Shown: piece by piece, positions 1 to 64,000 of the stretch | Position numbering within the stretch: the stretch's first letter is position 1 | Layout: the number at the start of each line of letters is the position of its first letter | Assembly (NCBI RefSeq): GCF_019443505.1 | Contig: NZ_CP080377.1 | Span: forward strand, 5,518,001 to 5,582,000 | Length of the DNA stretch: 64,000 nt | Origin: Janthinobacterium sp. PAMC25594 | GTDB taxonomy: Bacteria; Pseudomonadota; Gammaproteobacteria; Burkholderiales; Burkholderiaceae_D | Direction of reading: 5' to 3' | Position numbers and translations under genes: made by a program | The notes under the pieces: model-generated | Told to the model about the DNA's origin: nothing | Databases searched by the model: none | What the model saw: the letters and a program-made list of their open reading frames with translations, nothing else

Positions 1-357
1 GCCGCCACGCCGGCGCGCGCCATCGAAGTCGATGAAGGCTTCGACCGCGCCTGGCGCCGTGTCGGCCTGGCGCTGGACCGCGTTGGCTTCACCGTGGAAG
101 ACCGCGACCGCACGCAAGGCACGTATTTCGTGCGTTACGTCGATCCGGATGTGGTCAAGAAAGATGGTTTCTTCTCGAAACTGTTCAGCTGGGGCTCGTC
201 GTCCGACAAGGACAAGGAAGCGCAGCGTTACCGCGTCCTGGTCAAGGCCGGCAATGGCTCGACCAGCCTGGTCAGCGTCCTCGGCAACGAAGGCCAGCCC
301 GCTGTCTCGCCAGTGGCCGAGAAGATCCTGGGTCTGCTGAACGATCAGTTGAAATAA
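1..357 (+). CDS. bamC: BamC C-terminal part (outer membrane assembly lipoprotein), partial at 5' edge
   Basis: The reading frame is open from base 1, so this is the last 118 residues of a longer protein. It shows the helix-grip pattern of the BamC/NlpB C-terminal domain: a 'DRAWRRVGLALDRVGFTVED' helix, then 'GTYFVRYVDP', and a closing 'VAEKILGLLNDQLK' helix. BamC is an accessory lipoprotein of the BAM complex, which inserts beta-barrel proteins in the outer membrane. In the family the lipobox and N-terminal domain precede this part and would lie outside the window. A strong hairpin terminator follows 40 bases after the stop. The family call is from recognised motifs and length, without a profile search. 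Confidence 0.82.
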   Translation, partial: AATPARAIEVDEGFDRAWRRVGLALDRVGFTVEDRDRTQGTYFVRYVDPDVVKKDGFFSKLFSWGSSSDKDKEAQRYRVLVKAGNGSTSLVSVLGNEGQPAVSPVAEKILGLLNDQLK

Positions 358-397
358 ACGCCACATTCGCGGCAGGCATCAGCACCTGCCGTGCATT

Positions 398-433
398 AAA
401 AAGGCTGGCCCGGGAAACCGGGCCAGCCTTTTT
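398..433 (+). terminator. Rho-independent terminator after bamC
   Basis: Arms AAGGCTGGCCCGG and CCGGGCCAGCCTT form a near-perfect stem with a 3-base AAA loop, followed by a T run. The preceding A run makes it potentially bidirectional. Confidence 0.9.
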
Positions 434-441
434 AATTGCCG

Positions 442-480
442 GCGTCCGGCGTTATATCCTGCGGATAAAACGCCGGACGC
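442..480. repeat. Long perfect hairpin between two terminators
   Basis: A 12-base arm GCGTCCGGCGTT (442-453) is matched perfectly by AACGCCGGACGC (469-480). The 15-base loop also contains a small TATCC/GGATA pair. There is no T run on either strand, so it is not a classical terminator. It could be an mRNA-stabilising hairpin or a REP-like element. Confidence 0.6.
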
Positions 481-510
481 AAAAAAGCCGGCCCGAGGGC
501 CGGCTTTCTC
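481..510 (-). terminator. Terminator of the Ala-rich lipoprotein gene
   Basis: Read on the minus strand, an AAAGCCGGCCC/GGGCCGGCTTT stem is followed by a T run (the A run at 481-486). It lies 18 bases after the stop codon of the minus-strand lipoprotein gene. Confidence 0.85.
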
Positions 511-527
511 TAGTGCAGGGTGCTAAA

Positions 528-788
528 TTACTTAGCAGCCGATGCAGCAGCCGAAGCAGCCGAAGCAGCGTCGGAAGCGGCCGAAGCGGCAGCCGAAGCA
601 GCAGCAGCAGCGTCGGTAGCGGCCGAAGCAGCAGCGTCAGCGGCAGCAGCAGCTGGAGCAGCTTCAACTGCTGGTGCAGCAGCTGGGGTTTCAACAACTA
701 CTGCTGCTGGTGCAGGAGCTTCTTCTTTTTTGCTGCAAGCAGCCAGAGCAACAACCATCAGGGAGGCGATCAGCAGGGATTTTTTCAT
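528..788 (-). CDS. Small alanine-rich lipoprotein
   Basis: An 86-aa protein with a clear lipoprotein signal: MKKSLLIASLMVVALAAC, lipobox ALAAC with Cys18. The rest is low complexity: KKEE, then a Pro/Ala/Val segment, then about 45 residues built almost only of Ala with Ser and Asp. This would form a long amphipathic helix like the Ala-rich part of Lpp-type or PAL-associated small lipoproteins. The start has a good AAGGAAAAC Shine-Dalgarno. Its exact role is not recognised; an envelope-anchored structural peptide is the simplest reading. The gene is monocistronic, with its own promoter and terminator. Strong Ala bias makes other frames open too, but signal peptide, SD and terminator support only this frame. 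Confidence 0.75.
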   Translation of the reverse strand: MKKSLLIASLMVVALAACSKKEEAPAPAAVVVETPAAAPAVEAAPAAAAADAAASAATDAAAAASAAASAASDAASAASAAASAAK

Positions 789-836
789 TTGTTTTCCTTA
801 ATTATTTCAAAAAATAAATCAATATTGTTGCGATGA

Positions 837-854
837 ATAATTACCGGTAATTAT
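837..854. promoter_or_regulatory. 18-bp perfect palindrome in the lipoprotein leader
   Basis: ATAATTACCGGTAATTAT is fully self-complementary. It lies about 50 bases upstream of the lipoprotein start, inside the presumed 5' UTR (promoter at 930-956). It could be an operator or a leader hairpin. The rest of the 789-1142 gap shows no gene. Confidence 0.45.
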
Positions 855-929
855 CGCTCGTTAGGTCGTCTTCGAAGGCTTTTCGTACCAGGTGGTGCCT
901 GCCAGACAACGGAAACTTCCTAACCGAAT

Positions 930-956
930 ATTATAGCGATTTTTGGTGCGTCGCAA
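930..956 (-). promoter_or_regulatory. Putative sigma70 promoter of the Ala-rich lipoprotein gene
   Basis: On the minus strand TTGCGA and a perfect TATAAT are separated by 15 bases (short but tolerable). Transcription would begin near 923 and give a leader of about 135 nt. Confidence 0.45.
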
Positions 957-1142
957 TAGGAGCAAGAGGCAAATTCGCAACTATTTTGTGATATCGCAAT
1001 ATTTGCCGAAGCAAATTGCAAGCAAGTGTAAGTGTTTTGCGAAAGCACGACAAAACGATATAAAAATAATATGTTTCATTGCGCTGGCGCAGAAGCTGCT
1101 ATTTTACCTACTGTAATACCACTTTTGCTACACCGCCGTCAT

Positions 1143-2264
1143 TCAAGCCAGTTCGATCCAGCCATCCTGATACCAGGTATATAAGGCATCCATCACGTCA
1201 TCGGAAGCCTGGGCCACGGCGGCGCCGTCGAGCGCGCGTTCGTTGGCCAGGGTTTCCAGGGCCGTTTTATCGGCCTTGCCAATGGCAAACGATTCGCCAT
1301 TGATAAAGACATTCTTGCCACGATACAGCATCAGCGTCTTGCGCGACAACACGACGCCTTTTTTCTGTGCGGCGTCCGCGAAACGGCCCACCGTCAGCGG
1401 CTTCGACAGCGGCGTGAAAAACACATTGTGCTTCGGTTCCGACAGGTGTTCGCCCAGGAAGATGGTCACGTCTTCTTCCGTGAAGCGTACCTTGTTGATT
1501 TCTTCCGTGATGGTGCTGAGCATTTCACGGGGGATTTCCGCCGGCTTGCCCGACGCTTTCAAGTCGGGGTCGCTGTAGATGCCCGGCAAGTCGATCGAGT
1601 CGGCCATGAATTGCAGGAAAGCTTCGCCCAGTTCCTGGAACGTGGGTGAGCGGAAGCCGATCGAATACGTCTGGCAGTCGCCGATGGCCACGCCGTCGTG
1701 CGCGTAGTGGGGCGGCAGGTACAGCATGTCGCCCGGTTCCAGCGTGAATTCTTCGTCGGGCGTGAAGTTGCTGAGGATTTTCAGCGGCAAGCCGTCGATC
1801 AGGCTCAGGTCCTTCTGCGCGCCGATGCGCCAGTGGCGCTTGCCCTGGCCTTGCAGCAGGAACACGTCGTAGGAATCGAAATGCGGGCCCACGCCGCCGC
1901 CATCGGTGGCGAAGCTGACCATCAGGTCGTCCAGGCGCGCGTCCGGCAGGAAACGGAACTGGCGCAGCAGGGCGTCGGCCTTGGCGCTGTGCAGGTTGGC
2001 GCCCTGCACCAGCAGGGTCCATTCCTTCTGTTTCAGCGAGGGCAGGCTGGTCAACGGACCTTGCTGCATGTTCCAGTGGCCATCCGCATGGCTGACCAGG
2101 CGCGATTCGACGTGGTCGAGGGTAGCCAGCTCGGCCAGGGCCTTGATATCGAACAGGGCCTTGAAGCCAGGCACGGCTTGACGGATCAACAAGGGCTTTT
2201 TATGCCAGTAGTCGCGCAGGAATTGCGCCGGCGTGATATCGCCGAGGAGAGTTAATTTTTTCAT
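1143..2264 (-). CDS. roxA: JmjC-type ribosomal protein uL16 arginine 3-hydroxylase (RoxA/YcfD family)
   Basis: A 373-aa Fe(II)/2-oxoglutarate oxygenase of the YcfD/RoxA family, which hydroxylates an arginine of ribosomal protein uL16. The metal triad is visible: 'GPHFDSYDVF' gives His128 and Asp130, and 'LPPHYAHDG' gives His189. These match the spacing of the E. coli enzyme. The N-terminal 'FLRDYWHKKPLLIRQA' is the typical entry of the family. The C-terminal winged-helix-like region has the usual length. It is divergent from slyD, with about 90 bases between the starts. The family is clear; the ribosomal substrate follows from homology only. Confidence 0.88.
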   Translation of the reverse strand: MKKLTLLGDITPAQFLRDYWHKKPLLIRQAVPGFKALFDIKALAELATLDHVESRLVSHADGHWNMQQGPLTSLPSLKQKEWTLLVQGANLHSAKADALLRQFRFLPDARLDDLMVSFATDGGGVGPHFDSYDVFLLQGQGKRHWRIGAQKDLSLIDGLPLKILSNFTPDEEFTLEPGDMLYLPPHYAHDGVAIGDCQTYSIGFRSPTFQELGEAFLQFMADSIDLPGIYSDPDLKASGKPAEIPREMLSTITEEINKVRFTEEDVTIFLGEHLSEPKHNVFFTPLSKPLTVGRFADAAQKKGVVLSRKTLMLYRGKNVFINGESFAIGKADKTALETLANERALDGAAVAQASDDVMDALYTWYQDGWIELA

Positions 2265-2321
2265 GCGCCCATTATAACAACCGGAAATGCAGGAATGCGC
2301 CTGCCGTTGGCGGCGTGAAGG

Positions 2322-2327
2322 TATAAT
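2322..2327 (+). promoter_or_regulatory. Perfect TATAAT -10 box before slyD
   Basis: TATAAT lies 31 bases upstream of the slyD start codon. The -35 region is poor (CTGCCG at 15 bp), so only the -10 is convincing. Confidence 0.4.
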
Positions 2328-2357
2328 TTGCCAGCTTATACAATGAAAGGAAGCATA

Positions 2358-2903
2358 ATGAAGATTGCCAAAAATACGGTCGTGACTGTCAACTACAAAC
2401 TGTCAGACGCGCAAGACAATCTGATCGAAGACGGCCGTCAGCCGATGGTCTACCTGCACGGTGATTATGAAAACACCCTGCCGAAGATCGAAGAAGAACT
2501 CGATGGCAAGGAAGTTGGCTATGCCAACACGATCCAGATCGAACCGGATGATGCTTTCGGTGAGTACGATCCAGCCCTGGTCAAGGTCGAGCCGCGCAAT
2601 CGCCTGCCTGAGCCGCTGGAAGTGGGCATGCAGTTCGAAGGCATGCCGGAAAGCGATTCGCCGGACGAAGAAGCGATGATCTTCACGGTGACCGATATCG
2701 CCGACGACAAAGTCGTGCTGGACGGCAACCATCCACTGGCCGGCATCGCGCTGCGCTTCTCGCTGACCGTCGCTGACGTACGCGAAGCCACCGACGAAGA
2801 AATCGCCCATGGCCACGTGCATGGCGTACACGGCCATGACCATGGCGATGAGGATGATGAAGGCGACGAGGGCGATCACTTCCGCACTCATCCAATTCAT
2901 TAA
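2358..2903 (+). CDS. slyD: FKBP-type peptidyl-prolyl isomerase SlyD
   Basis: A 181-aa SlyD-type prolyl isomerase and metallochaperone. It starts 'MKIAKNTVVTVNYKLSDAQD' and carries the FKBP domain with its inserted IF chaperone flap (about residues 70-130), ending in a His/Asp/Glu-rich metal-binding tail 'HGHVHGVHGHDHGDEDDE'. I chose ATG 2358 because AAAGGAAG lies 5 bases upstream. ATG 2343 and TTG 2328 are in frame but would add residues that the family lacks. The tail suggests Ni/Zn binding as in E. coli SlyD. A hairpin shared with the converging gene lies just downstream. Confidence 0.92.
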   Translation: MKIAKNTVVTVNYKLSDAQDNLIEDGRQPMVYLHGDYENTLPKIEEELDGKEVGYANTIQIEPDDAFGEYDPALVKVEPRNRLPEPLEVGMQFEGMPESDSPDEEAMIFTVTDIADDKVVLDGNHPLAGIALRFSLTVADVREATDEEIAHGHVHGVHGHDHGDEDDEGDEGDHFRTHPIH

Positions 2904-2915
2904 TACCGCTTGTTT

Positions 2916-2938
2916 CAGGCCGGCTAGATGCCGGCCTG
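2916..2938. terminator. Bidirectional hairpin between slyD and the converging gene
   Basis: CAGGCCGGC (2916-2924) pairs perfectly with GCCGGCCTG (2930-2938) over a 5-base loop. Only short T tracts flank it, so it is a weak or bidirectional terminator. Confidence 0.6.
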
Positions 2939-2957
2939 TTCATTTGTGCCGCCACTA

Positions 2958-4001
2958 CTAACGGCGTACGGTCGAGGTTTTGGCCCTCGCTTGCGCCGAC
3001 GGCCGCGTGGCGCGTTGACGTACCTCAAAGAATGGCGTTTTGCCGGGCCGCACGGCGATGGCGGACCAGTCGTTGTCGATGCTGACGTGGCCCAGGTTGC
3101 CTTTCCAGCTGATTGTCGGCCCGCCAGCCCTGGCCGCGGCCTTTTTACTCTTGCCCTCCTTGCCATCCGCATCGCCAGCGCGCTGCGTATCGACCAATAA
3201 CACCTTGCCGCTGAATTTCTTCGCCAGGGTACGGATCTGCTTGCGCGGTCCGGCAAAACCGTCCTGTTTCGAACTGAAGCTGGGCAGCAGCGAATTGTCG
3301 TCTTCGTCCAGTACGCCCACATCGCCATCGGAAAACAGCACGATGCCGTCGAGTTTCTTGCGCTGTGCCATGGCGAACAGGCGCTGCAGCCAGGAGCGGT
3401 TGGCCACCAGGCGGTCTTCGAATTCGCTGTTGCGTCCCGCTTCTGGCAGGAAATGGTTGTTATTCGCGGGCAGGTTGACGGTGGCAAACAGCACGCCGCC
3501 GTATTCCCAGTGGGCGTTTTCTGCATAGCTGCGGAACTTCGCCGTCGATGACAGCCGCGACAGGGTCAGCTTGCGCTGGCCCAGGCTCTGGTCGTCGGCA
3601 AAATACACGTCGCGCAAGCGGTTCAGGCGTTCGATGGCGTTGACCCTGCCGCGCGAATTGCGGCAGTTGGCCCAGTCGCTGGCCGACAGCGAGACGATCA
3701 GCGGCGGCCCGCTGGCGTCCAGCACCTCCTTGCGCTGGCTGTACAGCTTGTCGCTGCAGGACTCGCTGGCGGCCTTGATGCCGGTGGCCACCACGAACGA
3801 GGCATTGAAGGCGCTCGTTTCCGCGATGGCTTTTTTCAGGGGGCCATCGTCCGGCCCCGCGTTGAAGGAATGGCCCAGCACGGCAAACTCGAAGCCGGCC
3901 TGGTCGCTTGGGGCGGCCAGCGCCGCTTGCCATGGCAGGCTGGCGACCAGCAAGCCGGCAGCCAGCAGGCGTAAGCCAGCGATGCCGCGCCGTATGGTCA
4001 T
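2958..4001 (-). CDS. Secreted protein of unknown function (possible metallophosphatase-like fold)
   Basis: A 347-aa protein with a Sec signal peptide ([26 protein letters not shown], cleavage near residue 29). The mature part contains '[19 protein letters not shown]', '[10 protein letters not shown]', '[20 protein letters not shown]', '[14 protein letters not shown]' and '[14 protein letters not shown]'. This layout resembles secreted calcineurin-like phosphoesterase relatives, but the usual GDxxD and GNHE metal motifs are not present. It may therefore be a non-catalytic relative. Its start overlaps the mutS stop by 4 bases (ATGA), so it is translationally coupled to mutS. The function is unknown. 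Confidence 0.7.
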
Positions 4002-6688
4002 GCGGCGGCCAGCCGTTTCAACTGATACAACTGCTCCAGCGCGTCGCGCGGCGTGAGCGCATCGGGATCGAGGTCGGCGATGGCGTCGAGCAAGGCTTGC
4101 TGCGCTTCGTTCAGCGCGGCCAGCGGCGCCGCTTCCTCTTCTTCCTCTTGCGCATACGGATCGGCGGAGGGCAGCGCGAACAGGTCGCGCTGCGGCGTGG
4201 CGTCCAGCGCTTGCGCTTCCAGGCGCGCCAGGTGCTTGCGCGCCGCCTTGATCACCGGCTGCGGCACGCCGGCCAGTTGTGCCACCTGCAAGCCGTAGCT
4301 TTGCGAGGCGGGACCGGCTTGCACGGCGTGCAGGAAGACGATGCTGTCCTTGTGTTCGACGGCGGACAAATGCACGTTGGCGGCGCTCGGGTGGCTGTCC
4401 GGCAGTTGCGTCAGCTCAAAATAATGCGTGGCAAACAGGGTAAAGCTGCGGCTGCTGTCGATCAGATGGCGCGCGATGGCCCACGCCAGGGCCAGGCCGT
4501 CGAAGGTCGAGGTGCCGCGGCCCACTTCATCCATCAGCACCAGCGAGTGTTCGGTGGCGCCGTTCAGGATGGCGGCCGATTCCGTCATTTCCACCATGAA
4601 GGTCGAGCGTCCGCCCGCCAGGTCGTCGGTGGCGCCGATGCGCGTGAAGATGCGGTCGATGGGGCCGATGGTGGCGGACGCGGCCGGCACGTAGCTGCCC
4701 ACGTAGGCCAGCAGGGTAATCAGGGCTACCTGGCGCATGAAGGTCGATTTACCGCCCATGTTCGGACCGGTAATCAGCAGCAGCCGGCGCTCGTTGACGA
4801 GGCGGCAATCGTTGGCGATGAAGCGTTCGATCTGCTTTTCCACCACGGGGTGGCGGCCTTCGACGATGTTGATGCACGGCTCGTCGACCAGTTGCGGCGC
4901 GGCCCAGTTGTGCTGCTGCGCGTGTTCCGTCAGCGCATTCAGGGTGTCGAGCTGGGCCAGGCCCTGCGAAATGGTCTGCAAAGTCCCAATGTGCGGCGCC
5001 AGCTCGGCCAGCAGCAGGTCGTACAGCAGCTTTTCGCGCACCAGGGCCTTGTCTTGCGCCGACAGGGCCTTGTCTTCGAACACTTTGAGTTCGGGCGTGA
5101 TGTAGCGTTCGGCGTTTTTCAGGGTCTGGCGGCGGCGGTAGTCGTCCGGCACCTTGTCCGTCTGGCCATGCGTGACTTCAATATAGAAACCGTGCACCTT
5201 GTTGTATTCGACGCGCAGGTTGGCGATGCCCGTGCGGGCGCGTTCGCGCGTTTCCAGGTCGAGCAGGAACTGGCCCGCGTTTTCCGACAGCGCGCGCAGT
5301 TCATCGAGTTCGGCGTCGAAGCCGGTGGCGAACACGCCGCCGTCACGCACCATGGCAGCCGGTTCCTGCGCCACGGCGCGCACCAGCAAGTCCAGGCAGG
5401 CGGTTGGCGTGGCGAGGGCCGCGTGGATGGCGGCCAGCAAACCGCTTTCGCCGCCCTGGCCAGGGCCATAACAACGCACGACGTCGCCGCGCAGGGCCGG
5501 CAGTTGCAGCAAGCCGTCGCGCAGGGCGGCCAGGTCGCGCGGACGCGCCGACAGCAGCGCGATGCGCGTGGTGATGCGTTCGATGTCGGGCACTTGCGTC
5601 AGGGTGGCGGCCAAGGGCGCCGCCGCTTCGCTTTGCGCCAGTGCGGCGATGGCTTCATGGCGCGCGCGCGCCACGTTCTGGTCGCGCCGCGCATGGTGCA
5701 GCCAGTGGCGCAGCATGCGCGAGCCCATGGCCGTGCGGCAATGATCCAGCAAAGAGAACAAGGTCGGCGACTCCTGGCCGCGGATGGTTTCCGTCAGTTC
5801 CAGGTTGCGCCGCGTGGCCGCGTCCAGTCCGATGAATTCGCTTTCCGTTTCCGTCGTCAAAGAGCGCACGTGCTGCAAGCCCCGTCCCTGCGTCGATTGC
5901 GCATAGCGCAGCAGCGCGCCGGCCGCGCCGAACGCGGCGCCGAGGCCATCGGCGCCAAAGCCCGTCAAGGTCGCCACGCCCAATTGGTCGAGCAGGGCCT
6001 TGTGGCCGCCCACCACGTCGAAATGCCAGTCCGGCACGCGGTTGATGTGCGTGCCCGCGTAGTCGTCGAACAGGTTGCCATTGTCGCCGCTCAATATTTC
6101 GGCCGGCACGATGCGTTCGAGTTCCTGCTGCAGGCGCGCCGCCACGGTGCTGCTGTCGCCGGAAAACTCCATCAGTTTCAGCGCGCCGCTGGCCAGCGAC
6201 AGCCAGGCCAGGCCCGTGGTGACCGTCTTGCGCTGCGTGATGCTGCACATGGCCAGCAGCGGACGCTCGGCCTTTTCTGGCAGCAAATCCGCATCCGTCA
6301 GGGTGCCCGGCGTGACCACGCGCATGACTTTGCGCTCGACGGGACCCTTGCTGGTGGCCGGATCGCCGATCTGTTCGCAAATGGCCACCGACTCGCCCAG
6401 CTTGACCAGCTTGGCCAGATAGCCATCGAGCGAATGAAACGGCACGCCGCACATCTTGATGGGGTTGCCGCTGGCAACGCCGCGCGCCGTCAGGGTAATG
6501 CCCAGCAGGCGCGAGGCTTTTTCCGCATCCTCGAAAAACAGCTCGTAGAAATCGCCCATGCGATAAAACACCAACATCGTCGGGTGGTTTTCCTTGATGC
6601 CTAAATATTGCTGCATCATGGGCGTAAGCTTTTCAGCGGAATTTTTTTTTGCCGCGGCGGCGTTGATTTCTTTTGGGACGGTGGTCAT
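3998..6688 (-). CDS. mutS: DNA mismatch repair protein MutS
   Basis: An 896-aa MutS that recognises mismatches and starts methyl-directed repair. The mismatch-reading '[15 protein letters not shown]' motif (Phe of the F-x-E type) lies near the N terminus. The Walker A '[15 protein letters not shown]' lies near residue 640, '[15 protein letters not shown]' (Walker B/signature) follows, and 'FATHYFEL' is the switch His. The upstream in-frame extension to 6802 encodes Pro/His/Arg-rich residues not found in MutS. The start MTTVPKEIN at 6688 is preferred, although its SD (AAAGAA) is weak. The length matches other betaproteobacterial MutS. Confidence 0.95.
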
Positions 6689-6847
6689 GTGTTCTTTGTC
6701 GTTGGTCCGGCGGCAGGGAAACGCATGCCTGCCGGGCTGTGGGTGGTGCTGTGTGCGTGCCAGGCCGCACCCGTGGGCGAGGCTTGGGTTCAAGGCCGTC
6801 ATTTTACCGCTTTCGGCAGGCGGGGCGGCGTATTGCGTGCGGATGTG

Positions 6848-6879
6848 AAAAAGCCGCGCCGGTGGAGGGGGCGCGGCTT
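6848..6879 (-). terminator. Terminator after peptide gene A
   Basis: On the minus strand AAGCCGCGCC and GGCGCGGCTT form a perfect 10-bp stem followed by TTTTTC. It lies 37 bases after the stop of the last peptide gene and closes the peptide/exporter cluster before mutS. Confidence 0.85.
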
Positions 6880-6915
6880 CGGGTGCTGACTATGCGCTGT
6901 TGAACGCTGGAGGGT

Positions 6916-7005
6916 TAGTCGACGCCCAGCGTACCGCCCACGGAGCTTTCTGGCAGCAGTCCGCCAGAGACTACTTCGATTTCATTGCCGTCTAATTCTT
7001 GCATA
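6916..7005 (-). CDS. Double-glycine PESSVGG peptide precursor A
   Basis: A 29-codon gene: leader MQELDGNEIEVVSGG (15 aa, ending in GG) and core LLPESSVGGTLGVD (14 aa). The leader has the ELxxxEIxxVxGG pattern of substrates cleaved by C39 peptidases of ABC exporters. The start has a strong GAGGTGA Shine-Dalgarno. It lies just behind such an exporter gene, has its own promoter (7051-7079) and its own terminator. Six close relatives lie 3.7-5 kb upstream. The core is unusually short, has no Cys and matches no RiPP class that I recognise. The product is presumably a secreted signalling or bacteriocin-like peptide; function unknown. Confidence 0.8.
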
Positions 7006-7050
7006 GCTGTCACCTCACGAATAAGGCTTGCGAAATTGCAAACCTAATCC

Positions 7051-7079
7051 ATCGTAAAACAATTCTTGCCGCATGCCAA
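7051..7079 (-). promoter_or_regulatory. Promoter of peptide gene A
   Basis: On the minus strand TTGGCA and TACGAT are separated by exactly 17 bases, ending 46 bases before the ATG. The AATTG(T/C)TTTACGAT stretch containing the -10 is repeated upstream of peptide genes B (about 10840-10855) and D (about 11393-11408), which points to shared control. Confidence 0.6.
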
Positions 7080-7082
7080 GCT

Positions 7083-9233
7083 TTAAGCGGCCACTTGCGT
7101 TTCCTGCATCAAATCCTCCACGATTTTCCCCTGCTGCAGCACCACCACCCGTTGCGCCATGGCGATGGTTTCCGGGCGGTGCGCGACGATCACGCGCGTG
7201 AGCTGGATTTTCTGGATCGCCGCGTTCACGGCCTGTTCGTTGCGCGTGTCCAAGTGGCTGGTCGCTTCGTCGAGCACCAGCAGTTTCGGGTTTTTATACA
7301 GGGCGCGCGCCAGCAGGATGCGCTGTTTCTGGCCGCCGGACAGGCCGCTGCCGATGTCGCCCACCAGGGTATTGAAAGCCATCGGCATGGCGGCGATTTC
7401 CGCATGCACGGCCGCCAGATGCGCGCAGGCTTGCACTTGCTGATAATTGGGGGAGGGGGCAAAGAAGCTGATGTTGTCGGCGATCGAGCCGGCAAACAAG
7501 GTGTCTTCCTGCATGACCGTGCCCAGCAATTGCCGGTAGTTCGTCAAACCCAGGCTGCCCAGCTGGATGCCGCCGATGAGGATTTCACCTTCCGTCGGTT
7601 CCAGCAAGCCCAAGAGCAATTTCATGAGGGTCGTCTTGCCACAGCCGGACGGGCCGGTGATGGCGATGCACTGCCCGGCGGGAATGCTCAGATTGAGGCC
7701 ACTCAATACATAGGGTTCGCTGTCGGCGTAGCGGAAAGCCAGATTGCGGATTTCGATCGATGGAGAGATATCGTCCATGTCGACCTCGACGTCGTTGCCA
7801 TCTACTTCCGCGTCCGTCAGGACAATGTCGGCCACGCGCTCGCCATGCAGGCGCAGCATGCGCAGTTCAAATAATTTGTCGACCAGGCTGGCCATGCGCT
7901 GGCTGAACTGGTCCTTGTAGCTGATGAAGGCGAACAGCATGCCCACCGAAAAGCGGTTGTCCAGCACGGCCAGCGCCGCCATCCAGATGACGATCACCCG
8001 TTCGGCGCTGAACAACAAAGTATTGGCCGTCTGGTAGGAAACAGACAGCTTGGCGATGCGCAGGTCGGCATTGAACTGGTCGGCCAATGCGTTGGTCCAG
8101 CTGGCCCGGCGCTCGTCGTTGCGCCCGAACAGGCGGATGCTCTGGATGCCGCGCACGGACTCCAGGAAATGCGTCTGCTGCCGGGCCGCATGGATGATCT
8201 GTTCGGCCGTCGCCTCGCGCATGGCCTTGAACAGGGCCCAGCGCAGCAAGACGTACAGCAGCACGGCGATGCAGGCCACGCCCGCCAGCAGGGGGCTGTA
8301 GAACAGCATCATGCCCAAAGTGGCCAGCACCAGCACGCCATCGATGGCGCCTTCGACGAATTGCGTCGTCAGGCTGCGCTGCATGGTCTGGATGGAATTG
8401 AAACGCGAGACGATGTCGCCCGTGTGGCGTTTCTCGAAGTACGGCAGCGGCAACTTCAGCAAGTGAGCGAAGGCATTGCCCAGCCATTGCAAGTTCAGAT
8501 TCGTGGCCAGCACCGTGGTGATCCAGGAACGCACGGCGCCGATGGCCGTCTGCACCAGCACCAGCAGCAAGAAGCCGCAGCCGAGCACGGTGATCAGGTC
8601 GCGGTCGGCCGCCAGCAGCGCTTCATCGACCAGCCATTGCATGTAGAACGGCGCCACCAGCGCGCATACCTGCAGGGCCAGGCCCAGCACCAGCAATTGC
8701 AGCAAGCCGCGTTTCAGCCCCACCACGCGCCCCATCAGCGACAGCAGCGAAAACTGCTGCTTTTCCTCGGCCTTTTTGAACTCGGCGGTGGGTGTCAGTT
8801 CCAGCGCCACGCCTGTAAAGTGTTTCGCCACTTCCGCCAGCGCCAGGCGGCGCTCGCCCACGGCCGGGTCGTGGATCACCGCATGGCTGCCGGAGACGGA
8901 CTTGAGCACGACAAAATGGTTCAAATCCCAATGCAGGATGGCGGGCAGCTTCAGCTCGGGCAGATGCTGCATGTCGAGTTTCAACGGCCGCGTATGCAGG
9001 GCCAGCCCTTGCGCCATCGCCATCAGGCCTTTCAGGGTTACACCCTTCAGAGAAACCGAGAAACGCCGGCGCATGCTGGAAATATCGGTCTGGTGGCCCC
9101 AGTAGCTGGCCACCATCGATAAACAGGCCAGGCCGCATTCGGCCGCTTCCGTTTGCAGCAGGACGGGCAGGCGCTGGCTGCGCCAGAAGGACAGGTGGGC
9201 AAGATCAGGAAGGTGCATGAGTATTGTGGACAA
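7083..9233 (-). CDS. Peptidase-containing ABC transporter (C39 bacteriocin-type exporter)
   Basis: A 716-aa inner-membrane exporter that removes double-glycine leaders and exports the peptide. The N-terminal C39 cysteine peptidase shows 'LLQTEAAECGLACLSM' (Gln27, catalytic Cys33), 'LNHFVVLK' (His106) and 'IHDP' (Asp122). A six-helix membrane domain spans about residues 170-440. The ATPase has Walker A 'ITGPSGCGKTT' (527-535), signature 'LSGGQKQR' and 'LLVLDEATSHLD'. The start at 9233 is TTG; ATG 9218 is an equally good start and would remove five residues. It is 12 bases from the hlyD stop, so both are in one transcript. The clustered GG-peptide genes are the obvious substrates. No TolC gene is in the window. 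Confidence 0.92.
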   Translation of the reverse strand: MSTILMHLPDLAHLSFWRSQRLPVLLQTEAAECGLACLSMVASYWGHQTDISSMRRRFSVSLKGVTLKGLMAMAQGLALHTRPLKLDMQHLPELKLPAILHWDLNHFVVLKSVSGSHAVIHDPAVGERRLALAEVAKHFTGVALELTPTAEFKKAEEKQQFSLLSLMGRVVGLKRGLLQLLVLGLALQVCALVAPFYMQWLVDEALLAADRDLITVLGCGFLLLVLVQTAIGAVRSWITTVLATNLNLQWLGNAFAHLLKLPLPYFEKRHTGDIVSRFNSIQTMQRSLTTQFVEGAIDGVLVLATLGMMLFYSPLLAGVACIAVLLYVLLRWALFKAMREATAEQIIHAARQQTHFLESVRGIQSIRLFGRNDERRASWTNALADQFNADLRIAKLSVSYQTANTLLFSAERVIVIWMAALAVLDNRFSVGMLFAFISYKDQFSQRMASLVDKLFELRMLRLHGERVADIVLTDAEVDGNDVEVDMDDISPSIEIRNLAFRYADSEPYVLSGLNLSIPAGQCIAITGPSGCGKTTLMKLLLGLLEPTEGEILIGGIQLGSLGLTNYRQLLGTVMQEDTLFAGSIADNISFFAPSPNYQQVQACAHLAAVHAEIAAMPMAFNTLVGDIGSGLSGGQKQRILLARALYKNPKLLVLDEATSHLDTRNEQAVNAAIQKIQLTRVIVAHRPETIAMAQRVVVLQQGKIVEDLMQETQVAA

Positions 9234-9245
9234 TCAATATGGGGC

Positions 9246-10583
9246 TTACAGGCGCCCGGAAATGCTGAACAGCGGTTCGAGCACCCATTCATACAGGCGG
9301 CGCTGTTCCAGCAGCACGCTGGCGTCAACCAGCATGCCTGACTTCAGGGGCAGGGTTTCGCCATACGCCTGCACGCTCTGGCGCTGCAAGGTCAGCCGGA
9401 TGCGGTACAAGGGTTCGCCATTCGTGCCGCTGACGGCGCCCGGCACCGCCAGCTCTTCGGGCCGCAGCGAGGTGCTGGCCACTTCGCGCACCAGCGCCGG
9501 ATACTGGCCGAATTTCTGGTACGGATATGCCTGGTAGCGCAGCAGCACCGTCATACCCGGCTTGATGAAGCCAACCGAGCGCGACGGCGCGTAGATTTCC
9601 GCTTCCAGCTGGGCGCCTTGCGGCAGCACGGAGGCAAGCACGCTGTTGGCCGCCACGGTTTGCCCCAGTTCGGTGGTGATGGCCGTGACCATGCCGTCCT
9701 GCGCCGCGCGCACCAGGATTTCGCGGCGCGCCTCGTTTTCCGTCAGGTCCTGTTCGATAGCAGAGACATTGCGCTGCAAGCCTTCCGTGTCGCGCTGCGC
9801 CTGCACCTGCAGGTCGCGCACGTCGGCTTGCGTGGTGGCCAGGTCGCGCTGGCTGGCCGACTTGATGCGCTGCAATTCGGCCAGGCGCTGGTGCTGGTCC
9901 AGCAGCTCGGCCTGTTTATCCTGCAGTTGTGCCGATGAGATGTAATGGGTGGCGTGCAGGTCGCCGTAGCGCTGGTAGGATTGGTCCGCCAGGGTAATGC
10001 GGCGCTGCTGCAGCGCGATCTGGTCGTCCATGCGGCCGATTTCCGCCACCAGGTCGCTGGCGCGGCGCTGGCCCGCCGCCATGCGCTGGCGCGATTGCAG
10101 GCGCGACTGCTGCAATTCCGCGTCATAGCTGTCGCGCCGGCTTTTCAACAAGTCTGAAACGACTTGCTGGGGCGCACCCGCATTGGCGCTGCTGCGCTCG
10201 CCCGACAGCACGAACAGTACCTCGCCCGCGCGCACCGTCTGCCCTTCCTTGACGCGCACCCCGGCGATGACGCCCGCCTGGCCCGGCATGATGCGGATCA
10301 CGCCGCTGGTCGGCAGCAGCACGCCCTGCGATTGCGCCTTGCGCGTGGTGCTGAAGAAGATGAAGAAAGCGACGATGGCCAGCGCGATGCCCAGGAACAG
10401 GCAGGTCAGGAACAGATGGCTGACGGGCCGCGCCAGCAATACCGTGCCGTACTGCTTGTTGCCCAGATGCTCGATGGCTTGCTGGCGAAACAGGGGCTGG
10501 ACGGGCGGGGCGGGGCTGGTGGTGGCGGGAACGCTGGGTTGATCACGCAAGATGATGGACTTTTCAGGGAATGAAGGGGACAC
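9246..10583 (-). CDS. HlyD-family periplasmic adaptor of the peptide exporter
   Basis: A 445-aa membrane fusion protein. It has a cytoplasmic Pro-rich N terminus, one membrane helix at about residues 55-78 (SHLFLTCLFLGIALAIVAFF), a lipoyl/barrel half 'GVIRIMPGQAGVIAGVRVKEGQTV', a long coiled coil (about 140-290), and the returning barrel domain ending 'LLEQRRLYEWVLEPLFSI'. This is the CvaA/HlyD layout. It links the inner-membrane ABC exporter to an outer-membrane TolC-type channel. It sits between the peptide genes and the exporter gene in the same orientation, with 121 bases to peptide gene B upstream. Confidence 0.92.
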   Translation of the reverse strand: MSPSFPEKSIILRDQPSVPATTSPAPPVQPLFRQQAIEHLGNKQYGTVLLARPVSHLFLTCLFLGIALAIVAFFIFFSTTRKAQSQGVLLPTSGVIRIMPGQAGVIAGVRVKEGQTVRAGEVLFVLSGERSSANAGAPQQVVSDLLKSRRDSYDAELQQSRLQSRQRMAAGQRRASDLVAEIGRMDDQIALQQRRITLADQSYQRYGDLHATHYISSAQLQDKQAELLDQHQRLAELQRIKSASQRDLATTQADVRDLQVQAQRDTEGLQRNVSAIEQDLTENEARREILVRAAQDGMVTAITTELGQTVAANSVLASVLPQGAQLEAEIYAPSRSVGFIKPGMTVLLRYQAYPYQKFGQYPALVREVASTSLRPEELAVPGAVSGTNGEPLYRIRLTLQRQSVQAYGETLPLKSGMLVDASVLLEQRRLYEWVLEPLFSISGRL

Positions 10584-10704
10584 TAAGGAAGGGGGCGTAT
10601 TCGCAGGCTGGCTGTTTGTCTGTGAACTGATCAGTGGAGCCGCATCAACGCATCCTGTTGCGGCTCCGGATTGTCAGCGCGGAACACTGTTGATGTTTTG
10701 TGTC

Positions 10705-10791
10705 TTACCAGTCAGTATTGCTGCCAACGGAGCTTTCAGGCAACAGTCCACCTGCAACTTCGTCGATTTCGTTCGTGCTTAATTCTTGCAT
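10705..10791 (-). CDS. Double-glycine PESSVG peptide precursor B
   Basis: 28 codons: leader MQELSTNEIDEVAGG and core LLPESSVGSNTDW (13 aa). It is the only family member with PESSVGS in place of PESSVGG. Good AAGGAATAGACC Shine-Dalgarno spacing. It is the last peptide gene before hlyD and may be cotranscribed with the exporter. A terminator upstream (10945-10982) separates it from peptide gene C, so it probably has its own start; the repeated AATTGCTTTACGAT element lies about 55 bases upstream of the ATG. Confidence 0.78.
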   Translation of the reverse strand: MQELSTNEIDEVAGGLLPESSVGSNTDW

Positions 10792-10820
10792 GGTCTATTC
10801 CTTAATAAGATAACAAAATT

Positions 10821-11025
10821 TACGTTTTTGAAGCAAAAACATCGTAAAGCAATTGTTAAAAAAAGCATAGATTTATTGTGGCAGGCACAGGTGCAAGAGA
10901 GGCCTTCCAAGCGCTGGTGCCGTAGATCGCCATGACTGCCAGATAAAAAAAGAGCCACGCCGGTGAATGCAGGGGCGGCTCTGGATTGGGGCGTAGCTTG
11001 CAGCAGCAAGGTGCTGCCTTGCTGG
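10821..11025. repeat. Intergenic repeat copy 1 (between peptide genes B and C)
   Basis: About 205 bases match 11376-11579 imperfectly. Shared landmarks in order: ACGTTTTT, ACATCGTAAAGCAATTG, a run of A, GCATAGATTTATTGTGGCAGG, a terminator stem AGAGCCAC...GGCTCT, and GCAGCAAGGTGCTGCCTTGCTGG. Each copy thus carries one promoter-like element and one terminator. The duplication explains how the array grew. Confidence 0.75.
10945..10982 (-). terminator. Terminator after peptide gene C
   Basis: On the minus strand AGAGCCGCC pairs with GGCGTGGCTCT (2-base bulge), followed by TTTTTTT. It lies about 50 bases after the peptide C stop and upstream of peptide B, so the array is not a single uninterrupted operon. 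Confidence 0.7.
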
Positions 11026-11032
11026 TATTAAT

Positions 11033-11119
11033 TTACAAGCTGGTGTCTCCGCCGACCGAGCTTTCAGGCATGTTTCCACCGGATACTACTTCGATTTCGT
11101 GTGTGTTTAATTCTTGCAT
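11033..11119 (-). CDS. Double-glycine PESSVGG peptide precursor C
   Basis: 28 codons: leader MQELNTHEIEVVSGG and core NMPESSVGGDTSL (13 aa). The leader is identical to that of peptide G. The NM before PESSVGG is shared with E and G, whereas A, B and D have LL. Two hairpins follow: a 7-bp AGCAAGG/CCTTGCT stem at 11005-11023 and a terminator at 10945-10982. No frame other than this one is conserved among the seven copies. Confidence 0.78.
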   Translation of the reverse strand: MQELNTHEIEVVSGGNMPESSVGGDTSL

Positions 11120-11195
11120 GTCTGTTACTCCATTTTTATAGGTGGATTTGCGAAATTAAATTTATCACAAGACGGTTTTCTTGCGATACCAAGAT

Positions 11196-11227
11196 GAGGC
11201 AGAAAGACCTCCGTCTTTCTTTGCCTC
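11196..11227. terminator. Strong hairpin between peptide genes D and C
   Basis: GAGGCAGAAAGAC (11196-11208) pairs with GTCTTTCTTTGCCTC (11213-11227), with a 2-base bulge and a CTCC loop. No long T run follows on either strand. It may act as a processing or attenuation hairpin between the two peptide genes rather than as a full terminator. Confidence 0.5.
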
Positions 11228-11257
11228 TACCTTTAGTATGTAATCTGGCTCGCTCGT

Positions 11258-11347
11258 TTAGTTCATGTCGGAGTCACCGCCCACCGAGCTTTCCGGCAGC
11301 AGGCCACCTGCCACAGCGTCGATTTCGTTCGTGTTTAATTCTTGCAT
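11258..11347 (-). CDS. Double-glycine PESSVGG peptide precursor D
   Basis: 29 codons: leader MQELNTNEIDAVAGG and core LLPESSVGGDSDMN (14 aa). AAGGAG lies 6 bases before the ATG. Upstream it has intergenic repeat copy 2 with the AATTGCTTTACGAT element. The core is acidic and lacks aromatic residues, unlike B and G, which end in DW or DWG. The tail after PESSVGG is the only variable part of the family and may carry specificity. Confidence 0.78.
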   Translation of the reverse strand: MQELNTNEIDAVAGGLLPESSVGGDSDMN

Positions 11348-11375
11348 GCTCTGCTCCTTGGTGATGTCATAAGAT

Positions 11376-11579
11376 TTACGTTTTTTTACAACAACATCGT
11401 AAAGCAATTGTTAAAAAAAGCATAGATTTATTGTGGCAGGTGCCAGTGCAAGATATCCCTTCCAGCCGCTGATGTAGCTTGTCGCCATTGTTGCCATGTA
11501 ATAAAACAAGAGCCACGCGGGTGAATATCGGGGCGGCTCTGGATGGGGGGCTTGCGGCAGCAAGGTGCTGCCTTGCTGG
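11376..11579. repeat. Intergenic repeat copy 2 (between peptide genes D and E)
   Basis: Imperfect copy of 10821-11025. It includes the promoter-like AATTGCTTTACGAT element (minus strand, near 11393-11408) and a terminator stem (11503-11540). Confidence 0.75.
11503..11540 (-). terminator. Probable terminator after peptide gene E
   Basis: On the minus strand AGAGCC and GGCTCT pair around a GC-containing loop, followed by TTGTTTTAT. It is weaker than its copy at 10945-10982 because the T run is interrupted. Confidence 0.5.
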
Positions 11580-11586
11580 AGTCACT

Positions 11587-11673
11587 TTACATGGTGGTGC
11601 TTCCGCCAACCGAGCTTTCCGGCATGTTCCCACCGGATACTTCATCGATTTCGTTTGTATTTAATTCTTGCAT
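11587..11673 (-). CDS. Double-glycine PESSVGG peptide precursor E
   Basis: 28 codons: leader MQELNTNEIDEVSGG and core NMPESSVGGSTTM (13 aa). It follows peptide gene F by 134 bases in which I see no strong terminator, so F and E may share a transcript. No obvious strong Shine-Dalgarno (AACATTGAGTTAAACAAC precedes the ATG), unlike A, B and D, so it may be translated less. The amino acid pattern is fully conserved with its neighbours. Confidence 0.74.
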   Translation of the reverse strand: MQELNTNEIDEVSGGNMPESSVGGSTTM

Positions 11674-11807
11674 GTTGTTTAACTCAATGTTAAAGATTGG
11701 CCAGGAAAGTCGAATCTCGACAGCTGTCGCCGGAAGCCTTGCTTGTAAATTCTGATGACTCACCGATCCAGTATCGCGACCTGTGGGCTTAGCTCGGAAG
11801 AGAAGGA

Positions 11808-11894
11808 TTACATCAGGACATTGCCGCCGACCGAGCTTTCAGGCATGACTCCGCCGGATACTTCTTCGATTTCATTGATCTCTAATTCTTGCAT
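11808..11894 (-). CDS. Double-glycine PESSVGG peptide precursor F
   Basis: 28 codons: leader MQELEINEIEEVSGG and core VMPESSVGGNVLM (13 aa). It is the most divergent leader and the most hydrophobic tail of the seven, but the PESSVGG block is unchanged. SD is weak (GTGAGAAAACAAT). It lies 75 bases downstream of peptide gene G, in the same orientation and probably on the same transcript. Confidence 0.76.
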   Translation of the reverse strand: MQELEINEIEEVSGGVMPESSVGGNVLM

Positions 11895-11969
11895 ATTGTT
11901 TTCTCACTGACGAAGTTGCTTTTTATGTGGAATGATGCTTATGGCAAGTCACTTGCATGCTGGATAATA

Positions 11970-12059
11970 TCAACCCCAATCCGACGATCCGCCAACTGAG
12001 GACTCTGGCATGTTTCCGCCGGATACTACTTCGATTTCGTGTGTGTTTAATTCTTGCAT
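11970..12059 (-). CDS. Double-glycine PESSVGG peptide precursor G
   Basis: 29 codons: leader MQELNTHEIEVVSGG and core NMPESSVGGSSDWG (14 aa). Its end, PESSVGGSSDWG, is almost the same as the C terminus of the 189-aa protein encoded immediately upstream (PESSVGGSLDWG). The DNA downstream of both stop codons is also similar (about 11895-11999 against 12060-12165). It looks like a recent duplication that joined a GG leader to the tail of the larger gene, or the reverse. SD TGAGGAAAC is present. Confidence 0.78.
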   Translation of the reverse strand: MQELNTHEIEVVSGGNMPESSVGGSSDWG

Positions 12060-12134
12060 GTTGTTTCCTCACTGATTACGTTGCTATTTATATGGAGTAC
12101 TGCGTATGGCAATACGCTTGCATGCTAGGTAATA

Positions 12135-12704
12135 TCAACCCCAGTCCAACGATCCTCCCACCGAGCTTTCCGGGTCAAAGGAAAAGACGCGCAGTTCTGG
12201 TTGAACGCCTTCGCCGCGCATGATGCGTACGGTGATGACGAAGGAGAGTTCCCATCGACCCGTTGCATAGCCAACGTCGAGATTGTGTTTCCAATCCTGG
12301 CGAATGCGGCGCAGTGGTGGCAAGGCAGTGTTCTCTGCATCTCCCAGCAATACTTCGGCTTCGAAGTCCAATGGGAAGTTGTAGGTGGCGCCTACGGCTT
12401 GCAGGAATGGGGACGGCGGTGCATAGACAGTAGGAACATTCGGTCCTATTTGTGTAAGTTGTGGCACGGTAACGATGCAGCAGTCGACGATCTGGAACGA
12501 CGTGAAACCACTCTCCTTGGAACCACAGCAAGTGACGTCGAGGTACACATGCTGGCCTTGCTGAAAGTGCACGCCGCCCATATAGGCACCATGACGCGGA
12601 TCTGCGGTGCCATCGCATGAAGTGAAGCTATAGTCGAGCTGGTTGGTGATCTGGTCTGCGTCAAAATGTACGGATAATTTCATCCAGGGGCTGACAGGCG
12701 TCAT
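12135..12704 (-). CDS. 189-aa protein of unknown function ending in the PESSVGG tail
   Basis: I do not recognise this family. The protein is soluble-looking, beta-rich, with no signal peptide and no GG leader. It has five Cys as C30 and two adjacent pairs (CC59-60, CC75-76) and a Pro-rich stretch at 90-100 (NVPTVYAPPSPF). The last 12 residues, PESSVGGSLDWG (178-189), match the mature core of the seven small peptides. Its start overlaps the kinase stop by 4 bases (12701-12704), so the two are translationally coupled. The context suggests a partner, target or modified product of the kinase/exporter system. It could be a secreted protein or the intracellular receptor that the peptides mimic. Function unknown. 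Confidence 0.72.
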   Translation of the reverse strand: MTPVSPWMKLSVHFDADQITNQLDYSFTSCDGTADPRHGAYMGGVHFQQGQHVYLDVTCCGSKESGFTSFQIVDCCIVTVPQLTQIGPNVPTVYAPPSPFLQAVGATYNFPLDFEAEVLLGDAENTALPPLRRIRQDWKHNLDVGYATGRWELSFVITVRIMRGEGVQPELRVFSFDPESSVGGSLDWG

Positions 12705-14941
12705 GTTTTAGGATCTCTTTTTAAGTTGATAACAAATTGCTGGTAGCGAGCATCTCGCCTGAGGTTCAATAGATCGGGAGCAGTCTCGATCAAATTGAGA
12801 GGATAGCCAAGTCTGGCAGCTTCCAGCAGCGCCGTCATGGCCGCGTCATGGTTGCCGATCAGCTCATGGGTTAGTGCAGCGCGGAATTGAACATCGGGCA
12901 AACGAGGGGCATTGGTGACTGCTTTCTCGACACTGTTCAATGCCTCCTTTTTTGCGCCCACGTAGGCTGAATACAAGGCCATACGCGAATTGAAGGTGAC
13001 GTCGTCAGGAATGCGCGCCAGCAGCGGTGTGAGTAGTTCGATGGCGCGCCGATAGGACCTTTGCGATGCTTCGGCTTGTGCGGGGATCCAGCGCTGTGCG
13101 TCGGCAAGATTGGCCCATAACTGATAGGTATTCGGACTCCCCTTGCTTGAAGATACGGCGTTTTCGAATGCTTGCACGGCACCCACATAATCAGCCTTGG
13201 CAAACAATGACGTTCCCAGATTGCTATAAAGCTCCCAGTTCGGCTGGAGTTGCAAGCCTTGCTGCAATACACGCAAGGCTTCGTCATTGCGGTTTTGGCG
13301 CAAGAGAACGGCATTCAGGTAGGCATAGGCACTTGCTGATTGCGGATCGAGTTCTATGCTTTTGCGAAACGCCTGCTCAGCGCTAGCATAGTCAGCTTGA
13401 CGATAATGCATTAACCCCAGCAGTGTTGAGAGCATGCGCTCCTTGGGGTAGTTGTACGCTGCATCATCGAGTAGCGTTTTGGCCATGTCAAACTTTTTGA
13501 GATTAATTAATTGGCGTGCTTTACCGACGATTGCCATCAGGTTTTGCGGATCAAGGTTCAATGCGCTGGCCGACGCTCGCAACGCTTCTTCCTGCTTGCC
13601 TTGGAATTCAAGCACCCAAGCTTGCGCCACATGGGCTAGCGCCAGCTGATTATCTAACGTCAGAGCCTGTTGTGCCCCAGCATCCGCGCGCTGCAGCCAA
13701 GTCTCGTCGCGGCCATTGCCGATGTAACGTAGGCTATACGCCAGCGACAGGCCAGCCGAAGCGGCAGCGCTGGCTGGATTGTGTTTGAGCACCGTGTTGA
13801 AGTGCGCAATGGCCTGTTCTTGACTGGTGTCGCGATCAAACACCCGCAACGCTTCCATCCCCGCCGCCATGCTGGCCATTTCCGAATACGGCGCAGGTGC
13901 TTTCTCGCCCGTGACGAACGATTTGACGGCCGGAATGATATTGGGTAGCTGCCATCCCGCCAGTACCGCCAGCAGCGCCACGCCCGCGCCCCACTGCAGG
14001 GTGCGCTTGCGGGGCAGGGGCAGGCGGATGGAGACGCTGGCGGGAGGTTCTTCCTTCGCGGGCGTCTCGTCAGCAAGGGCCGTGGCTAAGGTGACAGCTT
14101 CTCCGCGCTGCGCCCCTATCGCCTCGCGCACGTCGCGCATGGTGCGTGGCCGTTCGGCCGGGTCGTGCGCCGTCATCGCGCGCACGAGGGCGTTGATGGT
14201 GGGCGGCACGGAGTCGGGCAGGTCAGGCCACGGTTCCGTCGCCTGCATGTGGGCGGCGGCCAGGGCCAGGCCGTTCAGGTGGGCGAAGTGGCGCTGGCCA
14301 GCCAGCATTTCGTACAGCATGGCGCCCAGCGCGTAGACGTCGCCGCGCGTGTCGGGCAGGCGGCCCATCAGGCGCTCGGGCGCCATGTAGGCGATCGTGC
14401 CCTGCAAGTCGCACAGGGTGGTCGTTTGCGTGGCTTGCGGGTCGATGTGGCGCGCCAGGCCGAAGTCGAGGATGCGTACCTTGCCGCTAGCCTCGAGCAT
14501 CAGGTTCGACGGTTTCAAGTCGCCGTGCACGAGGTCCATGGCGTGCGCCTCGTCCATCGCGTCGGCGATCTGGTAGGCGATGTCGAGCGCGGCTTGCAAG
14601 TCAGCCTTGCCGCTGTGCATGAATTGCCCCAGCGTCTGGCCTTCGACCAGTTCCATGACGATGGACTGGCTCGTGCCTTGGCCCTCGATGGCGAAGATGC
14701 GCACGAAGGCCGCATGCTTGAGCGAGGCGGCCAGGCGCGCTTCATTGATGAGTTTTTCGGGATGCAGCACGTCGGCTTGCGGTTTCAGCCGCTTCAGCGC
14801 CACGCTGCGGCACAGCTTGGCATCCCAGGCTTCGAATACATGGCCGAAACCGCCTTCGCCCAGCAAGCGGCGCACTTCGTAGTGCCCGCTGATAGTGTCG
14901 TCTTGCGACGGGGTCTGACGCGGGGAGTCGAGCAGTTCCAT
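12701..14941 (-). CDS. Hanks-type serine/threonine kinase with transmembrane helix and TPR domain
   Basis: A 746-aa PknB-like kinase. The catalytic domain (about 20-280) has 'LLGEGGFGHVF' (Gly loop 28-33), 'VALKRL' (Lys50), 'HGDLKPSNLML' (Asp141; HGD in place of HRD), 'ILDFGLA' (Asp159) and 'APERLMG'. One membrane helix lies at about 316-334. The C-terminal half is a TPR array ('ALAHVAQAWVLEFQGKQEEA', 'DPQSASAYAYLNAVLLRQN'). The HGD motif suggests activation that does not depend on activation-loop phosphorylation. It is the first gene of the minus-strand peptide cluster and diverges from tssF. GC content is high over the kinase domain and clearly lower over the TPR part (from about 13830 downward), as in the peptide region. 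Likely it senses protein partners through the TPRs. Confidence 0.9.
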   Translation of the reverse strand: MELLDSPRQTPSQDDTISGHYEVRRLLGEGGFGHVFEAWDAKLCRSVALKRLKPQADVLHPEKLINEARLAASLKHAAFVRIFAIEGQGTSQSIVMELVEGQTLGQFMHSGKADLQAALDIAYQIADAMDEAHAMDLVHGDLKPSNLMLEASGKVRILDFGLARHIDPQATQTTTLCDLQGTIAYMAPERLMGRLPDTRGDVYALGAMLYEMLAGQRHFAHLNGLALAAAHMQATEPWPDLPDSVPPTINALVRAMTAHDPAERPRTMRDVREAIGAQRGEAVTLATALADETPAKEEPPASVSIRLPLPRKRTLQWGAGVALLAVLAGWQLPNIIPAVKSFVTGEKAPAPYSEMASMAAGMEALRVFDRDTSQEQAIAHFNTVLKHNPASAAASAGLSLAYSLRYIGNGRDETWLQRADAGAQQALTLDNQLALAHVAQAWVLEFQGKQEEALRASASALNLDPQNLMAIVGKARQLINLKKFDMAKTLLDDAAYNYPKERMLSTLLGLMHYRQADYASAEQAFRKSIELDPQSASAYAYLNAVLLRQNRNDEALRVLQQGLQLQPNWELYSNLGTSLFAKADYVGAVQAFENAVSSSKGSPNTYQLWANLADAQRWIPAQAEASQRSYRRAIELLTPLLARIPDDVTFNSRMALYSAYVGAKKEALNSVEKAVTNAPRLPDVQFRAALTHELIGNHDAAMTALLEAARLGYPLNLIETAPDLLNLRRDARYQQFVINLKRDPKT

Positions 14942-15233
14942 ATACCTTGGCTTCAGAGTGCATCAGCGTGGACGTCAAGCATCGAGAGGGGCAATGCGAT
15001 GTTTGAATGCCCAAGATGATTGATTTTGAGTAACTTCCTGATTTAAAACGATTGTTTCGAATAAGTCAATTAATATTGGCAAGGAGTGAACAAAAGTTGC
15101 TGTGTCAGCGCCGGAATGGCATTCCTTGCTGATGCATGCAATCTTGTTCAAACTCAATTTTCCTATTCCCCGCTTCCTCAATAATGCAGATGGGGTGATA
15201 CCGGCATGTGTCGATCAGGCGATGGGAGCTGGC
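14942..15233. other. Divergent intergenic region between the kinase cluster and tssF
   Basis: 292 bases with an AT-rich middle (about 15010-15110) that must hold the promoters in both directions. I could not pick a convincing -35/-10 pair on either strand and see no gene here. Confidence 0.4.
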
Positions 15234-17075
15234 ATGGATGAGTTGCTGCAGTATTACGAGCGCGAACTGGGCACCTTGCATGCGCACAATCAGGCGTTTG
15301 CCCGGCGCTATCCGGCCATCGCTGGCGCGCTGGGCATCGTGGGCGGTGACCTGGGCACCACCGACGATCCGCACCTGGCGCGCATGCTGCAGGCGTTTGC
15401 CATGTTCAATGCGCGCACGGCGAAGCGGCTGGCCGATGGCTTCGGCACCTTCAGTGAAACCTTGCTGGAAGTCAATTTCCCCCATTATTTGCGCCCGTTT
15501 CCTGCCTGCGCCATTGCCCGCATCGATAACGACCTTGCGGCGGTGAGCGAGCTGGCCGTGATCCCGCGCGGCACGCTCATGCATGCTGCGGAACATCAGG
15601 GCGTTGCCTGCAAGTTCACCACCGCCTACGATGTCGCCGTGGCGCCGCTGCGCCTGTCCGAGGTGCGTTTCCAGTCCATCGTGGCGGCGCCGCCCGCAGT
15701 GCGCCTGCCACCGGATCTGGGGGCGGCAATCAGCATCACGCTCGAAGCGACGGGCGCCACGTCCACGCTGGACGCGCTGCCGCTGCCGGCGCTGCGCCTG
15801 TTCCTTGATGGCGAGCCTTCCTTTTGCGCCACCTTGCGCGACAGCCTGTTCCTGCGTGCGCGTTGCGCCTATGTGGAAGCCGACGGTATATGGCATGGGC
15901 TGGATGCAGTGCCCTTGCATCCGATCGGCTTTGCCGCCGAGGATGCCCTGATGCCGACCATGGCCGCCTCGCATCCCGCTTACCGCTTGCTGGGCGAATG
16001 GTTTGCCTTTCCGGATAAATTCAATTTCGTCGACCTGGACCTGGCCGCGCTGCGCCCGCTGTTGCCGCCGGCCTGCCGGCGCTGCACCATCCACCTGCTG
16101 CTGGCCGACGTACAGGCCGATGCGGATGTCGCGCGCATCCTGCGGCCCCTGTCCGCCAGGCATCTGCTGACGGGATGCACGCCCGTCGTCAACCTGTTTC
16201 GCCAGGCGGCCAATCCCATTCGCCTGACGCATGCGAGCGCCGAGCATGTGCTGCTGCCATCGGTGCGGCAGGCGCATTGCTACGATATTTACAGCATCGA
16301 CAGCGTGCATGTCCTCAGTGAAACGCAGAGTGGTGGCGCACTCGATGCGTTTCACCCGTTCTATTCGATGCGCCATGGCGAAGCGGGCGGGCGCCGGGGA
16401 CGCTACTGGGTGACGCGGCGCGACGAAGACATGGCACTGAGCAATCCCGGCTACGACATGCGCATCGCCTTTGTCGACGGCGCCATGCAGCCGCTGCACG
16501 ACGCGACGCAAACGGTGTCCATCATGCTGACCTGCAGCAACCGCGATTTGCCGAGCCGCCTGGTGTTCGGCAATGCCGCGGGCGATTTGCACCATGACGG
16601 CGTGGCCAGCGCCTTGCCGGTGCGCCTGCTGCGCAAACCCGGCGCGCCGTGTCGCTTCCCTGCGGGTGCGGCGTCGCATTGGCGGCTGATCGCGCAATTG
16701 TCCCTGAACCATCAGTCGCTGAATGAACAGGGCTTGCCGCTCTTTAAGCAAATACTCGAGCTGTACAACTTGCCCGGTTCGGCCAGCGCCGCGCGCCAGA
16801 TCGCAGGCTTGACGGGACTGCGCCAGCGCGCCGCCAGTACCTGGCTGCAGGACGAGGCGGGCGGCAGCCTCGTCTTCGGCATCGACGTCCTGCTGTCCAT
16901 CGATGAAGAAGCCTTTGTCGGCAGCGGCTTGCATGCCTTTGCCCAGGTGATCGAACGCTTTCTCGGGCTGTATGTGCACCTGGCCTCGTTTACCCGCCTG
17001 ATCGTCTTGTCGCAGAAGACTGGAAAGGAGTTGCTGTGCTGCCTGCCACGCAATGGAAACCAGACGCTGGTGTAG
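15234..17075 (+). CDS. tssF: Type VI secretion baseplate subunit TssF
   Basis: A 613-aa TssF (VasA family), the wedge component of the T6SS baseplate. The start 'MDELLQYYERELGTLHAHN' and following 'FARRYPAIAGALG' are diagnostic. 'VNFPHYLRPFPACAIARI' and the C-terminal 'QVIERFLGLYVHLASFTRL' are also typical. ATG 15234 has GGGAG 5-6 bases upstream; the frame extends upstream to 15102 without family similarity. It overlaps tssG by 40 bases. TssF normally works with TssE, TssG and TssK. TssE and TssK are not encoded in this window. Confidence 0.92.
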   Translation: MDELLQYYERELGTLHAHNQAFARRYPAIAGALGIVGGDLGTTDDPHLARMLQAFAMFNARTAKRLADGFGTFSETLLEVNFPHYLRPFPACAIARIDNDLAAVSELAVIPRGTLMHAAEHQGVACKFTTAYDVAVAPLRLSEVRFQSIVAAPPAVRLPPDLGAAISITLEATGATSTLDALPLPALRLFLDGEPSFCATLRDSLFLRARCAYVEADGIWHGLDAVPLHPIGFAAEDALMPTMAASHPAYRLLGEWFAFPDKFNFVDLDLAALRPLLPPACRRCTIHLLLADVQADADVARILRPLSARHLLTGCTPVVNLFRQAANPIRLTHASAEHVLLPSVRQAHCYDIYSIDSVHVLSETQSGGALDAFHPFYSMRHGEAGGRRGRYWVTRRDEDMALSNPGYDMRIAFVDGAMQPLHDATQTVSIMLTCSNRDLPSRLVFGNAAGDLHHDGVASALPVRLLRKPGAPCRFPAGAASHWRLIAQLSLNHQSLNEQGLPLFKQILELYNLPGSASAARQIAGLTGLRQRAASTWLQDEAGGSLVFGIDVLLSIDEEAFVGSGLHAFAQVIERFLGLYVHLASFTRLIVLSQKTGKELLCCLPRNGNQTLV

Positions 17076-18064
17076 TCGCGCGCCTGCTGGCCGATCCGTC
17101 CGGTACCGGCTTCTTTCAGGCGGTGCGGCTGCTGTCTGCCTGGCTGATGCAGCAGGGCATTTCGCAGGAGCAGGTGTTTGAGGATTATCTGCGCCTGCAT
17201 GGCAGTGCATCGCTGTCGTTTGCGCCGGGCGAAATCGAACAGCTGTGGCTGGAGCAGGAACCAGATGGCGAGACACAGGTGCATGTGCAGGCGGCCATGC
17301 TGGGTTTTTTAGGCGTGCATGGCAGCTTGCCGCTGCATTACACGGAAACGCTCGCCCGCCACGAGCGGCAAACGGGCGATGGCGGTCCCCGTGCCTGGCT
17401 CGACACGCTCTCGCAACGCGCGCTGGCCTTGTTCTACCAGGCCTGGGCCCGCTACCGCATCGAATGCCAGCAGGACGCCGACGGCGGCGATTTCCTGCCC
17501 TTGCAACTGGCTCTGGCGGGAGCCTGGCCTGCCCAGGTGGCCAAGCTGACGGATGGCTTGCCAGCGCATGTGCTTGCCCATTACGCGGCCTTGTTGCGGC
17601 ATCGGCCCGTGGCGGCCGACGTGATGCAGGCGCTGCTGGCCGGGTATTTCGGCGTGCCCGTGCGCATACAGCGTTTTGTGGGCGCCTGGTTCCGGCGCGC
17701 GCCGCAGGAGCGCACCTTGCTGGCTAGTGCCAACGCGCGGCTGGGACAAGGCGCCATGCTGGGAGAGCGCTGCCGGCGCGCCGACTTGCGCTTGCGCCTC
17801 GTGCTGGGGCCGCTGGCACGCCGCGTCTACGAGGATTTCTTGCCCGGACGCCCCGGTGCGCTGGCCCTGCGTCAGATGCTGGGCCTGTTTGGCTTGCCTG
17901 GCATGAGTTTTGAAATACGCCTGGTGCTGCGCCGGGAAGATGTGCGCACCTGCGTGCTGGGCATGGGCGACTGCCTGGCGGAGGATGCCTTTTTGGCCGA
18001 CAAATTGCCGGCCCGTGAGCGTGACGACATGCATTACGACATTCGATTCGATGGTTCCGCCTGA
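17036..18064 (+). CDS. tssG: Type VI secretion baseplate subunit TssG
   Basis: A 342-aa TssG (VasB family), partner of TssF in the baseplate wedge. Typical blocks are 'GFFQAVRLLSAWLMQQG', 'VHVQAAMLGFLGVHGSLPLHYTE', 'LFYQAWARYRIE' and 'LAGYFGVPVRIQRFVGAWF'. The start is GTG with GGAAAGGAG 5 bases upstream, inside the end of tssF, so translation is coupled. The length is normal for the family. Confidence 0.92.
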   Translation: MLPATQWKPDAGVVARLLADPSGTGFFQAVRLLSAWLMQQGISQEQVFEDYLRLHGSASLSFAPGEIEQLWLEQEPDGETQVHVQAAMLGFLGVHGSLPLHYTETLARHERQTGDGGPRAWLDTLSQRALALFYQAWARYRIECQQDADGGDFLPLQLALAGAWPAQVAKLTDGLPAHVLAHYAALLRHRPVAADVMQALLAGYFGVPVRIQRFVGAWFRRAPQERTLLASANARLGQGAMLGERCRRADLRLRLVLGPLARRVYEDFLPGRPGALALRQMLGLFGLPGMSFEIRLVLRREDVRTCVLGMGDCLAEDAFLADKLPARERDDMHYDIRFDGSA

Positions 18065-18112
18065 GACCGCCATGCATGCTGTACCCCGATGATTGCTGGA
18101 AGGAAGAAAACA

Positions 18113-20857
18113 ATGGAAGACTTCGCGCAATGGCTGGCCGTGGACAAGGTCTTGACTGCAGGCAATCGCGCCTTGCGGCTACGCCTCGCTTATCCGGAAG
18201 GCATCAATGAGGATATCTTGCTGCCGCAGCGCATCAGCGGCAGCGAGGCCATCTGCGGCGGGATCGAGTACCGCATCCTGTGCGTGGCCACCGAGGCGCA
18301 GCTGCCGCTGAAACAGTTCATCGCCGTGCCGGCCGAATTGCAAATAGTGACCGACCAGGGGCAGCTGCGCAGGGTCTGCGGCATCGTCGCCGAAGCGAGC
18401 GCGGGGCAGAGCGATGGTGGCCTGGCGACCTATCAACTGGTGCTGCGCGACGGCCTGGCGTTGATGGAAAAACGCGTCAACACGCGCGTGTTTCGCAACA
18501 AGCATGAATTGCAGATCGTGCAGCTCCTGTTTGAGGAGTGGCGGCAGGGCAATAGCGTGCTCGCCGCCAGCCTGGATCTCGCCATCGATGCGGCGCTGGC
18601 GGCGCGCAGCTTGCCCGTGCGCGAATTCACGATGCAGCATAACGAATCCGATGCCGCCTTTATCCGCCGCCTGCTCAGGCGCCGCGGCATCGCCTGGTGT
18701 TTCCAGGCGGGAGCGACCGCCAGCGCGAATGCCACCACCATGCCCGTGCATGCCCTGCTGCTGTTCGACGACGCCAGCCGCCTGCCGGAAAACGCGGCCG
18801 GCGCGGTGCGCTATCACCGCGACGACGCCACCGAGGAAAGGGATACCGTGACGGCCTGGAGCGCCGTGCGCCGCTTGCAAGCGGGAAAGTTCGAACGCTA
18901 CAGCTGGGACGATGGCCACCCGCACAGCCCGCAGTTCATGGCCACGCAGTCGCACGGCGGCGTGGACCAGGGCGGGAATGGCAATCGCCTGGCGGCCAGT
19001 CTCGACGACTATATCGTGGAGCCGCCGCTGGCCGCCGGCAGCAATGACGAATTGCGGCAACTGGGCCAGCTGGCGATGGCGCGTCACGACATGGACAGCA
19101 AGTGTTTCCAAGGAGAAGGCTGCGTGCGCGACTTTTGCGCGGGCCAATGGTTCAGCCTGGAAGGGCATGCCGACATCGACAGCCATCCGGTTCCCGAGCG
19201 CAGTTTCGTCATCACGGCCTTGAGCGTATCGGCCAGCAATAACTTGCCGACAGGCCTGGATGCCAGGGTCGGGCGCCTGTTTGCACAGAGCGGCTGGCAG
19301 TGCGATGCCGGCCCGGCACAAGGGGCAGGCGCCGATGGCCAGGCGGCCTTGCGCTACCGTAACCGTTTTACCTGCGTGCGGCGCGGCATCGCCATCGTGC
19401 CCGCTTTTGACTCGCGCAGCGATTTCCCCGCCGTTCGTCTGCAAAGCGCGCTGGTCGTCGGGCCTGCCGGCGAGGAAGTACATTGCGATGCGCTGGGACG
19501 TGTCAATGTGCGTTTTGTTGCGACGCGCGCGCCGGACCACGCGCATGCCAACGGTTCCGGCGCCTCCGATACGGAGCGCGATTCTGCCTGGGTGCGCGTG
19601 GCATCGAGCTGGAGCGGCAATGGCCCGGGCAGCGGCAAACAATGCGGCACCTTGAGCTTGCCGCGCATCGGCGCGGAAGTGCTGATCGATTTTCTCGGCG
19701 GCGACCCGGACCGGCCCATTATCGTGGGCCAGCTGTACAACGCCGTGGGTGCGCCGCCGGGCTTGAGCGCGCGCGGCGCCTTGCCCGGCAACCGTTATCT
19801 GTCCGGCATGCGCAGCCGCGAAGTGCGCGGTGGGCGCGGCAACCAGCTGTGCTTTGACGACACGCCGTCGCAGATCAGCGCGCAACTGGCCAGCGACCAG
19901 GCGGCCACGCAATTGAACCTCGGCTATCTGACGGAACCGCGTAGCGACGGCGCAGGGCGGCAGCGCGGCGACGGCTTCGAGTTGCGCAGCGACGCCAGCG
20001 GCAGCGTGCGCACGGCCCGTTCGCTGCTGATTTCGGCCTGGAAACAGCTGGGCGCCAGCGGCAAGCAGCTCGATGGCAGCGAGCATGCCGCCGTGATGCA
20101 GGAATGCCTGGAATTGTTGACCTCCCTGGGCGAGTTTGCCGCCCAGCACCAGGCGCTGGCGTGGGACGCGGCCGGCAGCAAGGCGCTGGGCGCCGCGATT
20201 GCCGCCGACCAGCCCGCCGTCAGCATCACGGCGCCCGAGGGCGTGGCGCTGAGTACCCCCAAAACCATCAGCGGCAACGCGGGCGCGAATATCGACCTGG
20301 TGGCCCAGCAGCATTTGCAACTGAGCGCGGCCCAGCGCTGCAATGTCAACGCGGGCAAGGGCATTTCCCTGTTCGCGCACGAGGATGGCATCGTGCAGGT
20401 GGCCCACTTCGGCAAGTTTTTGCTGCAAAGTCAGCACGACCTGCTGCAGGCGGACGCCGCCAAGGAGATCCGCCTGACAGCCGGCACGCGCCTGGTCGGC
20501 GTGGCGCAGGACGAAATCACCTTCATGACGGCGGGCGGCGCCTACCTGAAACTGTCCGGCGGTGCGGTGGAACTGGGCGGTCCCGGCGCGCTGACGGTGA
20601 AGACTGATGGCCACCACTGGAACGGCCCGGCCAGCATGAAAGGCGAGCTGCCCACCTTCGGCGAGGGCGAGCTGGGCCGCGTGCCGCGATTGCTGCGTCC
20701 CACCGACGGCTTGCCCGTCGAAGGCGTGGAAGTGCATATCGAGCGCGAAGGCGACGGTCCCGTGACGGGCGTCAGCGGCGCCGACGGGCGCGGGCCGAAG
20801 GTGGCGACCGATCATCTGCAGCGGCTGAAGGGTTTCTTCTTCCGCCGCCGTTCCTGA
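18113..20857 (+). CDS. vgrG: Type VI secretion spike protein VgrG
   Basis: A 914-aa VgrG (TssI). The gp27-like part includes 'EFTMQHNESDAAFIRRLLRR' (shared by all VgrGs). The gp5 OB fold includes 'DALGRVNVRF' and 'WVRVASSWSG...GTLSLPRIGAEVLIDFLGGDPDRPIIVG'. A DUF2345-type needle follows. The last 60 residues, 'LLRPTDGLPVEGVEVHIERE' onward, look like a short transthyretin-like cargo-docking domain. ATG 18113 has GGAAGGAAG upstream; ATG 18089 is in frame but lacks an SD. There is no fused toxin domain, so the downstream lipase is the likely cargo. Confidence 0.93.
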   Translation: MEDFAQWLAVDKVLTAGNRALRLRLAYPEGINEDILLPQRISGSEAICGGIEYRILCVATEAQLPLKQFIAVPAELQIVTDQGQLRRVCGIVAEASAGQSDGGLATYQLVLRDGLALMEKRVNTRVFRNKHELQIVQLLFEEWRQGNSVLAASLDLAIDAALAARSLPVREFTMQHNESDAAFIRRLLRRRGIAWCFQAGATASANATTMPVHALLLFDDASRLPENAAGAVRYHRDDATEERDTVTAWSAVRRLQAGKFERYSWDDGHPHSPQFMATQSHGGVDQGGNGNRLAASLDDYIVEPPLAAGSNDELRQLGQLAMARHDMDSKCFQGEGCVRDFCAGQWFSLEGHADIDSHPVPERSFVITALSVSASNNLPTGLDARVGRLFAQSGWQCDAGPAQGAGADGQAALRYRNRFTCVRRGIAIVPAFDSRSDFPAVRLQSALVVGPAGEEVHCDALGRVNVRFVATRAPDHAHANGSGASDTERDSAWVRVASSWSGNGPGSGKQCGTLSLPRIGAEVLIDFLGGDPDRPIIVGQLYNAVGAPPGLSARGALPGNRYLSGMRSREVRGGRGNQLCFDDTPSQISAQLASDQAATQLNLGYLTEPRSDGAGRQRGDGFELRSDASGSVRTARSLLISAWKQLGASGKQLDGSEHAAVMQECLELLTSLGEFAAQHQALAWDAAGSKALGAAIAADQPAVSITAPEGVALSTPKTISGNAGANIDLVAQQHLQLSAAQRCNVNAGKGISLFAHEDGIVQVAHFGKFLLQSQHDLLQADAAKEIRLTAGTRLVGVAQDEITFMTAGGAYLKLSGGAVELGGPGALTVKTDGHHWNGPASMKGELPTFGEGELGRVPRLLRPTDGLPVEGVEVHIEREGDGPVTGVSGADGRGPKVATDHLQRLKGFFFRRRS

Positions 20858-20880
20858 AACCCGACACCGGAGACCACACC

Positions 20881-23127
20881 ATGCTGTTCGATCCCCATCC
20901 GCCGCTGTGCGACGATCCTGAAATCGATATCCTCGGTCAGTTTTCCTGCAACGCCAATTTCCAGAGCAGCGACCGGGACACGCTGCAGCAACTGCCGCTG
21001 CCCGGCATCGTGATCTTCGTGCACGGCGTCAATTCCGATGGCGAGTGGTACGCGGCAGCCGAAGAGGGACTGTGCAAGGGCCTCAACGAGCGCCTCAAGC
21101 GTTCCTGCCATCACATGCAGCACCGTGGCGTGGAAGGCGGCGAACTGACGGCGGTCAATTATGGCGCCGAGATCACGGCCGAAGGCTTTCTCAACCCGGA
21201 AATGTCGGCCGATACCTTGATCCGCGATGCCGGCACTTTTTCTCCCGTGATCCGTTTTCGCTGGGGCTACAAGGCTTCCGGCGAGGAACTGCAGCAATAC
21301 GGCAAGGGCATCTACCTGAATGAGGAAGACTACTGGGGCGGCGGGCCGTTTGCCAATGGCTGCAGCGCGCTGGCCGACTTGTGGAAGGACGGGCTGAGCG
21401 AGGGTTTATTCTTGTGGAACACCATCCAGCACATGAATCCCTTCCCGGAACGGCAAGTGTACAGCTGCCCGCCGCGTCCGTATTTCGTGCTGGCCGCCTA
21501 TCGTCTGGCCAGGCTGGTCGAAGCCATCCGCCAGCAGCAGGCCGACGTGCCCGTCACCATCGTGTGCCATAGCCAGGGCACGATGGTGGCGATGGCGGCC
21601 GCCTTTCTCGGCGCAAACCTGCCCAAGGTGAAGGACAATTTTCCCTGCGTGGCCGACAACTATGTCATTTGCAATTCGCCGTACAGCCTGGCGAAAAGCA
21701 ATAGCGCCGAGAACTGGGTGGCCAGCAATCTGCGTGCGGCGGACGGCAGCACGGGCAGGGTGACGGTGCAGGCGCGCATCGCCACCTTGAAAAACTTCTT
21801 TGCCATCATCGGCCAGCGCGCCAGCCTGGGCGAGGCGCAGACAGACGAGGAAATCGACCGCTGCATGGCCAACGCGCAGCACGGTTTTTCCGCCGCCAAA
21901 GATCGTGAACAATACGGGATTGCCGGCGCCGCCCGGGGCGGCAGGAAATCATCGTATGGCAGGGTGACCATCTATTGCAATCCGCACGACGTGGTGGTGT
22001 CGTCCGTGGCCATCGAGGGCATCGGCTGGCGCGGCCTGTCGGGTTCGCTGGCCAAGGATAGCAAGGACGGCGGCGAGCTGGCGGCCACCGGGGCCGCAGG
22101 CGTGTGCGTGCAGCGCGTGTTTGCCCAGGGTTTTGAGGTGGGCAAGCAGGGCAGCTATCACTACTGGAGCGATCACTGGCGCAAGCCCACGCCGGGCGGC
22201 AAGGACTTCTGGTTTCCGGCGCAGAAATATGCGTCGTATTCCATCAAGCAGGGCGTCGAGGCCAGCGAGAGCTCCTTTTCCACCATCCTGACGGTCGGGT
22301 TTGCGCCTCTGTTCATCGTGGTCACGGGCCTGGCCCACAGCCCCTGCAATGCCTCTCCCCACAAAGACTGGAAAATCGAACTGAACGCACCCGACTTGCT
22401 GCCGCCCTTCAAGCCGCAGTCCTTGCGCTTTGGCCAGACAAGCGAGGAATTCGACGAAGGCTACGAGCCCCCCGGCGAATCGCGCCAGGCCGGCAAGCAG
22501 CGCGCGCCCGGCGACGATTACCTTGCCGATCATGAGATTCCGCCCGGCGGCCTGCAGGGGCAGGCGGCGAAAAGCGAAGCCAAACGCATGGACAGCGCCA
22601 AGGGCACGGCCGATGACGAGGCGCGCCTGCGATTCGAGCAGCGCGCCGTGATACGCGCGCAGGCCGTACGGGAAGGAAAAAGTCCCGCAGGTCAAAAAGT
22701 CCAGCAAGAAATGCCCAACGCCACGCCTGACGCCGAATACCAAGCATGGCGCAGCACGCGGATAGAGGAAATGATGTCCAGCCAGGCGGGCGCCTACGCC
22801 ACCGACCATTCCACCATCCTGACCAACCCCATGCACGCAGAGCGGGCGCTTGCGTATGACGTGGCGGTGGGCGTGTGCCGCATCAAGCCGGATCAGCTGC
22901 GTAAGTTGAGGGTGGCGGCGGATTGGAGGTTGTTGAAGGCGCTTGATGATAGTGACTCTGCAAAGACTTTTAAAGAGTACTTTGCCAAAGCGAGACGTAA
23001 CAAGATGACTGCCTCAGTGTGGGTAAAAGAGTCTGAAGAAGCCAGTCTTCCTGAAAAAATTATCGACATACGTGAAAACCCTGCGCGGGATCCCCGGCCT
23101 ACGTCTGGAGAACTGGCTCACGATTGA
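20881..23127 (+). CDS. Tle3-like T6SS phospholipase effector (alpha/beta hydrolase)
   Basis: A 748-aa protein with an N-terminal alpha/beta hydrolase fold: 'GIVIFVHGVNSDG' (oxyanion region, 43-55) and nucleophile 'VTIVCHSQGTMVAM' (Ser231). Its layout (a hydrolase followed by a long C-terminal extension) and its place between vgrG and a DUF2875 gene match the P. aeruginosa Tle3 antibacterial lipase locus. A Gln/Lys/Glu-rich linker (about 510-640) precedes the C terminus. From about 22930 the GC content falls and codon use changes, which suggests that the last 65 residues have a different origin. The class is well supported; the Tle3 subfamily is from context and memory of the locus. Confidence 0.78.
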   Translation: MLFDPHPPLCDDPEIDILGQFSCNANFQSSDRDTLQQLPLPGIVIFVHGVNSDGEWYAAAEEGLCKGLNERLKRSCHHMQHRGVEGGELTAVNYGAEITAEGFLNPEMSADTLIRDAGTFSPVIRFRWGYKASGEELQQYGKGIYLNEEDYWGGGPFANGCSALADLWKDGLSEGLFLWNTIQHMNPFPERQVYSCPPRPYFVLAAYRLARLVEAIRQQQADVPVTIVCHSQGTMVAMAAAFLGANLPKVKDNFPCVADNYVICNSPYSLAKSNSAENWVASNLRAADGSTGRVTVQARIATLKNFFAIIGQRASLGEAQTDEEIDRCMANAQHGFSAAKDREQYGIAGAARGGRKSSYGRVTIYCNPHDVVVSSVAIEGIGWRGLSGSLAKDSKDGGELAATGAAGVCVQRVFAQGFEVGKQGSYHYWSDHWRKPTPGGKDFWFPAQKYASYSIKQGVEASESSFSTILTVGFAPLFIVVTGLAHSPCNASPHKDWKIELNAPDLLPPFKPQSLRFGQTSEEFDEGYEPPGESRQAGKQRAPGDDYLADHEIPPGGLQGQAAKSEAKRMDSAKGTADDEARLRFEQRAVIRAQAVREGKSPAGQKVQQEMPNATPDAEYQAWRSTRIEEMMSSQAGAYATDHSTILTNPMHAERALAYDVAVGVCRIKPDQLRKLRVAADWRLLKALDDSDSAKTFKEYFAKARRNKMTASVWVKESEEASLPEKIIDIRENPARDPRPTSGELAHD

Positions 23128-23199
23128 TGTCATGCGATTTACCGGTTTGTATAGAGCAGATCCTTCTGCAACAGCCTTTTTATAGATGGAGCATTGAGC

Positions 23200-24543
23200 A
23201 TGTTCAAAACTATTTTTCTTTATGTGTCCCTCGGATTTCTGGTCGTATTCCTGCTGGCCGCTTGTTCACATTTGCGTTCGTCGCCTGCTACCTTGAGCAG
23301 TACCGTTAGTGCTGTACCTGAGGTTAATAAGCGGCCTTACATGGCTCAAGTAGTTGGCTTGCAATGGCTTAATCCACTACAGCGGAAGGACTATCCGACG
23401 CAATGGCAATTGCTGTGGACTTTGGGGCTGGCACAACCAAATCCGAACGATGAGATGGTCAGGGAAAAGCCTGAAAAATATTCCAAACTGCAAAGCATTG
23501 CGTCTATTGCTGTTGGAAATAATGGTTCTGAAACCTTCCGCGGCTACCACCATAAATATATCGAAGATATGTTTGATCGTTTTCATGGAGTGTATTACTC
23601 CGACCCAGAGTACTTCTACAACGTTCACTCAGCTGAAAAAAGATCACGTTGGCGCGAGCTTGCAGGCATTCACATTGAGTATGCGTTACCTGAAGGCAAG
23701 CTTGACCCTGTTGAGGCTGCCAAGTTCGTCCAAGAATATGTTGCCGATATTTTTAGCATCGGCAACATCCACTCTCCCACCCTCTGGACCCGCTCCACCC
23801 CACCCGACGTCCGCGTCACCATGGGCGGCCCCAACGCCGGTTTTACTTCACTTTCCGCCGCGCTCGACTACCTGCAAAGCCACCCCAAGGAAACCGTCTG
23901 GGCCATGAACTGGGATGCGCCCAGCCGTCCCCTGGACCGGCAGATCAACGAAAACCTGGTACTGCTGGTGCTGGCCGGCCCCGACTACAAGACGGAGCGG
24001 GCGCCGCTGGCGTGGCTAGGCTATCCGAGTACCAAACAGGTTGCCGATTTTGAAGTCAAAAAGGGCGAACCGCCGCGCCTGGTGCAGGCGTGGACGGCGG
24101 CCATCGAAGAGGCTGCGGCTAAGGCCAATCAAGCCGAGACCGGGATCGGCTATCTGATCCACGACGCCGGCAATACGCATCAGGATTCGTCCGCGCGGCT
24201 CGGCGCGCTGGCGCAGACGCTCACCGTGCAATTGCCGGAATTCGATCTGCTGAAGCAAAGCTTCAATCTGACGGCCGTGCTGGGCGAGACGGGCGCGGGC
24301 ACTGCGCTGACGAACATGGCGCTGGGCATCGCCTACGCGCATCACTTCGGTAAACCCGTGCTGGTGGCCGGCACCAGCGACCTGCTTGCCCCCGTGGCGC
24401 TGGTGGTGGCGCCGCCCGCCGTCGTGCGGCCGATACAGCCCGGTAAACCGTGGTTCCGCGCGCGCAGCGGCAACCATGCGTATTTGCCCTGGTGGGGCTT
24501 GCGCCACGATGCGCGCGAGTATTACCAGGGGTTTTCGCAATGA
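23200..24543 (+). CDS. DUF2875 (Tla3-like) protein, T6SS lipase partner
   Basis: 447 aa. The N terminus has a hydrophobic segment followed by LLAAC, a lipobox-like sequence with Cys22, so it is probably a lipoprotein or inner-membrane anchored. The body ('PYMAQVVGLQWLNPLQRKDYP', 'YYSDPEYFYNVHS', 'LVLLVLAGPDYKTERAPLAW', 'RPIQPGKPWFRARSGNHAYL') fits the DUF2875 family. In P. aeruginosa a DUF2875 protein (Tla3) adapts the lipase Tle3 to VgrG. Start ATG 23200 has GGAG upstream; TTG 23194 is an alternative. The first 190 codons are AT-rich and the rest GC-rich, with a sharp change near 23765. It could serve as immunity instead of adaptor here. Confidence 0.72.
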   Translation: MFKTIFLYVSLGFLVVFLLAACSHLRSSPATLSSTVSAVPEVNKRPYMAQVVGLQWLNPLQRKDYPTQWQLLWTLGLAQPNPNDEMVREKPEKYSKLQSIASIAVGNNGSETFRGYHHKYIEDMFDRFHGVYYSDPEYFYNVHSAEKRSRWRELAGIHIEYALPEGKLDPVEAAKFVQEYVADIFSIGNIHSPTLWTRSTPPDVRVTMGGPNAGFTSLSAALDYLQSHPKETVWAMNWDAPSRPLDRQINENLVLLVLAGPDYKTERAPLAWLGYPSTKQVADFEVKKGEPPRLVQAWTAAIEEAAAKANQAETGIGYLIHDAGNTHQDSSARLGALAQTLTVQLPEFDLLKQSFNLTAVLGETGAGTALTNMALGIAYAHHFGKPVLVAGTSDLLAPVALVVAPPAVVRPIQPGKPWFRARSGNHAYLPWWGLRHDAREYYQGFSQ

Positions 24544-24571
24544 GGCGTTTTACCTATTCAAGGAGAAGAGC

Positions 24572-24835
24572 ATGCGTGGCGTGATCCGTTTGAACGACCC
24601 CACCAGCCACGGCGGCAAGGTGGTGGGGGCGGCGCCGAACAGCACGGTGCTGGGCGTGGCCGTGGCGCGCAAGGGCGACCCTTGCGTGTGTCCGATAAAA
24701 GGTCACGTGCGTTGCGTGATCGCCGAGGGCGATCCGCAGGTGCTGATCGACGGCGTGCCCGTGGCCTTTGACGGTCACAAGACCAGCTGCGGCGCCAGCC
24801 TGATGTCTACCGTGGGCAACAGCGGGCGCGGTTAG
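24572..24835 (+). CDS. PAAR-domain T6SS spike tip protein
   Basis: An 87-aa PAAR protein that caps the VgrG spike. It begins 'MRGVIRLNDPTSHGGKVVGA' and has the three-turn repeat with 'ARKGDPCVCPIKG' and 'GVPVAFDGHKTSCGA', whose Cys/His residues bind the tip metal ion. AAGGAGAAGAGC precedes the start. It is the last gene of the module, 28 bases after the DUF2875 gene. Its stop overlaps the converging aminotransferase stop by 4 bases. Confidence 0.92.
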   Translation: MRGVIRLNDPTSHGGKVVGAAPNSTVLGVAVARKGDPCVCPIKGHVRCVIAEGDPQVLIDGVPVAFDGHKTSCGASLMSTVGNSGRG

Positions 24836-26154
24836 GCCAGGCTGGCGTCGATGGCCGTGCCCAGCTTGTCGACGATTTCATCGACATGGCTGGCGTCGAT
24901 GATGTAGGGCGGCGCCAGCAGGATGTGGTCGCCGTGCAGGCCGTCGATGGTGCCGCCCATGGGGTAGCACATCAGTCCGTTTTGCATGGCTCGTGCCTTG
25001 ATGCGCGCGTGCAGGCGCCGGGCCGGGTCGAACGGCCGCTTGCTGGCGCGCTCCTGCACCAGTTCCAGGCCCAGGAACAGGCCACGGCCGCGGATGTCGC
25101 CCACGTGCGCATGGCCATCGAAACGTTGCTGCAGGCGCTCCTTGAGCAAGCCGCCCATGGTGCGCACGTTGGCCAATAAATCGCGTTCCTCGATCTGCCG
25201 CTGCACGGCGAGGGCGGCGGCGCAGGCGGTGGCGTGGCCGATATACGTGTGGCCGTGCTGGAAGAAGCCCGTGCCGGCGCGGATGGTGTCGCGGATGTCC
25301 TGCGACACCATCACGGCGCCGATGGGCTGGTAGCCGGCGCCCAGGCCTTTGGCGATGCAGATCAGGTCGGCCGTGATGGCTTCCTGCTCGCAGGCGAACA
25401 GGCTGCCCGTGCGCCCCATGCCGCACATGACTTCGTCGAGGATCAAGAGGATGCCGTGGCGCTGGCAAATGTCGTGCATGCGCGCAAAATAGCCGGCGAC
25501 GGCGGGCAGGGCGCCGGCCGTGGCGCCGACGACGGGTTCGGCGATGAAGGCCATGACGTTGTCCGCGCCCAGCTCGGCGATATTGTCTTCCAGCTCCTGG
25601 CCCAGGCGCGCCACGTAGTCGGCATCCGTTTCATGCGCCTGCTGGTCGCGCCAGGCATAGCAGGGCGATACGTGGGTCACGCCTATGAGCAGCGGTTCGA
25701 ACTGCTGGCGCCGCCAGGCGTTGCCGCCCGTGGCCAGCGCGCCCAGGGTGTTGCCGTGATAGCTCTGGCGGCGCGCGATGACGTGGCGGCGCTGCGGCTG
25801 GCCCCGCTCGACGAAATACTGGCGCGCCATTTTCAGCGCGCTTTCCACCGCTTCCGAGCCACCCGAGACGAAATACACGCTGTCGATGCCGGCAGGCGCA
25901 CGGGCGACGAGAAAATCGGCCAGCTGCTCCATCGGCTCGCTGGTAAAGAAGGAGCTGTGCGCATACGCCATGCTGGCAATCTGCTGCTGCACGGCGGCGA
26001 TGACGGCCGCATCCGCATGGCCCAGGCAAGACACTGCCGCGCCGCCGCAGGCATCCAGATAACGCTTGCCATCTGCATCGATCAGGTAGGGGCCATCGCC
26101 GCCCGTGGCGACGGGATAGCTGGCGGTCAGGCTGCGGTGGAAGACATGGCTCAT
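24832..26154 (-). CDS. Class III PLP-dependent aminotransferase
   Basis: A 440-aa fold-type I aminotransferase. It shows 'YLIDADGKRYLDACGGAAVSCLGH' near the N terminus, 'VYFVSGGSEAVESALKMARQ' (phosphate-binding region), 'LILDEVMCGMGRTGSLFA' (Asp binding the pyridine nitrogen) and 'LICIAKGLGAGYQPIGAVM' (PLP Lys). This is the omega-amino acid:pyruvate/aspartate aminotransferase group; the exact donor cannot be read from sequence. The start MSHVFHRSLTA at 26154 is preferred over the longer frame to 26217. It is 81 bases downstream of an RpiR-type regulator in the same orientation, so probably regulated by it. Confidence 0.85.
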   Translation of the reverse strand: MSHVFHRSLTASYPVATGGDGPYLIDADGKRYLDACGGAAVSCLGHADAAVIAAVQQQIASMAYAHSSFFTSEPMEQLADFLVARAPAGIDSVYFVSGGSEAVESALKMARQYFVERGQPQRRHVIARRQSYHGNTLGALATGGNAWRRQQFEPLLIGVTHVSPCYAWRDQQAHETDADYVARLGQELEDNIAELGADNVMAFIAEPVVGATAGALPAVAGYFARMHDICQRHGILLILDEVMCGMGRTGSLFACEQEAITADLICIAKGLGAGYQPIGAVMVSQDIRDTIRAGTGFFQHGHTYIGHATACAAALAVQRQIEERDLLANVRTMGGLLKERLQQRFDGHAHVGDIRGRGLFLGLELVQERASKRPFDPARRLHARIKARAMQNGLMCYPMGGTIDGLHGDHILLAPPYIIDASHVDEIVDKLGTAIDASLA

Positions 26155-26235
26155 GGCATCGCTTTCTTGTCGGCAAGGGAGATGGCCGATTATAGGATGC
26201 ACCGCGCCGCATTGCAACGTTTGATGTATTTGTTT

Positions 26236-27132
26236 TTAATTTACATCATTCGATGTTTTTGCGTAGGCGCCCAGCGCCCGCAGCTGGCTTTCCGCCGCGC
26301 CGATGGCTTGCACGGCGTCCTGTCCCGCGCGCGCCACCAGCAATTCCACCAGGCTTTCCACGGCCGCGACGCCGGCCACGATGGAGGGGAAGAACGAGGG
26401 GCTGTCGACGGCGATGACGATGCTGGCGTCGGCTTGCAGGGCCAGCGGCGACATGGCGCTGTCGCTGATGGCGAGCACCCGGCAGCCGGTCTGGCGCGCC
26501 GCCTGCGCCACCAGCAGCGCTTCGCTCGAATACGGCGCGAAGCTGACGACGACGACGGCCTCCCCGGCCTGCAGGGCGCGCAAATCCATCTCCAGCGTGC
26601 CGCCCTGACCGCTCAGCAGTTGCACGCTGGGGCGCAGCAGCCGGTACAGGTAGTGCAGGGTGTAGGCGATCGGGTGGGCGGCGCGAAAGCCCGCCACGTG
26701 CACGCGGGGCGCCGCCTGTAGCAGCGCGGCGGCAGCGTTCAGGGCCGCGTGGTTGGCGCTTCCCGTGGCGGCCAGGTTGCGCTGCTGCACCGTGAACACT
26801 TCGGTGACCAGGTCGCGCTCTTTCCCCTCTTTCCCGACCAGTGCGCCGGCCTTTGCCGCGTAGCCGCTTGGCCCCGCGCGCAGGCGCTCGACGAAGATGG
26901 CTTTGAGTTCCGGCCAGCCGGCAAAGCCCAGTTGCTGCGCCAGGCGCACGAGGGCGGCCGATTGCACCTGCGCGCGCGCGGCGATGCTGCGCATCGACGA
27001 CACGGCCACTTCGTCCGGATGGTCGGCCAGGTAGCGGGCGCCGGCCTGGAATTGCGGGCTCAGTTCCGCATGGCGCGCCTTGATCAGGTCCATCAGTGCC
27101 GCATAGGAGTCGTGGGGTGTCGCTGCCTGCAT
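26236..27132 (-). CDS. MurR/RpiR-family transcriptional regulator
   Basis: A 298-aa regulator. An N-terminal HTH_6 domain (about 15-90: 'SPQFQAGARYLADHPDEVAVSSMRS', 'VQSAALVRLAQQLGFAGWPELK') is followed by a SIS sugar-phosphate-binding domain (about 125-265: 'VHVAGFRAAHPIAYTLHYLY', 'AVVVVSFAPYSSEALLVAQAA', 'VLAISDSAMSPLA'). Ligands of the family are usually phosphosugars. Here the downstream aminotransferase suggests amino acid or amine control. No operator was identified. Confidence 0.88.
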   Translation of the reverse strand: MQAATPHDSYAALMDLIKARHAELSPQFQAGARYLADHPDEVAVSSMRSIAARAQVQSAALVRLAQQLGFAGWPELKAIFVERLRAGPSGYAAKAGALVGKEGKERDLVTEVFTVQQRNLAATGSANHAALNAAAALLQAAPRVHVAGFRAAHPIAYTLHYLYRLLRPSVQLLSGQGGTLEMDLRALQAGEAVVVVSFAPYSSEALLVAQAARQTGCRVLAISDSAMSPLALQADASIVIAVDSPSFFPSIVAGVAAVESLVELLVARAGQDAVQAIGAAESQLRALGAYAKTSNDVN

Positions 27133-27176
27133 CGCCGTGCCTCTTTTGATAGGTTGCGGCGATGGTACAGGATTCG

Positions 27177-27449
27177 TCAGCGCGCCGGTAGCGGCAGGGC
27201 GGCCGTGCGTGGACGCAGGCGGGCAAACAGGTGCGGCCCGGCCGGTTTGCGGCGCGGACCCGTCGTCAGCACGCGCAAGGCGGTGGGCAGCGGCACGTCG
27301 TGGCAGTGCAAAAACAGCGCGGCGGCGCCCGTGCCGGCCATTTCCTGCAAGGCCAGCGCATGTTCGACCAGCGCCGCCGTGCGCATGTCGAGCCGCACCG
27401 GGATGTCGGGTTGAAATAACTGTGCATCGACTTGCCGTGCATCGCGCAT
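27177..27449 (-). CDS. Small protein of unknown function
   Basis: 90 aa from ATG 27449, preceded by GGGGACAGC. The sequence is 'MRDARQVDAQLFQPDIPVRL' followed by an Ala/Leu-rich helix and a basic C terminus rich in Arg and Pro ('GPRRKPAGPHLFARLRPRTA'). No signal peptide or known domain is seen. The frame continues upstream to 27641 without a credible start context. It could be a real small gene or a conserved-composition ORF; confidence is moderate. Confidence 0.45.
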   Translation of the reverse strand: MRDARQVDAQLFQPDIPVRLDMRTAALVEHALALQEMAGTGAAALFLHCHDVPLPTALRVLTTGPRRKPAGPHLFARLRPRTAALPLPAR

Positions 27450-27778
27450 GCTGTCCCCGCCGGGTTCGCTGGTCAAGCTAGCAGAATAAAAGCGCTGCGG
27501 CGCCAGCACTTTGTGCGAAATCAATTCATGTGTCGGATAAATTCCACAAGGCAAAAGAAGGACGGTGAATTGGGCGCCACCCCTATGCCCCTCTGGCACG
27601 CTCTGTTGCCGGCTAATTTTGTGTGAGCCAAAATAATTCATTCCTACAATTCTTGGCTTGAGGCAAATAAAGATAGTCAGGTTTTATATGTGCAATGTTA
27701 AAATTATTAAATATATATAAATATATATGTCTATATGGCAATTTCATTACACCGCCTATCGTAATCGAGAGGATTCTT
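27450..27778. other. AT-rich region before the two-partner secretion locus
   Basis: About 330 bases between divergent genes. The part from 27600 to 27775 is strongly AT-rich, including an alternating TA run at about 27711-27730. It probably holds the tps promoter, but I could not define one with confidence. No gene is seen. Confidence 0.4.
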
Positions 27779-29438
27779 TTGCGCACCAAACTCCTGCCCC
27801 TGACTCTGCTGCTGTTGATCCAGAACGCGTACGCAGTCGATCCCCCCAGCGCCGGCAGCCAGCTGCAGCAGATTCCTGTCGCGCCCCAGTTGCCGAAGGC
27901 GCCGCCGGCCATCCGCGTGCAGTAGGGCAATGTGCCGGCCACCACGGTGGGCGATACCACGCGCATCACGGTGCAGCGCCTGCAGGTGACGGCGCCGCCC
28001 GTCTTTGCCGAGAGCGAACTGCTCGCGGCCACGGGTTTCGTGCCCGGTAGCGAGCTGACCCTGGGCGAGCTGCGCGCCATGGCGTCAAAAATTGCCAGCT
28101 ATTACCAGCAGCGTGGCTATTTCCTCGCGCAGGCGTATCTGCCCGCGCAAGATATCCACGATGGCGTGGTCGTTATCGATGTGCTGCCGGGCCGGTATGG
28201 CCAGGTGCAGTTGCGCAACCAGAGCACGTTGTCCGACGGCCTGGCGGGCACGATACTGGCCGGTCTCGACGGGCAAGTGATTGCCACACCGCCGCTGGAG
28301 CGGCGCTTGCTGCTGCTGTCGGACTTGCCGGGCGTGCAGGTGAGCTCGACCCTGGCGCCGGGCGCATCCCTGGGCGCATCCGACCTCATCGTCGAGGTGC
28401 AGCCAGGATCGCGTTTCAACGGCAGCATCGACGTCGATAACCAGGGCAACCGCTACACGGGCCGCAACCGCATCGGCGCCACCCTGAACATCAATGAACT
28501 GGGGCGGCATCGGCGACGTGGCCAGCGTGCGCGCGTTTACCTCGGCCGACGGCTTGAACTACGGCCGCCTGGCGTACCAGGGCCAGGCCGGGTTGCTGCG
28601 CCTGGGCGGTGCTTACACGTATATGGATTACAAGCTGGGCAAGGAATTTGCCGTGCTCGACGCCAAGGGCACGGCGAAGATCGCCAGCGCCTACGGCAGT
28701 TATCCGCTGATCCGCTCGCGCGGCAGCAACCTGTATGCGCAGGTCAGCTACGACGACAAGACCTTCCAGGACCGCACGGAATCGACGGGCAGCGTTAACG
28801 ACAAGACGGCCAGCGTGTGGATGCTGAACCTGAACGGCGACGCCAAGGATGGCTGGGGTGGCGGTGGCGTGAGCACGTATTCCATCACTTACACCACAGG
28901 CAAGATCGATATCGGGACGCCGCTCGCCTTGCGGCTCGACCAGCTGACGGTGAAGAGCAACGGCCACTTCAACAAGCTCGCCTTCAACGCGGCGCGCGTG
29001 CAAAGCCTGGGCGGCGAGACGAGCTTGTTCGGCAGCCTCAGCGGCCAGGCCGCGTCGAAAAATCTCGATGTCTCGGAAAAGATGGGCATCGGCGGCGTGG
29101 GCGGCGTGCGCGCCTATCCGGGCGGCGAGGCGTATGGCGACCAGGGCTATGTGCTGAATCTGGAATTGCGGCACAACTTGCCGGCGTTCACTGCCGTGGC
29201 GGGTCAGCTGCAGCTGATTGGCTTTGCCGACACGGGTACCGTCAAGCTGAACCGCGACGCGTGGAGCGCCGGCGAGAACCGCCGCACCCTGAGCGGCGCC
29301 GGCGTGGGCGTGACGTGGACGGGCGCCAATGCGCTCGTGCTGAAAGCGTATTACGCGCACAAGCTGGGCAATGCCAAGGCGACCTCGGCACCCGATGCGG
29401 CAGGCCGTTTCTGGCTGCAAGCCGTCAAGTATTTCTAA
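27779..29438 (+). pseudogene. TpsB outer-membrane transporter gene (ShlB/FhaC family), disrupted
   Basis: The gene encodes a TpsB two-partner secretion transporter (POTRA domains then 16-strand barrel) but carries two lesions. The start is TTG 27779 after GAGAGG, giving a signal peptide LRTKLLPLTLLLLIQNAYA. An in-frame TAG lies at 27923-27925 (codon after ...AIRVQ); the same frame resumes with the POTRA sequence 'ALLAATGFVPGSELTLGEL'-type blocks. A second lesion is a 4-G run at 28501-28504; removing one G restores ELGGIGDV and joins the barrel frame ('ADGLNYGRLAYQG', 'ENRRTLSGAGVGVTWTGANA'), which ends in 'FWLQAVKYF' with a terminal Phe as expected. The cognate TpsA downstream is intact. Either the transporter is dead or one lesion is a sequencing error. 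Confidence 0.82.
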
Positions 29439-29482
29439 ATTAATGCAAGTTAACTAATAAGTTAAAAAATCAGGACACCGCC

Positions 29483-32400
29483 ATGAACCGCATCTACCGC
29501 TCCATCTGGAACCAGGCTACCGGCGCCTACGCCGCCGTTTCCGAAAACGTCAAATCCGCCGGCAAGCGCTCGATGCCAGGATGCAGCGGGGGCGGGGCAC
29601 ATTTCGCCTTGACCAGCATGGCGGCGGCGCTGATGATGGGCTACGGCAGTCTTGCGCTGGCCGGGCCGGCGGGCGGCACGGTGGTGGCGGGGCAGGCAAC
29701 GATCAACGGCGCGCCGGGCGCGACGGTGATCAGGCAGGGTAGCCAGAACGCCGTCATCAACTGGGCCAGTTTCAATGTCGGCAAGGGCGAGTCGGTGCAA
29801 TTCCAGCAGCCGAACAGCAATGCGGTGGCGCTGAACCGCGTGCTGGGCAGCGATGGCACGACCATCCTCGGCAACCTGTCGGCCAACGGCAAGGTGTTTA
29901 TTGTCAACCCGAACGGCGTGCTGTTCGGCCAGGGCGCGTCGGTCAATACGGCGGGCCTGGTGGCGTCCACGCTCGATATCAATAATGCCGACTTCATGGC
30001 CGGCAATTACAAATTTAGCGGCAACGGTATCGGCAAGGTGCTGAACCAGGGTTCGATCAGCGCGCCGGGCGGCTATGTGGCCTTGCTGGGCGCCAACGTG
30101 TCGAACGAGGGCACGATCCAGGCACGCCTCGGTTCGGTGGCGCTGGCGGCGGGCCGCGCCATCACGCTGGACGTGGCGGGCGACGGCTTGCTCAATGTCG
30201 CCGTCAACGCGGGCGCCGTGGGCGCCTTGGTCAACAATGGCGGCCTGATCCGCGCCGATGGCGGCAGCGTGGTCTTGACGGCGCAGGCGGCGGGCGACCT
30301 GCTGAGAACCGTCGTCAACAACACGGGCGTGATCGAGGCGCAGACGATAGCCACGCGCGGCGGCACGATCAAATTGCTGGGCGACATGCAAAGCGGCACG
30401 GTCAACGCGGGCGGCACGCTGGACGCCAGCGCGCCCGTCAGCGGCAAGGGCGGCTTTATCGATACTTCGGCGGCGCACGTGAATATCGCCGACGGCATCA
30501 ACGTGACAGCCAAGGCGGCCAATGGCTTGTCCGGCACCTGGCTGATCGATCCGGTCGACTTCACCATCGCGGCCAGCGGCGGCAACATCAGCGGTACGAC
30601 CTTGACCAACAGCCTGAAAGCGGCCGATGTGCAGATATGGAGTACCAAGGGCAGCGGCGGCACGGCCGGCGACATCAATGTCAACGATGTCGTCAGCTGG
30701 TCGGCCAACAAGCTGACCCTGACGGCGCAAAATAGCATCAATGTCAACGCCGCCATGCGCGGTACCGGCACGGCCAGCCTGGCGCTGGAATACGGCCAGC
30801 AAGCGGTGGCTGCTGGCAATAACAGCGTCTACAATGTCAAGGCCGCCATCGATCTGCCGAGCGGTAACAGTTTCAGCACGAAATTGGGCAGCGATGGCAC
30901 GGCACTCGCTTACACGGTCATCAACAGCCTGGGCGACATGGCCAGCGTCAGCGGCCTGGACTTGCAAGGCATGCGCGGCAATCTGACGCGCAATTACGCG
31001 TTGGGCGGCAATATCGATGCGAGTTCGAGCGCCGGCTGGAACAGCAACCAGGGCTTCGCGCCGGTGGGCAACGCGACGAGCGCTTTCAGCGGCAACTTCG
31101 ATGGCCTGGGGCATGAAATCAGCGGCCTGACCATGGTCCGCACCGCTCAGCTGGGCGGCTTGTTTGGCGAAGTCGGCACGGTTGGCGTGGTGCGCAACGT
31201 CAACCTGCTTGGCGCCTCGTTCAACATGCAAGATGTCTCTTACGGCGGTTTTGGCGCCGGCATGCTGGCGGGACGCAACAGGGGCCTGATCGACAATGTC
31301 AACGTGTCAGGCGCGATGACCACCCGCTACGGCATCATGGGAGGCGGCATGGTCGGGCGGAACTATGGCACCATCAATAACAGTACCAGCAGCGGCACGT
31401 ATAAAGTCATCGCTGGCTCCGGTTATGGCGGCGGCGGGCTGGTCTACCGGAATCAACTTGACGCCGTCGTCCAGAACAGTTCGAGCAGCATGACAATCAG
31501 CGGCATCAATCCGACAACTGGCGCCGCCACGACGGGCACGGGGCTGGGTGGCATGGGCGGGCTGGTGCGCAACAATCTGGGCCGCATCGCCAACAGTTTT
31601 GCCACCGGCGCGATCAATGGCAACGCTTCAGTCGGTGGCCTGGTCGGCGATACCGGCATCAAGAGCACCATCACCGCCAGTTTCGCCACCGGCGCGGTGC
31701 TTGGCAGCGGCTCGGCGGGTGGTCTGGTGGGCAATAACACCGGCGCCATCAGCAACAGCTACGCCACCGGCAATGTCGGTATCAATACCGGCACGGGCAG
31801 CATCGTCGGCGGCCTGGTGGGGACCAACAGATTGACCACCGGCAGCATTAGCAACAGTTATGCCACCGGCAACGTCAGCGGCTACCGGACCACGGGTGGT
31901 GTCACAGGTTCGAACACCGCCACGATCAACAATGTCTATTCCACCGGCACCGTCACCGTCGGCGACACCAGCTACAATCGCAGCGGCGGCGTGGTGGGCG
32001 ACAACAGCGCTGGCACCTTGACCAATGGCTACTACAATACCACCGCCAATGGGGTGCTGCCCGGCGTCGGCTACGCGCAAGGCGCCGGCACCCTGCTGAC
32101 AGGCACCACCGGCTTGAGCGCCGCGGCGATGCTGATACCGGCAAGTTTCACCTCTTTCAGTTTCACCTCGTCGACTGGCGTGACCGGCAACAACTGGGTC
32201 GCGATCGGCGCCGACGGTACGGTCAACGTCAGCGGCGGCACGCGGCCGATGCTCAGCGCCGAATATTCCAGCATCATCAATTCGGTGCACCAGTTGCAAT
32301 TGATGGCGCTGAACGTGGCCGGCACTTACCGTATCGGCAACAGCTTCAGCGGGGCTGCCACAGCGGGCGGCGATATCTGGGGCACGGGCGGCTTCATTCC

Positions 32401-35400
32401 GGTCGGCACCAGCGCGCTGCCGTTCATCGGCAGCCTGAATGGCGCCGGACGCATCATTTCAAGCTTGAACATCGCCAAATCCGGCGTCACCAACGTCGGT
32501 TTGTTTGGTGTCATCGGCGCCGCCGGCACGGTCGCCAACGTGGGCCTGTCGGGTGGCACGGCCACCGGTTCGGTCAATGTCGGCGCGCTGGCGGGCACCA
32601 ATCAAGGCACGGTCAGCGGCAGTTTCGCCACCAGCGCCGTGGTCGGCGACAGTGGCGGTGGCGGCCTGGTCGGCAATAATATCGGCAGCATCAAGGACAG
32701 CTATGCCAGCGGCTCGGTCGGTGGCAACACCACCATGGGTGGCCTGGTCGGCACCAATACCGGCACCATCGCCAGCAGTTATGCGAACGGCGCGGTGAGC
32801 ACCGGTTCCGTCGGCGGCGGCCTGGTCGCCACCGGCAAAGGCAGCGTCACCGGCAGTTACTGGGATACGACGACCAGCGGCCAGTCGACCAGCGCGGGCG
32901 GCACCGGCATGACGTCGGGCGACCTGAAAACGCTGGCCAACTACAACAGCGCGACGGGGGCCAACGGCTCGCTCAATCCGGCGTGGGAACTGAGCAATAT
33001 GTGGGCGGTCTACGATGGCCAGAGCGCGCCGCTGTTGCGCTCGTTCATGAAGCCGCTGGTGGTCACGGTATCGAAGGATACCAAGGTGTATGACGGCCTC
33101 GCGGCCAGCGCCGGCACCAACAGCGTCACGTATTCGAATGTGGTGGACAGCAGCTTGCTGTTTGGTACTACGACGTATGCCGGTTCGTCCGGTGGCGCGG
33201 TCAATGCCGGTACCTATGTGGTGAGCGCCAGCGGCCAGTATTCAAGCACGCAACTTGGCTATGCGGTTACGTATATCGATGGCGGCCTGGTCATCACGCC
33301 GCGCCAACTCAGCCTGAGTGGCGTCAGCGCCGGCAGCAAAGCCTATGACGGCACCACCAGCGCCGTGCTTGCTGGTGGCAGCATCAGCGGCGTGCTCGCC
33401 GCCGACCAGGGTAACGTCATTTTCAACGCCGCCTCCCTGGTTGGCGATTACGCCAGCCAGAATGCCGGCAATAACATTGCCGTCAGCGCCAGAGGTGGCT
33501 TGAGCGGCAGCGCCAGCGCCAATTATGCGCTGGGGCCGCTGACTGGTGTCACCGGAAATATCACGCCGAAAGCGTTGACGATTTCCGGCCTGGCCGCCAC
33601 CACCCGGCAATATGACGGCGGCACCACCGCCACCTTGACAGGCGGCACGCTGAGCGGCTTCGTCGCCGGCGAAGTGGTCACTGCGGGCACCTCGACGGGT
33701 GCGTATGCCGACAAGAACGCCGGCGCAGGCAAGGCGGTGACGGTGACGGTCGGTGCGCTGCTTGACGGCAGCGGCTTGGCCAGCAACTATACGGTCACCG
33801 CGCCGATCGACGTTACCGGCACCATCACGGCCAAGACGCTGACCTGGACTAACCTGGCGGTGGGTAGCAAAGAGTACGATGGCAACGCGACGGCCAGCAT
33901 CAACAAGGGCAGCATCACGGGCCTGGTTAGCGGTGAAACGCTGGCGGCAGGCCCTACCGCCGCGTTTGCCGACAAGAACGCCGGCAATGGCAAGACGGTC
34001 ACCGTCCACACCACCCTGGGCAATGGCGGCGGCGGCCTGGCGTCCAACTACACGCTGGCCGATACTTCAGTGACGGCCAATATCACCAAAGCCACCATTT
34101 CCGCGGTCACCAGTATCGTGGTCGGCAGCAAGGTCTACGACGGTGGCCTGAACGCCATCGTCAATGCGGCCGGCGCCACGTTTGCCGGCATGGTCAATGG
34201 CGACAGCTTGAACGTCAGCGCGACCTCGGCCAACTTCATCGACAAGAACGCCGGCAGCGGCAAGGTTGTCAATGCCGGCGGCCTGAGCCTGGGTGGGACC
34301 GATGCGGGCAACTACAATCTGACGGCCATCACGGGCACGGGCACGGGCAGCATCAGCCAGGCGCAAATTGCCAGCGTGACCGGCATCACGGCCGCCGGCA
34401 AGACGTATGACGCCACGGAGACGGCCATCTTGAACGCCGGCGCTACCTACAACGGCATGTTCGGCGGCGACAGCCTGACGTTTACCGCCACCAAGGCCGC
34501 GTTCAGCGACAAGAACGCCGGCACCGGTAAAACGGTCAACGTCAGCGGCATCGCGCTCGGTGGCGCGGATGCGGGCAATTACACCCTGGCCAGCAACACG
34601 GCCACCGGCACGGGCGATATCGCCAAGGCGACCATCACCGGCGTGACCGGCATCACGGCCGCCGGCAAGACGTATGACGGCACGGACGCGGCCATCTTGA
34701 ACGCCGGCGCCACCTACAATGGCATGTTCGGCGGCGACAGCCTGACGTTTACCGCCACCAAGGCCGCGTTCAGCGACAAGAACGCCGGCACCGGTAAAAC
34801 GGTCAACGTCAGCGGCATCGCGCTCGGTGGCGCGGATGCGGGCAATTACACCCTGGCCAGCAACACGGCCAGCGGCACGGGCGATATCGCCAAGGCGACC
34901 ATCACCGGCGTGACCGGTATCGCGGCCGCCGGCAAGACGTATGACGGCACGGACGCGGCCATCTTGAACGCCGGCGCCACCTACAACGGCATGTTCGGCG
35001 GCGACAGCCTGACGTTCACCGCCACCAAGGCCACGTTCAGCGACAAGAACGCCGGCACCGGTAAAACGGTCAACGTCAGCGGCATCGCGCTCGGTGGCGC
35101 GGATGCGGGCAATTACACCCTGGCCAGCAATACGGCCAGCGGCACGGGCGATATCGCCAAGGCGACCATCACCGGCGTGACCGGCATCACGGCCGCCGGC
35201 AAGACGTATGACGGCACGGACGCTGCCATCTTGAACGCCGGCGCCACCTACAATGGCATGTTCGGCGGCGACAGCCTGACGTTTACCGCCACCAAGGCCG
35301 CGTTCAGCGACAAGAACGCCGCCGTTGGTAAAACGGTCAACGTCAGCGGCATCGCGCTCGGTGGCGCGGATGCGGGCAATTACACCCTGGCCAGCAATAC

Positions 35401-38400
35401 GGCCAGCGGCACGGGCGATATCGCCAAGGCGACCATCACGGGCGTGAGCGGCTTTGCGACTGGCACCAGGGTGTACGACGCGACCACCACGGCCACCGTC
35501 AGCAACGCCGGCGCCACGTTTGCCGGCATGGTCAATGGCGATAGCTTGAGCGTCAGCGCGACCTCGGCCAACTTCATCGACAAGAATGTCGGCAGCGGCA
35601 AGGTTGTCAATGCCAGCGGCCTGGCCCTGGGCGGTACGGACGCCGGCAACTACAACCTGACGGCTGCCACCGGCACGGGCACGGGCAGCATCAGCCAGGC
35701 GCAAATTGCCAGCGTCAGCGGCATCACGGCCGCCGGCAAAACGTATGACGGCACGGACGCTGCCATCTTGAACGCCGGCGCCACCTACAACGGCATGTTC
35801 GGCGGCGACAGCCTGACGTTTACCGCCACCAAGGCCGCGTTCAGCGACAAGAACGCCGGCACCGGTAAAACGGTCAACGTCAGCGGCATCGCACTCGTTG
35901 GCGCGGATGCGGGCAATTACACCCTGGCCAGCAATACGGCCACCGGCACGGGCGATATCGCCAAGGCGACCATCACCGGCGTGACCGGTATCGCGGCCGC
36001 CGGCAAGACGTATGACGGCACGGACGCGGCCATCTTGAACGCCGGCGCCACCTACAACGGCATGTTCGGCGGCGACAGCCTGACGTTTACCGCCACCAAG
36101 GCCGCGTTCAGCGACAAGAACGCCGGCACCGGTAAAACGGTCAACGTCAGCGGCATCGCGCTCGGTGGCGCGGATGCGGGCAATTACACCCTGGCCAGCA
36201 ACACGGCCAGCGGCACGGGCGCCATCACGCCGAAAGCACTGACGGTGACGGGTGTTGCGGCCGGCAACAAGGTCTATGACGGCACGCTTGTGGCGAGCGT
36301 GACGGGCGGCACCTTGAATGGCCTGGTCAGCGGTGAAACCTTGTCGCTGTCCGGTTTGACGGGTACATTTGCCACTCAAAATGCGGCCAGCAACATTGCC
36401 GTGACGGCCAGCGGCGCGCAATTGGCCGATGGCACTGGCCTGGCCAGCAACTATACGGTCAGCAATCCGACCGGCTTGCAGGCCAGCATCACAGCCAAGG
36501 CATTGACGGTGACCGGCCAGCTGGCCGGTAATAAAGTCTACGATGGCAATGCGCAAGCCAGCCTGTCCGGCGGCACCTTGAGCGGCCTGGTGGGCAGCGA
36601 AACGCTGGACCTTGGCGGCCAGACGGCGGTGTTCAGCGACAAGAATGCGGCCAATGGCAAAACCGTGACGGTGACGGGCACGACCCTGGTCGATACCAGT
36701 ACCGGCCTGGCCAGCAACTATACGGTCAGCAACCCGACCGGCCTGACAGCCAGCATCACGGCCAAGGCCCTGACGGTGACGGGCCAGCTGGCCGGCAACA
36801 AGGTCTATGACGGCAATGCGCAAGCCGGCCTGTCCGGCGGCACCTTGAGCGGCCTGGTGGGCAGCGAAACGCTGGACCTTGGCGGCCAGACGGCGGTGTT
36901 CAACGACAAGAATGCGGCCAATGGCAAAACCGTGACGGTGACGGGTACAACGCTGGTCGATACGGCCAGCGGCCTGGCCAGCAACTACACGGTCAGCAAC
37001 CCGACGGGCTTGACGGCCAGCATCACGGCCAAGGCATTGACGGTGACCGGCCAACTGGCCGGTAATAAAGTCTACGACGGCAATGCACAAGCCAGCCTGT
37101 CCGGCGGTGTGTTGAGCGGCCTGGTGGGTAGCGAAACCCTGGGCCTTGGCGGCCAGACGGCGGTGTTCAGCGACAAGAACGCGGCCAATGGCAAAACCGT
37201 GACGGTGAAGGGCACGACCCTGGTCGATACCAGTACCGGCCTGGCCAGCAACTACACGGTCAGCAACCCGACCGGCTTGACGGCCAGCATCACGGCCAAG
37301 GCCCTGACGGTGACGGGCCAACTGGCCGGTAATAAAGTCTACGACGGCAATGCACAAGCCAGCCTGTCCGGTGGTGTGTTGAGCGGCCTGGTGGGCAGCG
37401 AAACGCTGGGCATTGCGGGTCAAACTGCCGTGTTCAGCGACAAGAACGCGGCCACCGCCAAGGCGGTGACGGTGACGGGTACAACGCTGGTCGATACGGC
37501 CAGCGGCCTGGCCAGCAACTATACGGTCAGCAACCCGACCGGCCTGACGGCCAGCATCACGGCCAAGGCCTTGACAGTAAGCGGCCAGCTGGCCGGCAAT
37601 AAAGTCTATGACGGCAATGCGCAAGCCAGCCTGTCCGGCGGTACCTTGAGCGGCTTGGTGGGCAGCGAAACGCTGGGCATTGCGGGTCAAACTGCCGTGT
37701 TCAGCGACAAGAACGCGGCCACCGCCAAGGCGGTGACGGTGACGGGTACAACGCTGGTCGATACGGCCAGCGGCCTGGCCAGCAACTACACGGTCAGCAA
37801 CCCGACCGGCTTGACGGCCAGCATTACGCCGGCCAGCCTGCTGGTGCGCGCCACGGGCGCAGTGCCGCGCGTGTATGACACCAGCACCAACGCCAGCGTG
37901 ACCCTGGCGGACAACCGTATCGCCGGCGACGTGCTGACCATCAGCAACAGCGGCGCCAGCTTTGCCGACAAGAACGCCGGCGCCAACAAAACGGTGACGG
38001 TGAACGGCATTGCGCTCAGCGGTACGGACGCCGGCAATTACACGGTCAACGCCACGGCGACCACCACGGCCAGCATCACGCAGGCGGCCCTGGGGGTGAA
38101 GGTGGGCAATGCCGAGAAAGACCAGGGCTTTGTCAATCCGGCCTTCACGGCCAGCTACACGGGCTTGCTGGGCAACGACACGCTGGCGAACGAGGTCGGC
38201 GGCAATCTGGTGTTCAGCACACCGGCCAGCATCGCTACGCCATCGGGCAGCTATCTGGTGTCGGCGGCCGGCCAGACGTCGACCAACTATGCGTTGACCT
38301 ACACGCCGGGCGTGCTGACCGTCAAGCCGACCGAAGCACTGCAAGGCGCGGTGGCCAGTGTGATCGCGGCGGTCAATGTGGCACCGTCACAAGGCAATAT

Positions 38401-38626
38401 GGTGCAGGCCGAGGTGGCGGCGAAAGGTGAAACCGTGACCAGCAAGGAAGACGCGGTGCAGGTGGCGCTGGAGGGTAGCCAACCGCGGCAGGGCGGCAGC
38501 ACGCCGGTGGTGCTGACGACGGCATCGGTGAACAGCAATGTCTTGCCGGGCTTGCGCCTGAGTGTGGTCGATACGGGCCTGCGACTGCCTGTGGCGGCTG
38601 GCAACAGCAGTATCGAAAGCCAGTAA
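29483..38626 (+). CDS. Giant TpsA exoprotein with filamentous hemagglutinin, GLUG and YDG/MBG repeats
   Basis: A 3047-aa secreted adhesin. It begins with an extended signal peptide region (MNRIYRSIWNQATGAYAAVS) and a hydrophobic core ending LALA (about residue 58). The TPS domain follows ('GNAVINWASFNVGKGESVQF'-like, 'FIVNPNGVLFGQGASVNTAG'), directing secretion through TpsB. Residues about 500-1150 hold GLUG-type repeats ('NSFATGAINGNASVGGLVG'). From about 1190 to 2880 there are tandem YDG/MBG units of 89 aa (267 bp), several nearly identical in DNA. The C terminus is a non-repetitive linker ending SSIESQ, with no toxin domain. It starts 44 bases after tpsB. Likely a cell-surface or matrix adhesin; release depends on a working TpsB. 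Confidence 0.9.
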   Translation: MNRIYRSIWNQATGAYAAVSENVKSAGKRSMPGCSGGGAHFALTSMAAALMMGYGSLALAGPAGGTVVAGQATINGAPGATVIRQGSQNAVINWASFNVGKGESVQFQQPNSNAVALNRVLGSDGTTILGNLSANGKVFIVNPNGVLFGQGASVNTAGLVASTLDINNADFMAGNYKFSGNGIGKVLNQGSISAPGGYVALLGANVSNEGTIQARLGSVALAAGRAITLDVAGDGLLNVAVNAGAVGALVNNGGLIRADGGSVVLTAQAAGDLLRTVVNNTGVIEAQTIATRGGTIKLLGDMQSGTVNAGGTLDASAPVSGKGGFIDTSAAHVNIADGINVTAKAANGLSGTWLIDPVDFTIAASGGNISGTTLTNSLKAADVQIWSTKGSGGTAGDINVNDVVSWSANKLTLTAQNSINVNAAMRGTGTASLALEYGQQAVAAGNNSVYNVKAAIDLPSGNSFSTKLGSDGTALAYTVINSLGDMASVSGLDLQGMRGNLTRNYALGGNIDASSSAGWNSNQGFAPVGNATSAFSGNFDGLGHEISGLTMVRTAQLGGLFGEVGTVGVVRNVNLLGASFNMQDVSYGGFGAGMLAGRNRGLIDNVNVSGAMTTRYGIMGGGMVGRNYGTINNSTSSGTYKVIAGSGYGGGGLVYRNQLDAVVQNSSSSMTISGINPTTGAATTGTGLGGMGGLVRNNLGRIANSFATGAINGNASVGGLVGDTGIKSTITASFATGAVLGSGSAGGLVGNNTGAISNSYATGNVGINTGTGSIVGGLVGTNRLTTGSISNSYATGNVSGYRTTGGVTGSNTATINNVYSTGTVTVGDTSYNRSGGVVGDNSAGTLTNGYYNTTANGVLPGVGYAQGAGTLLTGTTGLSAAAMLIPASFTSFSFTSSTGVTGNNWVAIGADGTVNVSGGTRPMLSAEYSSIINSVHQLQLMALNVAGTYRIGNSFSGAATAGGDIWGTGGFIPVGTSALPFIGSLNGAGRIISSLNIAKSGVTNVGLFGVIGAAGTVANVGLSGGTATGSVNVGALAGTNQGTVSGSFATSAVVGDSGGGGLVGNNIGSIKDSYASGSVGGNTTMGGLVGTNTGTIASSYANGAVSTGSVGGGLVATGKGSVTGSYWDTTTSGQSTSAGGTGMTSGDLKTLANYNSATGANGSLNPAWELSNMWAVYDGQSAPLLRSFMKPLVVTVSKDTKVYDGLAASAGTNSVTYSNVVDSSLLFGTTTYAGSSGGAVNAGTYVVSASGQYSSTQLGYAVTYIDGGLVITPRQLSLSGVSAGSKAYDGTTSAVLAGGSISGVLAADQGNVIFNAASLVGDYASQNAGNNIAVSARGGLSGSASANYALGPLTGVTGNITPKALTISGLAATTRQYDGGTTATLTGGTLSGFVAGEVVTAGTSTGAYADKNAGAGKAVTVTVGALLDGSGLASNYTVTAPIDVTGTITAKTLTWTNLAVGSKEYDGNATASINKGSITGLVSGETLAAGPTAAFADKNAGNGKTVTVHTTLGNGGGGLASNYTLADTSVTANITKATISAVTSIVVGSKVYDGGLNAIVNAAGATFAGMVNGDSLNVSATSANFIDKNAGSGKVVNAGGLSLGGTDAGNYNLTAITGTGTGSISQAQIASVTGITAAGKTYDATETAILNAGATYNGMFGGDSLTFTATKAAFSDKNAGTGKTVNVSGIALGGADAGNYTLASNTATGTGDIAKATITGVTGITAAGKTYDGTDAAILNAGATYNGMFGGDSLTFTATKAAFSDKNAGTGKTVNVSGIALGGADAGNYTLASNTASGTGDIAKATITGVTGIAAAGKTYDGTDAAILNAGATYNGMFGGDSLTFTATKATFSDKNAGTGKTVNVSGIALGGADAGNYTLASNTASGTGDIAKATITGVTGITAAGKTYDGTDAAILNAGATYNGMFGGDSLTFTATKAAFSDKNAAVGKTVNVSGIALGGADAGNYTLASNTASGTGDIAKATITGVSGFATGTRVYDATTTATVSNAGATFAGMVNGDSLSVSATSANFIDKNVGSGKVVNASGLALGGTDAGNYNLTAATGTGTGSISQAQIASVSGITAAGKTYDGTDAAILNAGATYNGMFGGDSLTFTATKAAFSDKNAGTGKTVNVSGIALVGADAGNYTLASNTATGTGDIAKATITGVTGIAAAGKTYDGTDAAILNAGATYNGMFGGDSLTFTATKAAFSDKNAGTGKTVNVSGIALGGADAGNYTLASNTASGTGAITPKALTVTGVAAGNKVYDGTLVASVTGGTLNGLVSGETLSLSGLTGTFATQNAASNIAVTASGAQLADGTGLASNYTVSNPTGLQASITAKALTVTGQLAGNKVYDGNAQASLSGGTLSGLVGSETLDLGGQTAVFSDKNAANGKTVTVTGTTLVDTSTGLASNYTVSNPTGLTASITAKALTVTGQLAGNKVYDGNAQAGLSGGTLSGLVGSETLDLGGQTAVFNDKNAANGKTVTVTGTTLVDTASGLASNYTVSNPTGLTASITAKALTVTGQLAGNKVYDGNAQASLSGGVLSGLVGSETLGLGGQTAVFSDKNAANGKTVTVKGTTLVDTSTGLASNYTVSNPTGLTASITAKALTVTGQLAGNKVYDGNAQASLSGGVLSGLVGSETLGIAGQTAVFSDKNAATAKAVTVTGTTLVDTASGLASNYTVSNPTGLTASITAKALTVSGQLAGNKVYDGNAQASLSGGTLSGLVGSETLGIAGQTAVFSDKNAATAKAVTVTGTTLVDTASGLASNYTVSNPTGLTASITPASLLVRATGAVPRVYDTSTNASVTLADNRIAGDVLTISNSGASFADKNAGANKTVTVNGIALSGTDAGNYTVNATATTTASITQAALGVKVGNAEKDQGFVNPAFTASYTGLLGNDTLANEVGGNLVFSTPASIATPSGSYLVSAAGQTSTNYALTYTPGVLTVKPTEALQGAVASVIAAVNVAPSQGNMVQAEVAAKGETVTSKEDAVQVALEGSQPRQGGSTPVVLTTASVNSNVLPGLRLSVVDTGLRLPVAAGNSSIESQ
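34382..36253 (+). repeat. Tandem 267-bp repeats, type A, in the tpsA gene
   Basis: Six units containing GITAAGKTYDGTDAAILNAG or a close variant begin near 34382, 34649, 34916, 35183, 35720 and 35987. Spacing is 267 bp (one gap is 537 bp, which holds a divergent unit). Neighbouring copies differ by only a few bases. Confidence 0.85.
36504..37838 (+). repeat. Tandem 267-bp repeats, type B, in the tpsA gene
   Basis: Five units of the form LTVTGQLAGNKVYDGNAQAS begin near 36504, 36771, 37038, 37305 and 37572. They share the 267-bp period of type A but a different sequence. Long stretches are almost identical between units. Confidence 0.85.
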
Positions 38627-38656
38627 GCGTGCATTAACCGGGCTTGCCAGTGGAAG

Positions 38657-38691
38657 TGCCGCTTCGTGATGTACGCGAAGCGGCATTTTTT
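38657..38691 (+). terminator. Terminator after tpsA
   Basis: TGCCGCTTCG pairs perfectly with CGAAGCGGCA over a 9-base loop, followed by TTTTTT. It lies 31 bases after the tpsA stop. Confidence 0.9.
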
Positions 38692-38718
38692 CTGCCGCCT
38701 GCTGGTGCCGTGCTCTCC

Positions 38719-38724
38719 TATAAT
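38719..38724 (+). promoter_or_regulatory. TATAAT -10 box before the sulfotransferase gene
   Basis: A perfect TATAAT lies 35 bases before ATG 38759 and just after the tpsA terminator. No clear -35 is present, so support is moderate. Confidence 0.35.
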
Positions 38725-38758
38725 CGCGAAATGGCCTTCACAATCTCACAGGTATGCA

Positions 38759-39580
38759 ATGACTCCACATTTTATCGGCGTATCCGGCTTGCCGCGTGCT
38801 GGCTCGACGTTGCTGTGCCAGTTACTGGCCCAGCATCCCGATCTGCACAGTGAAGGCAATAGTTCGCCATTGTGCAATGCCTTGCTCGGCATGCGGCATA
38901 CGATCAGCGACGATCCTTTTTTTCTGTCCCAGCTCGATACGAGCTTCGACGCCAGCTATGGGCATTTGACGACGGCGATGCGCGGCTTCCTGCGCGGCTG
39001 GTACCAGGACTGCGGCAAGCAGGCCGTAGTGGACAAGAATCGCGGATGGCTGAAGGCGATGGAGATGCTGCTGCAACTGGCGCCGGAAGCGAAGCTGATC
39101 GTCTGCGTGCGCGAACTGGGGCAGGTGTATGGTTCGGTCGAAGCCCAGCACCAGCGTACGATCCTGCTCGATTTCATCGATCACCTGGCCGATTACGACC
39201 GGCTGGGCAGGGCCGACATGCTGTTTGGCAAGGATCGTACCATCGGCGCTCCGTTGAGCGATTTGCAAGGCATCCCCGACTTGCCACTGGCAGTGCAGCA
39301 AAGGTTGTACGTGCTGCGGTTTGAAGACATGATGGCACGCCCGGCCGAATGCATGGCGCATCTGTATGCCTGGCTGGGATTGGCACCGTTCCAGATCGAT
39401 CCGGGCAAGCTGCGCGTGGGTTTGCGCGAAAGCGACAGCCACTACCGCATGAAATATACGCACCGGCAGTTTTCCAGCATCCGCCCGCCGCAACAGCATG
39501 CGATTCCGCCGCGTATCCAGCAGTATATCGAAAATGCTTGCGGCTGGTTTTACGACATGTACTACCCTGCCAATACTTGA
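38759..39580 (+). CDS. Sulfotransferase-family protein
   Basis: A 273-aa PAPS-dependent sulfotransferase family member. The 5'-phosphosulfate-binding loop 'FIGVSGLPRAGSTLLCQLL' is at residues 5-23, and 'KLIVCVRELGQVYGSVEAQH' provides the 3'-phosphate-binding region with an Arg. 'YVLRFEDMMARPAECMAHLY' is the typical helper block. ATG 38759 puts the loop near the N terminus, as in the family; the longer frame from 38666 crosses the tpsA terminator. The acceptor is unknown. It has its own -10 and lies between two terminators. Confidence 0.85.
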   Translation: MTPHFIGVSGLPRAGSTLLCQLLAQHPDLHSEGNSSPLCNALLGMRHTISDDPFFLSQLDTSFDASYGHLTTAMRGFLRGWYQDCGKQAVVDKNRGWLKAMEMLLQLAPEAKLIVCVRELGQVYGSVEAQHQRTILLDFIDHLADYDRLGRADMLFGKDRTIGAPLSDLQGIPDLPLAVQQRLYVLRFEDMMARPAECMAHLYAWLGLAPFQIDPGKLRVGLRESDSHYRMKYTHRQFSSIRPPQQHAIPPRIQQYIENACGWFYDMYYPANT

Positions 39581-39587
39581 AGCAGGC

Positions 39588-39617
39588 AAAAAAAACGCCA
39601 ACCGTTGCCGGCTGGCG
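39588..39617 (-). terminator. Terminator of the TonB-dependent receptor gene
   Basis: On the minus strand CGCCAGCC pairs with GGTTGGCG (one mismatch), followed by a run of eight T. It is 32 bases after the receptor stop and may also stop sulfotransferase transcripts. Confidence 0.85.
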
Positions 39618-39648
39618 CTGAAAACCCTCGCAAGGAAGAAAGAGGGGG

Positions 39649-42327
39649 CTAGTAACTCCAGCGTACCGATAAACCGACGACCTTGTCATAGCGGCGCACA
39701 TCGCGCACGTAGTCCGGCGTGTCGTGGTAATCGCGGTAGGTCGAGTCGAGCAGGTTGTTCGCGTCCAAGGTCACCGTGGTGTGCGGGTTGAGCTTGTACG
39801 ACACCGACGCGTCCAGGGTTTTCGTCGGCGCCACGGTCAGGTGCATGCCCTTGCCGCGGTAGTTGTAGTCGTCGACATATTTATCGCGCCAGCTGTACGC
39901 CAGTCGCGCCGACCACGGTCCCTGTTCGTACAGGCCGACGAGATTGGCCGACCATTTCGACATGCCCGTGAATGGATGCACGCCGCCATCGAGTTCTTCC
40001 AGTTCGCCCGTCATGTAGGTGGCGTTGGCCTGCAGGCCCAGGCCGCTCATCCAGCCGGGCAGCTTGTCATAGAACTGCTGGTAGGCCATTTCCAGGCCTT
40101 GCAGATGGCCCTTCGAGGTGTTGCGCGGACGCGTGATGTCGTACACGATGCCGCCATACGTTTCCTTGGCTGAACCGGACAGGATGTAATTCTTGAAGTT
40201 GTGGTGGAATACGGTGGCCGTGACGGAGCCCGTCGGCGCGAAATACCATTCCAGCGCCACATCGAGGTTCTTGCCTTCCACGGGTTTCAGGTCGGGATTG
40301 CCGCTGCTGCCCGTCGGGCGCACCATCTCCAGGCTCTGGCCCAGGCTCACGCCGGGATTGAAGTCGGCGAAGTTGGGGCGCTGCACGGCCTTGCCGGCCG
40401 TCAGGCGGGCGATCAGGTCTTGGCGCAGCATGGCTTTCAGGGTCAGGCTGGGCAGCACGTCCGTATCCGACGTTTTCACCTGCACCGGCGTGATGATGCC
40501 GTTTTGCGAGGAATTGCCTTGCAAGTCCTGCTTGGTCTGCACCACGCGCACGCCCAGGGTGCCGTCGACCGGTACTTGTGCCAGGTCAAAGCCGATGCGT
40601 GCCTTGCCGTACACGGCATTGGTTTTTTCCACATCCCTGTAGTGGGTCATCGGATCGTCGGGGCTGCGTTCGCTGCTGCCCGTAAACAGCTGGCGCAGCA
40701 CGGCCGTGTTGTTGAGCATGAAGTCGCGGCATGGCGTGAGCCAGCTTTGCAGGCCGAAGTTGCCCGTGTTCTGGTGCGAGGTGCACGCCAGGCCGGGAAT
40801 CGCGTCCGCATACATGGTCGACGTCAGGCCGCCCTGGCCATTTTTTTCGCGGATCGATTCGGCCTTGCGCTTGGCCAGGCGCACGCCGCCCGAAAATTCG
40901 CGGAAGAAGCCCGTGCTGTCCATGTCGTAGGTAACGTCGCCGCGCCAGTCGGTCGAGCTGCCTTCGTCGTGGCTGTGGTTATCGTAGAAGCCGAGCAGCG
41001 TATAGTTCTTCGGGTCCAGCATGTTGTAGCCGGGGTAGCTGATCTGCGCGCCGCCGTTGACGTTCGTGCTGCCGATGATGCTGGTCGGATGCGCGAGGAA
41101 GTCGAGGATGGGAAATTCGCGTTCGAAGTTGCTCACCGTGCGCGCCAGTTCCGTCGTCATGCGCAGCTGCGGCGTGATGTCCCAGCGCGCGCCGATGGCG
41201 CCTTGCGAGCCGATCGAGCGGTCGCGCCGCGCCTGGGTCGAACCGAGCGTGAAGGGCGACCATGGGCCGTCGATCTTGCCCACCGTGGCCGCCTGATTGG
41301 TACCGGGGATCAGGCTGATGTCCGGGTTCTGACCCCAGGGCAGCGAACCGACAAAGAACTGGCTGTCGAAGGCGTGCTTGATCAGGGTCGACATGCCTTC
41401 CGCATACACTTCCACCTGCGAGTTCGGGCGCCACTGGAAGGCGGCATTGGCCGCATAGCGTTTGCGGTCGCCCACGGTCGGGATCATGCCGACGGAATCG
41501 GGTCCCGTGATGTTGCCCGCTTCGGGGCGCTTCACGGGTTCGGCGTTCCAGATCGTCTCGTCATAGTATTTGCTGCGCTGGTAGGACAGGCCGAGCAGGG
41601 CGCCGAATTCGCCATATGGGGTCTTCCAGCGGTTCGAGACCATGCCGCTGACGTTCGGGTCCGTCGAGCCGGACTTGTCGCGGTGCTCGGCGCGCACATT
41701 GCCCGATGCCGTAAAACCCTTGAAATCGAACGGGCGGTTGGTGCGCACGTCGACCACGCCGGCCGTGCCGCCTTCGACCATGTCGGCGCCCTGCGATTTA
41801 TACACGTCCACGCGCTGCAGCATGGCCGTCGGGATGTCGGCCAGGTACAGGCTGCGGCCCACGGACGTAAACATCTCGCGGCCGTTGAGCAGGGTCACCA
41901 CGCCTGGCAAGCCGCGGATGATGACGGAGCCCGCCTCGCCGCCTTCGCGGCGGATCTGCACGCCCGTCACGCGGCCGAGGATTTCGGCCACGTTCTTGTC
42001 GGGGAATTTGCCGATTTCATCGGCGACGATGGAATCGACCACCTGGTCGTTGTTCTTCTTGATCGTCTGCGCGCTTTGCGCTGCCCTGCGCACGCCCGTG
42101 ACGGCGACGACGGCGATGCCTGCATTGTCGGCATTGTCGGTTGGCGCCGCCACCGGCGCTGCTTCTGCCACTTCTGCCGCCGGTGTCTCCACGGCGGGCG
42201 CCTGTTGCGCCCAAACGGAAGCGCTGCTCAGCAGGCCCGCGCCGGCCAGGGCGGCCACCGTGGCCTTCAAGGTCAACCGTGTGTTGTGCTTGGGCGTGCG
42301 GGTGCCCGTTGCCATCCATTGCTTCAT
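39649..42327 (-). CDS. TonB-dependent outer-membrane receptor (Caulobacter type)
   Basis: An 892-aa receptor. A signal peptide ends near SASVWAQQ (residue 41). The plug has 'VDSIVADEIGKFPDKNVAEI' and 'GGEAGSVIIRGLPGVVTLLN', typical of the group often linked with carbohydrates or peptides. The barrel ends 'VVGLSVRWSY' with terminal Tyr. An Ala/Pro/Glu-rich linker (42-62) follows the signal sequence. No substrate or transport partners are encoded nearby, so the ligand is open. It is monocistronic, with a terminator downstream and 214 bases to the next gene upstream. Confidence 0.92.
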   Translation of the reverse strand: MKQWMATGTRTPKHNTRLTLKATVAALAGAGLLSSASVWAQQAPAVETPAAEVAEAAPVAAPTDNADNAGIAVVAVTGVRRAAQSAQTIKKNNDQVVDSIVADEIGKFPDKNVAEILGRVTGVQIRREGGEAGSVIIRGLPGVVTLLNGREMFTSVGRSLYLADIPTAMLQRVDVYKSQGADMVEGGTAGVVDVRTNRPFDFKGFTASGNVRAEHRDKSGSTDPNVSGMVSNRWKTPYGEFGALLGLSYQRSKYYDETIWNAEPVKRPEAGNITGPDSVGMIPTVGDRKRYAANAAFQWRPNSQVEVYAEGMSTLIKHAFDSQFFVGSLPWGQNPDISLIPGTNQAATVGKIDGPWSPFTLGSTQARRDRSIGSQGAIGARWDITPQLRMTTELARTVSNFEREFPILDFLAHPTSIIGSTNVNGGAQISYPGYNMLDPKNYTLLGFYDNHSHDEGSSTDWRGDVTYDMDSTGFFREFSGGVRLAKRKAESIREKNGQGGLTSTMYADAIPGLACTSHQNTGNFGLQSWLTPCRDFMLNNTAVLRQLFTGSSERSPDDPMTHYRDVEKTNAVYGKARIGFDLAQVPVDGTLGVRVVQTKQDLQGNSSQNGIITPVQVKTSDTDVLPSLTLKAMLRQDLIARLTAGKAVQRPNFADFNPGVSLGQSLEMVRPTGSSGNPDLKPVEGKNLDVALEWYFAPTGSVTATVFHHNFKNYILSGSAKETYGGIVYDITRPRNTSKGHLQGLEMAYQQFYDKLPGWMSGLGLQANATYMTGELEELDGGVHPFTGMSKWSANLVGLYEQGPWSARLAYSWRDKYVDDYNYRGKGMHLTVAPTKTLDASVSYKLNPHTTVTLDANNLLDSTYRDYHDTPDYVRDVRRYDKVVGLSVRWSY

Positions 42328-42541
42328 CTTGTCTCCACCTGTATTTTAGTTATGTTGAGAACGCTGCAGCAGTTGCCGCCAGAGCTGAAACTTGCTCAGG
42401 AAACATGGTAGGGGGAATGACTTTGCCCCACAAATGACTTCTTTTGCGATGTCCATATCAATTCCGGTATCCCTGCTGCATTCATGCGCCCTGGCGGCGC
42501 ACTGCACGTTGTCGAATCCGGCGCGTGCCGCACCGGAGGTG

Positions 42542-45500
42542 TCAGGCGGCGCAGGGCGTGTCGCTGTGCGCCAGCCATGCCATGAAGCGCGCCTGCGGCA
42601 TGGGGCGGGCAAAGTAAAAGCCTTGCAGTTCGTCGCAGCCGGCGTGGCGCAGCACGTCGGCATCGGCCGCGCTTTCCACGCCTTCGGCGGTGACCGTCAA
42701 GCCCAGGGTGTGGCCCAGGCCGATGATGGTTTTCGTCACGGCCAGGTTTTGCGGCGAACCGTGGATGTCCTGCACGAAGCTCATGTCGATTTTCAGCTTG
42801 TCGAGCGGGAAGCGGCACAGGTAATTCAGGCTCGAATAGCCGGTGCCGAAATCGTCGATCGACAGCGCAAAACCCAGCGCCTTGATGGCGTGCAGGGTGG
42901 CGATGGTATCGTCCACATTGTCCATCAGGATCGATTCGGTCAGTTCGAATTCGATCTGTCCTGGCGTGACGGGAAACTCGCGCAGCACCTCGCGCAAGGT
43001 GGCCACCAGGGTGCCGCTTTTCAGCTGGATGGCCGACAGGTTGATCGACACGGCGATGTCGCCCGCGCCCGCCTCGCGCCAGGCCAGCTGCTGGCGGCAC
43101 GCTTCGCGGATGACCCATGCGCCGATGGAGACGATCAGGCCAGACTCCTCGGCGGCGGGAATGAAGCTGTCGGGCGCGATCAGGCCGTGCTGCGGGTGCT
43201 GCCAGCGGATCAGGCTTTCCACGCCATTCAGGCGGCTGCTCTGCGCATCGATGCGCGGCTGGTAGTACAGCACCAGTTCCTGCCGCTCGATGGCGTGGCG
43301 CAGGTCGCTTTCCAGGTGCAGCTGTTGCAATTGCTGCTCCTGCATCTGCGGCGTGAAAATGCGCGCATGGTCGCGCCCGCCGCTCTTGGCCTGGTACATG
43401 GCCGCATCGGCGTGGCGCATCAGGGTATCCATGTCGTCGCCGTGGTCCGGGTAGATGGCCACGCCCACGCTGCACGAGACATACAGCACGTTGCCTGCCA
43501 CCTGGTGCGGCTCGCGCATGGCCGGTATCAATCGCGTGTCGAGCAGGGCGGCGATGGACTCCGCGTCGCCGATGCCGTTGAGGATGACGACGAATTCATC
43601 GCCGCCCAGCCGACTGACGGTGTCGCCTTCGCGTACCAGTTGCAGCAGGCGCTTTGAGACCGATTGCAGCAGGGCGTCGCCCACGTGGTGACCCAGCGCG
43701 TCGTTGACGTGCTTGAAACGGTCCAGGTCGACGAACAGCACACCCACCTTTTCGCCGCTGCGGCGCGCTTGCGCGATGGCGGCCGCCAGGCGCAGTTTTG
43801 ACACGTGGCGGTTCGCCAGTCCCGTCAGCGCATCGTGGTGGGCCATGTGCTCAATCTGCCGTTCGCTGGCCTTGCGTTCGCTGATGTCGAGCGAGCTGGC
43901 GATGAAATGCGTGGTGACGCCATCGAGGTCGCGCACGGCGTTCATCACCAGCCAGGCCGGATAGTTTTCCATCGACTTGCGCTGCACCGAGATTTCTCCC
44001 TGCCAGTAGCCGCGCCGCGCCAGGGTCTGGCGCAGGCTGTCGAGCTGCTCGGGAGGGTTGTCCGGCGCGAGCAGGAAAGCGGGGCGCTTGCCGATCAGCT
44101 CCACCATGTCGTACAGCGAATGGCGGCGGAAGGCCTGGTTGACGGTAATGATGCGCATGTCGGCATCCATCACGATCAGGCTTTCAGCCGATGCCTCGAA
44201 CACCTTGGCCCACAATTCCAGGCGCGACTCCATCAGCTTCATCTTGTTGATCGGCGTGAAGGTCGACAGCACGGCGCGCTGGCCCTGGTAGTCGATCAGG
44301 CGCGCGGAAATCAAGGCCCAGGTGGGCGTGCCACCGCCGCTCCAGCACACCTCGAATTCATCGACGGCGCCCAGGTCGCTCAAGCGCTGGAAGAAGCGTG
44401 AACGGGCTTGCGGACTCATGCCGCCCACCCACGGGTCCAGTTCCAGGCCGCCCTGCCACGCGTGCGCGGCCTGGTTCGCGTGCAGCACTTGGTGATGCGG
44501 GATCGAGGTGACCATCAGCGGGATGGGAATGGCGTCAACCAGCTGGCGCTGCGCATCGGCCGCGCTGGCGCGCGCCACCAGGTCCTGCTGCGCCATGCGC
44601 TGGAAGTCGAGCTGCTGCAGCATGGTATTGAAGGCGCTGACCAGGCGCCCCGTTTCGTCCTCGCTGTCCCAGATGGCGCGCAGGCTATGGTCGCCCGTTT
44701 CGCGCACTTCCTGCGCCACGCGCGCCAGGCGGCGGATGGGCAGGGCGATCTGGCGCGCGACGAAAAACACCAGGCCCAGTATCATCACCAGCAGCAGCAC
44801 GGCCGTGCCCAGGTGCAGCCACATGCGCGTAAAGAAGCCGTCCACGCGCAACTGGATCAGGCGGTGCAATTCGTGTTCCGCCGCGCGCCAGGCACGCTGC
44901 AGGGCCTCGACGGCGGCCGCATCGTGCCGCAGCAGCGCGGCGTTGCCATCGGCATGGGCCGGCGTGCCGGCCAGCGCCTGGGCGCTGGCGCGAAACTGCG
45001 CCACGGCTTGCCGCAGGGCCGCGCGCGAGCCGTCCAGGTGCCGGCGCAGCAGCGGCGTGCTGGCCGCGAACGCCTCCGTGTAGTCGCTGCCGATGCCGCC
45101 CATGGTGGCATCCATGCGGCCTTCGAGGATCAGGAACTGGGTCTGCAGGCGCTGGCGCTGCGCGCCTTCGGCCGTCGCCAGTTGCAGCGCCAGGGCGCGC
45201 GTGCTGTTGATCACTTCCAGCAGCTCGGGAAAGCGCAGGATCACCAGCGACATGGTGTAATAGCTGTCCAGGTCCGGGTCGAGGATCAGGTTCGACTGGT
45301 TGCCCACGCGCGTGAGCAGTTCGCGTCCGGCCACAAAGGCGGGCGCGGGCGCCATGCCGTCATGTGCCGCTGGCGTGCCGCCGGCCTGGCGCAGCAGGGT
45401 GGCGAATTCCCCGCTCAATTGCGCGCTGCGCATGCCCGCGCCGAACTGGCGCTCGGCCTGCTCGATGGCGGTGGCTTGCGCGTCCGCTTGCGCCGTGCTG

Positions 45501-45706
45501 CGCGTCAGTGGCAGCAGCGCATCGCGGATGGCGGCGATGTAGTCGTTGCCCGCCATCTCCTTGCGCGAGAATTCGATGGCGATGTATTTTTCGTTGATGA
45601 GGATGCCGGAAATGAAGATGACGGCGGACAGGTCGAGCAAATAGATCAGCGCCAGTTTGCGCCCCACCGTCAATTTTCCGATCATGCGCGAAATTCTGCC
45701 CACCAT
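42542..45706 (-). CDS. Membrane PAS-GGDEF-EAL cyclic-di-GMP enzyme
   Basis: A 1054-aa sensor. Membrane helices at about 17-35 and 310-333 flank a periplasmic helical region. A HAMP linker (334-390), PAS regions (about 400-620), a GGDEF domain with intact 'SRLGGDEFVVIL', and an EAL domain with 'NGVESLIRW' (ESL), 'SINLSAIQL', 'ELTESILMDN', 'IDDFGTGYSSLNYL' and 'GVESAADADV' follow. Both the cyclase and the phosphodiesterase motifs look intact, so net activity is not predictable. The ESL form of the EAL motif is common in active enzymes. The gene is alone on the minus strand between a receptor and cphA. Confidence 0.92.
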   Translation of the reverse strand: MVGRISRMIGKLTVGRKLALIYLLDLSAVIFISGILINEKYIAIEFSRKEMAGNDYIAAIRDALLPLTRSTAQADAQATAIEQAERQFGAGMRSAQLSGEFATLLRQAGGTPAAHDGMAPAPAFVAGRELLTRVGNQSNLILDPDLDSYYTMSLVILRFPELLEVINSTRALALQLATAEGAQRQRLQTQFLILEGRMDATMGGIGSDYTEAFAASTPLLRRHLDGSRAALRQAVAQFRASAQALAGTPAHADGNAALLRHDAAAVEALQRAWRAAEHELHRLIQLRVDGFFTRMWLHLGTAVLLLVMILGLVFFVARQIALPIRRLARVAQEVRETGDHSLRAIWDSEDETGRLVSAFNTMLQQLDFQRMAQQDLVARASAADAQRQLVDAIPIPLMVTSIPHHQVLHANQAAHAWQGGLELDPWVGGMSPQARSRFFQRLSDLGAVDEFEVCWSGGGTPTWALISARLIDYQGQRAVLSTFTPINKMKLMESRLELWAKVFEASAESLIVMDADMRIITVNQAFRRHSLYDMVELIGKRPAFLLAPDNPPEQLDSLRQTLARRGYWQGEISVQRKSMENYPAWLVMNAVRDLDGVTTHFIASSLDISERKASERQIEHMAHHDALTGLANRHVSKLRLAAAIAQARRSGEKVGVLFVDLDRFKHVNDALGHHVGDALLQSVSKRLLQLVREGDTVSRLGGDEFVVILNGIGDAESIAALLDTRLIPAMREPHQVAGNVLYVSCSVGVAIYPDHGDDMDTLMRHADAAMYQAKSGGRDHARIFTPQMQEQQLQQLHLESDLRHAIERQELVLYYQPRIDAQSSRLNGVESLIRWQHPQHGLIAPDSFIPAAEESGLIVSIGAWVIREACRQQLAWREAGAGDIAVSINLSAIQLKSGTLVATLREVLREFPVTPGQIEFELTESILMDNVDDTIATLHAIKALGFALSIDDFGTGYSSLNYLCRFPLDKLKIDMSFVQDIHGSPQNLAVTKTIIGLGHTLGLTVTAEGVESAADADVLRHAGCDELQGFYFARPMPQARFMAWLAHSDTPCAA

Positions 45707-45832
45707 GCGTGCCCCACCTTCTCGTCAGCCCACTGATGTTTTCTTATGAGCAATTTTCATGCCTGAATTTACAAGCTTGCAAGAGGGCTTTTGCACCATG
45801 CGGGTGCGCGCAGGAAGGCGACGGGCGCCAAT

Positions 45833-45859
45833 AAAAAGGGCGGCCCGCAGGCCGCCCTT
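45833..45859 (-). terminator. Terminator after cphA
   Basis: AAGGGCGGCC (45836-45845) pairs perfectly with GGCCGCCCTT (45850-45859). On the minus strand TTTTTAT follows. It is about 20 bases after the cphA stop. Confidence 0.9.
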
Positions 45860-45878
45860 GTGCGCAGTGATGCGGTGC

Positions 45879-48449
45879 TTACGCTTCGGCGACGCGCTTG
45901 GCGATGTGCGCCAGCGCTTCTTCCACCTGGTCGATCAGGATCAGGCACAGATCGCCTTCGTTCAAACGCGCCAGGGCCTTGTCGATGGCGACGAATTCGC
46001 CGTTGATTTCATCGATATGGCTGGTGCGCTTGGCGCCGTTCAAGCCCTGGCGCAGCAAGGCCACGACTTCGCCGTCGGCGCGGCCGCGCTGGCATTGATC
46101 CTGGTACAGCAGCACGTCGTCGAAGGCGGCGCCGAGGATTTCCGTCTGTTGGCGGATGTCTTCGTCGCGGCGGTCGCCGGCGCCGCTGATGACCACCGAA
46201 CGGCGCTTGGCCGGCATGCTTTCCACTGCCTGCACCAGCGCCAGGATGGCGTCCGGATTGTGGCCGTAGTCGGCGATCAAGGTGGCGCCCTTGTAATCGA
46301 ACACATTGAAGCGGCCCGGCGCATTGTCGGCTTCGTTGGCAAAGGTTTTCAGGCCCAGCGCGATGGTTTTCCAGTCCAGGCCCACGGCCCAGGCGGCGGC
46401 CAGCGACGCCATGACGTTGTCGACCTGGAAGCCGATGGCGCCGTTGCGCGTGATCGGCACCTGCGACAGGGCGATTTCGTGGCGTTCCTTGCCCTGCGCG
46501 GCGACCAGCTTGCCGTCTTCCACGTACACCACGCGGTTGCCCTGCGCGCGGTGCGTGGCCATCACGGGATGCGTCTTGTCGGCGGCGAAGAAGGTCACCG
46601 TGCCGCTGCAATTCTTGGCCATGCGCGCCACGGCAGGGTCGGTGGCGTTCAGCACGGCCACGCCGCTGTCGGCCACGTTCTGCACGATCACCCTTTTGAG
46701 TACCGCGAGGTCTTCCACGGTGGTGATGTAGTTCAGGCCCAGGTGATCCCCGGCACCGATATTCGTCACCACGGCGACCTGGCAGCGGTCAAAAGCCAGG
46801 CCTTCGCGCAGCATGCCGCCGCGCGCCGTCTCGAACACGGCCGCGTCCACGTCCGGGTGCAGCAGCACGTTGCGCGCGCTGCGCGGGCCGCTGCAGTCGC
46901 CGCTGTCGATCTGGCGTCCTTCGATGTACACGCCATCGGTATTGGTCATGCCGGTGCGCAGGCCCGAGGTGGTGAGCAGGTGGGCGATCAGGCGCACGGT
47001 GGTGGTCTTGCCGTTGGTGCCGGTAACGGCAACGACGGGGATGCGGCCATCGTCGCCCTCGGCGAACATGGCGGCGATGATGGCTTCGCCCACGGGGCGC
47101 GGCTTGCCGAACGACGGCGCCAGGTGCATGCGCAAACCTGGTGCTGCGTTCACTTCGACGATGCCGGCGTTCTGCTCTTCCAGCGGTTTCAGTATGCTTT
47201 CGGAGACCACGTCCACGCCGCAGATGTCCAGGCCCACCATGTGCGCGGCGGCGACGGCGCGCGCCGCCACTTCCGGGTGCACGTCGACGGTGACGTCGGT
47301 GGCCGAGCCGCCCGTCGACAGGTTGGCGTTATTGCGCAAGATCACGCGCTGGCCCACGGGCGGCACGGATTCGGCCACATAGCCCTGCTTGGCCAGGCTG
47401 GCCAGGGCGATGTCGTCGAAGCGGATTTTCGTCAGCGAGGTGGCGTGGCCGCTGCCGCGGCGCGGGTCCAGGTTGACCTGGTCGACCAGTTCGCGCACCG
47501 TGTGCTGGCCGTCGCCCACCACTTGCGGCGGGTCGCGGCGGGCCGCTGCCACCATCTTGTTGCCGATGACGAGCAAGCGGAAATCGTGGCCCGGCAGGTA
47601 GCGTTCGACGAGGATGTCGTCGCGGAATTCCTGCGCCGCGAGGAAGGCGGCCGTCAGCTGTTCGCGCGTGGTGACATTGACGGTGACGCCCTTGCCCTGG
47701 TTGCCATCTTTTGGTTTCACGACGACGGGCAGTCCGATCTCGCAGGCGGCGGCCCAGGCGTCGTCCGCATCGATGGCGACACGGCCGTGCGGCACCGGCA
47801 CGCCGGCCGAATCGAGCAGCTTCTTGGTCAGTTCCTTGTCCTGCGCGATGGCTTCGGCAATCGCGCTGGTGCCGTCCATTTCGGCGGCCTGGATCTTGCG
47901 TTGCTTGCTGCCCCAGCCGAACGTCACCAGGCTGCCTTCGGTCAGGCGGCGGAACGGGATGTTGCGCGCCACGGCGGCGTTGACGATGGCGCCGGTGGAC
48001 GGTCCCAGGCGCACGTCTTCATCGAGTTCCTGCAACTGGTGCAGGGCGCCGGTCAGGTCGAACGGCGCATCGTCGAGCGCGGCCTGGCACAGCTGCTGCG
48101 CCAGTTCCAGGGCCAGGCGGCCGACGGCTTCTTCCGAGTATTCGACGACGACCTGGAAGATGCCCGTTTCCAGGGTCGGCGTGGTGCGGCTGAAGGTGAC
48201 GGGGCAGCCGGCTTGCGCCTGCAGGCCCAGCGCCGCCAGTTCCAGCACCTGCGCCATCGGCGCGGCGTTGTAATTGCCCAGCGGTTGCAGCGGGCTCAGA
48301 TGCGGAAAGCGCGCGCGCAGGCGGGCTTCGAAGCCGGGCAACTGGGCGATGTCGAGTTCCTGCGTGGTGCAGGAAACAATGGCTTCCACGGCGGTGTCGT
48401 GGCTCCAGAGGTTAGGGCCCCGCAAGGCCCGTACGCGAGATACTTCCAT
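45879..48449 (-). CDS. cphA: Cyanophycin synthetase (CphA)
   Basis: An 856-aa CphA that polymerises Asp and Arg into cyanophycin. The order is: N-terminal domain ('LRGPNLWSHDTAVEAIV'), ATP-grasp (about 210-460: 'KPKDGNQGKGVTVNV', 'VNAAPGLRMHLAPS'), and Mur-ligase-like domain with intact Walker A 'VTGTNGKTTTVRL' (about 475) and 'IADYGHNPDAI'. The start MEVSRVRAL at 48449 is supported by family similarity; the frame to 49181 upstream is a shadow of the neighbouring gene. It is 66 bases downstream of a paralogue in the same orientation. Confidence 0.94.
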   Translation of the reverse strand: MEVSRVRALRGPNLWSHDTAVEAIVSCTTQELDIAQLPGFEARLRARFPHLSPLQPLGNYNAAPMAQVLELAALGLQAQAGCPVTFSRTTPTLETGIFQVVVEYSEEAVGRLALELAQQLCQAALDDAPFDLTGALHQLQELDEDVRLGPSTGAIVNAAVARNIPFRRLTEGSLVTFGWGSKQRKIQAAEMDGTSAIAEAIAQDKELTKKLLDSAGVPVPHGRVAIDADDAWAAACEIGLPVVVKPKDGNQGKGVTVNVTTREQLTAAFLAAQEFRDDILVERYLPGHDFRLLVIGNKMVAAARRDPPQVVGDGQHTVRELVDQVNLDPRRGSGHATSLTKIRFDDIALASLAKQGYVAESVPPVGQRVILRNNANLSTGGSATDVTVDVHPEVAARAVAAAHMVGLDICGVDVVSESILKPLEEQNAGIVEVNAAPGLRMHLAPSFGKPRPVGEAIIAAMFAEGDDGRIPVVAVTGTNGKTTTVRLIAHLLTTSGLRTGMTNTDGVYIEGRQIDSGDCSGPRSARNVLLHPDVDAAVFETARGGMLREGLAFDRCQVAVVTNIGAGDHLGLNYITTVEDLAVLKRVIVQNVADSGVAVLNATDPAVARMAKNCSGTVTFFAADKTHPVMATHRAQGNRVVYVEDGKLVAAQGKERHEIALSQVPITRNGAIGFQVDNVMASLAAAWAVGLDWKTIALGLKTFANEADNAPGRFNVFDYKGATLIADYGHNPDAILALVQAVESMPAKRRSVVISGAGDRRDEDIRQQTEILGAAFDDVLLYQDQCQRGRADGEVVALLRQGLNGAKRTSHIDEINGEFVAIDKALARLNEGDLCLILIDQVEEALAHIAKRVAEA

Positions 48450-48481
48450 AATTAAACCGTAATCCTGTTGTGTTCTTGTGG

Positions 48482-48502
48482 GCCCGGCCATCCTGGCCGG
48501 GC
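48482..48502. terminator. Hairpin between the two cphA genes
   Basis: GCCCGGCCA and TGGCCGGGC form a 9-bp stem around TCC in the 65-bp gap. No T run follows on the minus strand, so it is more likely a processing or partial-attenuation hairpin setting the ratio of the two synthetases. Confidence 0.5.
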
Positions 48503-48514
48503 TTGAGTGCTGTC

Positions 48515-50692
48515 TTAATTCCCGATGCAGCCGGGGGCTGCGTCGAACGTGCGCAAGCCTGCGCAAATCAAATCGACGGGCAGGTTCATGGCCCAGGCGG
48601 CGGCCGCAACGGCCAGCACGCTGTCGACATTGCCGGCCGTGGCCGGTTTCAGCAGGTCCAGGCACAGCAAGACCGTTTCGATGCCGCCTTCGGCCAGCAC
48701 GATATGGTTGCCGCGCACGAATACGGCACGCTGGCCGGCGGCCAGCTGCGCCGCGATGGCCGGCAAGCTGCCATCCTGCGCGTACAGGGTCACCGTGCCG
48801 TCGCACAGTTCGGCCAGTTCCAGCACGTGCGCGTTGGCGGCGTTCAGCACGGCCACGCCCGTTGGCACCACCACGTCGACCTGGCTGCGTACGGCCTTGT
48901 ACAGGCCAGCATCGTCGAGCACGTCGAAATCCTTGACGCTCTCCAAACTGCCCATGTCGGTGACGATGCCGACCTGGCACTTGTCGTAGGCCAGGCCTTC
49001 GGCCAGGATCATGCGCGGATTGCTTTCGAACAGGGCCGTCTGTACGGTGCGGTTGAGCAGCAGGCGCTGGCCCGCGTCCCAGTTCACGCAATCGCTGCTG
49101 ACGACTCTGCGCTGGTCCAGGTACATGCCTTCGCTGCACACGGCGCCCGTGTGCAGGCCCGACAGGTTGAGCAGTTTGCACAGCATGCGCACGATCAGGC
49201 TGGCGCCGCGCGTGCCCGTCACGCCGATCAGCGGAATGCGGCCCGTTTCCTCTGGCGCGAACAGGTGGTCGACGATGGCCGCGCCCACAGGGCGGGGCTG
49301 GCCCACGCCCGGCTTGATGTGCGCCAGCAGGCCGGGGCTGGCATTGACTTCGATGATGGCGCCGCGCTGCTCTTCCAGCGGACGCGTGATGTCGGTGGTG
49401 ACCAGGTCGATGCCGGCGATATCGAGGCCCACCACGCGCGCGGCGAGCAGGGCCGCGTGCACGACGGACGGATGCACGTCGTCCGTGACGTCGATGGCCA
49501 CGTTGCCGTTCGGCTGGATCAGCACTTTCTGACCCGCTTGCGGCACGGACAGGGCGGTCATGCCCTGGCGCTGCAGTTCCAGCACGATTTCGCCCGATTC
49601 ATGCGGCTTGACGGTACCCAATGGAAAATCTTCGCCTTCGCCGCGGCGCGGATCGGTATTGATCTGCGTGTTGACCAGGTCCAGCACGGTGGAGACGCCG
49701 TCGCCGTCGACCCACAGGGATTCGCCCTTGGCGGCCGCGATCAGCTTGTTGCCGACGACGAGCAGACGGTGTTCGTCGCCCGTGATGAAGCTTTCCACCA
49801 GCACGGCCGAGCTGTCGCCCTTGCGCGCGGCCAGTTCGTAGGCTGCCTTGACGTCGCTTTCGGTCATCAGGTTCAGCGACACGCCGCGGCCATGGTTGCC
49901 GTCATATGGCTTGACGACGACGGGCACGCCGATGTCCTGCGCTTCTTCCCAGGCCGCCTCGGCGCTGCGCACCAGGCTGCCTTCAGGGACGCGCACGCCG
50001 CACGATTTGAGCAGGAATTTGGTGAGGTCCTTGTCGCTGGCGATGCCTTCGGCAATCGCGCTGGTGCGGTCCGTTTCGGCCGTCCAGATGCGGCGCTGCG
50101 CGGCGCCGTGGCCCAGCTGCACCAGGTTGCCGTCGTTCAGGCGCAGCGAAGGGATGCCGCGCTCGGTGGCCGCATCGACGATGCTGGCCGTGCTCGGACC
50201 CAGGCAGCGCGCGTCGACCATGTCGCGCAGGGGCGCCAGGGCCGCTTCCAGGTCGTAGGCTTCATCGTTGATGGCGGCCATCAGCAGTTCGCGCGCGGCG
50301 GCCAGGGCCGCGCGGCCCACGTGCTCTTCACGCGTGCGGAAAGCCATCTTGTAGACGCCGCGCTGGCTGGTCGAGCGCGTCTGGCCGAAGCCCGTGCGCA
50401 TGCCTGCCAGGTTTTGCAATTCCAGCACCACGTGTTCGAGGATGTGCGCCGACCAGGTGCCTTCGCGCAGGCGCTCGAAAAAGCCGCCCCGTTCTCCCAC
50501 GCCGCAGCGGTGCTCGATCATGCCGGGCAGCCATGCCACCAGACGCTCGTACAGGCCGGGCAGGGTATTCGATGGGTAATCTTCCAGTTCGCCGATGTCG
50601 ACCCAGGCTTCAATCACCGGGCGATACGTCCAGATGTTGGGGCCGCGCAAGTGGGTGACGCGGGCAAATTCGATGTTCTTCTTCTTGATCAT
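48515..50692 (-). CDS. Second cyanophycin synthetase paralogue (CphA-like, degenerate Mur-ligase site)
   Basis: A 725-aa paralogue of CphA. The N-terminal domain ('LRGPNIWTYRPVIEAWV') and the ATP-grasp domain ('KPYDGNHGRGVSLNL', 'EVNASPGLLAHIKPG') are intact. In the third domain the Walker A reads GVTGTRGASLIV: the Lys-Thr of GKTT is lost, and the C terminus is about 130 residues shorter than in CphA. It therefore probably lacks the Mur-ligase activity that adds Arg, much as CphA2 of cyanobacteria does, and may reuse Asp-Arg units or support CphA. First gene of the minus-strand pair, diverging from the ABC transporter gene. Confidence 0.88.
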   Translation of the reverse strand: MIKKKNIEFARVTHLRGPNIWTYRPVIEAWVDIGELEDYPSNTLPGLYERLVAWLPGMIEHRCGVGERGGFFERLREGTWSAHILEHVVLELQNLAGMRTGFGQTRSTSQRGVYKMAFRTREEHVGRAALAAARELLMAAINDEAYDLEAALAPLRDMVDARCLGPSTASIVDAATERGIPSLRLNDGNLVQLGHGAAQRRIWTAETDRTSAIAEGIASDKDLTKFLLKSCGVRVPEGSLVRSAEAAWEEAQDIGVPVVVKPYDGNHGRGVSLNLMTESDVKAAYELAARKGDSSAVLVESFITGDEHRLLVVGNKLIAAAKGESLWVDGDGVSTVLDLVNTQINTDPRRGEGEDFPLGTVKPHESGEIVLELQRQGMTALSVPQAGQKVLIQPNGNVAIDVTDDVHPSVVHAALLAARVVGLDIAGIDLVTTDITRPLEEQRGAIIEVNASPGLLAHIKPGVGQPRPVGAAIVDHLFAPEETGRIPLIGVTGTRGASLIVRMLCKLLNLSGLHTGAVCSEGMYLDQRRVVSSDCVNWDAGQRLLLNRTVQTALFESNPRMILAEGLAYDKCQVGIVTDMGSLESVKDFDVLDDAGLYKAVRSQVDVVVPTGVAVLNAANAHVLELAELCDGTVTLYAQDGSLPAIAAQLAAGQRAVFVRGNHIVLAEGGIETVLLCLDLLKPATAGNVDSVLAVAAAAWAMNLPVDLICAGLRTFDAAPGCIGN

Positions 50693-51159
50693 GTAAGTGG
50701 TTTCTTGATAACAAGCCAGGCGTCTGGGCGCCAGATACTTTATGGTGGCTCTACAGAGTCTTTTCAGGCTCGTGCTTGGTTCTTTATCCCGGGTATGCGC
50801 AGTGTGCCACTTTTAGCGGCCTCTTGTCGCGTTTGCTTCTCGTATTCTGCTGCTGTTGTCATTCTAATTGTTACTAAATGTTGCCTTACTTGTTATAAAG
50901 ATACCGACTCCGGGCCAAGCTGGAGCATTTGCGCAACAGCGGGCTGTTGTATACTTGTCGCTGGTCGATGGCTGCTCATTTTTTGCGCCGTTTTGCCATC
51001 CAATCCTTACCGGCAGGCATCCATTCGATACAATACAGGAAATTGCCACTGGTGCATCCACCTCGCCATCGCGCAGTACACAAACATTGATCGGGCGTCT
51101 GCCCCATCCCCCAAATCCCGCCCTGAAGGGCTTGGCCTCGAGCCGGAGTATGCTTTACG
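50693..51159. promoter_or_regulatory. Divergent control region of the cyanophycin locus
   Basis: A 467-bp AT-richer gap between the divergent cph genes. On the plus strand TATACT (50950-50955) with TTTGCG 16 bases upstream is a possible promoter for the ABC gene. The minus-strand promoter for the cphA pair is not clear. No ORF here looks real. Confidence 0.45.
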
Positions 51160-53442
51160 ATGACAACTGAACTGAGTGTTCCTGCAACAACTATTCCCCT
51201 CAACTCGCTGCCTGCGCCTGTCGCAGAGGCCTGGCTGGCGGAGGTGGAGAGCAAGCTTTCTCCAGGGGAGAACGTTTTAAGTAGCGTTGAGGTTGACCTC
51301 GATGCGCGATTACGTTTCACAAAAGGCATAATTGTTGTTACCGAGAAGCGTTTGCTGGCCCGTTCGCCGGGCGATACCGCCTGGAAAAGCTGGTCTTTCC
51401 GCCCTGGATTGCGCCTGACGCACCATGACCACGCCGGTGTCGGCCACCTGGAACTGTTCGATGACCACGGCCGCCTGGCCTCGTGGCGTTTTACTTTGGG
51501 CCAGAATCTGCACGCGATCCGCGTGCTGGAGCAGTTCGTCGAGCGCCTCGACAGCCACCTGACGGGCCAGCCCGTGCTGCAAGCGGAGCAGGAAGTGTGT
51601 CCGAGTTGCAAGGCGCCTCTGGAGCCGGAGCAGGAAGAATGCCCGATCTGCGCCAAGGTGCTGTACACGCCGCCATCGACCTGGACCCTGTTCCGCCTGT
51701 GGCGCTTCGCCCACCCTTACCGTGGCCAGCTGGCCCTGGGCTTCATGCTGATGCTGCTGAGCACTGCCGCGCACATGATTCCGCCTTACCTGACGGCGCC
51801 GCTGATGGACAATGTGCTGATCCCGTATCAGAACGGCAAGCACATCGACCCGTGGCTGGTGGTGTACTACATGAGCGGCTTGCTCGGTTCGGCCCTGCTG
51901 GCCTGGCTGCTGGGCTGGGGCAAGACGTATGTGCTGGCCCTGGTGTCCGAACGCATGGGCGCCGACTTGCGCTCGGCCACGTATGAACACCTGATGAAGC
52001 TGTCGCTGGAATTTTTCGGCGGCAAGCGCACGGGCGACCTGATGTCGCGCATCGGCAGCGGCAGCGACCGCATCTGCGTCTTCCTCTCGCTGCACTTGCT
52101 CGATTTCGCCTCAGACGTGCTGATGATCATCATGACGGGCGTGATTCTGTGGTCGATGAATCCGTGGCTGGCCATCATGACCCTGGCGCCGCTGCCCTTC
52201 ATCGCCTGGATGATCCACCTGGTGCGCGACCGCTTGCGCACGGGCTTTGAAAAGATCGACCGCGTGTGGAGCGAGGTGACCAACGTGCTGGCCGATACCA
52301 TCCCCGGCATTCGCGTGGTAAAAGCGTTTGCGCAGGAAAAGCGCGAAGCGGCCCGCTTCCGCGACGCCAACGCGCACAACCTGGCCGTCAACGACAAGTT
52401 GAACAAGGTCTGGTCGCTGTTCTCGCCTACCGTCTCCTTTTTGACGGAGATGGGTTTGCTGGTCATCTGGTGCTTCGGCATCTGGCAATTGTCGCGCGGC
52501 GAAATCACCGTCGGCGTGCTGACCGCCTTCATCGCCTACAGCACGCGCTTCTATGGCCGGCTCGATTCCATGAGCCGCATCGTTTCCGTGACGCAGAAAT
52601 CGGCGTCCGCCGCCAAGCGCATCTTCGACATCCTCGACCATGTGTCGAGCGTGCCGGAACCGGCGCACCCTGTGAAACTGGAGAAGATCGAAGGCAGGAT
52701 CGACCTGCGCGAAGTCGGTTTCCGCTACGGCAACCGCGCCGTCAACCGTGGCATCACGCTGAACATCAAGGCGGGCGAGATGATCGGCCTGGTGGGCCAC
52801 AGCGGTTCGGGCAAGAGCACGCTGGTCAACCTGATCTGCCGCTTCTATGACGTGTCGGAAGGGGCGATTTTGCTCGACGGCGTCGACATCCGCTCGTTCG
52901 CCGTGTCCGACTACCGCCGCAACATCGGCCTGGTGCTGCAAGAGCCGTTCCTGTTCTTCGGCACCATCGCGGAAAATATCGCCTACGGCAAGCCGCACGC
53001 GTCGCGCCAGGAAATCATCGCCGCCGCGCGCGCCGCGCATGCGCACGAATTTATCCTGCGCCTGCCGCAAGGCTACGATTCGATGGTGGGCGAGCGTGGA
53101 CAGGGTCTGTCCGGCGGCGAACGCCAGCGGATCTCGATCGCCCGCGCCCTGCTGATCGATCCGCGCATCCTGATCATGGATGAAGCGACATCGTCGGTCG
53201 ATTCGGAAACGGAAAAAGAGATTCAAAAGGCGCTCGACAACCTGGTGCAGGGCCGCACGACGATCGCCATCGCGCACAGGCTGTCGACCCTGCACCGGGC
53301 CGACCGCCTGGTGGTGCTGGACCGGGGCCAGGTCGTCGAAGTGGGCAGCCACGATGAACTGATGGCGAAAGAGGGCGCCTATTTCCGCCTCTACGAAGCA
53401 CAGGCGCGCAACAACGAACTCGCCCTGGATGACAAGGAATAA
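51160..53442 (+). CDS. Cyanophycin-associated ABC transporter with N-terminal zinc ribbon
   Basis: A 760-aa half-transporter. The N-terminal 140 residues resemble a PH-like/DUF domain. A zinc ribbon CPSCKAP...CPIC follows (about 147-165), then six membrane helices (about 180-470), then an ATPase with 'GLVGHSGSGKSTLV' (546-553), 'LSGGERQRISIARALL' and 'LIMDEATSSVDSETE'. This architecture is known next to cyanophycin genes in betaproteobacteria. The substrate is unknown; movement of cyanophycin or its precursors is a guess. It overlaps neither neighbour and is followed after 2 bases by the DUF1854 gene. Confidence 0.9.
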   Translation: MTTELSVPATTIPLNSLPAPVAEAWLAEVESKLSPGENVLSSVEVDLDARLRFTKGIIVVTEKRLLARSPGDTAWKSWSFRPGLRLTHHDHAGVGHLELFDDHGRLASWRFTLGQNLHAIRVLEQFVERLDSHLTGQPVLQAEQEVCPSCKAPLEPEQEECPICAKVLYTPPSTWTLFRLWRFAHPYRGQLALGFMLMLLSTAAHMIPPYLTAPLMDNVLIPYQNGKHIDPWLVVYYMSGLLGSALLAWLLGWGKTYVLALVSERMGADLRSATYEHLMKLSLEFFGGKRTGDLMSRIGSGSDRICVFLSLHLLDFASDVLMIIMTGVILWSMNPWLAIMTLAPLPFIAWMIHLVRDRLRTGFEKIDRVWSEVTNVLADTIPGIRVVKAFAQEKREAARFRDANAHNLAVNDKLNKVWSLFSPTVSFLTEMGLLVIWCFGIWQLSRGEITVGVLTAFIAYSTRFYGRLDSMSRIVSVTQKSASAAKRIFDILDHVSSVPEPAHPVKLEKIEGRIDLREVGFRYGNRAVNRGITLNIKAGEMIGLVGHSGSGKSTLVNLICRFYDVSEGAILLDGVDIRSFAVSDYRRNIGLVLQEPFLFFGTIAENIAYGKPHASRQEIIAAARAAHAHEFILRLPQGYDSMVGERGQGLSGGERQRISIARALLIDPRILIMDEATSSVDSETEKEIQKALDNLVQGRTTIAIAHRLSTLHRADRLVVLDRGQVVEVGSHDELMAKEGAYFRLYEAQARNNELALDDKE

Positions 53443-53444
53443 GC

Positions 53445-53915
53445 ATGGCCAGTACAACTTTTACATTAAGCCGCGACCCCTTCGGCAAGCTGGTGATGAC
53501 GGCCGAAGACGGCCAGGTCTTTGACGGCGTGGCGCCCGTGCGCGCCTTTCCCATCCAGTCGCCCGACGAAGGCATTTCGCTGGTGCTGGGCAACGGCAAG
53601 GAAGTCGCATGGATCGAGCGCCTCGACGCCTTGCCGGAACCGGCGCGCAGCCTGCTGCAGGAAGAGCTGGAAGGGCGCGAATTCATGCCCGAGATCGCGC
53701 GCGTGAAAAGCGTTTCCAGCTTTGCCACGCCATGCACCTGGCATGTGGACACGGACCGGGGCGAGACGCAGTTCGTGCTCAAGGGCGAGGAAGACATCCG
53801 CCGCATCGGCGCTGCGTCGCTGCTGATCGCCGATAACCACGGCATTCACTTTTTGATCCGCGACATGTTCAATATCGACAAGACGACGCGCAAGATACTC
53901 GACCGCTTCCTGTAA
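53445..53915 (+). CDS. DUF1854 protein associated with cyanophycin metabolism
   Basis: 156 aa, starting 2 bases after the ABC transporter stop, so translationally coupled. The sequence has 'FDGVAPVRAFPIQSPDEGIS', 'SSFATPCTWHVDTDRGETQF' and 'LLIADNHGIHFLIRDMFNID', which are family blocks. It has no signal or membrane segment. DUF1854 proteins occur with this ABC transporter and cphA; function unknown. Confidence 0.85.
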   Translation: MASTTFTLSRDPFGKLVMTAEDGQVFDGVAPVRAFPIQSPDEGISLVLGNGKEVAWIERLDALPEPARSLLQEELEGREFMPEIARVKSVSSFATPCTWHVDTDRGETQFVLKGEEDIRRIGAASLLIADNHGIHFLIRDMFNIDKTTRKILDRFL

Positions 53916-53950
53916 GGAGCGCCCTGGAACGCGGCGCAGTGCCGCCGCTC

Positions 53951-53985
53951 ATGCCGTTCAGCCTGCGCTGAACGGCATTTTTTTT
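53951..53985 (+). terminator. Terminator of the ABC/DUF1854 operon
   Basis: ATGCCGTTCAGC pairs perfectly with GCTGAACGGCAT over CTGC, followed by a run of T. Confidence 0.92.
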
Positions 53986-53999
53986 GACATGAGCAAACC

Positions 54000-54027
54000 T
54001 TGTGATTTGCCTCATTTGAGCTATACT
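54000..54027 (+). promoter_or_regulatory. Promoter of the Xre/RES toxin-antitoxin pair
   Basis: TTGTGA and TATACT are separated by 16 bases, 22 bases before ATG 54049, which has AAGGAGG upstream. Confidence 0.6.
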
Positions 54028-54048
54028 TATGTCTTAAAGGAGGCGATT

Positions 54049-54525
54049 ATGGCGCAGCAAGTTGACATTCCCGTCCCGCTCCAGCAAGCGAGGACGCTAT
54101 ACGAGGGCATGGTGCTGTATGGCTTTGATACTGATGCGCGCATTGCGCTGATACGGCGGGGCATTCCAGCTTCGACGATCAGCCGCCTGTCCGCGCGCAT
54201 GGGCATGAGCAAGGAATTCCTGTTGTCCAGCCTGGGACTGTCGCGTGCCACCATCAGCCGCAAGGAGAAAGACGCCAGCTTGCTGTCGAAGGATGAATCG
54301 GAACGCGTACTGGGTGTTGAAACCCTGATCGGCATGGTGCAGGCGATGGTCGAACAATCGGGCGATCCCGCCGGCTTTGACGCGGCGCGCTGGGTCTCCG
54401 ATTGGCTGAGCAAGCCGCTGCCTGCGCTGGCGGGCGCGACGCCGGCCAGCTACATGGATACCTTCGAGGGACAAAAACTGGTGGTGCAATTGCTGTCCAT
54501 GACGCAGAGCGGAGCCTATGCATGA
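54049..54525 (+). CDS. Xre-type antitoxin with toxin-binding (MbcA/ParS) domain
   Basis: A 158-aa antitoxin. An N-terminal helix-turn-helix region ('GIPASTISRLSARMGMSKEF' ... 'LGLSRATISRKEKD') is followed by the toxin-binding domain ('DESERVLGVETLIGMVQAMV' and 'FDAARWVSDWLSKPLPALAG'). It is the standard partner of RES toxins. ATG 54049 has AAGGAGG 5 bases upstream and a promoter. Its stop overlaps the toxin start (ATGA). Confidence 0.88.
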   Translation: MAQQVDIPVPLQQARTLYEGMVLYGFDTDARIALIRRGIPASTISRLSARMGMSKEFLLSSLGLSRATISRKEKDASLLSKDESERVLGVETLIGMVQAMVEQSGDPAGFDAARWVSDWLSKPLPALAGATPASYMDTFEGQKLVVQLLSMTQSGAYA

Positions 54526-54992
54526 ATGTGCTCTGGCGTATTGCCGTCGAGACGCCAGCCTATCCCGCCAGTGACCTGAGCGGCACCGGCGCAAGGATCA
54601 CGGGCGGCCGCTGGAACAGCCAGGGCGCCCCCGTCGTGTATTGCTCGACAAGTATCGCCCTGGCCACCCTGGAAACCGTGCATTACCTGCGCGGTGGCGG
54701 CCTGCCGTTCAACCGTTACCTGGTGCGTATCGCCATTCCCGATGGCGTATGGAATGCGCGCCAGGTACTCGCCCCATTTCCCGGCGGCTGGGATGCCATA
54801 CCGGCCGGCTTGTCGGGCAAGCGGGCCGGCGATGGCTGGATCGCAGCGGGAAAATCCGCCTTGCTGCTGGTGCCTTCCGTGATCGTGCCCGACGAATACA
54901 ATGTCTTGCTCAACCCCTGCCATGCCGATGCCGCGGCAATCACCGCCAGTACGGTCAGGCGGTGGAGCTACGATCCCCGGTTTTTCCCTTGA
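54522..54992 (+). CDS. RES-domain toxin
   Basis: A 156-aa RES toxin. Members degrade NAD+ and stop growth. The conserved Arg is in 'GARITGGRWNSQGAPVVYCS' (Arg30), the Glu in 'ALATLETVHYL' (Glu51), and the C-terminal 'VPDEYNVLLNPCHADAAAI' is also typical. The start overlaps the antitoxin stop by 4 bases, so toxin is made only with antitoxin. The residue assignment is by family pattern. Confidence 0.88.
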   Translation: MNVLWRIAVETPAYPASDLSGTGARITGGRWNSQGAPVVYCSTSIALATLETVHYLRGGGLPFNRYLVRIAIPDGVWNARQVLAPFPGGWDAIPAGLSGKRAGDGWIAAGKSALLLVPSVIVPDEYNVLLNPCHADAAAITASTVRRWSYDPRFFP

Positions 54993-54999
54993 CGCACGC

Positions 55000-56514
55000 T
55001 TACTGAAACGCCACTTCCGCAAAGCTGCGCAATTTGCGGCTGTGCAGCCGGTCCACGCCCTGGCGGCGCAGCAGTTCCACGGCGCGGATGCCGATGCGCA
55101 GATGCTGGTCGACCCGTTCGCGGTAGAAGTGGTTGGCCATGCCGGGCAGCTTGATTTCGCCGTGCAGCGGCTTGTCGCTCACGCACAGCAGGGTGCCGTA
55201 CGGCACGCGGAAGCGGAAGCCGTTGGCGGCGATCGTCGCGCTTTCCATGTCCAGCGCGATGGCGCGGCTCTGGCTGAAACGGCGCTCCGGCGTGCGCTGC
55301 GGCAGCAGTTCCCAGTTGCGGTTATCGGTGCTGGCCACCGTCCCCGTGCGCATGATGTGTTTTAAATCATGCCCCGTCAGCTGGGTGATTTCCGCCACCG
55401 CCGTTTGCAGCGCCTGCTGGATTTCCGCCAGCGGCGGGATCGGCACCCACAGCGGCAAGTCTTCGTCGAGCACGTGGTCTTCGCGCACATACGCATGCGC
55501 CAGCACGTAGTCGCCCAGGCTTTGCGTGGTGCGCAAGCCCGCGCAATGGCCGAGCATCAGCCAGGCGTGCGGGCGCAGCACGGCGATGTGGTCGGTGATG
55601 GTCTTCGCATTGGCCGGTCCCACGCCGATATTGACCATGGTGATGCCGCTGCCGTCGGCGCGCAGCAGGTGATACGCGGGCATCTGCGGCAGGCGCGGCG
55701 GCGCGGCGCCCAGCGCATCGTCGCTTTCCACGGTCTGTCCCACGCGGCGCGTGACGACGTTGCCCGGTTCGATAAAGGCGATGTAGCCGTCTTCGTCCGA
55801 TGGCGCGGCGGCGTCCGGCGCGCGCTCCATCATGGCGTGCCCCAGGCGGATGAATTCGTCGATATAGAACTGGTAATTGGTAAACAGGACGAAGTTCTGG
55901 AAATGCTGCGGCGAGGTGCCGCTGTAGTGGCGCAGGCGCTGCAGCGAGTAATCGACGCGCGGCCCCGTGAACAGCGACAGCGGCTGCGCTTCGCCGTGCG
56001 CCGGTTCGTGCGTGCCGTTGGCGATGCCGTCGTCCATGGCCGACAGGTCGGGCAGGTCGAACAGGTCGCGCATGGCCAGGCGGCGGCCCGCATCCATATT
56101 GCCTTCGATATGATCATGCTCGGCGAACGAGAAATGCACGGGGATGGGCTGGGCGCTCACACCCACTTCCAGGTGCACTTTCTGGCCGCTGTTATGGTTT
56201 TTCAGCAGCAGGGTGAACTGGTCGAGGTAATAGTCGCCGAACAGGTCGGGCCGCGTCAGCGTGGTTTCAAACACGCCGGGACCGGCGACAAAACCGTAGG
56301 CCAGCGGCGAGTCGGCGCGCGCCACGGTGTCCGTCTGGATGCGCACGAAGGGGTAGCAGGCGCGCACGCGCTCGTGCATGTCTTCGCCGGCGACAAAGCG
56401 CTGCAGCGCATCGCGCAGGTGTTCAATGCTGCCGCGGTAAATGGCTTGCACCTGTTCCAACGCCAGGCGTGGATCGTCGAAGCGGGAGGAGGCGATGAAG
56501 GGGGGCGTAAGCAA
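55000..56514 (-). CDS. amn: AMP nucleosidase
   Basis: A 504-aa AMP nucleosidase that hydrolyses AMP to adenine and ribose 5-phosphate. It has the N-terminal regulatory domain ('TLTRPDLFGDYYLDQFTLLL', 'EVGVSAQPIPVHFSFAEHDH') and the phosphorylase fold ('ITMVNIGVGPANAKTITDHI', 'ALDMESATIAANGFRFRVPY', 'LLCVSDKPLHGEIKLPGMAN'). The start is TTG 56514 with AGGAGA upstream. The open frame to 57195 runs opposite the TetR gene and is not credible. E. coli Amn is 484 aa. It is divergent from the TetR gene. Confidence 0.9.
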   Translation of the reverse strand: MLTPPFIASSRFDDPRLALEQVQAIYRGSIEHLRDALQRFVAGEDMHERVRACYPFVRIQTDTVARADSPLAYGFVAGPGVFETTLTRPDLFGDYYLDQFTLLLKNHNSGQKVHLEVGVSAQPIPVHFSFAEHDHIEGNMDAGRRLAMRDLFDLPDLSAMDDGIANGTHEPAHGEAQPLSLFTGPRVDYSLQRLRHYSGTSPQHFQNFVLFTNYQFYIDEFIRLGHAMMERAPDAAAPSDEDGYIAFIEPGNVVTRRVGQTVESDDALGAAPPRLPQMPAYHLLRADGSGITMVNIGVGPANAKTITDHIAVLRPHAWLMLGHCAGLRTTQSLGDYVLAHAYVREDHVLDEDLPLWVPIPPLAEIQQALQTAVAEITQLTGHDLKHIMRTGTVASTDNRNWELLPQRTPERRFSQSRAIALDMESATIAANGFRFRVPYGTLLCVSDKPLHGEIKLPGMANHFYRERVDQHLRIGIRAVELLRRQGVDRLHSRKLRSFAEVAFQ

Positions 56515-56602
56515 GCGGATTCTCCTGGTAGCGGTTCGTGCATACCATTGTAAGGCAGCGGGGCAAGTCGCGTTGGATGCGTTTCTTGCCTGCCTGGGGC
56601 GC

Positions 56603-56637
56603 TTGACGGATTCAAATAGAATCTGTATTCTATTTGA
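56603..56637 (+). promoter_or_regulatory. Leaderless promoter with perfect palindromic operator for the TetR gene
   Basis: TTGACG (56603-56608) and TATTCT (56626-56631) are separated by 17 bases. The expected transcription start, 7 bases on, is the A of the ATG at 56638. A perfect inverted repeat, TCAAATAGAAT / CTGT / ATTCTATTTGA (56612-56637), covers the spacer and -10 and ends at the ATG. There is no Shine-Dalgarno. It is very likely the autoregulatory operator. Confidence 0.75.
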
Positions 56638-57237
56638 ATGGTCAGACTCGCCAAATTCAACGAAAACAACTTCATCGACAGCGCGATCGCCGTCGCCGCC
56701 CAGTGCGGCGTAGCCGCCGTGTCGATGGCCGCCATCGCCGTCAAGGCCGGTGCGCCCATCGGTTCCGTGTATCACCGCTTCGACTCGCGCAACGCGATTT
56801 TGGCGCGCGCCTGGCTGCGCGTGAAAAGCGACTTCCGCGAGGAGGTGGCCAGCCGCTGGCTCGGCGGCGACACCTGGGCCGGCGTGCACGGCTTGCTGGA
56901 CTGGTGCCGGCGCAAGCCCGTGTACGCGCGCTTCCTGCTGCAATGCGCGGACAGCCCCGATTTCAGCAGTGGCCTCAGCGAGGACTTGCTGGCCGCCGTG
57001 GAAGAGGAGCAGGCGGCGCTCGACGCCTGCTTTGTGCGCTGCGCCGAAGCCATGCCCGCCACCACGGAGCTGGACCTGGACCACATGCTGCTCAAATTCG
57101 TGCTGATCGACGCGCCCGTGGCCGTCGTCAAGCCTTACCTGACCCAGGAGCGGCCGATACCGGCCAGCGTCGACGCCATGCTGCGCGCTTCGCACGACGC
57201 CGTGCGCGGCTGGGCCTTACATGCCACATCACACTAA
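56638..57237 (+). CDS. TetR/AcrR-family transcriptional regulator
   Basis: A 199-aa TetR repressor. The N-terminal HTH (about 10-50) reads 'FIDSAIAVAAQCGVAAVSMA', 'AIAVKAGAPIGSVYHRFDSR' (recognition helix SVYHRF). The helical ligand domain follows ('WCRRKPVYARFLLQCADSPD', 'ATTELDLDHMLLKFVLIDAP'). It starts directly at a perfect palindrome that is its own likely operator. It is followed after 17 bases by map, which may be under its control, and is divergent from amn. Confidence 0.88.
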   Translation: MVRLAKFNENNFIDSAIAVAAQCGVAAVSMAAIAVKAGAPIGSVYHRFDSRNAILARAWLRVKSDFREEVASRWLGGDTWAGVHGLLDWCRRKPVYARFLLQCADSPDFSSGLSEDLLAAVEEEQAALDACFVRCAEAMPATTELDLDHMLLKFVLIDAPVAVVKPYLTQERPIPASVDAMLRASHDAVRGWALHATSH

Positions 57238-57254
57238 CAAAGAAAAGAATCCCC

Positions 57255-58058
57255 ATGCGCTATTCCACCCAGCTTGAACACGGCAAGAAAATCCCCCTGC
57301 ACGACGAAGAAGGTTTCATCGGCATGCGCGCGGCCGGCCGCATCGCCGCCGACACGCTCGACTACATCGCGCCTTTCGTGAAACCGGGCGTCTCGACGGC
57401 CAAACTCGACGCCCTGTGCGAAGAATTCATGCGCGCCGCCGGCGCCATCCCCGGCACCATCGACTACCACGGCTACAAGCACGCCAGCTGCATCTCCGTC
57501 AATCACGTGGTCACGCACGGCATCCCGTCGGAAACGAAAATCCTGAAAGTGGGCGACATCCTCAACATCGACGTGACGCCGAAGTTCCAGGGCTGGTTCG
57601 GCGACACCAGCCGCACCTTCAAGGTGGGCGCCGTCTCCATCCTGGCCAACCGCCTCGTCAACACGGCGTATGAGGCCATGATGGCCGGCATCCACACGGT
57701 GCGTCCGGGCGCGACCCTGGGCGACGTGGGCGCCGCCATCGAGGCGGTGGCCAAGGCGCAGGGTTTCTCTTCCGTGCGCGACTTCTGCGGCCATGGCGTG
57801 GGCCAGGTCTTCCACGACACGCCGCAAGTGCTGCACTATGGCCGCGCGGGCACGGGCATCGTGCTCGAACCGGGCATGATTTTCACGATCGAGCCGATGC
57901 TCAACGTGGGCAGCTACCAGGTCAAGGTCTTGCCCGACAAATGGACGACGGTAACGAAAGACCGTTCGCTGTCGGCGCAGTTCGAGCACTCGCTGGCCGT
58001 GACGGAAACGGGTTTTGAGATTTTCACCCTGACCGGTTCGACCGATCCGCTGGTCTGA
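57255..58058 (+). CDS. map: Methionine aminopeptidase, type I
   Basis: A 267-aa MetAP that removes N-terminal Met. All metal ligands are in place: Asp106 ('LNIDVTPKFQGW'), Asp117 ('FGDTSRTF'), His180 ('CGHGVGQVFHD'), Glu213 ('FTIEPM') and Glu244 ('QFEHSLAV'). The first 15 residues (MRYSTQLEHGKKIPL) are a variable extension. It follows a TetR gene rather than rpsB, so it is probably the accessory MetAP copy of this genome. Confidence 0.92.
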   Translation: MRYSTQLEHGKKIPLHDEEGFIGMRAAGRIAADTLDYIAPFVKPGVSTAKLDALCEEFMRAAGAIPGTIDYHGYKHASCISVNHVVTHGIPSETKILKVGDILNIDVTPKFQGWFGDTSRTFKVGAVSILANRLVNTAYEAMMAGIHTVRPGATLGDVGAAIEAVAKAQGFSSVRDFCGHGVGQVFHDTPQVLHYGRAGTGIVLEPGMIFTIEPMLNVGSYQVKVLPDKWTTVTKDRSLSAQFEHSLAVTETGFEIFTLTGSTDPLV

Positions 58059-58060
58059 GC

Positions 58061-58465
58061 ATGGATGCGGCCAGCGCCAGCCTGACGCAGCGCCTGCTGA
58101 ACAAATACCGGCACGACGCGGAAGACGCGCTGCAGCAGGTGGCGCTGGCCGTGCTGCAGCAGGAAGGCATCCGCGACGACAGCGTGCTGCACCTTGATCG
58201 CATCGCGGCCCTGGCGCCGCCCGTCGCCGGCGTGGTGATGCTGGCCGAGTGGCTGGCCTATGTGGACTGGGAAGGCTTCGACAGCGCCTTGTACGTCAAT
58301 ATCGACGCGGTGGCGGCGTTCATCGCCGATGACTTGCTGCTGCCCGAGGCGGCCGCCAATCTGCTGCAAACGCGCGCTGCAGCCGTGTTTGAATCGCAGC
58401 GCCCTTTGCTGGCGACAGCGGCCTTGCGGTTCATCGAACGCCACATCGCGCTCTTTCCCGGATAG
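58061..58465 (+). CDS. Protein of unknown function downstream of map
   Basis: 134 aa, helical, acidic, no signal or membrane segment. It starts 2 bases after the map stop (TGAGC ATG), so it is probably coupled. Visible parts are 'LTQRLLNKYRHDAEDALQQV' and 'ALRFIERHIALFPG'. Not recognised. Confidence 0.6.
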   Translation: MDAASASLTQRLLNKYRHDAEDALQQVALAVLQQEGIRDDSVLHLDRIAALAPPVAGVVMLAEWLAYVDWEGFDSALYVNIDAVAAFIADDLLLPEAAANLLQTRAAAVFESQRPLLATAALRFIERHIALFPG

Positions 58466-58521
58466 CGGCCTGCGTCTTACAATGGCGGCAAGCACTGTTG
58501 CCCCATTTTGAAGACTTCCGC

Positions 58522-59169
58522 ATGAGCGATTTTCCCGAAGATATCTACACCGAGCCGTCCGCCGACGTGCATACCCTGAACAACCTGGGCCCCCTGACCG
58601 GCATGGCCGGCATCTGGACGGGCACGCGCGGCCTGGACGTCAAGCCGAAAGCGGACGGTCCGCGCAAGCAGGCCTTCGTCGAGCGCATCGAACTGCAGCC
58701 GATCGACCCCGTCACCAACGGCCCGCAACTGTTCTACGGCTTGCGCTACTACATCCACATCACCAAGCCGGACCAGGTCAAAACGTATCATGAGCAGGTC
58801 GGTTACTGGCTGTGGGAGCCGGCCACGGGCGCCGTGATCCAGACCCTGGCCATCCCGCGCGGCCAGATCGCCATGGCGTCCGGCACGACGACGGCGGACG
58901 CCAGCAGTTTCGAACTGGTGGCCAAGCGCGATTCGACGGCGTACGGCATCTGCTCGAACCCTTTCCTCGAACACGCGTTCACCACCGTCGAATACCGCAT
59001 CAAGGTCGATATCCACGCCGACGGCACCTGGGGCTACGACGAAGACACGGTCATGCTGATTCGCGGCAAGGACGAACCGTTTCACCACACGGACCGCAAC
59101 CTGCTGACGAAAATCGCCGAGCCGACGCCGAACCCGATGGCCTTGCAGGCGCTGGCGGCAGCCGCTTAA
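58522..59169 (+). CDS. FABP-family (nitrobindin-like) heme-binding beta-barrel protein
   Basis: 215 aa, beginning MSDFPEDIYTEPSADVHTLN. It has the blocks 'LGPLTGMAGIWTGTRGLDVK', 'GLRYYIHITKPDQVKTYHEQ', 'YWLWEPATGAVIQTLAIPRG' and a C-terminal 'YDEDTVMLIRGKDEPFHHTD' with a His pair. This is the FABP/THAP4-type barrel family. The heme-binding role is from family knowledge. It lies 57 bases after the unknown gene with only a weak SD. Confidence 0.75.
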   Translation: MSDFPEDIYTEPSADVHTLNNLGPLTGMAGIWTGTRGLDVKPKADGPRKQAFVERIELQPIDPVTNGPQLFYGLRYYIHITKPDQVKTYHEQVGYWLWEPATGAVIQTLAIPRGQIAMASGTTTADASSFELVAKRDSTAYGICSNPFLEHAFTTVEYRIKVDIHADGTWGYDEDTVMLIRGKDEPFHHTDRNLLTKIAEPTPNPMALQALAAAA

Positions 59170-61628
59170 GGCTGTCCCTGCGCGACCGCCTTAATCGCGC
59201 GTTCTTCTCCCATGGCGGCGGCGATCTTCCAGCGCTGCATGGCGCTGGCGCGGTCCGGGCGTTTTAATCCAGCGCCTTCCCAGTCCATCAGGCCCAGGTT
59301 GTAGATATCGCCCGCGCTGCCCTTGTCGGGGGCCAGGGTGAACCATTTGCGCGCTTCCTTGTGGTTGACGGGGATCTGGTAGCCGCGCACGTGGTACAGG
59401 CCCAGCAAGTGCATGGCTTGCGCATTGCCCTTGTTCGCGGCTTGTTTCAGCAGGTCGAGCCCGCGCGCCATGTTGCGCGGCTCCTGCCAGCCTTCGGCCA
59501 GCATCACACCCTTCGCCGTCAAGGCATAGCTGTCGTTTTTCAGCAGGCCCTTGCCGACCAGGGGCTTGGCGGCGACCTGGCGCGCTTGCCGCTGCTGCGC
59601 CGTTGGCGCGACGGCGGGGCCGGGCCGGCCTTCGCCCATCAGCAGCATCCAGCCATATAAGCCATACGCGCCGGCGTCGCCCTTGCCGACCAGGCTTTCC
59701 AGCATGGTCAGCGCCTGCGCCTTGTCGCCATTTTCATACAGCTTGACGGCCTTGGCGGCACTCGCGTCCTGCGGCACGGCGGCTGGCGCGTGGGGGGCGA
59801 CGGGCGCCGAGGCGATGGCCACCTGTTGCGGCGGAGCAGCCGGGCGCACGCGCACGGGCAAGCCATAGCTGGCGGCCAGCACGGCCAGGCTGGCGGGCGC
59901 GAGGACCAGCACTTGCGCCAGCTGGTTGCGGCGCCCCTTGCCGGCGATGCCCATGGCGCGTGCGGCCTGCTGCGCGCCGCCCAGCGCTTCGCTGAGCACG
60001 GTTTTCACCTTGCGGTTGAACAGCCAGTAGCCGGCGCCCGTGACGAGCAGGCCGGCGACGACGGCGGCGCCGCGTCCCGCAAAGAACCAGGTGGCGATGG
60101 CGGCGGCCAGCGCGGCCAGCGCGCTTTTCCACCAGAATTGCTTGGCCAGCCGCGTGTAGACCTGGCGCAGGGCACCGAGCACGCAGGTGCGCACGTTCTG
60201 CGCATACTCGGCGGAGACGACGTCGACGTGCGCGTGGTCGGCGTCGCCGCTGAGGACAGACTCGATCACGTCCGCATTCAGCTCGGACGCGGCCACGTCG
60301 CGCAGCGGCGTCAATAGCCCTTGCACGTGGGCCGAGAACAGGCCGTCGTCGGCGCTGCCGGCCAGCGCATCGCTGAGCGCCTTGAGGTCGCCGCGCAGCA
60401 GCTTTTCCACGATGTCGTCCAGCGTCAGCCAGCGCAAGTCCGTGCCATACGCGACCAGGTGGTGTTTTTCGGCGTTGCACGATGCGTCCAGGCGCACGAT
60501 GCGCAGTTTGCCGCCGTACAGGGCGTCGACTTCCTGCGGCTGGTCCTCATTGTAAATGCTCACTTTCACCAGGGCCAGGCTGCTGGCAATGGCCGCCAGT
60601 GAGTGCACGCTCTCCTTGTCGCGGATGCGGCGCGCGTCGTCGGGCGCCTGCTTGGGCAGGCTGACGCTGTAGCCGGGTGCCACGTGCACGTCGACCCAGG
60701 CCGCCTTGCCCACCTTGCCGGAACCGTCGCAGGGGTTGCAGCGCAAGTCGCCCACGCCGCTGCAGGTGCGGCAGGTGACACTGCCGCTGGCGCGGCAGGT
60801 GCCGCAATTGATGTTGCCGGAACCGTGGCAGCTGTTGCACGTGACCTTGCCGTAGCTGCAATGGTAGCAATTGCGATGCTCGGTGCGGTATTGCGTGCGC
60901 GTTTCGCTGTGGTAGCTGGTATGCGAGCTGCCGTTGCTGTAGGTGGTCGTGGGCACCTGCACCGTGACGTAATCGGTGACTTGCTCGGACACGGTGCCGC
61001 TGCCGCTGCAATACGAGCACGATACCTTGCCGCTGCCGTAGCAGCCGTAGGCGTCACAGCTGACGGTGCGCCCGCCGTGGCAGTTCCAGCAGGTTTCCGT
61101 GGTCAGGCCGTGGCAGGTGTGGCAGCTGATGCGGCCTTTTCCATGACAGTTGTTGCAGGTGTCGAGGTGCCAGTACTTGACGGCGTGCGGCAGGTAGATG
61201 CCCGCCTCGACCCCATTGTAGGCCTGGCCCGCCTGGCGCAAGGCAGCGTCGAGCTTGCCCGCCGCGCGGCGCAGCCGTTCCTTCTCCTGCGCGTGAGCGA
61301 GCGCTCCCACCTCGTGCGAGCCACAGCGGCAGTCATTGCCCGATGGCGTGAAGTAGCCATTGATGACGCGCTGTTCGAAGCGCGCTTCGAGCGCGTAATT
61401 GGCTTGCAGGGAAAAATCCTGCAGCACGTCTTCCTCGCCCAGCGGCGTGATGTCCTGCGGCTCGAAACGCGTCTTGTCCTGCACCAGCGTGCGCAGCTTG
61501 CCCAGCACGGTGGGGATGTCTTCCTTGTCCAGGCGGATGGGCGCCGTCACGGTCGTCTCTGTCACCTGTGGCGCATCCTCGCTGCCTGGGGTTTCATGGG
61601 CCGTCTCGGTGCTGGGGTTCATGCGCAT
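59166..61628 (-). CDS. Membrane protein with DnaJ-like zinc fingers and Sel1 repeats
   Basis: 820 aa with an unusual make-up. Residues about 155-300 hold roughly nine CxxC(x)GxG-type motifs ('CNNCHGKGRISCHTCHG', 'CDAYGCYGSGKVSCSYCSGS', 'CNSCHGSGNINCGTC', 'CNPCDGSGKVG'), like several DnaJ zinc domains in a row. Two or three hydrophobic segments lie at about 505-540 and 580-600. The C terminus has Sel1/TPR-like repeats ('AQAMHLLGLYHVRGYQIPVN', 'SAGDIYNLGLMDWEGAGLKR'). Its stop overlaps the converging FABP gene by 4 bases. Likely a chaperone-like or redox/metal scaffold; function unknown. Confidence 0.72.
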   Translation of the reverse strand: MRMNPSTETAHETPGSEDAPQVTETTVTAPIRLDKEDIPTVLGKLRTLVQDKTRFEPQDITPLGEEDVLQDFSLQANYALEARFEQRVINGYFTPSGNDCRCGSHEVGALAHAQEKERLRRAAGKLDAALRQAGQAYNGVEAGIYLPHAVKYWHLDTCNNCHGKGRISCHTCHGLTTETCWNCHGGRTVSCDAYGCYGSGKVSCSYCSGSGTVSEQVTDYVTVQVPTTTYSNGSSHTSYHSETRTQYRTEHRNCYHCSYGKVTCNSCHGSGNINCGTCRASGSVTCRTCSGVGDLRCNPCDGSGKVGKAAWVDVHVAPGYSVSLPKQAPDDARRIRDKESVHSLAAIASSLALVKVSIYNEDQPQEVDALYGGKLRIVRLDASCNAEKHHLVAYGTDLRWLTLDDIVEKLLRGDLKALSDALAGSADDGLFSAHVQGLLTPLRDVAASELNADVIESVLSGDADHAHVDVVSAEYAQNVRTCVLGALRQVYTRLAKQFWWKSALAALAAAIATWFFAGRGAAVVAGLLVTGAGYWLFNRKVKTVLSEALGGAQQAARAMGIAGKGRRNQLAQVLVLAPASLAVLAASYGLPVRVRPAAPPQQVAIASAPVAPHAPAAVPQDASAAKAVKLYENGDKAQALTMLESLVGKGDAGAYGLYGWMLLMGEGRPGPAVAPTAQQRQARQVAAKPLVGKGLLKNDSYALTAKGVMLAEGWQEPRNMARGLDLLKQAANKGNAQAMHLLGLYHVRGYQIPVNHKEARKWFTLAPDKGSAGDIYNLGLMDWEGAGLKRPDRASAMQRWKIAAAMGEERAIKAVAQGQP

Positions 61629-61703
61629 CCTTTTGCTCTCTAGAAAGATGTTTGAATTTTAGCATCCTCATATGACAAAGCATGACAAAGCGGATCCGCT
61701 TTG

Positions 61704-62483
61704 TCAGCGCAGGCCGCGGCGGAACTGGTCCGGCGTGCCGCCGCTCTGGCGGCGAAACATGGCGATGAAAGCGGAAGCCGTGCTGTAGCCCAGTTCCAGC
61801 GCGATGGCCTGCACGGTGTCGCCTTGTTCCAGCAGGGGTAATGCCGCCAGGAAGCGCTGGCGCTGGCGCCATTCGCCGAACGGCATGCCCAGTTCGCGCT
61901 GGCAGCGGCGCGCCAGCGTGCGTTCGGTCACGTGCAATTGCGCGGCCCACTCGGCCAGTGAGCGGTTACTCCCCGGCTCCGCCTGCAGGGCGGTCAGCAG
62001 CGCCGCGATGACGGGCTCGTCGCTGCCGGGCAGGTAGTTGCGGCTGCACGGCGCCAGCTGCAACTGGTCGACCAGCACCTGCGCCAGGCGCTGGTCGGCC
62101 TCGGTGGCGGGCGTGGTGACGCCCCTTTCGGCGAAGTCGCCGAGTATGGCTTTGAGCAAGGGACTCAGCACCAGCGCGCACGGCTGGGCCGGCAGCTGCG
62201 CGCACAGGCCGGCATCGATGTAGGCCGAGTGAAACACGACATCCTGGCGGATATAGCCGTCATGCAAGGTCTCCGGCGGTATCCACACGGCATACTGGGG
62301 CGGCGACAGGTAGCGCTGGCCTGCCACCATGATTTCCATGACGCCCGTGGAGCAATACGTGAGCTGGCCCCAAGGATGGCTCTGGTAATCGAATTGCTGG
62401 TGCGCGTGGTAATCGTCGAGGCGAAAGTACACGGGATAGGGCAGGGCGTCGGAAATGGCGGGGAAATGCTGGTTGCTGGCCAT
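61704..62483 (-). CDS. AraC-family transcriptional regulator
   Basis: 259 aa. An N-terminal cupin ('QLTYCSTGVMEIMVAGQRYL', 'QYAVWIPPETLHDGYI') precedes the two-helix-turn-helix AraC domain ('SLAEWAAQLHVTERTLARRC', 'IALELGYSTASAFIAMFRRQ', 'GTPDQFRR'). It is divergent from the EamA transporter gene (101 bases between starts), so it probably regulates it. Confidence 0.9.
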   Translation of the reverse strand: MASNQHFPAISDALPYPVYFRLDDYHAHQQFDYQSHPWGQLTYCSTGVMEIMVAGQRYLSPPQYAVWIPPETLHDGYIRQDVVFHSAYIDAGLCAQLPAQPCALVLSPLLKAILGDFAERGVTTPATEADQRLAQVLVDQLQLAPCSRNYLPGSDEPVIAALLTALQAEPGSNRSLAEWAAQLHVTERTLARRCQRELGMPFGEWRQRQRFLAALPLLEQGDTVQAIALELGYSTASAFIAMFRRQSGGTPDQFRRGLR

Positions 62484-62584
62484 GGGGTCTTTGTCCTGTT
62501 CTTCGCATCGATTGTCCGGTATTCATTATATCCATGGAATCGGACCATGCGAAAATGGCGGTATTCAAATTTGGAGTCCGCCGC

Positions 62585-63475
62585 ATGCAAGCCAAGCACT
62601 ATCTGTTTCCCGTGATCGCCGTGCTGATCTGGGCCATCAATACCATCGTCAGCAAGATGGCCGTCGGCGTGATCGACCCGGCCGCCATCTCGTTCTACCG
62701 CTGGCTGCTGGCCGGCGTGCTGCTGGCGCTCGTGTTTGCCCGCCCCGTGTGGAAGCAGCGGGCCGTCGTGAAGCCGTATCTGGGGAAACTGTTTGTGCTG
62801 GGCATGCTGGGCATGGTCATGTACCAGTGCCTCGCCTACATCGCCGCGCAAACGACGACGGCCACCAACATGGGCATTCTGGCGTCGATGATGCCGCTGC
62901 TGGCCGTGGGCCTGTCCGTACTGGTGTTGAAAGAGGCTCCCACCGTGGGCGGCGTGTTTGGCGGCATCGTGTCCTTGCTGGGACTCGGCTACCTGCTCAG
63001 CCATGGCGACCCGGCCGCGCTGCTCGCCCATGGCGCTGCCGTGGGCGACGCGCTGATGCTGCTGGCTTGCCTGTCGTATGCGGCTTACGGCGTGCTGCTC
63101 AAGCGCTGGAAGATTCCCATGAATAACTGGCATTCCTTGCTGATCCAGGTCTGGTGCGCCGTGCCCGTGCTGTTCGTGTATTACCTGAGCCAGTCCGCGC
63201 CGCCCGTCACCAGCGCCGGCTTGCCGCTGGTGCTGTTTGCCGGCATTCCCGCCTCCATCATCGCGCCGTTTTTGTGGATGCATGGCCTGGCCAAGCTGGG
63301 CCCCAGCCGCGCGACGACCTTGATGAATTTGCTGCCCGTGTTCACGGTGATCATTGCCATGCTGTTCCTCGGGGAAACCTTGCACAGCTACGATGTGATC
63401 GGTGGCGGCGTGACCCTGCTGGGCGTGCTGATGGTGCAAACCCTGAAACGTCCATTGAGGCGCGCACAAGCGTAG
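62585..63475 (+). CDS. EamA/DMT-family transporter
   Basis: 296 aa with about ten membrane helices in two EamA halves ('FPVIAVLIWAINTIVSKMAV', 'YQCLAYIAAQTTTATNMGIL', 'LMLLACLSYAAYGVLLKRWK', 'LMNLLPVFTVIIAMLFLGET'). It probably exports a small metabolite or amino acid. Start ATG 62585 (MQAKHYL) is chosen; the frame to 62534 runs into the divergent promoter region. Likely regulated by the AraC protein. Confidence 0.88.
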   Translation: MQAKHYLFPVIAVLIWAINTIVSKMAVGVIDPAAISFYRWLLAGVLLALVFARPVWKQRAVVKPYLGKLFVLGMLGMVMYQCLAYIAAQTTTATNMGILASMMPLLAVGLSVLVLKEAPTVGGVFGGIVSLLGLGYLLSHGDPAALLAHGAAVGDALMLLACLSYAAYGVLLKRWKIPMNNWHSLLIQVWCAVPVLFVYYLSQSAPPVTSAGLPLVLFAGIPASIIAPFLWMHGLAKLGPSRATTLMNLLPVFTVIIAMLFLGETLHSYDVIGGGVTLLGVLMVQTLKRPLRRAQA

Positions 63476-63512
63476 TATTTTTGCTATGCTGGTATTTTGC
63501 AAAGGAGCCATC

Positions 63513-64000
63513 ATGGCAAGCGCCGATACCATCGATACCCTGCTGGACGAACTGGAAGCGTTCGGTCTGGTCAATGATGCTGAACATGCCGAGCGCGCCA
63601 GCCGCATGCTCAACATTACGCGCGACACGGGCGAATTGCTGGCCGTGCTCGTGCATGCGCGCGGTGCGCGCCGGGTGCTGGAAATCGGCACCTCGAACGG
63701 CTACTCCACCCTGTGGCTGGCGCGCGCGGCGCGCTCGCTGGGCGGCAACGTGGTCACGGTGGAAAAGGAGCAGGACAAGTTCGACATGGCGCACGCCAAC
63801 TTTGCGCGCGCGCAATTGCAAGGCGTGATCGGCCAGCTGCTGGCGGACGCGGGCGACGTGCTGCGCGATGCGGCGGACGGCGCCTACGATTTCATCTTCC
63901 TCGATTCCGCGCGCCAGCAATACGAACAATGGTGGCCGCAGCTGGACCGCGCGCTGGCGGCCGGCGGCGTGCTGGTGGTCGACAACGCCAGTTCGCACTA
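63513..64000 (+). CDS. Class I O-methyltransferase, truncated by the window end
   Basis: 162 codons are present and the frame is open at the edge. AAAGGAG precedes ATG 63513. The SAM-binding motif 'VLEIGTSNGYSTLWLA' and 'YDFIFLDSARQQYEQWW' (metal/catalytic Asp region) are typical of the CCoAOMT-like O-methyltransferase_3 family. The acceptor is unknown. Confidence 0.82.
   Translation, partial: MASADTIDTLLDELEAFGLVNDAEHAERASRMLNITRDTGELLAVLVHARGARRVLEIGTSNGYSTLWLARAARSLGGNVVTVEKEQDKFDMAHANFARAQLQGVIGQLLADAGDVLRDAADGAYDFIFLDSARQQYEQWWPQLDRALAAGGVLVVDNASSH

Follow-up and report, generated by a model that had tools for sequence, protein, structure and literature searches.

The window analysed here, a 64,000-nucleotide stretch of Janthinobacterium sp. 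PAMC25594 DNA, holds a row of very short genes interrupted by an exporter module, and lying just downstream of the gene for a conserved 189-aa protein. The features, all on the minus strand, are as follows.

12701..14941, minus strand: Ser/Thr kinase with one hydrophobic segment and a C-terminal TPR domain; its gene overlaps that of the 189-aa protein by 4 nt
12135-12704, minus strand: 189-aa conserved protein, C-terminus FDPESSVGGSLDWG, from which the peptide core is copied
11970..12059, minus strand: peptide 1, MQELNTHEIEVVSGG/NMPESSVGGSSDWG, 75 nt past the 189-aa gene
11808..11894, minus strand: peptide 2, MQELEINEIEEVSGG/VMPESSVGGNVLM, tail identical to that of homologue P0025
11587..11673, minus strand: peptide 3, MQELNTNEIDEVSGG/NMPESSVGGSTTM
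11395..11407, minus strand: TTGCTTTACGATG, common upstream element, 5' of peptide 4
11258..11347, minus strand: peptide 4, MQELNTNEIDAVAGG/LLPESSVGGDSDMN
11033..11119, minus strand: peptide 5, MQELNTHEIEVVSGG/NMPESSVGGDTSL
10840..10852, minus strand: TTGCTTTACGATG, common upstream element, 5' of peptide 6
10705..10791, minus strand: peptide 6, MQELSTNEIDEVAGG/LLPESSVGSNTDW
9246..10583, minus strand: HlyD-type membrane fusion protein, 445 aa (Pfam HlyD_3, 4e-13)
7083..9233, minus strand: C39-peptidase ABC exporter, 716 aa (Pfam Peptidase_C39, 2e-35; ABC_membrane; ABC_tran)
7050..7062, minus strand: TTGTTTTACGATG, common upstream element, 5' of peptide 7
6915..7004, minus strand: peptide 7, MQELDGNEIEVVSGG/LLPESSVGGTLGVD, with an apparently displaced tail

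The initial annotation had described seven minus-strand reading frames of 28-29 aa with a common leader, a PESSVG core, a variable tail and no Cys, and all of this holds in the seven frames (starts at 12059, 11894, 11673, 11347, 11119, 10791 and 7004); its span is right at 12059 but not at the other end, as peptide 7 stops at 6915, one base past the 6916 given. C39 and HlyD genes do lie between peptides 6 and 7, as it had proposed, and Pfam confirms both families. Double-glycine leaders end in GG or GA and carry hydrophobic residues at -4, -7 and -12, a pattern to which the seven window precursors, with the leader MQELxxxEIxxVxGG, all conform. Across the four arrays found in the genus, each with seven or eight precursors bearing different tails, Gly occupies position -1 in 28/29 precursors, the sole exception being SGR for SGG in genome G026. 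The core takes the form of a hydrophobic residue followed by PESSVGG and then a short tail (4-6 residues in most cases), giving mature parts of 13-14 residues in the window and of 12-24 across all four arrays. A scan for consensus promoters and terminators gave no excess over shuffles.

With regard to coding status, the leader shows a pN/pS of 0.25 and the six core codons one of 0.15 (all pairs among 29 peptides from four genomes, the pairs being mutually dependent), which argues that the family is not a product of chance. Together with the constant leader and core and the near-constant lengths, this upholds the coding status originally claimed, and on comparative sequence grounds the seven peptides are real as a coding family. 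A degenerate genome-wide scan returned nine matches, namely the seven peptides, the end of the 189-aa protein and one elsewhere reading PESRVG, with two for a reversed control pattern. It had also been anticipated that many such arrays would be found next to C39 exporters, and this was borne out only in part: leader and core recur in 4/40 genomes of the genus and, at E 0.05, in no other of 392 family genomes, with 21 further peptides of this type found among database proteins.

The gene just upstream of the array supplies what the initial annotation had overlooked, since the C-terminus of the 189-aa protein is an eighth copy of the core. FDPE is retained in 57/60 homologues, which marks the motif as the protein's own, and its D, P and E are invariant in 36 aligned homologues; the residues that follow differ strongly from strain to strain, such that the last nine have a mean entropy of 1.42 as against 0.16-0.77 for blocks of the body, one loop block (1.25) apart (22 sequences). 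The protein, with its motif, occurs in 62/392 family genomes and the peptides in 4/392. Its predicted structure is all-beta, and none of the five copies tested contains a hydrophobic segment. Membership of the PixA/AidA inclusion-body proteins (PF12306) was considered and, at the level of sequence, set aside: none of 36 members hits the profile even at E up to 10 (HMMER filters on), and there is no Pfam or PDB match to place the protein there; folds beyond those listed in a structural comparison stay conceivable. Each peptide thus consists of a predicted export leader of the double-glycine type, fused to a copy of the 189-aa protein's C-terminus.

The tails themselves point in the same direction. 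In the first set, 8/29 peptides have a tail identical to that of a homologue of the 189-aa protein (null mean 0.27, with 0/5000 shuffles reaching 8), and in a later-collected set 6/17 distinct peptide tails equal a protein tail (null mean 0.12), although GTFGLG, one of these, had also figured in the first set; both sets combined give 13/41 distinct tails (shuffle mean 0.31). By way of example, PEGSVGGATDLGAM is common to peptide P0067 and protein P0029. At the DNA level, the 3' end of the window's protein gene and the DNA downstream of it share 85% identity over 176 nt with the end of a peptide gene in genome G035, whilst the tail of peptide 7, along with the mutS intergenic sequence, matches the end of the 189-aa gene in the array-less locus L049, whose protein carries the tail GTLGVD. 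The tail of the last G035 peptide differs by one residue from that of the L058 protein. In 2/3 mutS-adjacent arrays, then, the last-peptide tail is the protein tail of an array-less relative (one exactly, one with one change), and so looks to have been displaced by recombination; that of the third, in G026, was in none of the three relatives compared. In L055 and L057, nothing related was seen among the genes that separate mutS from the 189-aa gene. Judging by these matches, peptides and protein are drawing their tails from one allele pool, and some of the array tails, at a minimum, look to be earlier tails of the protein, moved downstream by recombination at the PESSVG codons. The protein's present tail is absent from its own array in 4/4 cases, but chance predicts the same and we do not take this as exclusion of self.

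A candidate reader of the tail lies directly upstream, where the kinase gene precedes that of the 189-aa protein in 21/21 loci. Among 22 sequences the kinase domain is conserved and the TPR domain variable, just as the protein's body is conserved and its tail variable. Tail distance follows TPR distance given body (r 0.27-0.42), with a tail-TPR beta of 0.56-0.59 when body, then MutS, then kinase domain are added as covariates (18 genomes), and the relation of tail to body distance is close to 0 once TPR is accounted for. When sets of six sites are drawn at random from the variable sites of the body, 23/1000 draws attain the tail value (30 genomes), as do 119/1000 for the 26 genomes left without same-tail duplicates; this control shows Mantel permutation p-values by themselves to be too generous, and we do not lean on them alone. 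Tail and TPR distances may therefore be said to covary only suggestively. The concave TPR groove, whose positions we take to be 2, 5, 9, 12 and 13, does not appear to be a hypervariable contact surface, its positions being no more variable overall (p 0.95), although groove sites hardly vary in repeats 6-8 (means 0.06, 0.42 and 0.11) and do vary in repeats 1-5 (0.74-1.77). When groove and non-groove sites of repeats 1-5 are set up as competing predictors the weight falls in non-groove sites only, and the tail-linked signal is absent from the canonical groove positions. An association of individual TPR residues with tail length was discarded, because clades and many-valued columns both confound it. 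Prediction places the TPR domain outside the cytoplasm, while five copies of the 189-aa protein show no hydrophobic segment, which counts against a ready meeting of the two. Genes for TssF, TssG and VgrG also adjoin in the window, but all three are present in only 12/21 homologous loci as against 21/21 for kinase and protein, so we treat the link to type VI secretion (T6SS) as one of neighbourhood and not of dependence.

Synthesising these observations, we propose a speculative model in which the C39 protease would cut after GG, and the C39/HlyD exporter, with a TolC-type channel, would release peptides of 13-14 residues. The tail of the 189-aa protein would serve as a polymorphic tag for recognition, which the upstream membrane kinase would read through its TPR domain, and the released peptides as soluble mimics of other strains' tags; these might occupy the TPR domain of neighbours with a tail-matched kinase and switch or block its signalling, such that the producer interferes with, or gets recognised by, kin whose tail alleles differ from its present one. 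That the peptides are secreted mimics of the tail acting on such kin is, in our estimation, quite possible, if still some way from probable. The signalling or recognition system originally suggested thus survives in part: coding, the adjacent C39/HlyD genes and a variable tail able, potentially, to confer specificity are in its favour, but the core copies the C-terminus of a neighbouring protein, with tails out of the same pool. Exported mimics of a polymorphic tail therefore become the preferred reading, and a free-standing new RiPP or pheromone family is inadequate as the full account.

RaxX of Xanthomonas is exported by a system of the double-glycine/C39 type. Like the putative mimics, it is a secreted Gram-negative peptide resembling another ligand, but it is tyrosine-sulfated and plant-hormone-like, whereas the array copies a bacterial protein encoded next door (RaxX/RaxB; PMC6637879). 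A polymorphic partner pair engaged in non-toxin recognition, as we envisage it here, also recalls IdsD/IdsE of Proteus mirabilis, as do the adjoining T6SS genes; IdsD, however, is a T6SS-transferred protein, unlike our small peptides and TPR kinase (PMC6682164).

A self-sensing pheromone, reporting density or clonality to the kinase of the producer itself or to some other receptor, with tail diversity being drift amongst redundant ligands, would suit the neighbouring kinase gene and the length of the peptides, since C39-exported double-glycine peptides with 13-14 residues are of pheromone size; it is nonetheless unlikely, given the seven or eight different tails per producer, none of them its own protein's (4/4 arrays), and the 30/34 genus genomes with the 189-aa protein in which no array was found.

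We think it improbable, too, that the array is chiefly a store of alternative 3' ends for the 189-aa gene, with export secondary or a relic, although 3' ends shared within and between strains, the displaced last tail and the single tail pool all fit such recombination donors. The parallel is with Rhs tips, which likewise combine a conserved body with an exchangeable C-terminal end, keep displaced ends in a downstream row, and insert by recombination in conserved sequence from a pool common to strains (PMC2935791). Variable C-termini from a pool shared with downstream copies (the 13/41 tails, the entropy contrast) and a resident end apparently shunted downstream by an incoming one (the 2/3 mutS-adjacent arrays) are seen here as well, whereas the YD-repeat core and toxin tip of an Rhs protein are not: a Pfam search of 36 family members gave no Rhs or YD-repeat family. 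Unlike in Rhs, the ends number ~10-14 residues, each with an export leader and start codon, there is an exporter inside the row, and no toxin domain was recognised. The low leader pN/pS (0.25) and the C39 exporter and HlyD partner kept at 4/4 arrays, with an open exporter frame 93-100% identical to that of the window, argue against pure donors, which would not need an exporter.

Very small bacteriocins that kill or inhibit relatives directly, in which case the 189-aa protein, or just its tail, would confer immunity or stand in for the target as a decoy, seem decidedly doubtful. Class II microcins and bacteriocins have antibacterial cores, hydrophobic or glycine-rich and usually of more than 30 residues; ours are mostly of 13-14 (12-24 over the four arrays) and, on visual inspection, have no hydrophobic glycine-rich stretch like that of the other cargos. 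The likeness lies in the leader, with its hydrophobic -4, -7 and -12 and GG, and in the adjoining C39 ABC exporter and HlyD partner, with which double-glycine class II peptides are associated (PMC9746304). Exporter and leader belong to a group that accompanies other cargo elsewhere in the genus: of 13 loci with close relatives of the array exporter, 8 hold other double-glycine precursors, and several of these are hydrophobic and resemble bacteriocins. The G033 array exporter clusters with exporters from bacteriocin loci in G016 and G024 (support 1.0 for C39, 0.998 for HlyD) and not with the other three array exporters, which speaks against a single origin of all arrays and for recruitment more than once, or exporters having moved or been exchanged. 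The public relative P0077 bears the name 'bacteriocin', and with the usual double-glycine leader this qualifies the original view that no bacteriocin class was matched, a view otherwise partly right. Unlike microcins, the arrays hold seven or eight precursors, with cores copied from a neighbouring protein and no immunity gene recognised; between 10583 and 12135 the window has no minus-strand frame of at least 100 aa. The protein is also much commoner than the peptides (62/392 against 4/392).

Decaying tandem duplications of a gene 3' end, retaining start codons by chance, might account for the SGR precursor and for weak ribosome sites in G033 (none evident in at least two of six listed precursors), features that weigh against the exported mimics as well. 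Such duplications are nevertheless very unlikely indeed given the low pN/pS, the near-constant lengths, the recurrence in four genomes and 21 database proteins, and a leader that has no counterpart in the 189-aa gene.

Returning to the exported mimics, a fuller version, which we put forward as tentative and rather unlikely, is one of allorecognition or sabotage, where the exported library would comprise other strains' C-terminal tags, collected by recombination and acting allele-specifically on the TPR kinase of kin. Literature searches, in which subscription journals were mostly uncovered, found neither the strings PESSVGG, FDPESSVG, VSGGNMPES and SGGLMPESS nor 'double-glycine' together with 'Janthinobacterium'.

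For exported double-glycine peptides of Gram-negative bacteria, the usual interpretation is that they are toxins. In the present arrays, the exported-type core copies a neighbouring protein's variable C-terminus, with seven or eight alleles to a row and an exporter alongside, and there is a concrete receptor candidate in the TPR kinase, a candidate specificity code of mostly 4-6 residues, and natural allele pairs. This suggests how a bacteriocin export module of the ordinary kind could be turned to broadcasting parts of the cell's own proteins, and hints at a possible route by which related strains might recognise each other or interfere with each other; were the allorecognition or sabotage reading true, the array would amount to a secreted archive of identity tags, both past and foreign.

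The seven minus-strand reading frames proposed in the initial annotation are borne out, with starts at 12059, 11894, 11673, 11347, 11119, 10791 and 7004, as are its C39 exporter and HlyD genes, which lie between peptides 6 and 7. The frames run to 28-29 codons each: the leader reads MQELxxxEIxxV(S/A)GG, and past the core, (L/M)PESSVG, come 5-6 residues (4-5 if the count starts beyond the second Gly). Scanning the complete genome with a degenerate pattern gave nine matches: the seven peptides, one unrelated PESRVG and another copy at 12157-12173; two matches came from the reversed pattern used as control. Compared over all pairs, the 29 peptides from four genomes have a pN/pS of 0.25 for the leader and 0.15 for the six core codons, in support of translation, as had been claimed.

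7050-7062, minus strand: TTGYTTTACGATG element upstream of peptide 7
10840-10852, minus strand: TTGYTTTACGATG element upstream of peptide 6
11395-11407, minus strand: TTGYTTTACGATG element upstream of peptide 4
12135-12704, minus strand: gene for the 189-aa protein
15102-23127, plus strand: TssF, TssG, VgrG and a Tle3-type phospholipase effector, divergent from the kinase gene
28494-38626, plus strand: ShlB-type transporter gene, then one for an exoprotein of 3047 aa that has an extended signal peptide and contains 18 YDG stretches

The TTGYTTTACGATG element, possibly a promoter element common to several peptides, sits 58-61 nt upstream of its genes in the window, and a shortened form precedes one peptide of genome G026 and two of G035 (58-64 nt); in full or shortened form it was found for 6 of the 27 peptides checked. 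Allowing at most one mismatch, the window holds four matches against 0.08 expected, the fourth at 51150. At locus L062, the cleavage site of a minus-strand precursor at 10594 reads SGR and not SGG, and its core has changed to PESSFG; the precursor is perhaps decaying.

The eighth copy of the core is the C-terminus, FDPESSVGGSLDWG, of the 189-aa protein, whose gene lies on the same strand and ends 75 nt before peptide 1. Besides one locus in Duganella, homologues occur at 20 in Janthinobacterium, on which account the window is assigned to Janthinobacterium; each of these 20 copies closes with FDPE(S/A/G)S(V/I)G and then a variable tail. FDPE is kept near the C-terminus in 57 of 60 database homologues (identity down to 33%; the remaining three end in unrelated sequence), and its D, P and E are invariant among 36 aligned family members, so the motif belongs to the 189-aa protein; the peptide is a chimera, joining an export leader to a copy of the protein’s end. 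This protein may have a fold distantly like that of PixA; a PixA profile gave no match to it. Two distant homologues, P0056 and P0057, end in FDPESDV... and then repeat the peptide-like LLPESDVNNGTI and MPEVDPSSGGI, respectively, as though a further, leaderless tail had been joined on, and at G031:C390:5770-6953 two family members stand side by side.

The protein is far more widespread than the peptides, being present in 34 of 40 genus genomes, two of which have just distant homologues of 49-54% identity; across the family it is in 62 of 392 genomes, from 5 of 44 genera. Full peptides were found in four of the 40: G000 (7), G035 (7), G026 (7) and G033 (8); G026 and G035 share their contigs with loci L040 and L042. 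A family search with the peptides gave some match in 57 of 392 genomes; outside those four, nearly all the listed matches cover the leader part only (positions 1-18 or 1-20), and the core side gave three, each a lone, weak hit (E 0.01-0.04) in a genus genome; one of them contains a stop and one is the 189-aa protein’s own tail. Protein-database searches added 21 peptides, one of them named bacteriocin. The 62-aa entry P0071 has one such peptide as its C-terminal part; its name, copper(I)-binding protein, is probably a misannotation.

Peptides and proteins draw on the same tails. When 29 peptide tails were compared with 68 distinct protein tails (database-protein tails of at least 12 residues left out), 8 were identical to that of another genome’s or a database protein, ‘another strain’ holding for genome loci only, as database entries carry no known strain; with tail columns shuffled the mean was 0.27, and none of 5000 shuffles reached 8. 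In a later set, 6 of 17 distinct tails (from the 21 database peptides) matched protein tails, one of which, GTFGLG, was already in the first set (shuffle mean 0.12), giving 13 of 41 distinct peptide tails for both sets together. Database entry P0067 shares the 14 residues PEGSVGGATDLGAM with protein P0029, and P0079 carries GSLDWG, the tail of the window’s own 189-aa protein. The own protein’s present tail is in none of the four arrays, a sample too small to prove anything.

In 13 of 19 array-less loci mutS lies within about 0.4 kb after the 189-aa gene; in the window the entire array and exporter sit between the two. The coding end of peptide 7, PESSVGGTLGVD, together with the DNA up to mutS, aligns with the protein-gene end and mutS intergenic region of the array-less locus L049, similarity dropping upstream of the PESSVG codons. 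The last peptide of G035 (GSSTYG) aligns in the same way with locus L058 (GTSTYG), and for that of G026 the intergenic DNA matches, with a different tail in all three relatives compared. The 3' end of the window’s 189-aa gene, with its downstream DNA, is 85% identical over 176 nt to a G035 peptide-gene end and 80% identical over 177 nt to peptide 1. Rhs tip displacement leaves such a pattern (PMC2935791), the displaced ends here measuring about 10-14 residues.

Of 40 genus genomes, 16 have an exporter at least 84% identical along nearly its whole length (that of G002 contains a stop), and G007 has a fragment; four of the 16 adjoin arrays. Around the other twelve and the G007 fragment (10.7-18 kb fetched each) the 189-aa gene is absent. 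Small double-glycine precursors, with leaders such as MQELSFNEIEEVSGG and several with hydrophobic glycine-rich cores, were recovered by a broader pattern in 8 of these 13 loci, and none by that pattern in the other five; export module and leader are thus of bacteriocin type. The exporter of the G033 array falls beside those of G016 and G024 in the C39 tree and the HlyD tree alike, apart from the other array exporters. Loci L110, L112, L113 and L114 have hydrophobic, bacteriocin-like double-glycine precursors next to exporter relatives.

A Ser/Thr kinase gene precedes the 189-aa gene in all 21 loci (with a 4-nt overlap in the window), and TssF, TssG and VgrG are present in 12 of the 21. A single hydrophobic segment follows basic residues in the kinase; the hydropathy score of this segment is marginal and falls under the cut-off in three of five kinases tested. 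The kinase’s C-terminal TPR domain (model pLDDT 88.8; top structural matches TPR superhelices) is predicted to lie outside the cytoplasm. Over 22 sequences, mean entropy is mostly 0.03-0.5 in the kinase domain and 0.4-1.8 in the TPR domain, as against 0.16-0.77 in the 189-aa body (one loop block excepted, 1.25) and 1.42 in its last nine residues. The TPR kinase is the candidate reader of the tail. Tail and TPR distances correlate given body distance (r 0.42, 30 genomes), also with same-tail duplicates left out (0.30, 26 genomes), with both duplicates and L078 left out (0.27) and within one clade (0.32, 17 genomes); once TPR is taken into account, tail and body show almost no correlation, and when MutS and next the kinase domain enter as covariates, TPR is the only predictor of tail distance that counts (18 genomes). 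For L078 and L085, the closest protein body is that of a strain whose tail has 5 residues; the closest TPR, like the locus’s own tail, is of the 6-residue kind. Drawn at random, sets of six variable body sites did at least as well as the tail 23 times in 1000, and 119 times in 1000 once duplicates were left out, so this covariation is suggestive only; it was not located at the canonical TPR groove positions tested. None of five 189-aa copies tested showed a hydrophobic segment; with the TPR domain predicted outside the cytoplasm, this counts against a reading of the tail by the kinase.

Double-glycine export, C-terminal displacement and polymorphic recognition are each already known; a system combining all three has, to our knowledge, not been described, and none of the papers searched contains the peptide and protein sequences. 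Taken together, the peptides are very probably translated, export-type copies of the 189-aa protein’s polymorphic C-terminus, drawn from a shared pool and arranged by recombination. We speculate, at somewhat less than even odds, that they may act as soluble mimics of the protein’s tag on the TPR kinase of kin.
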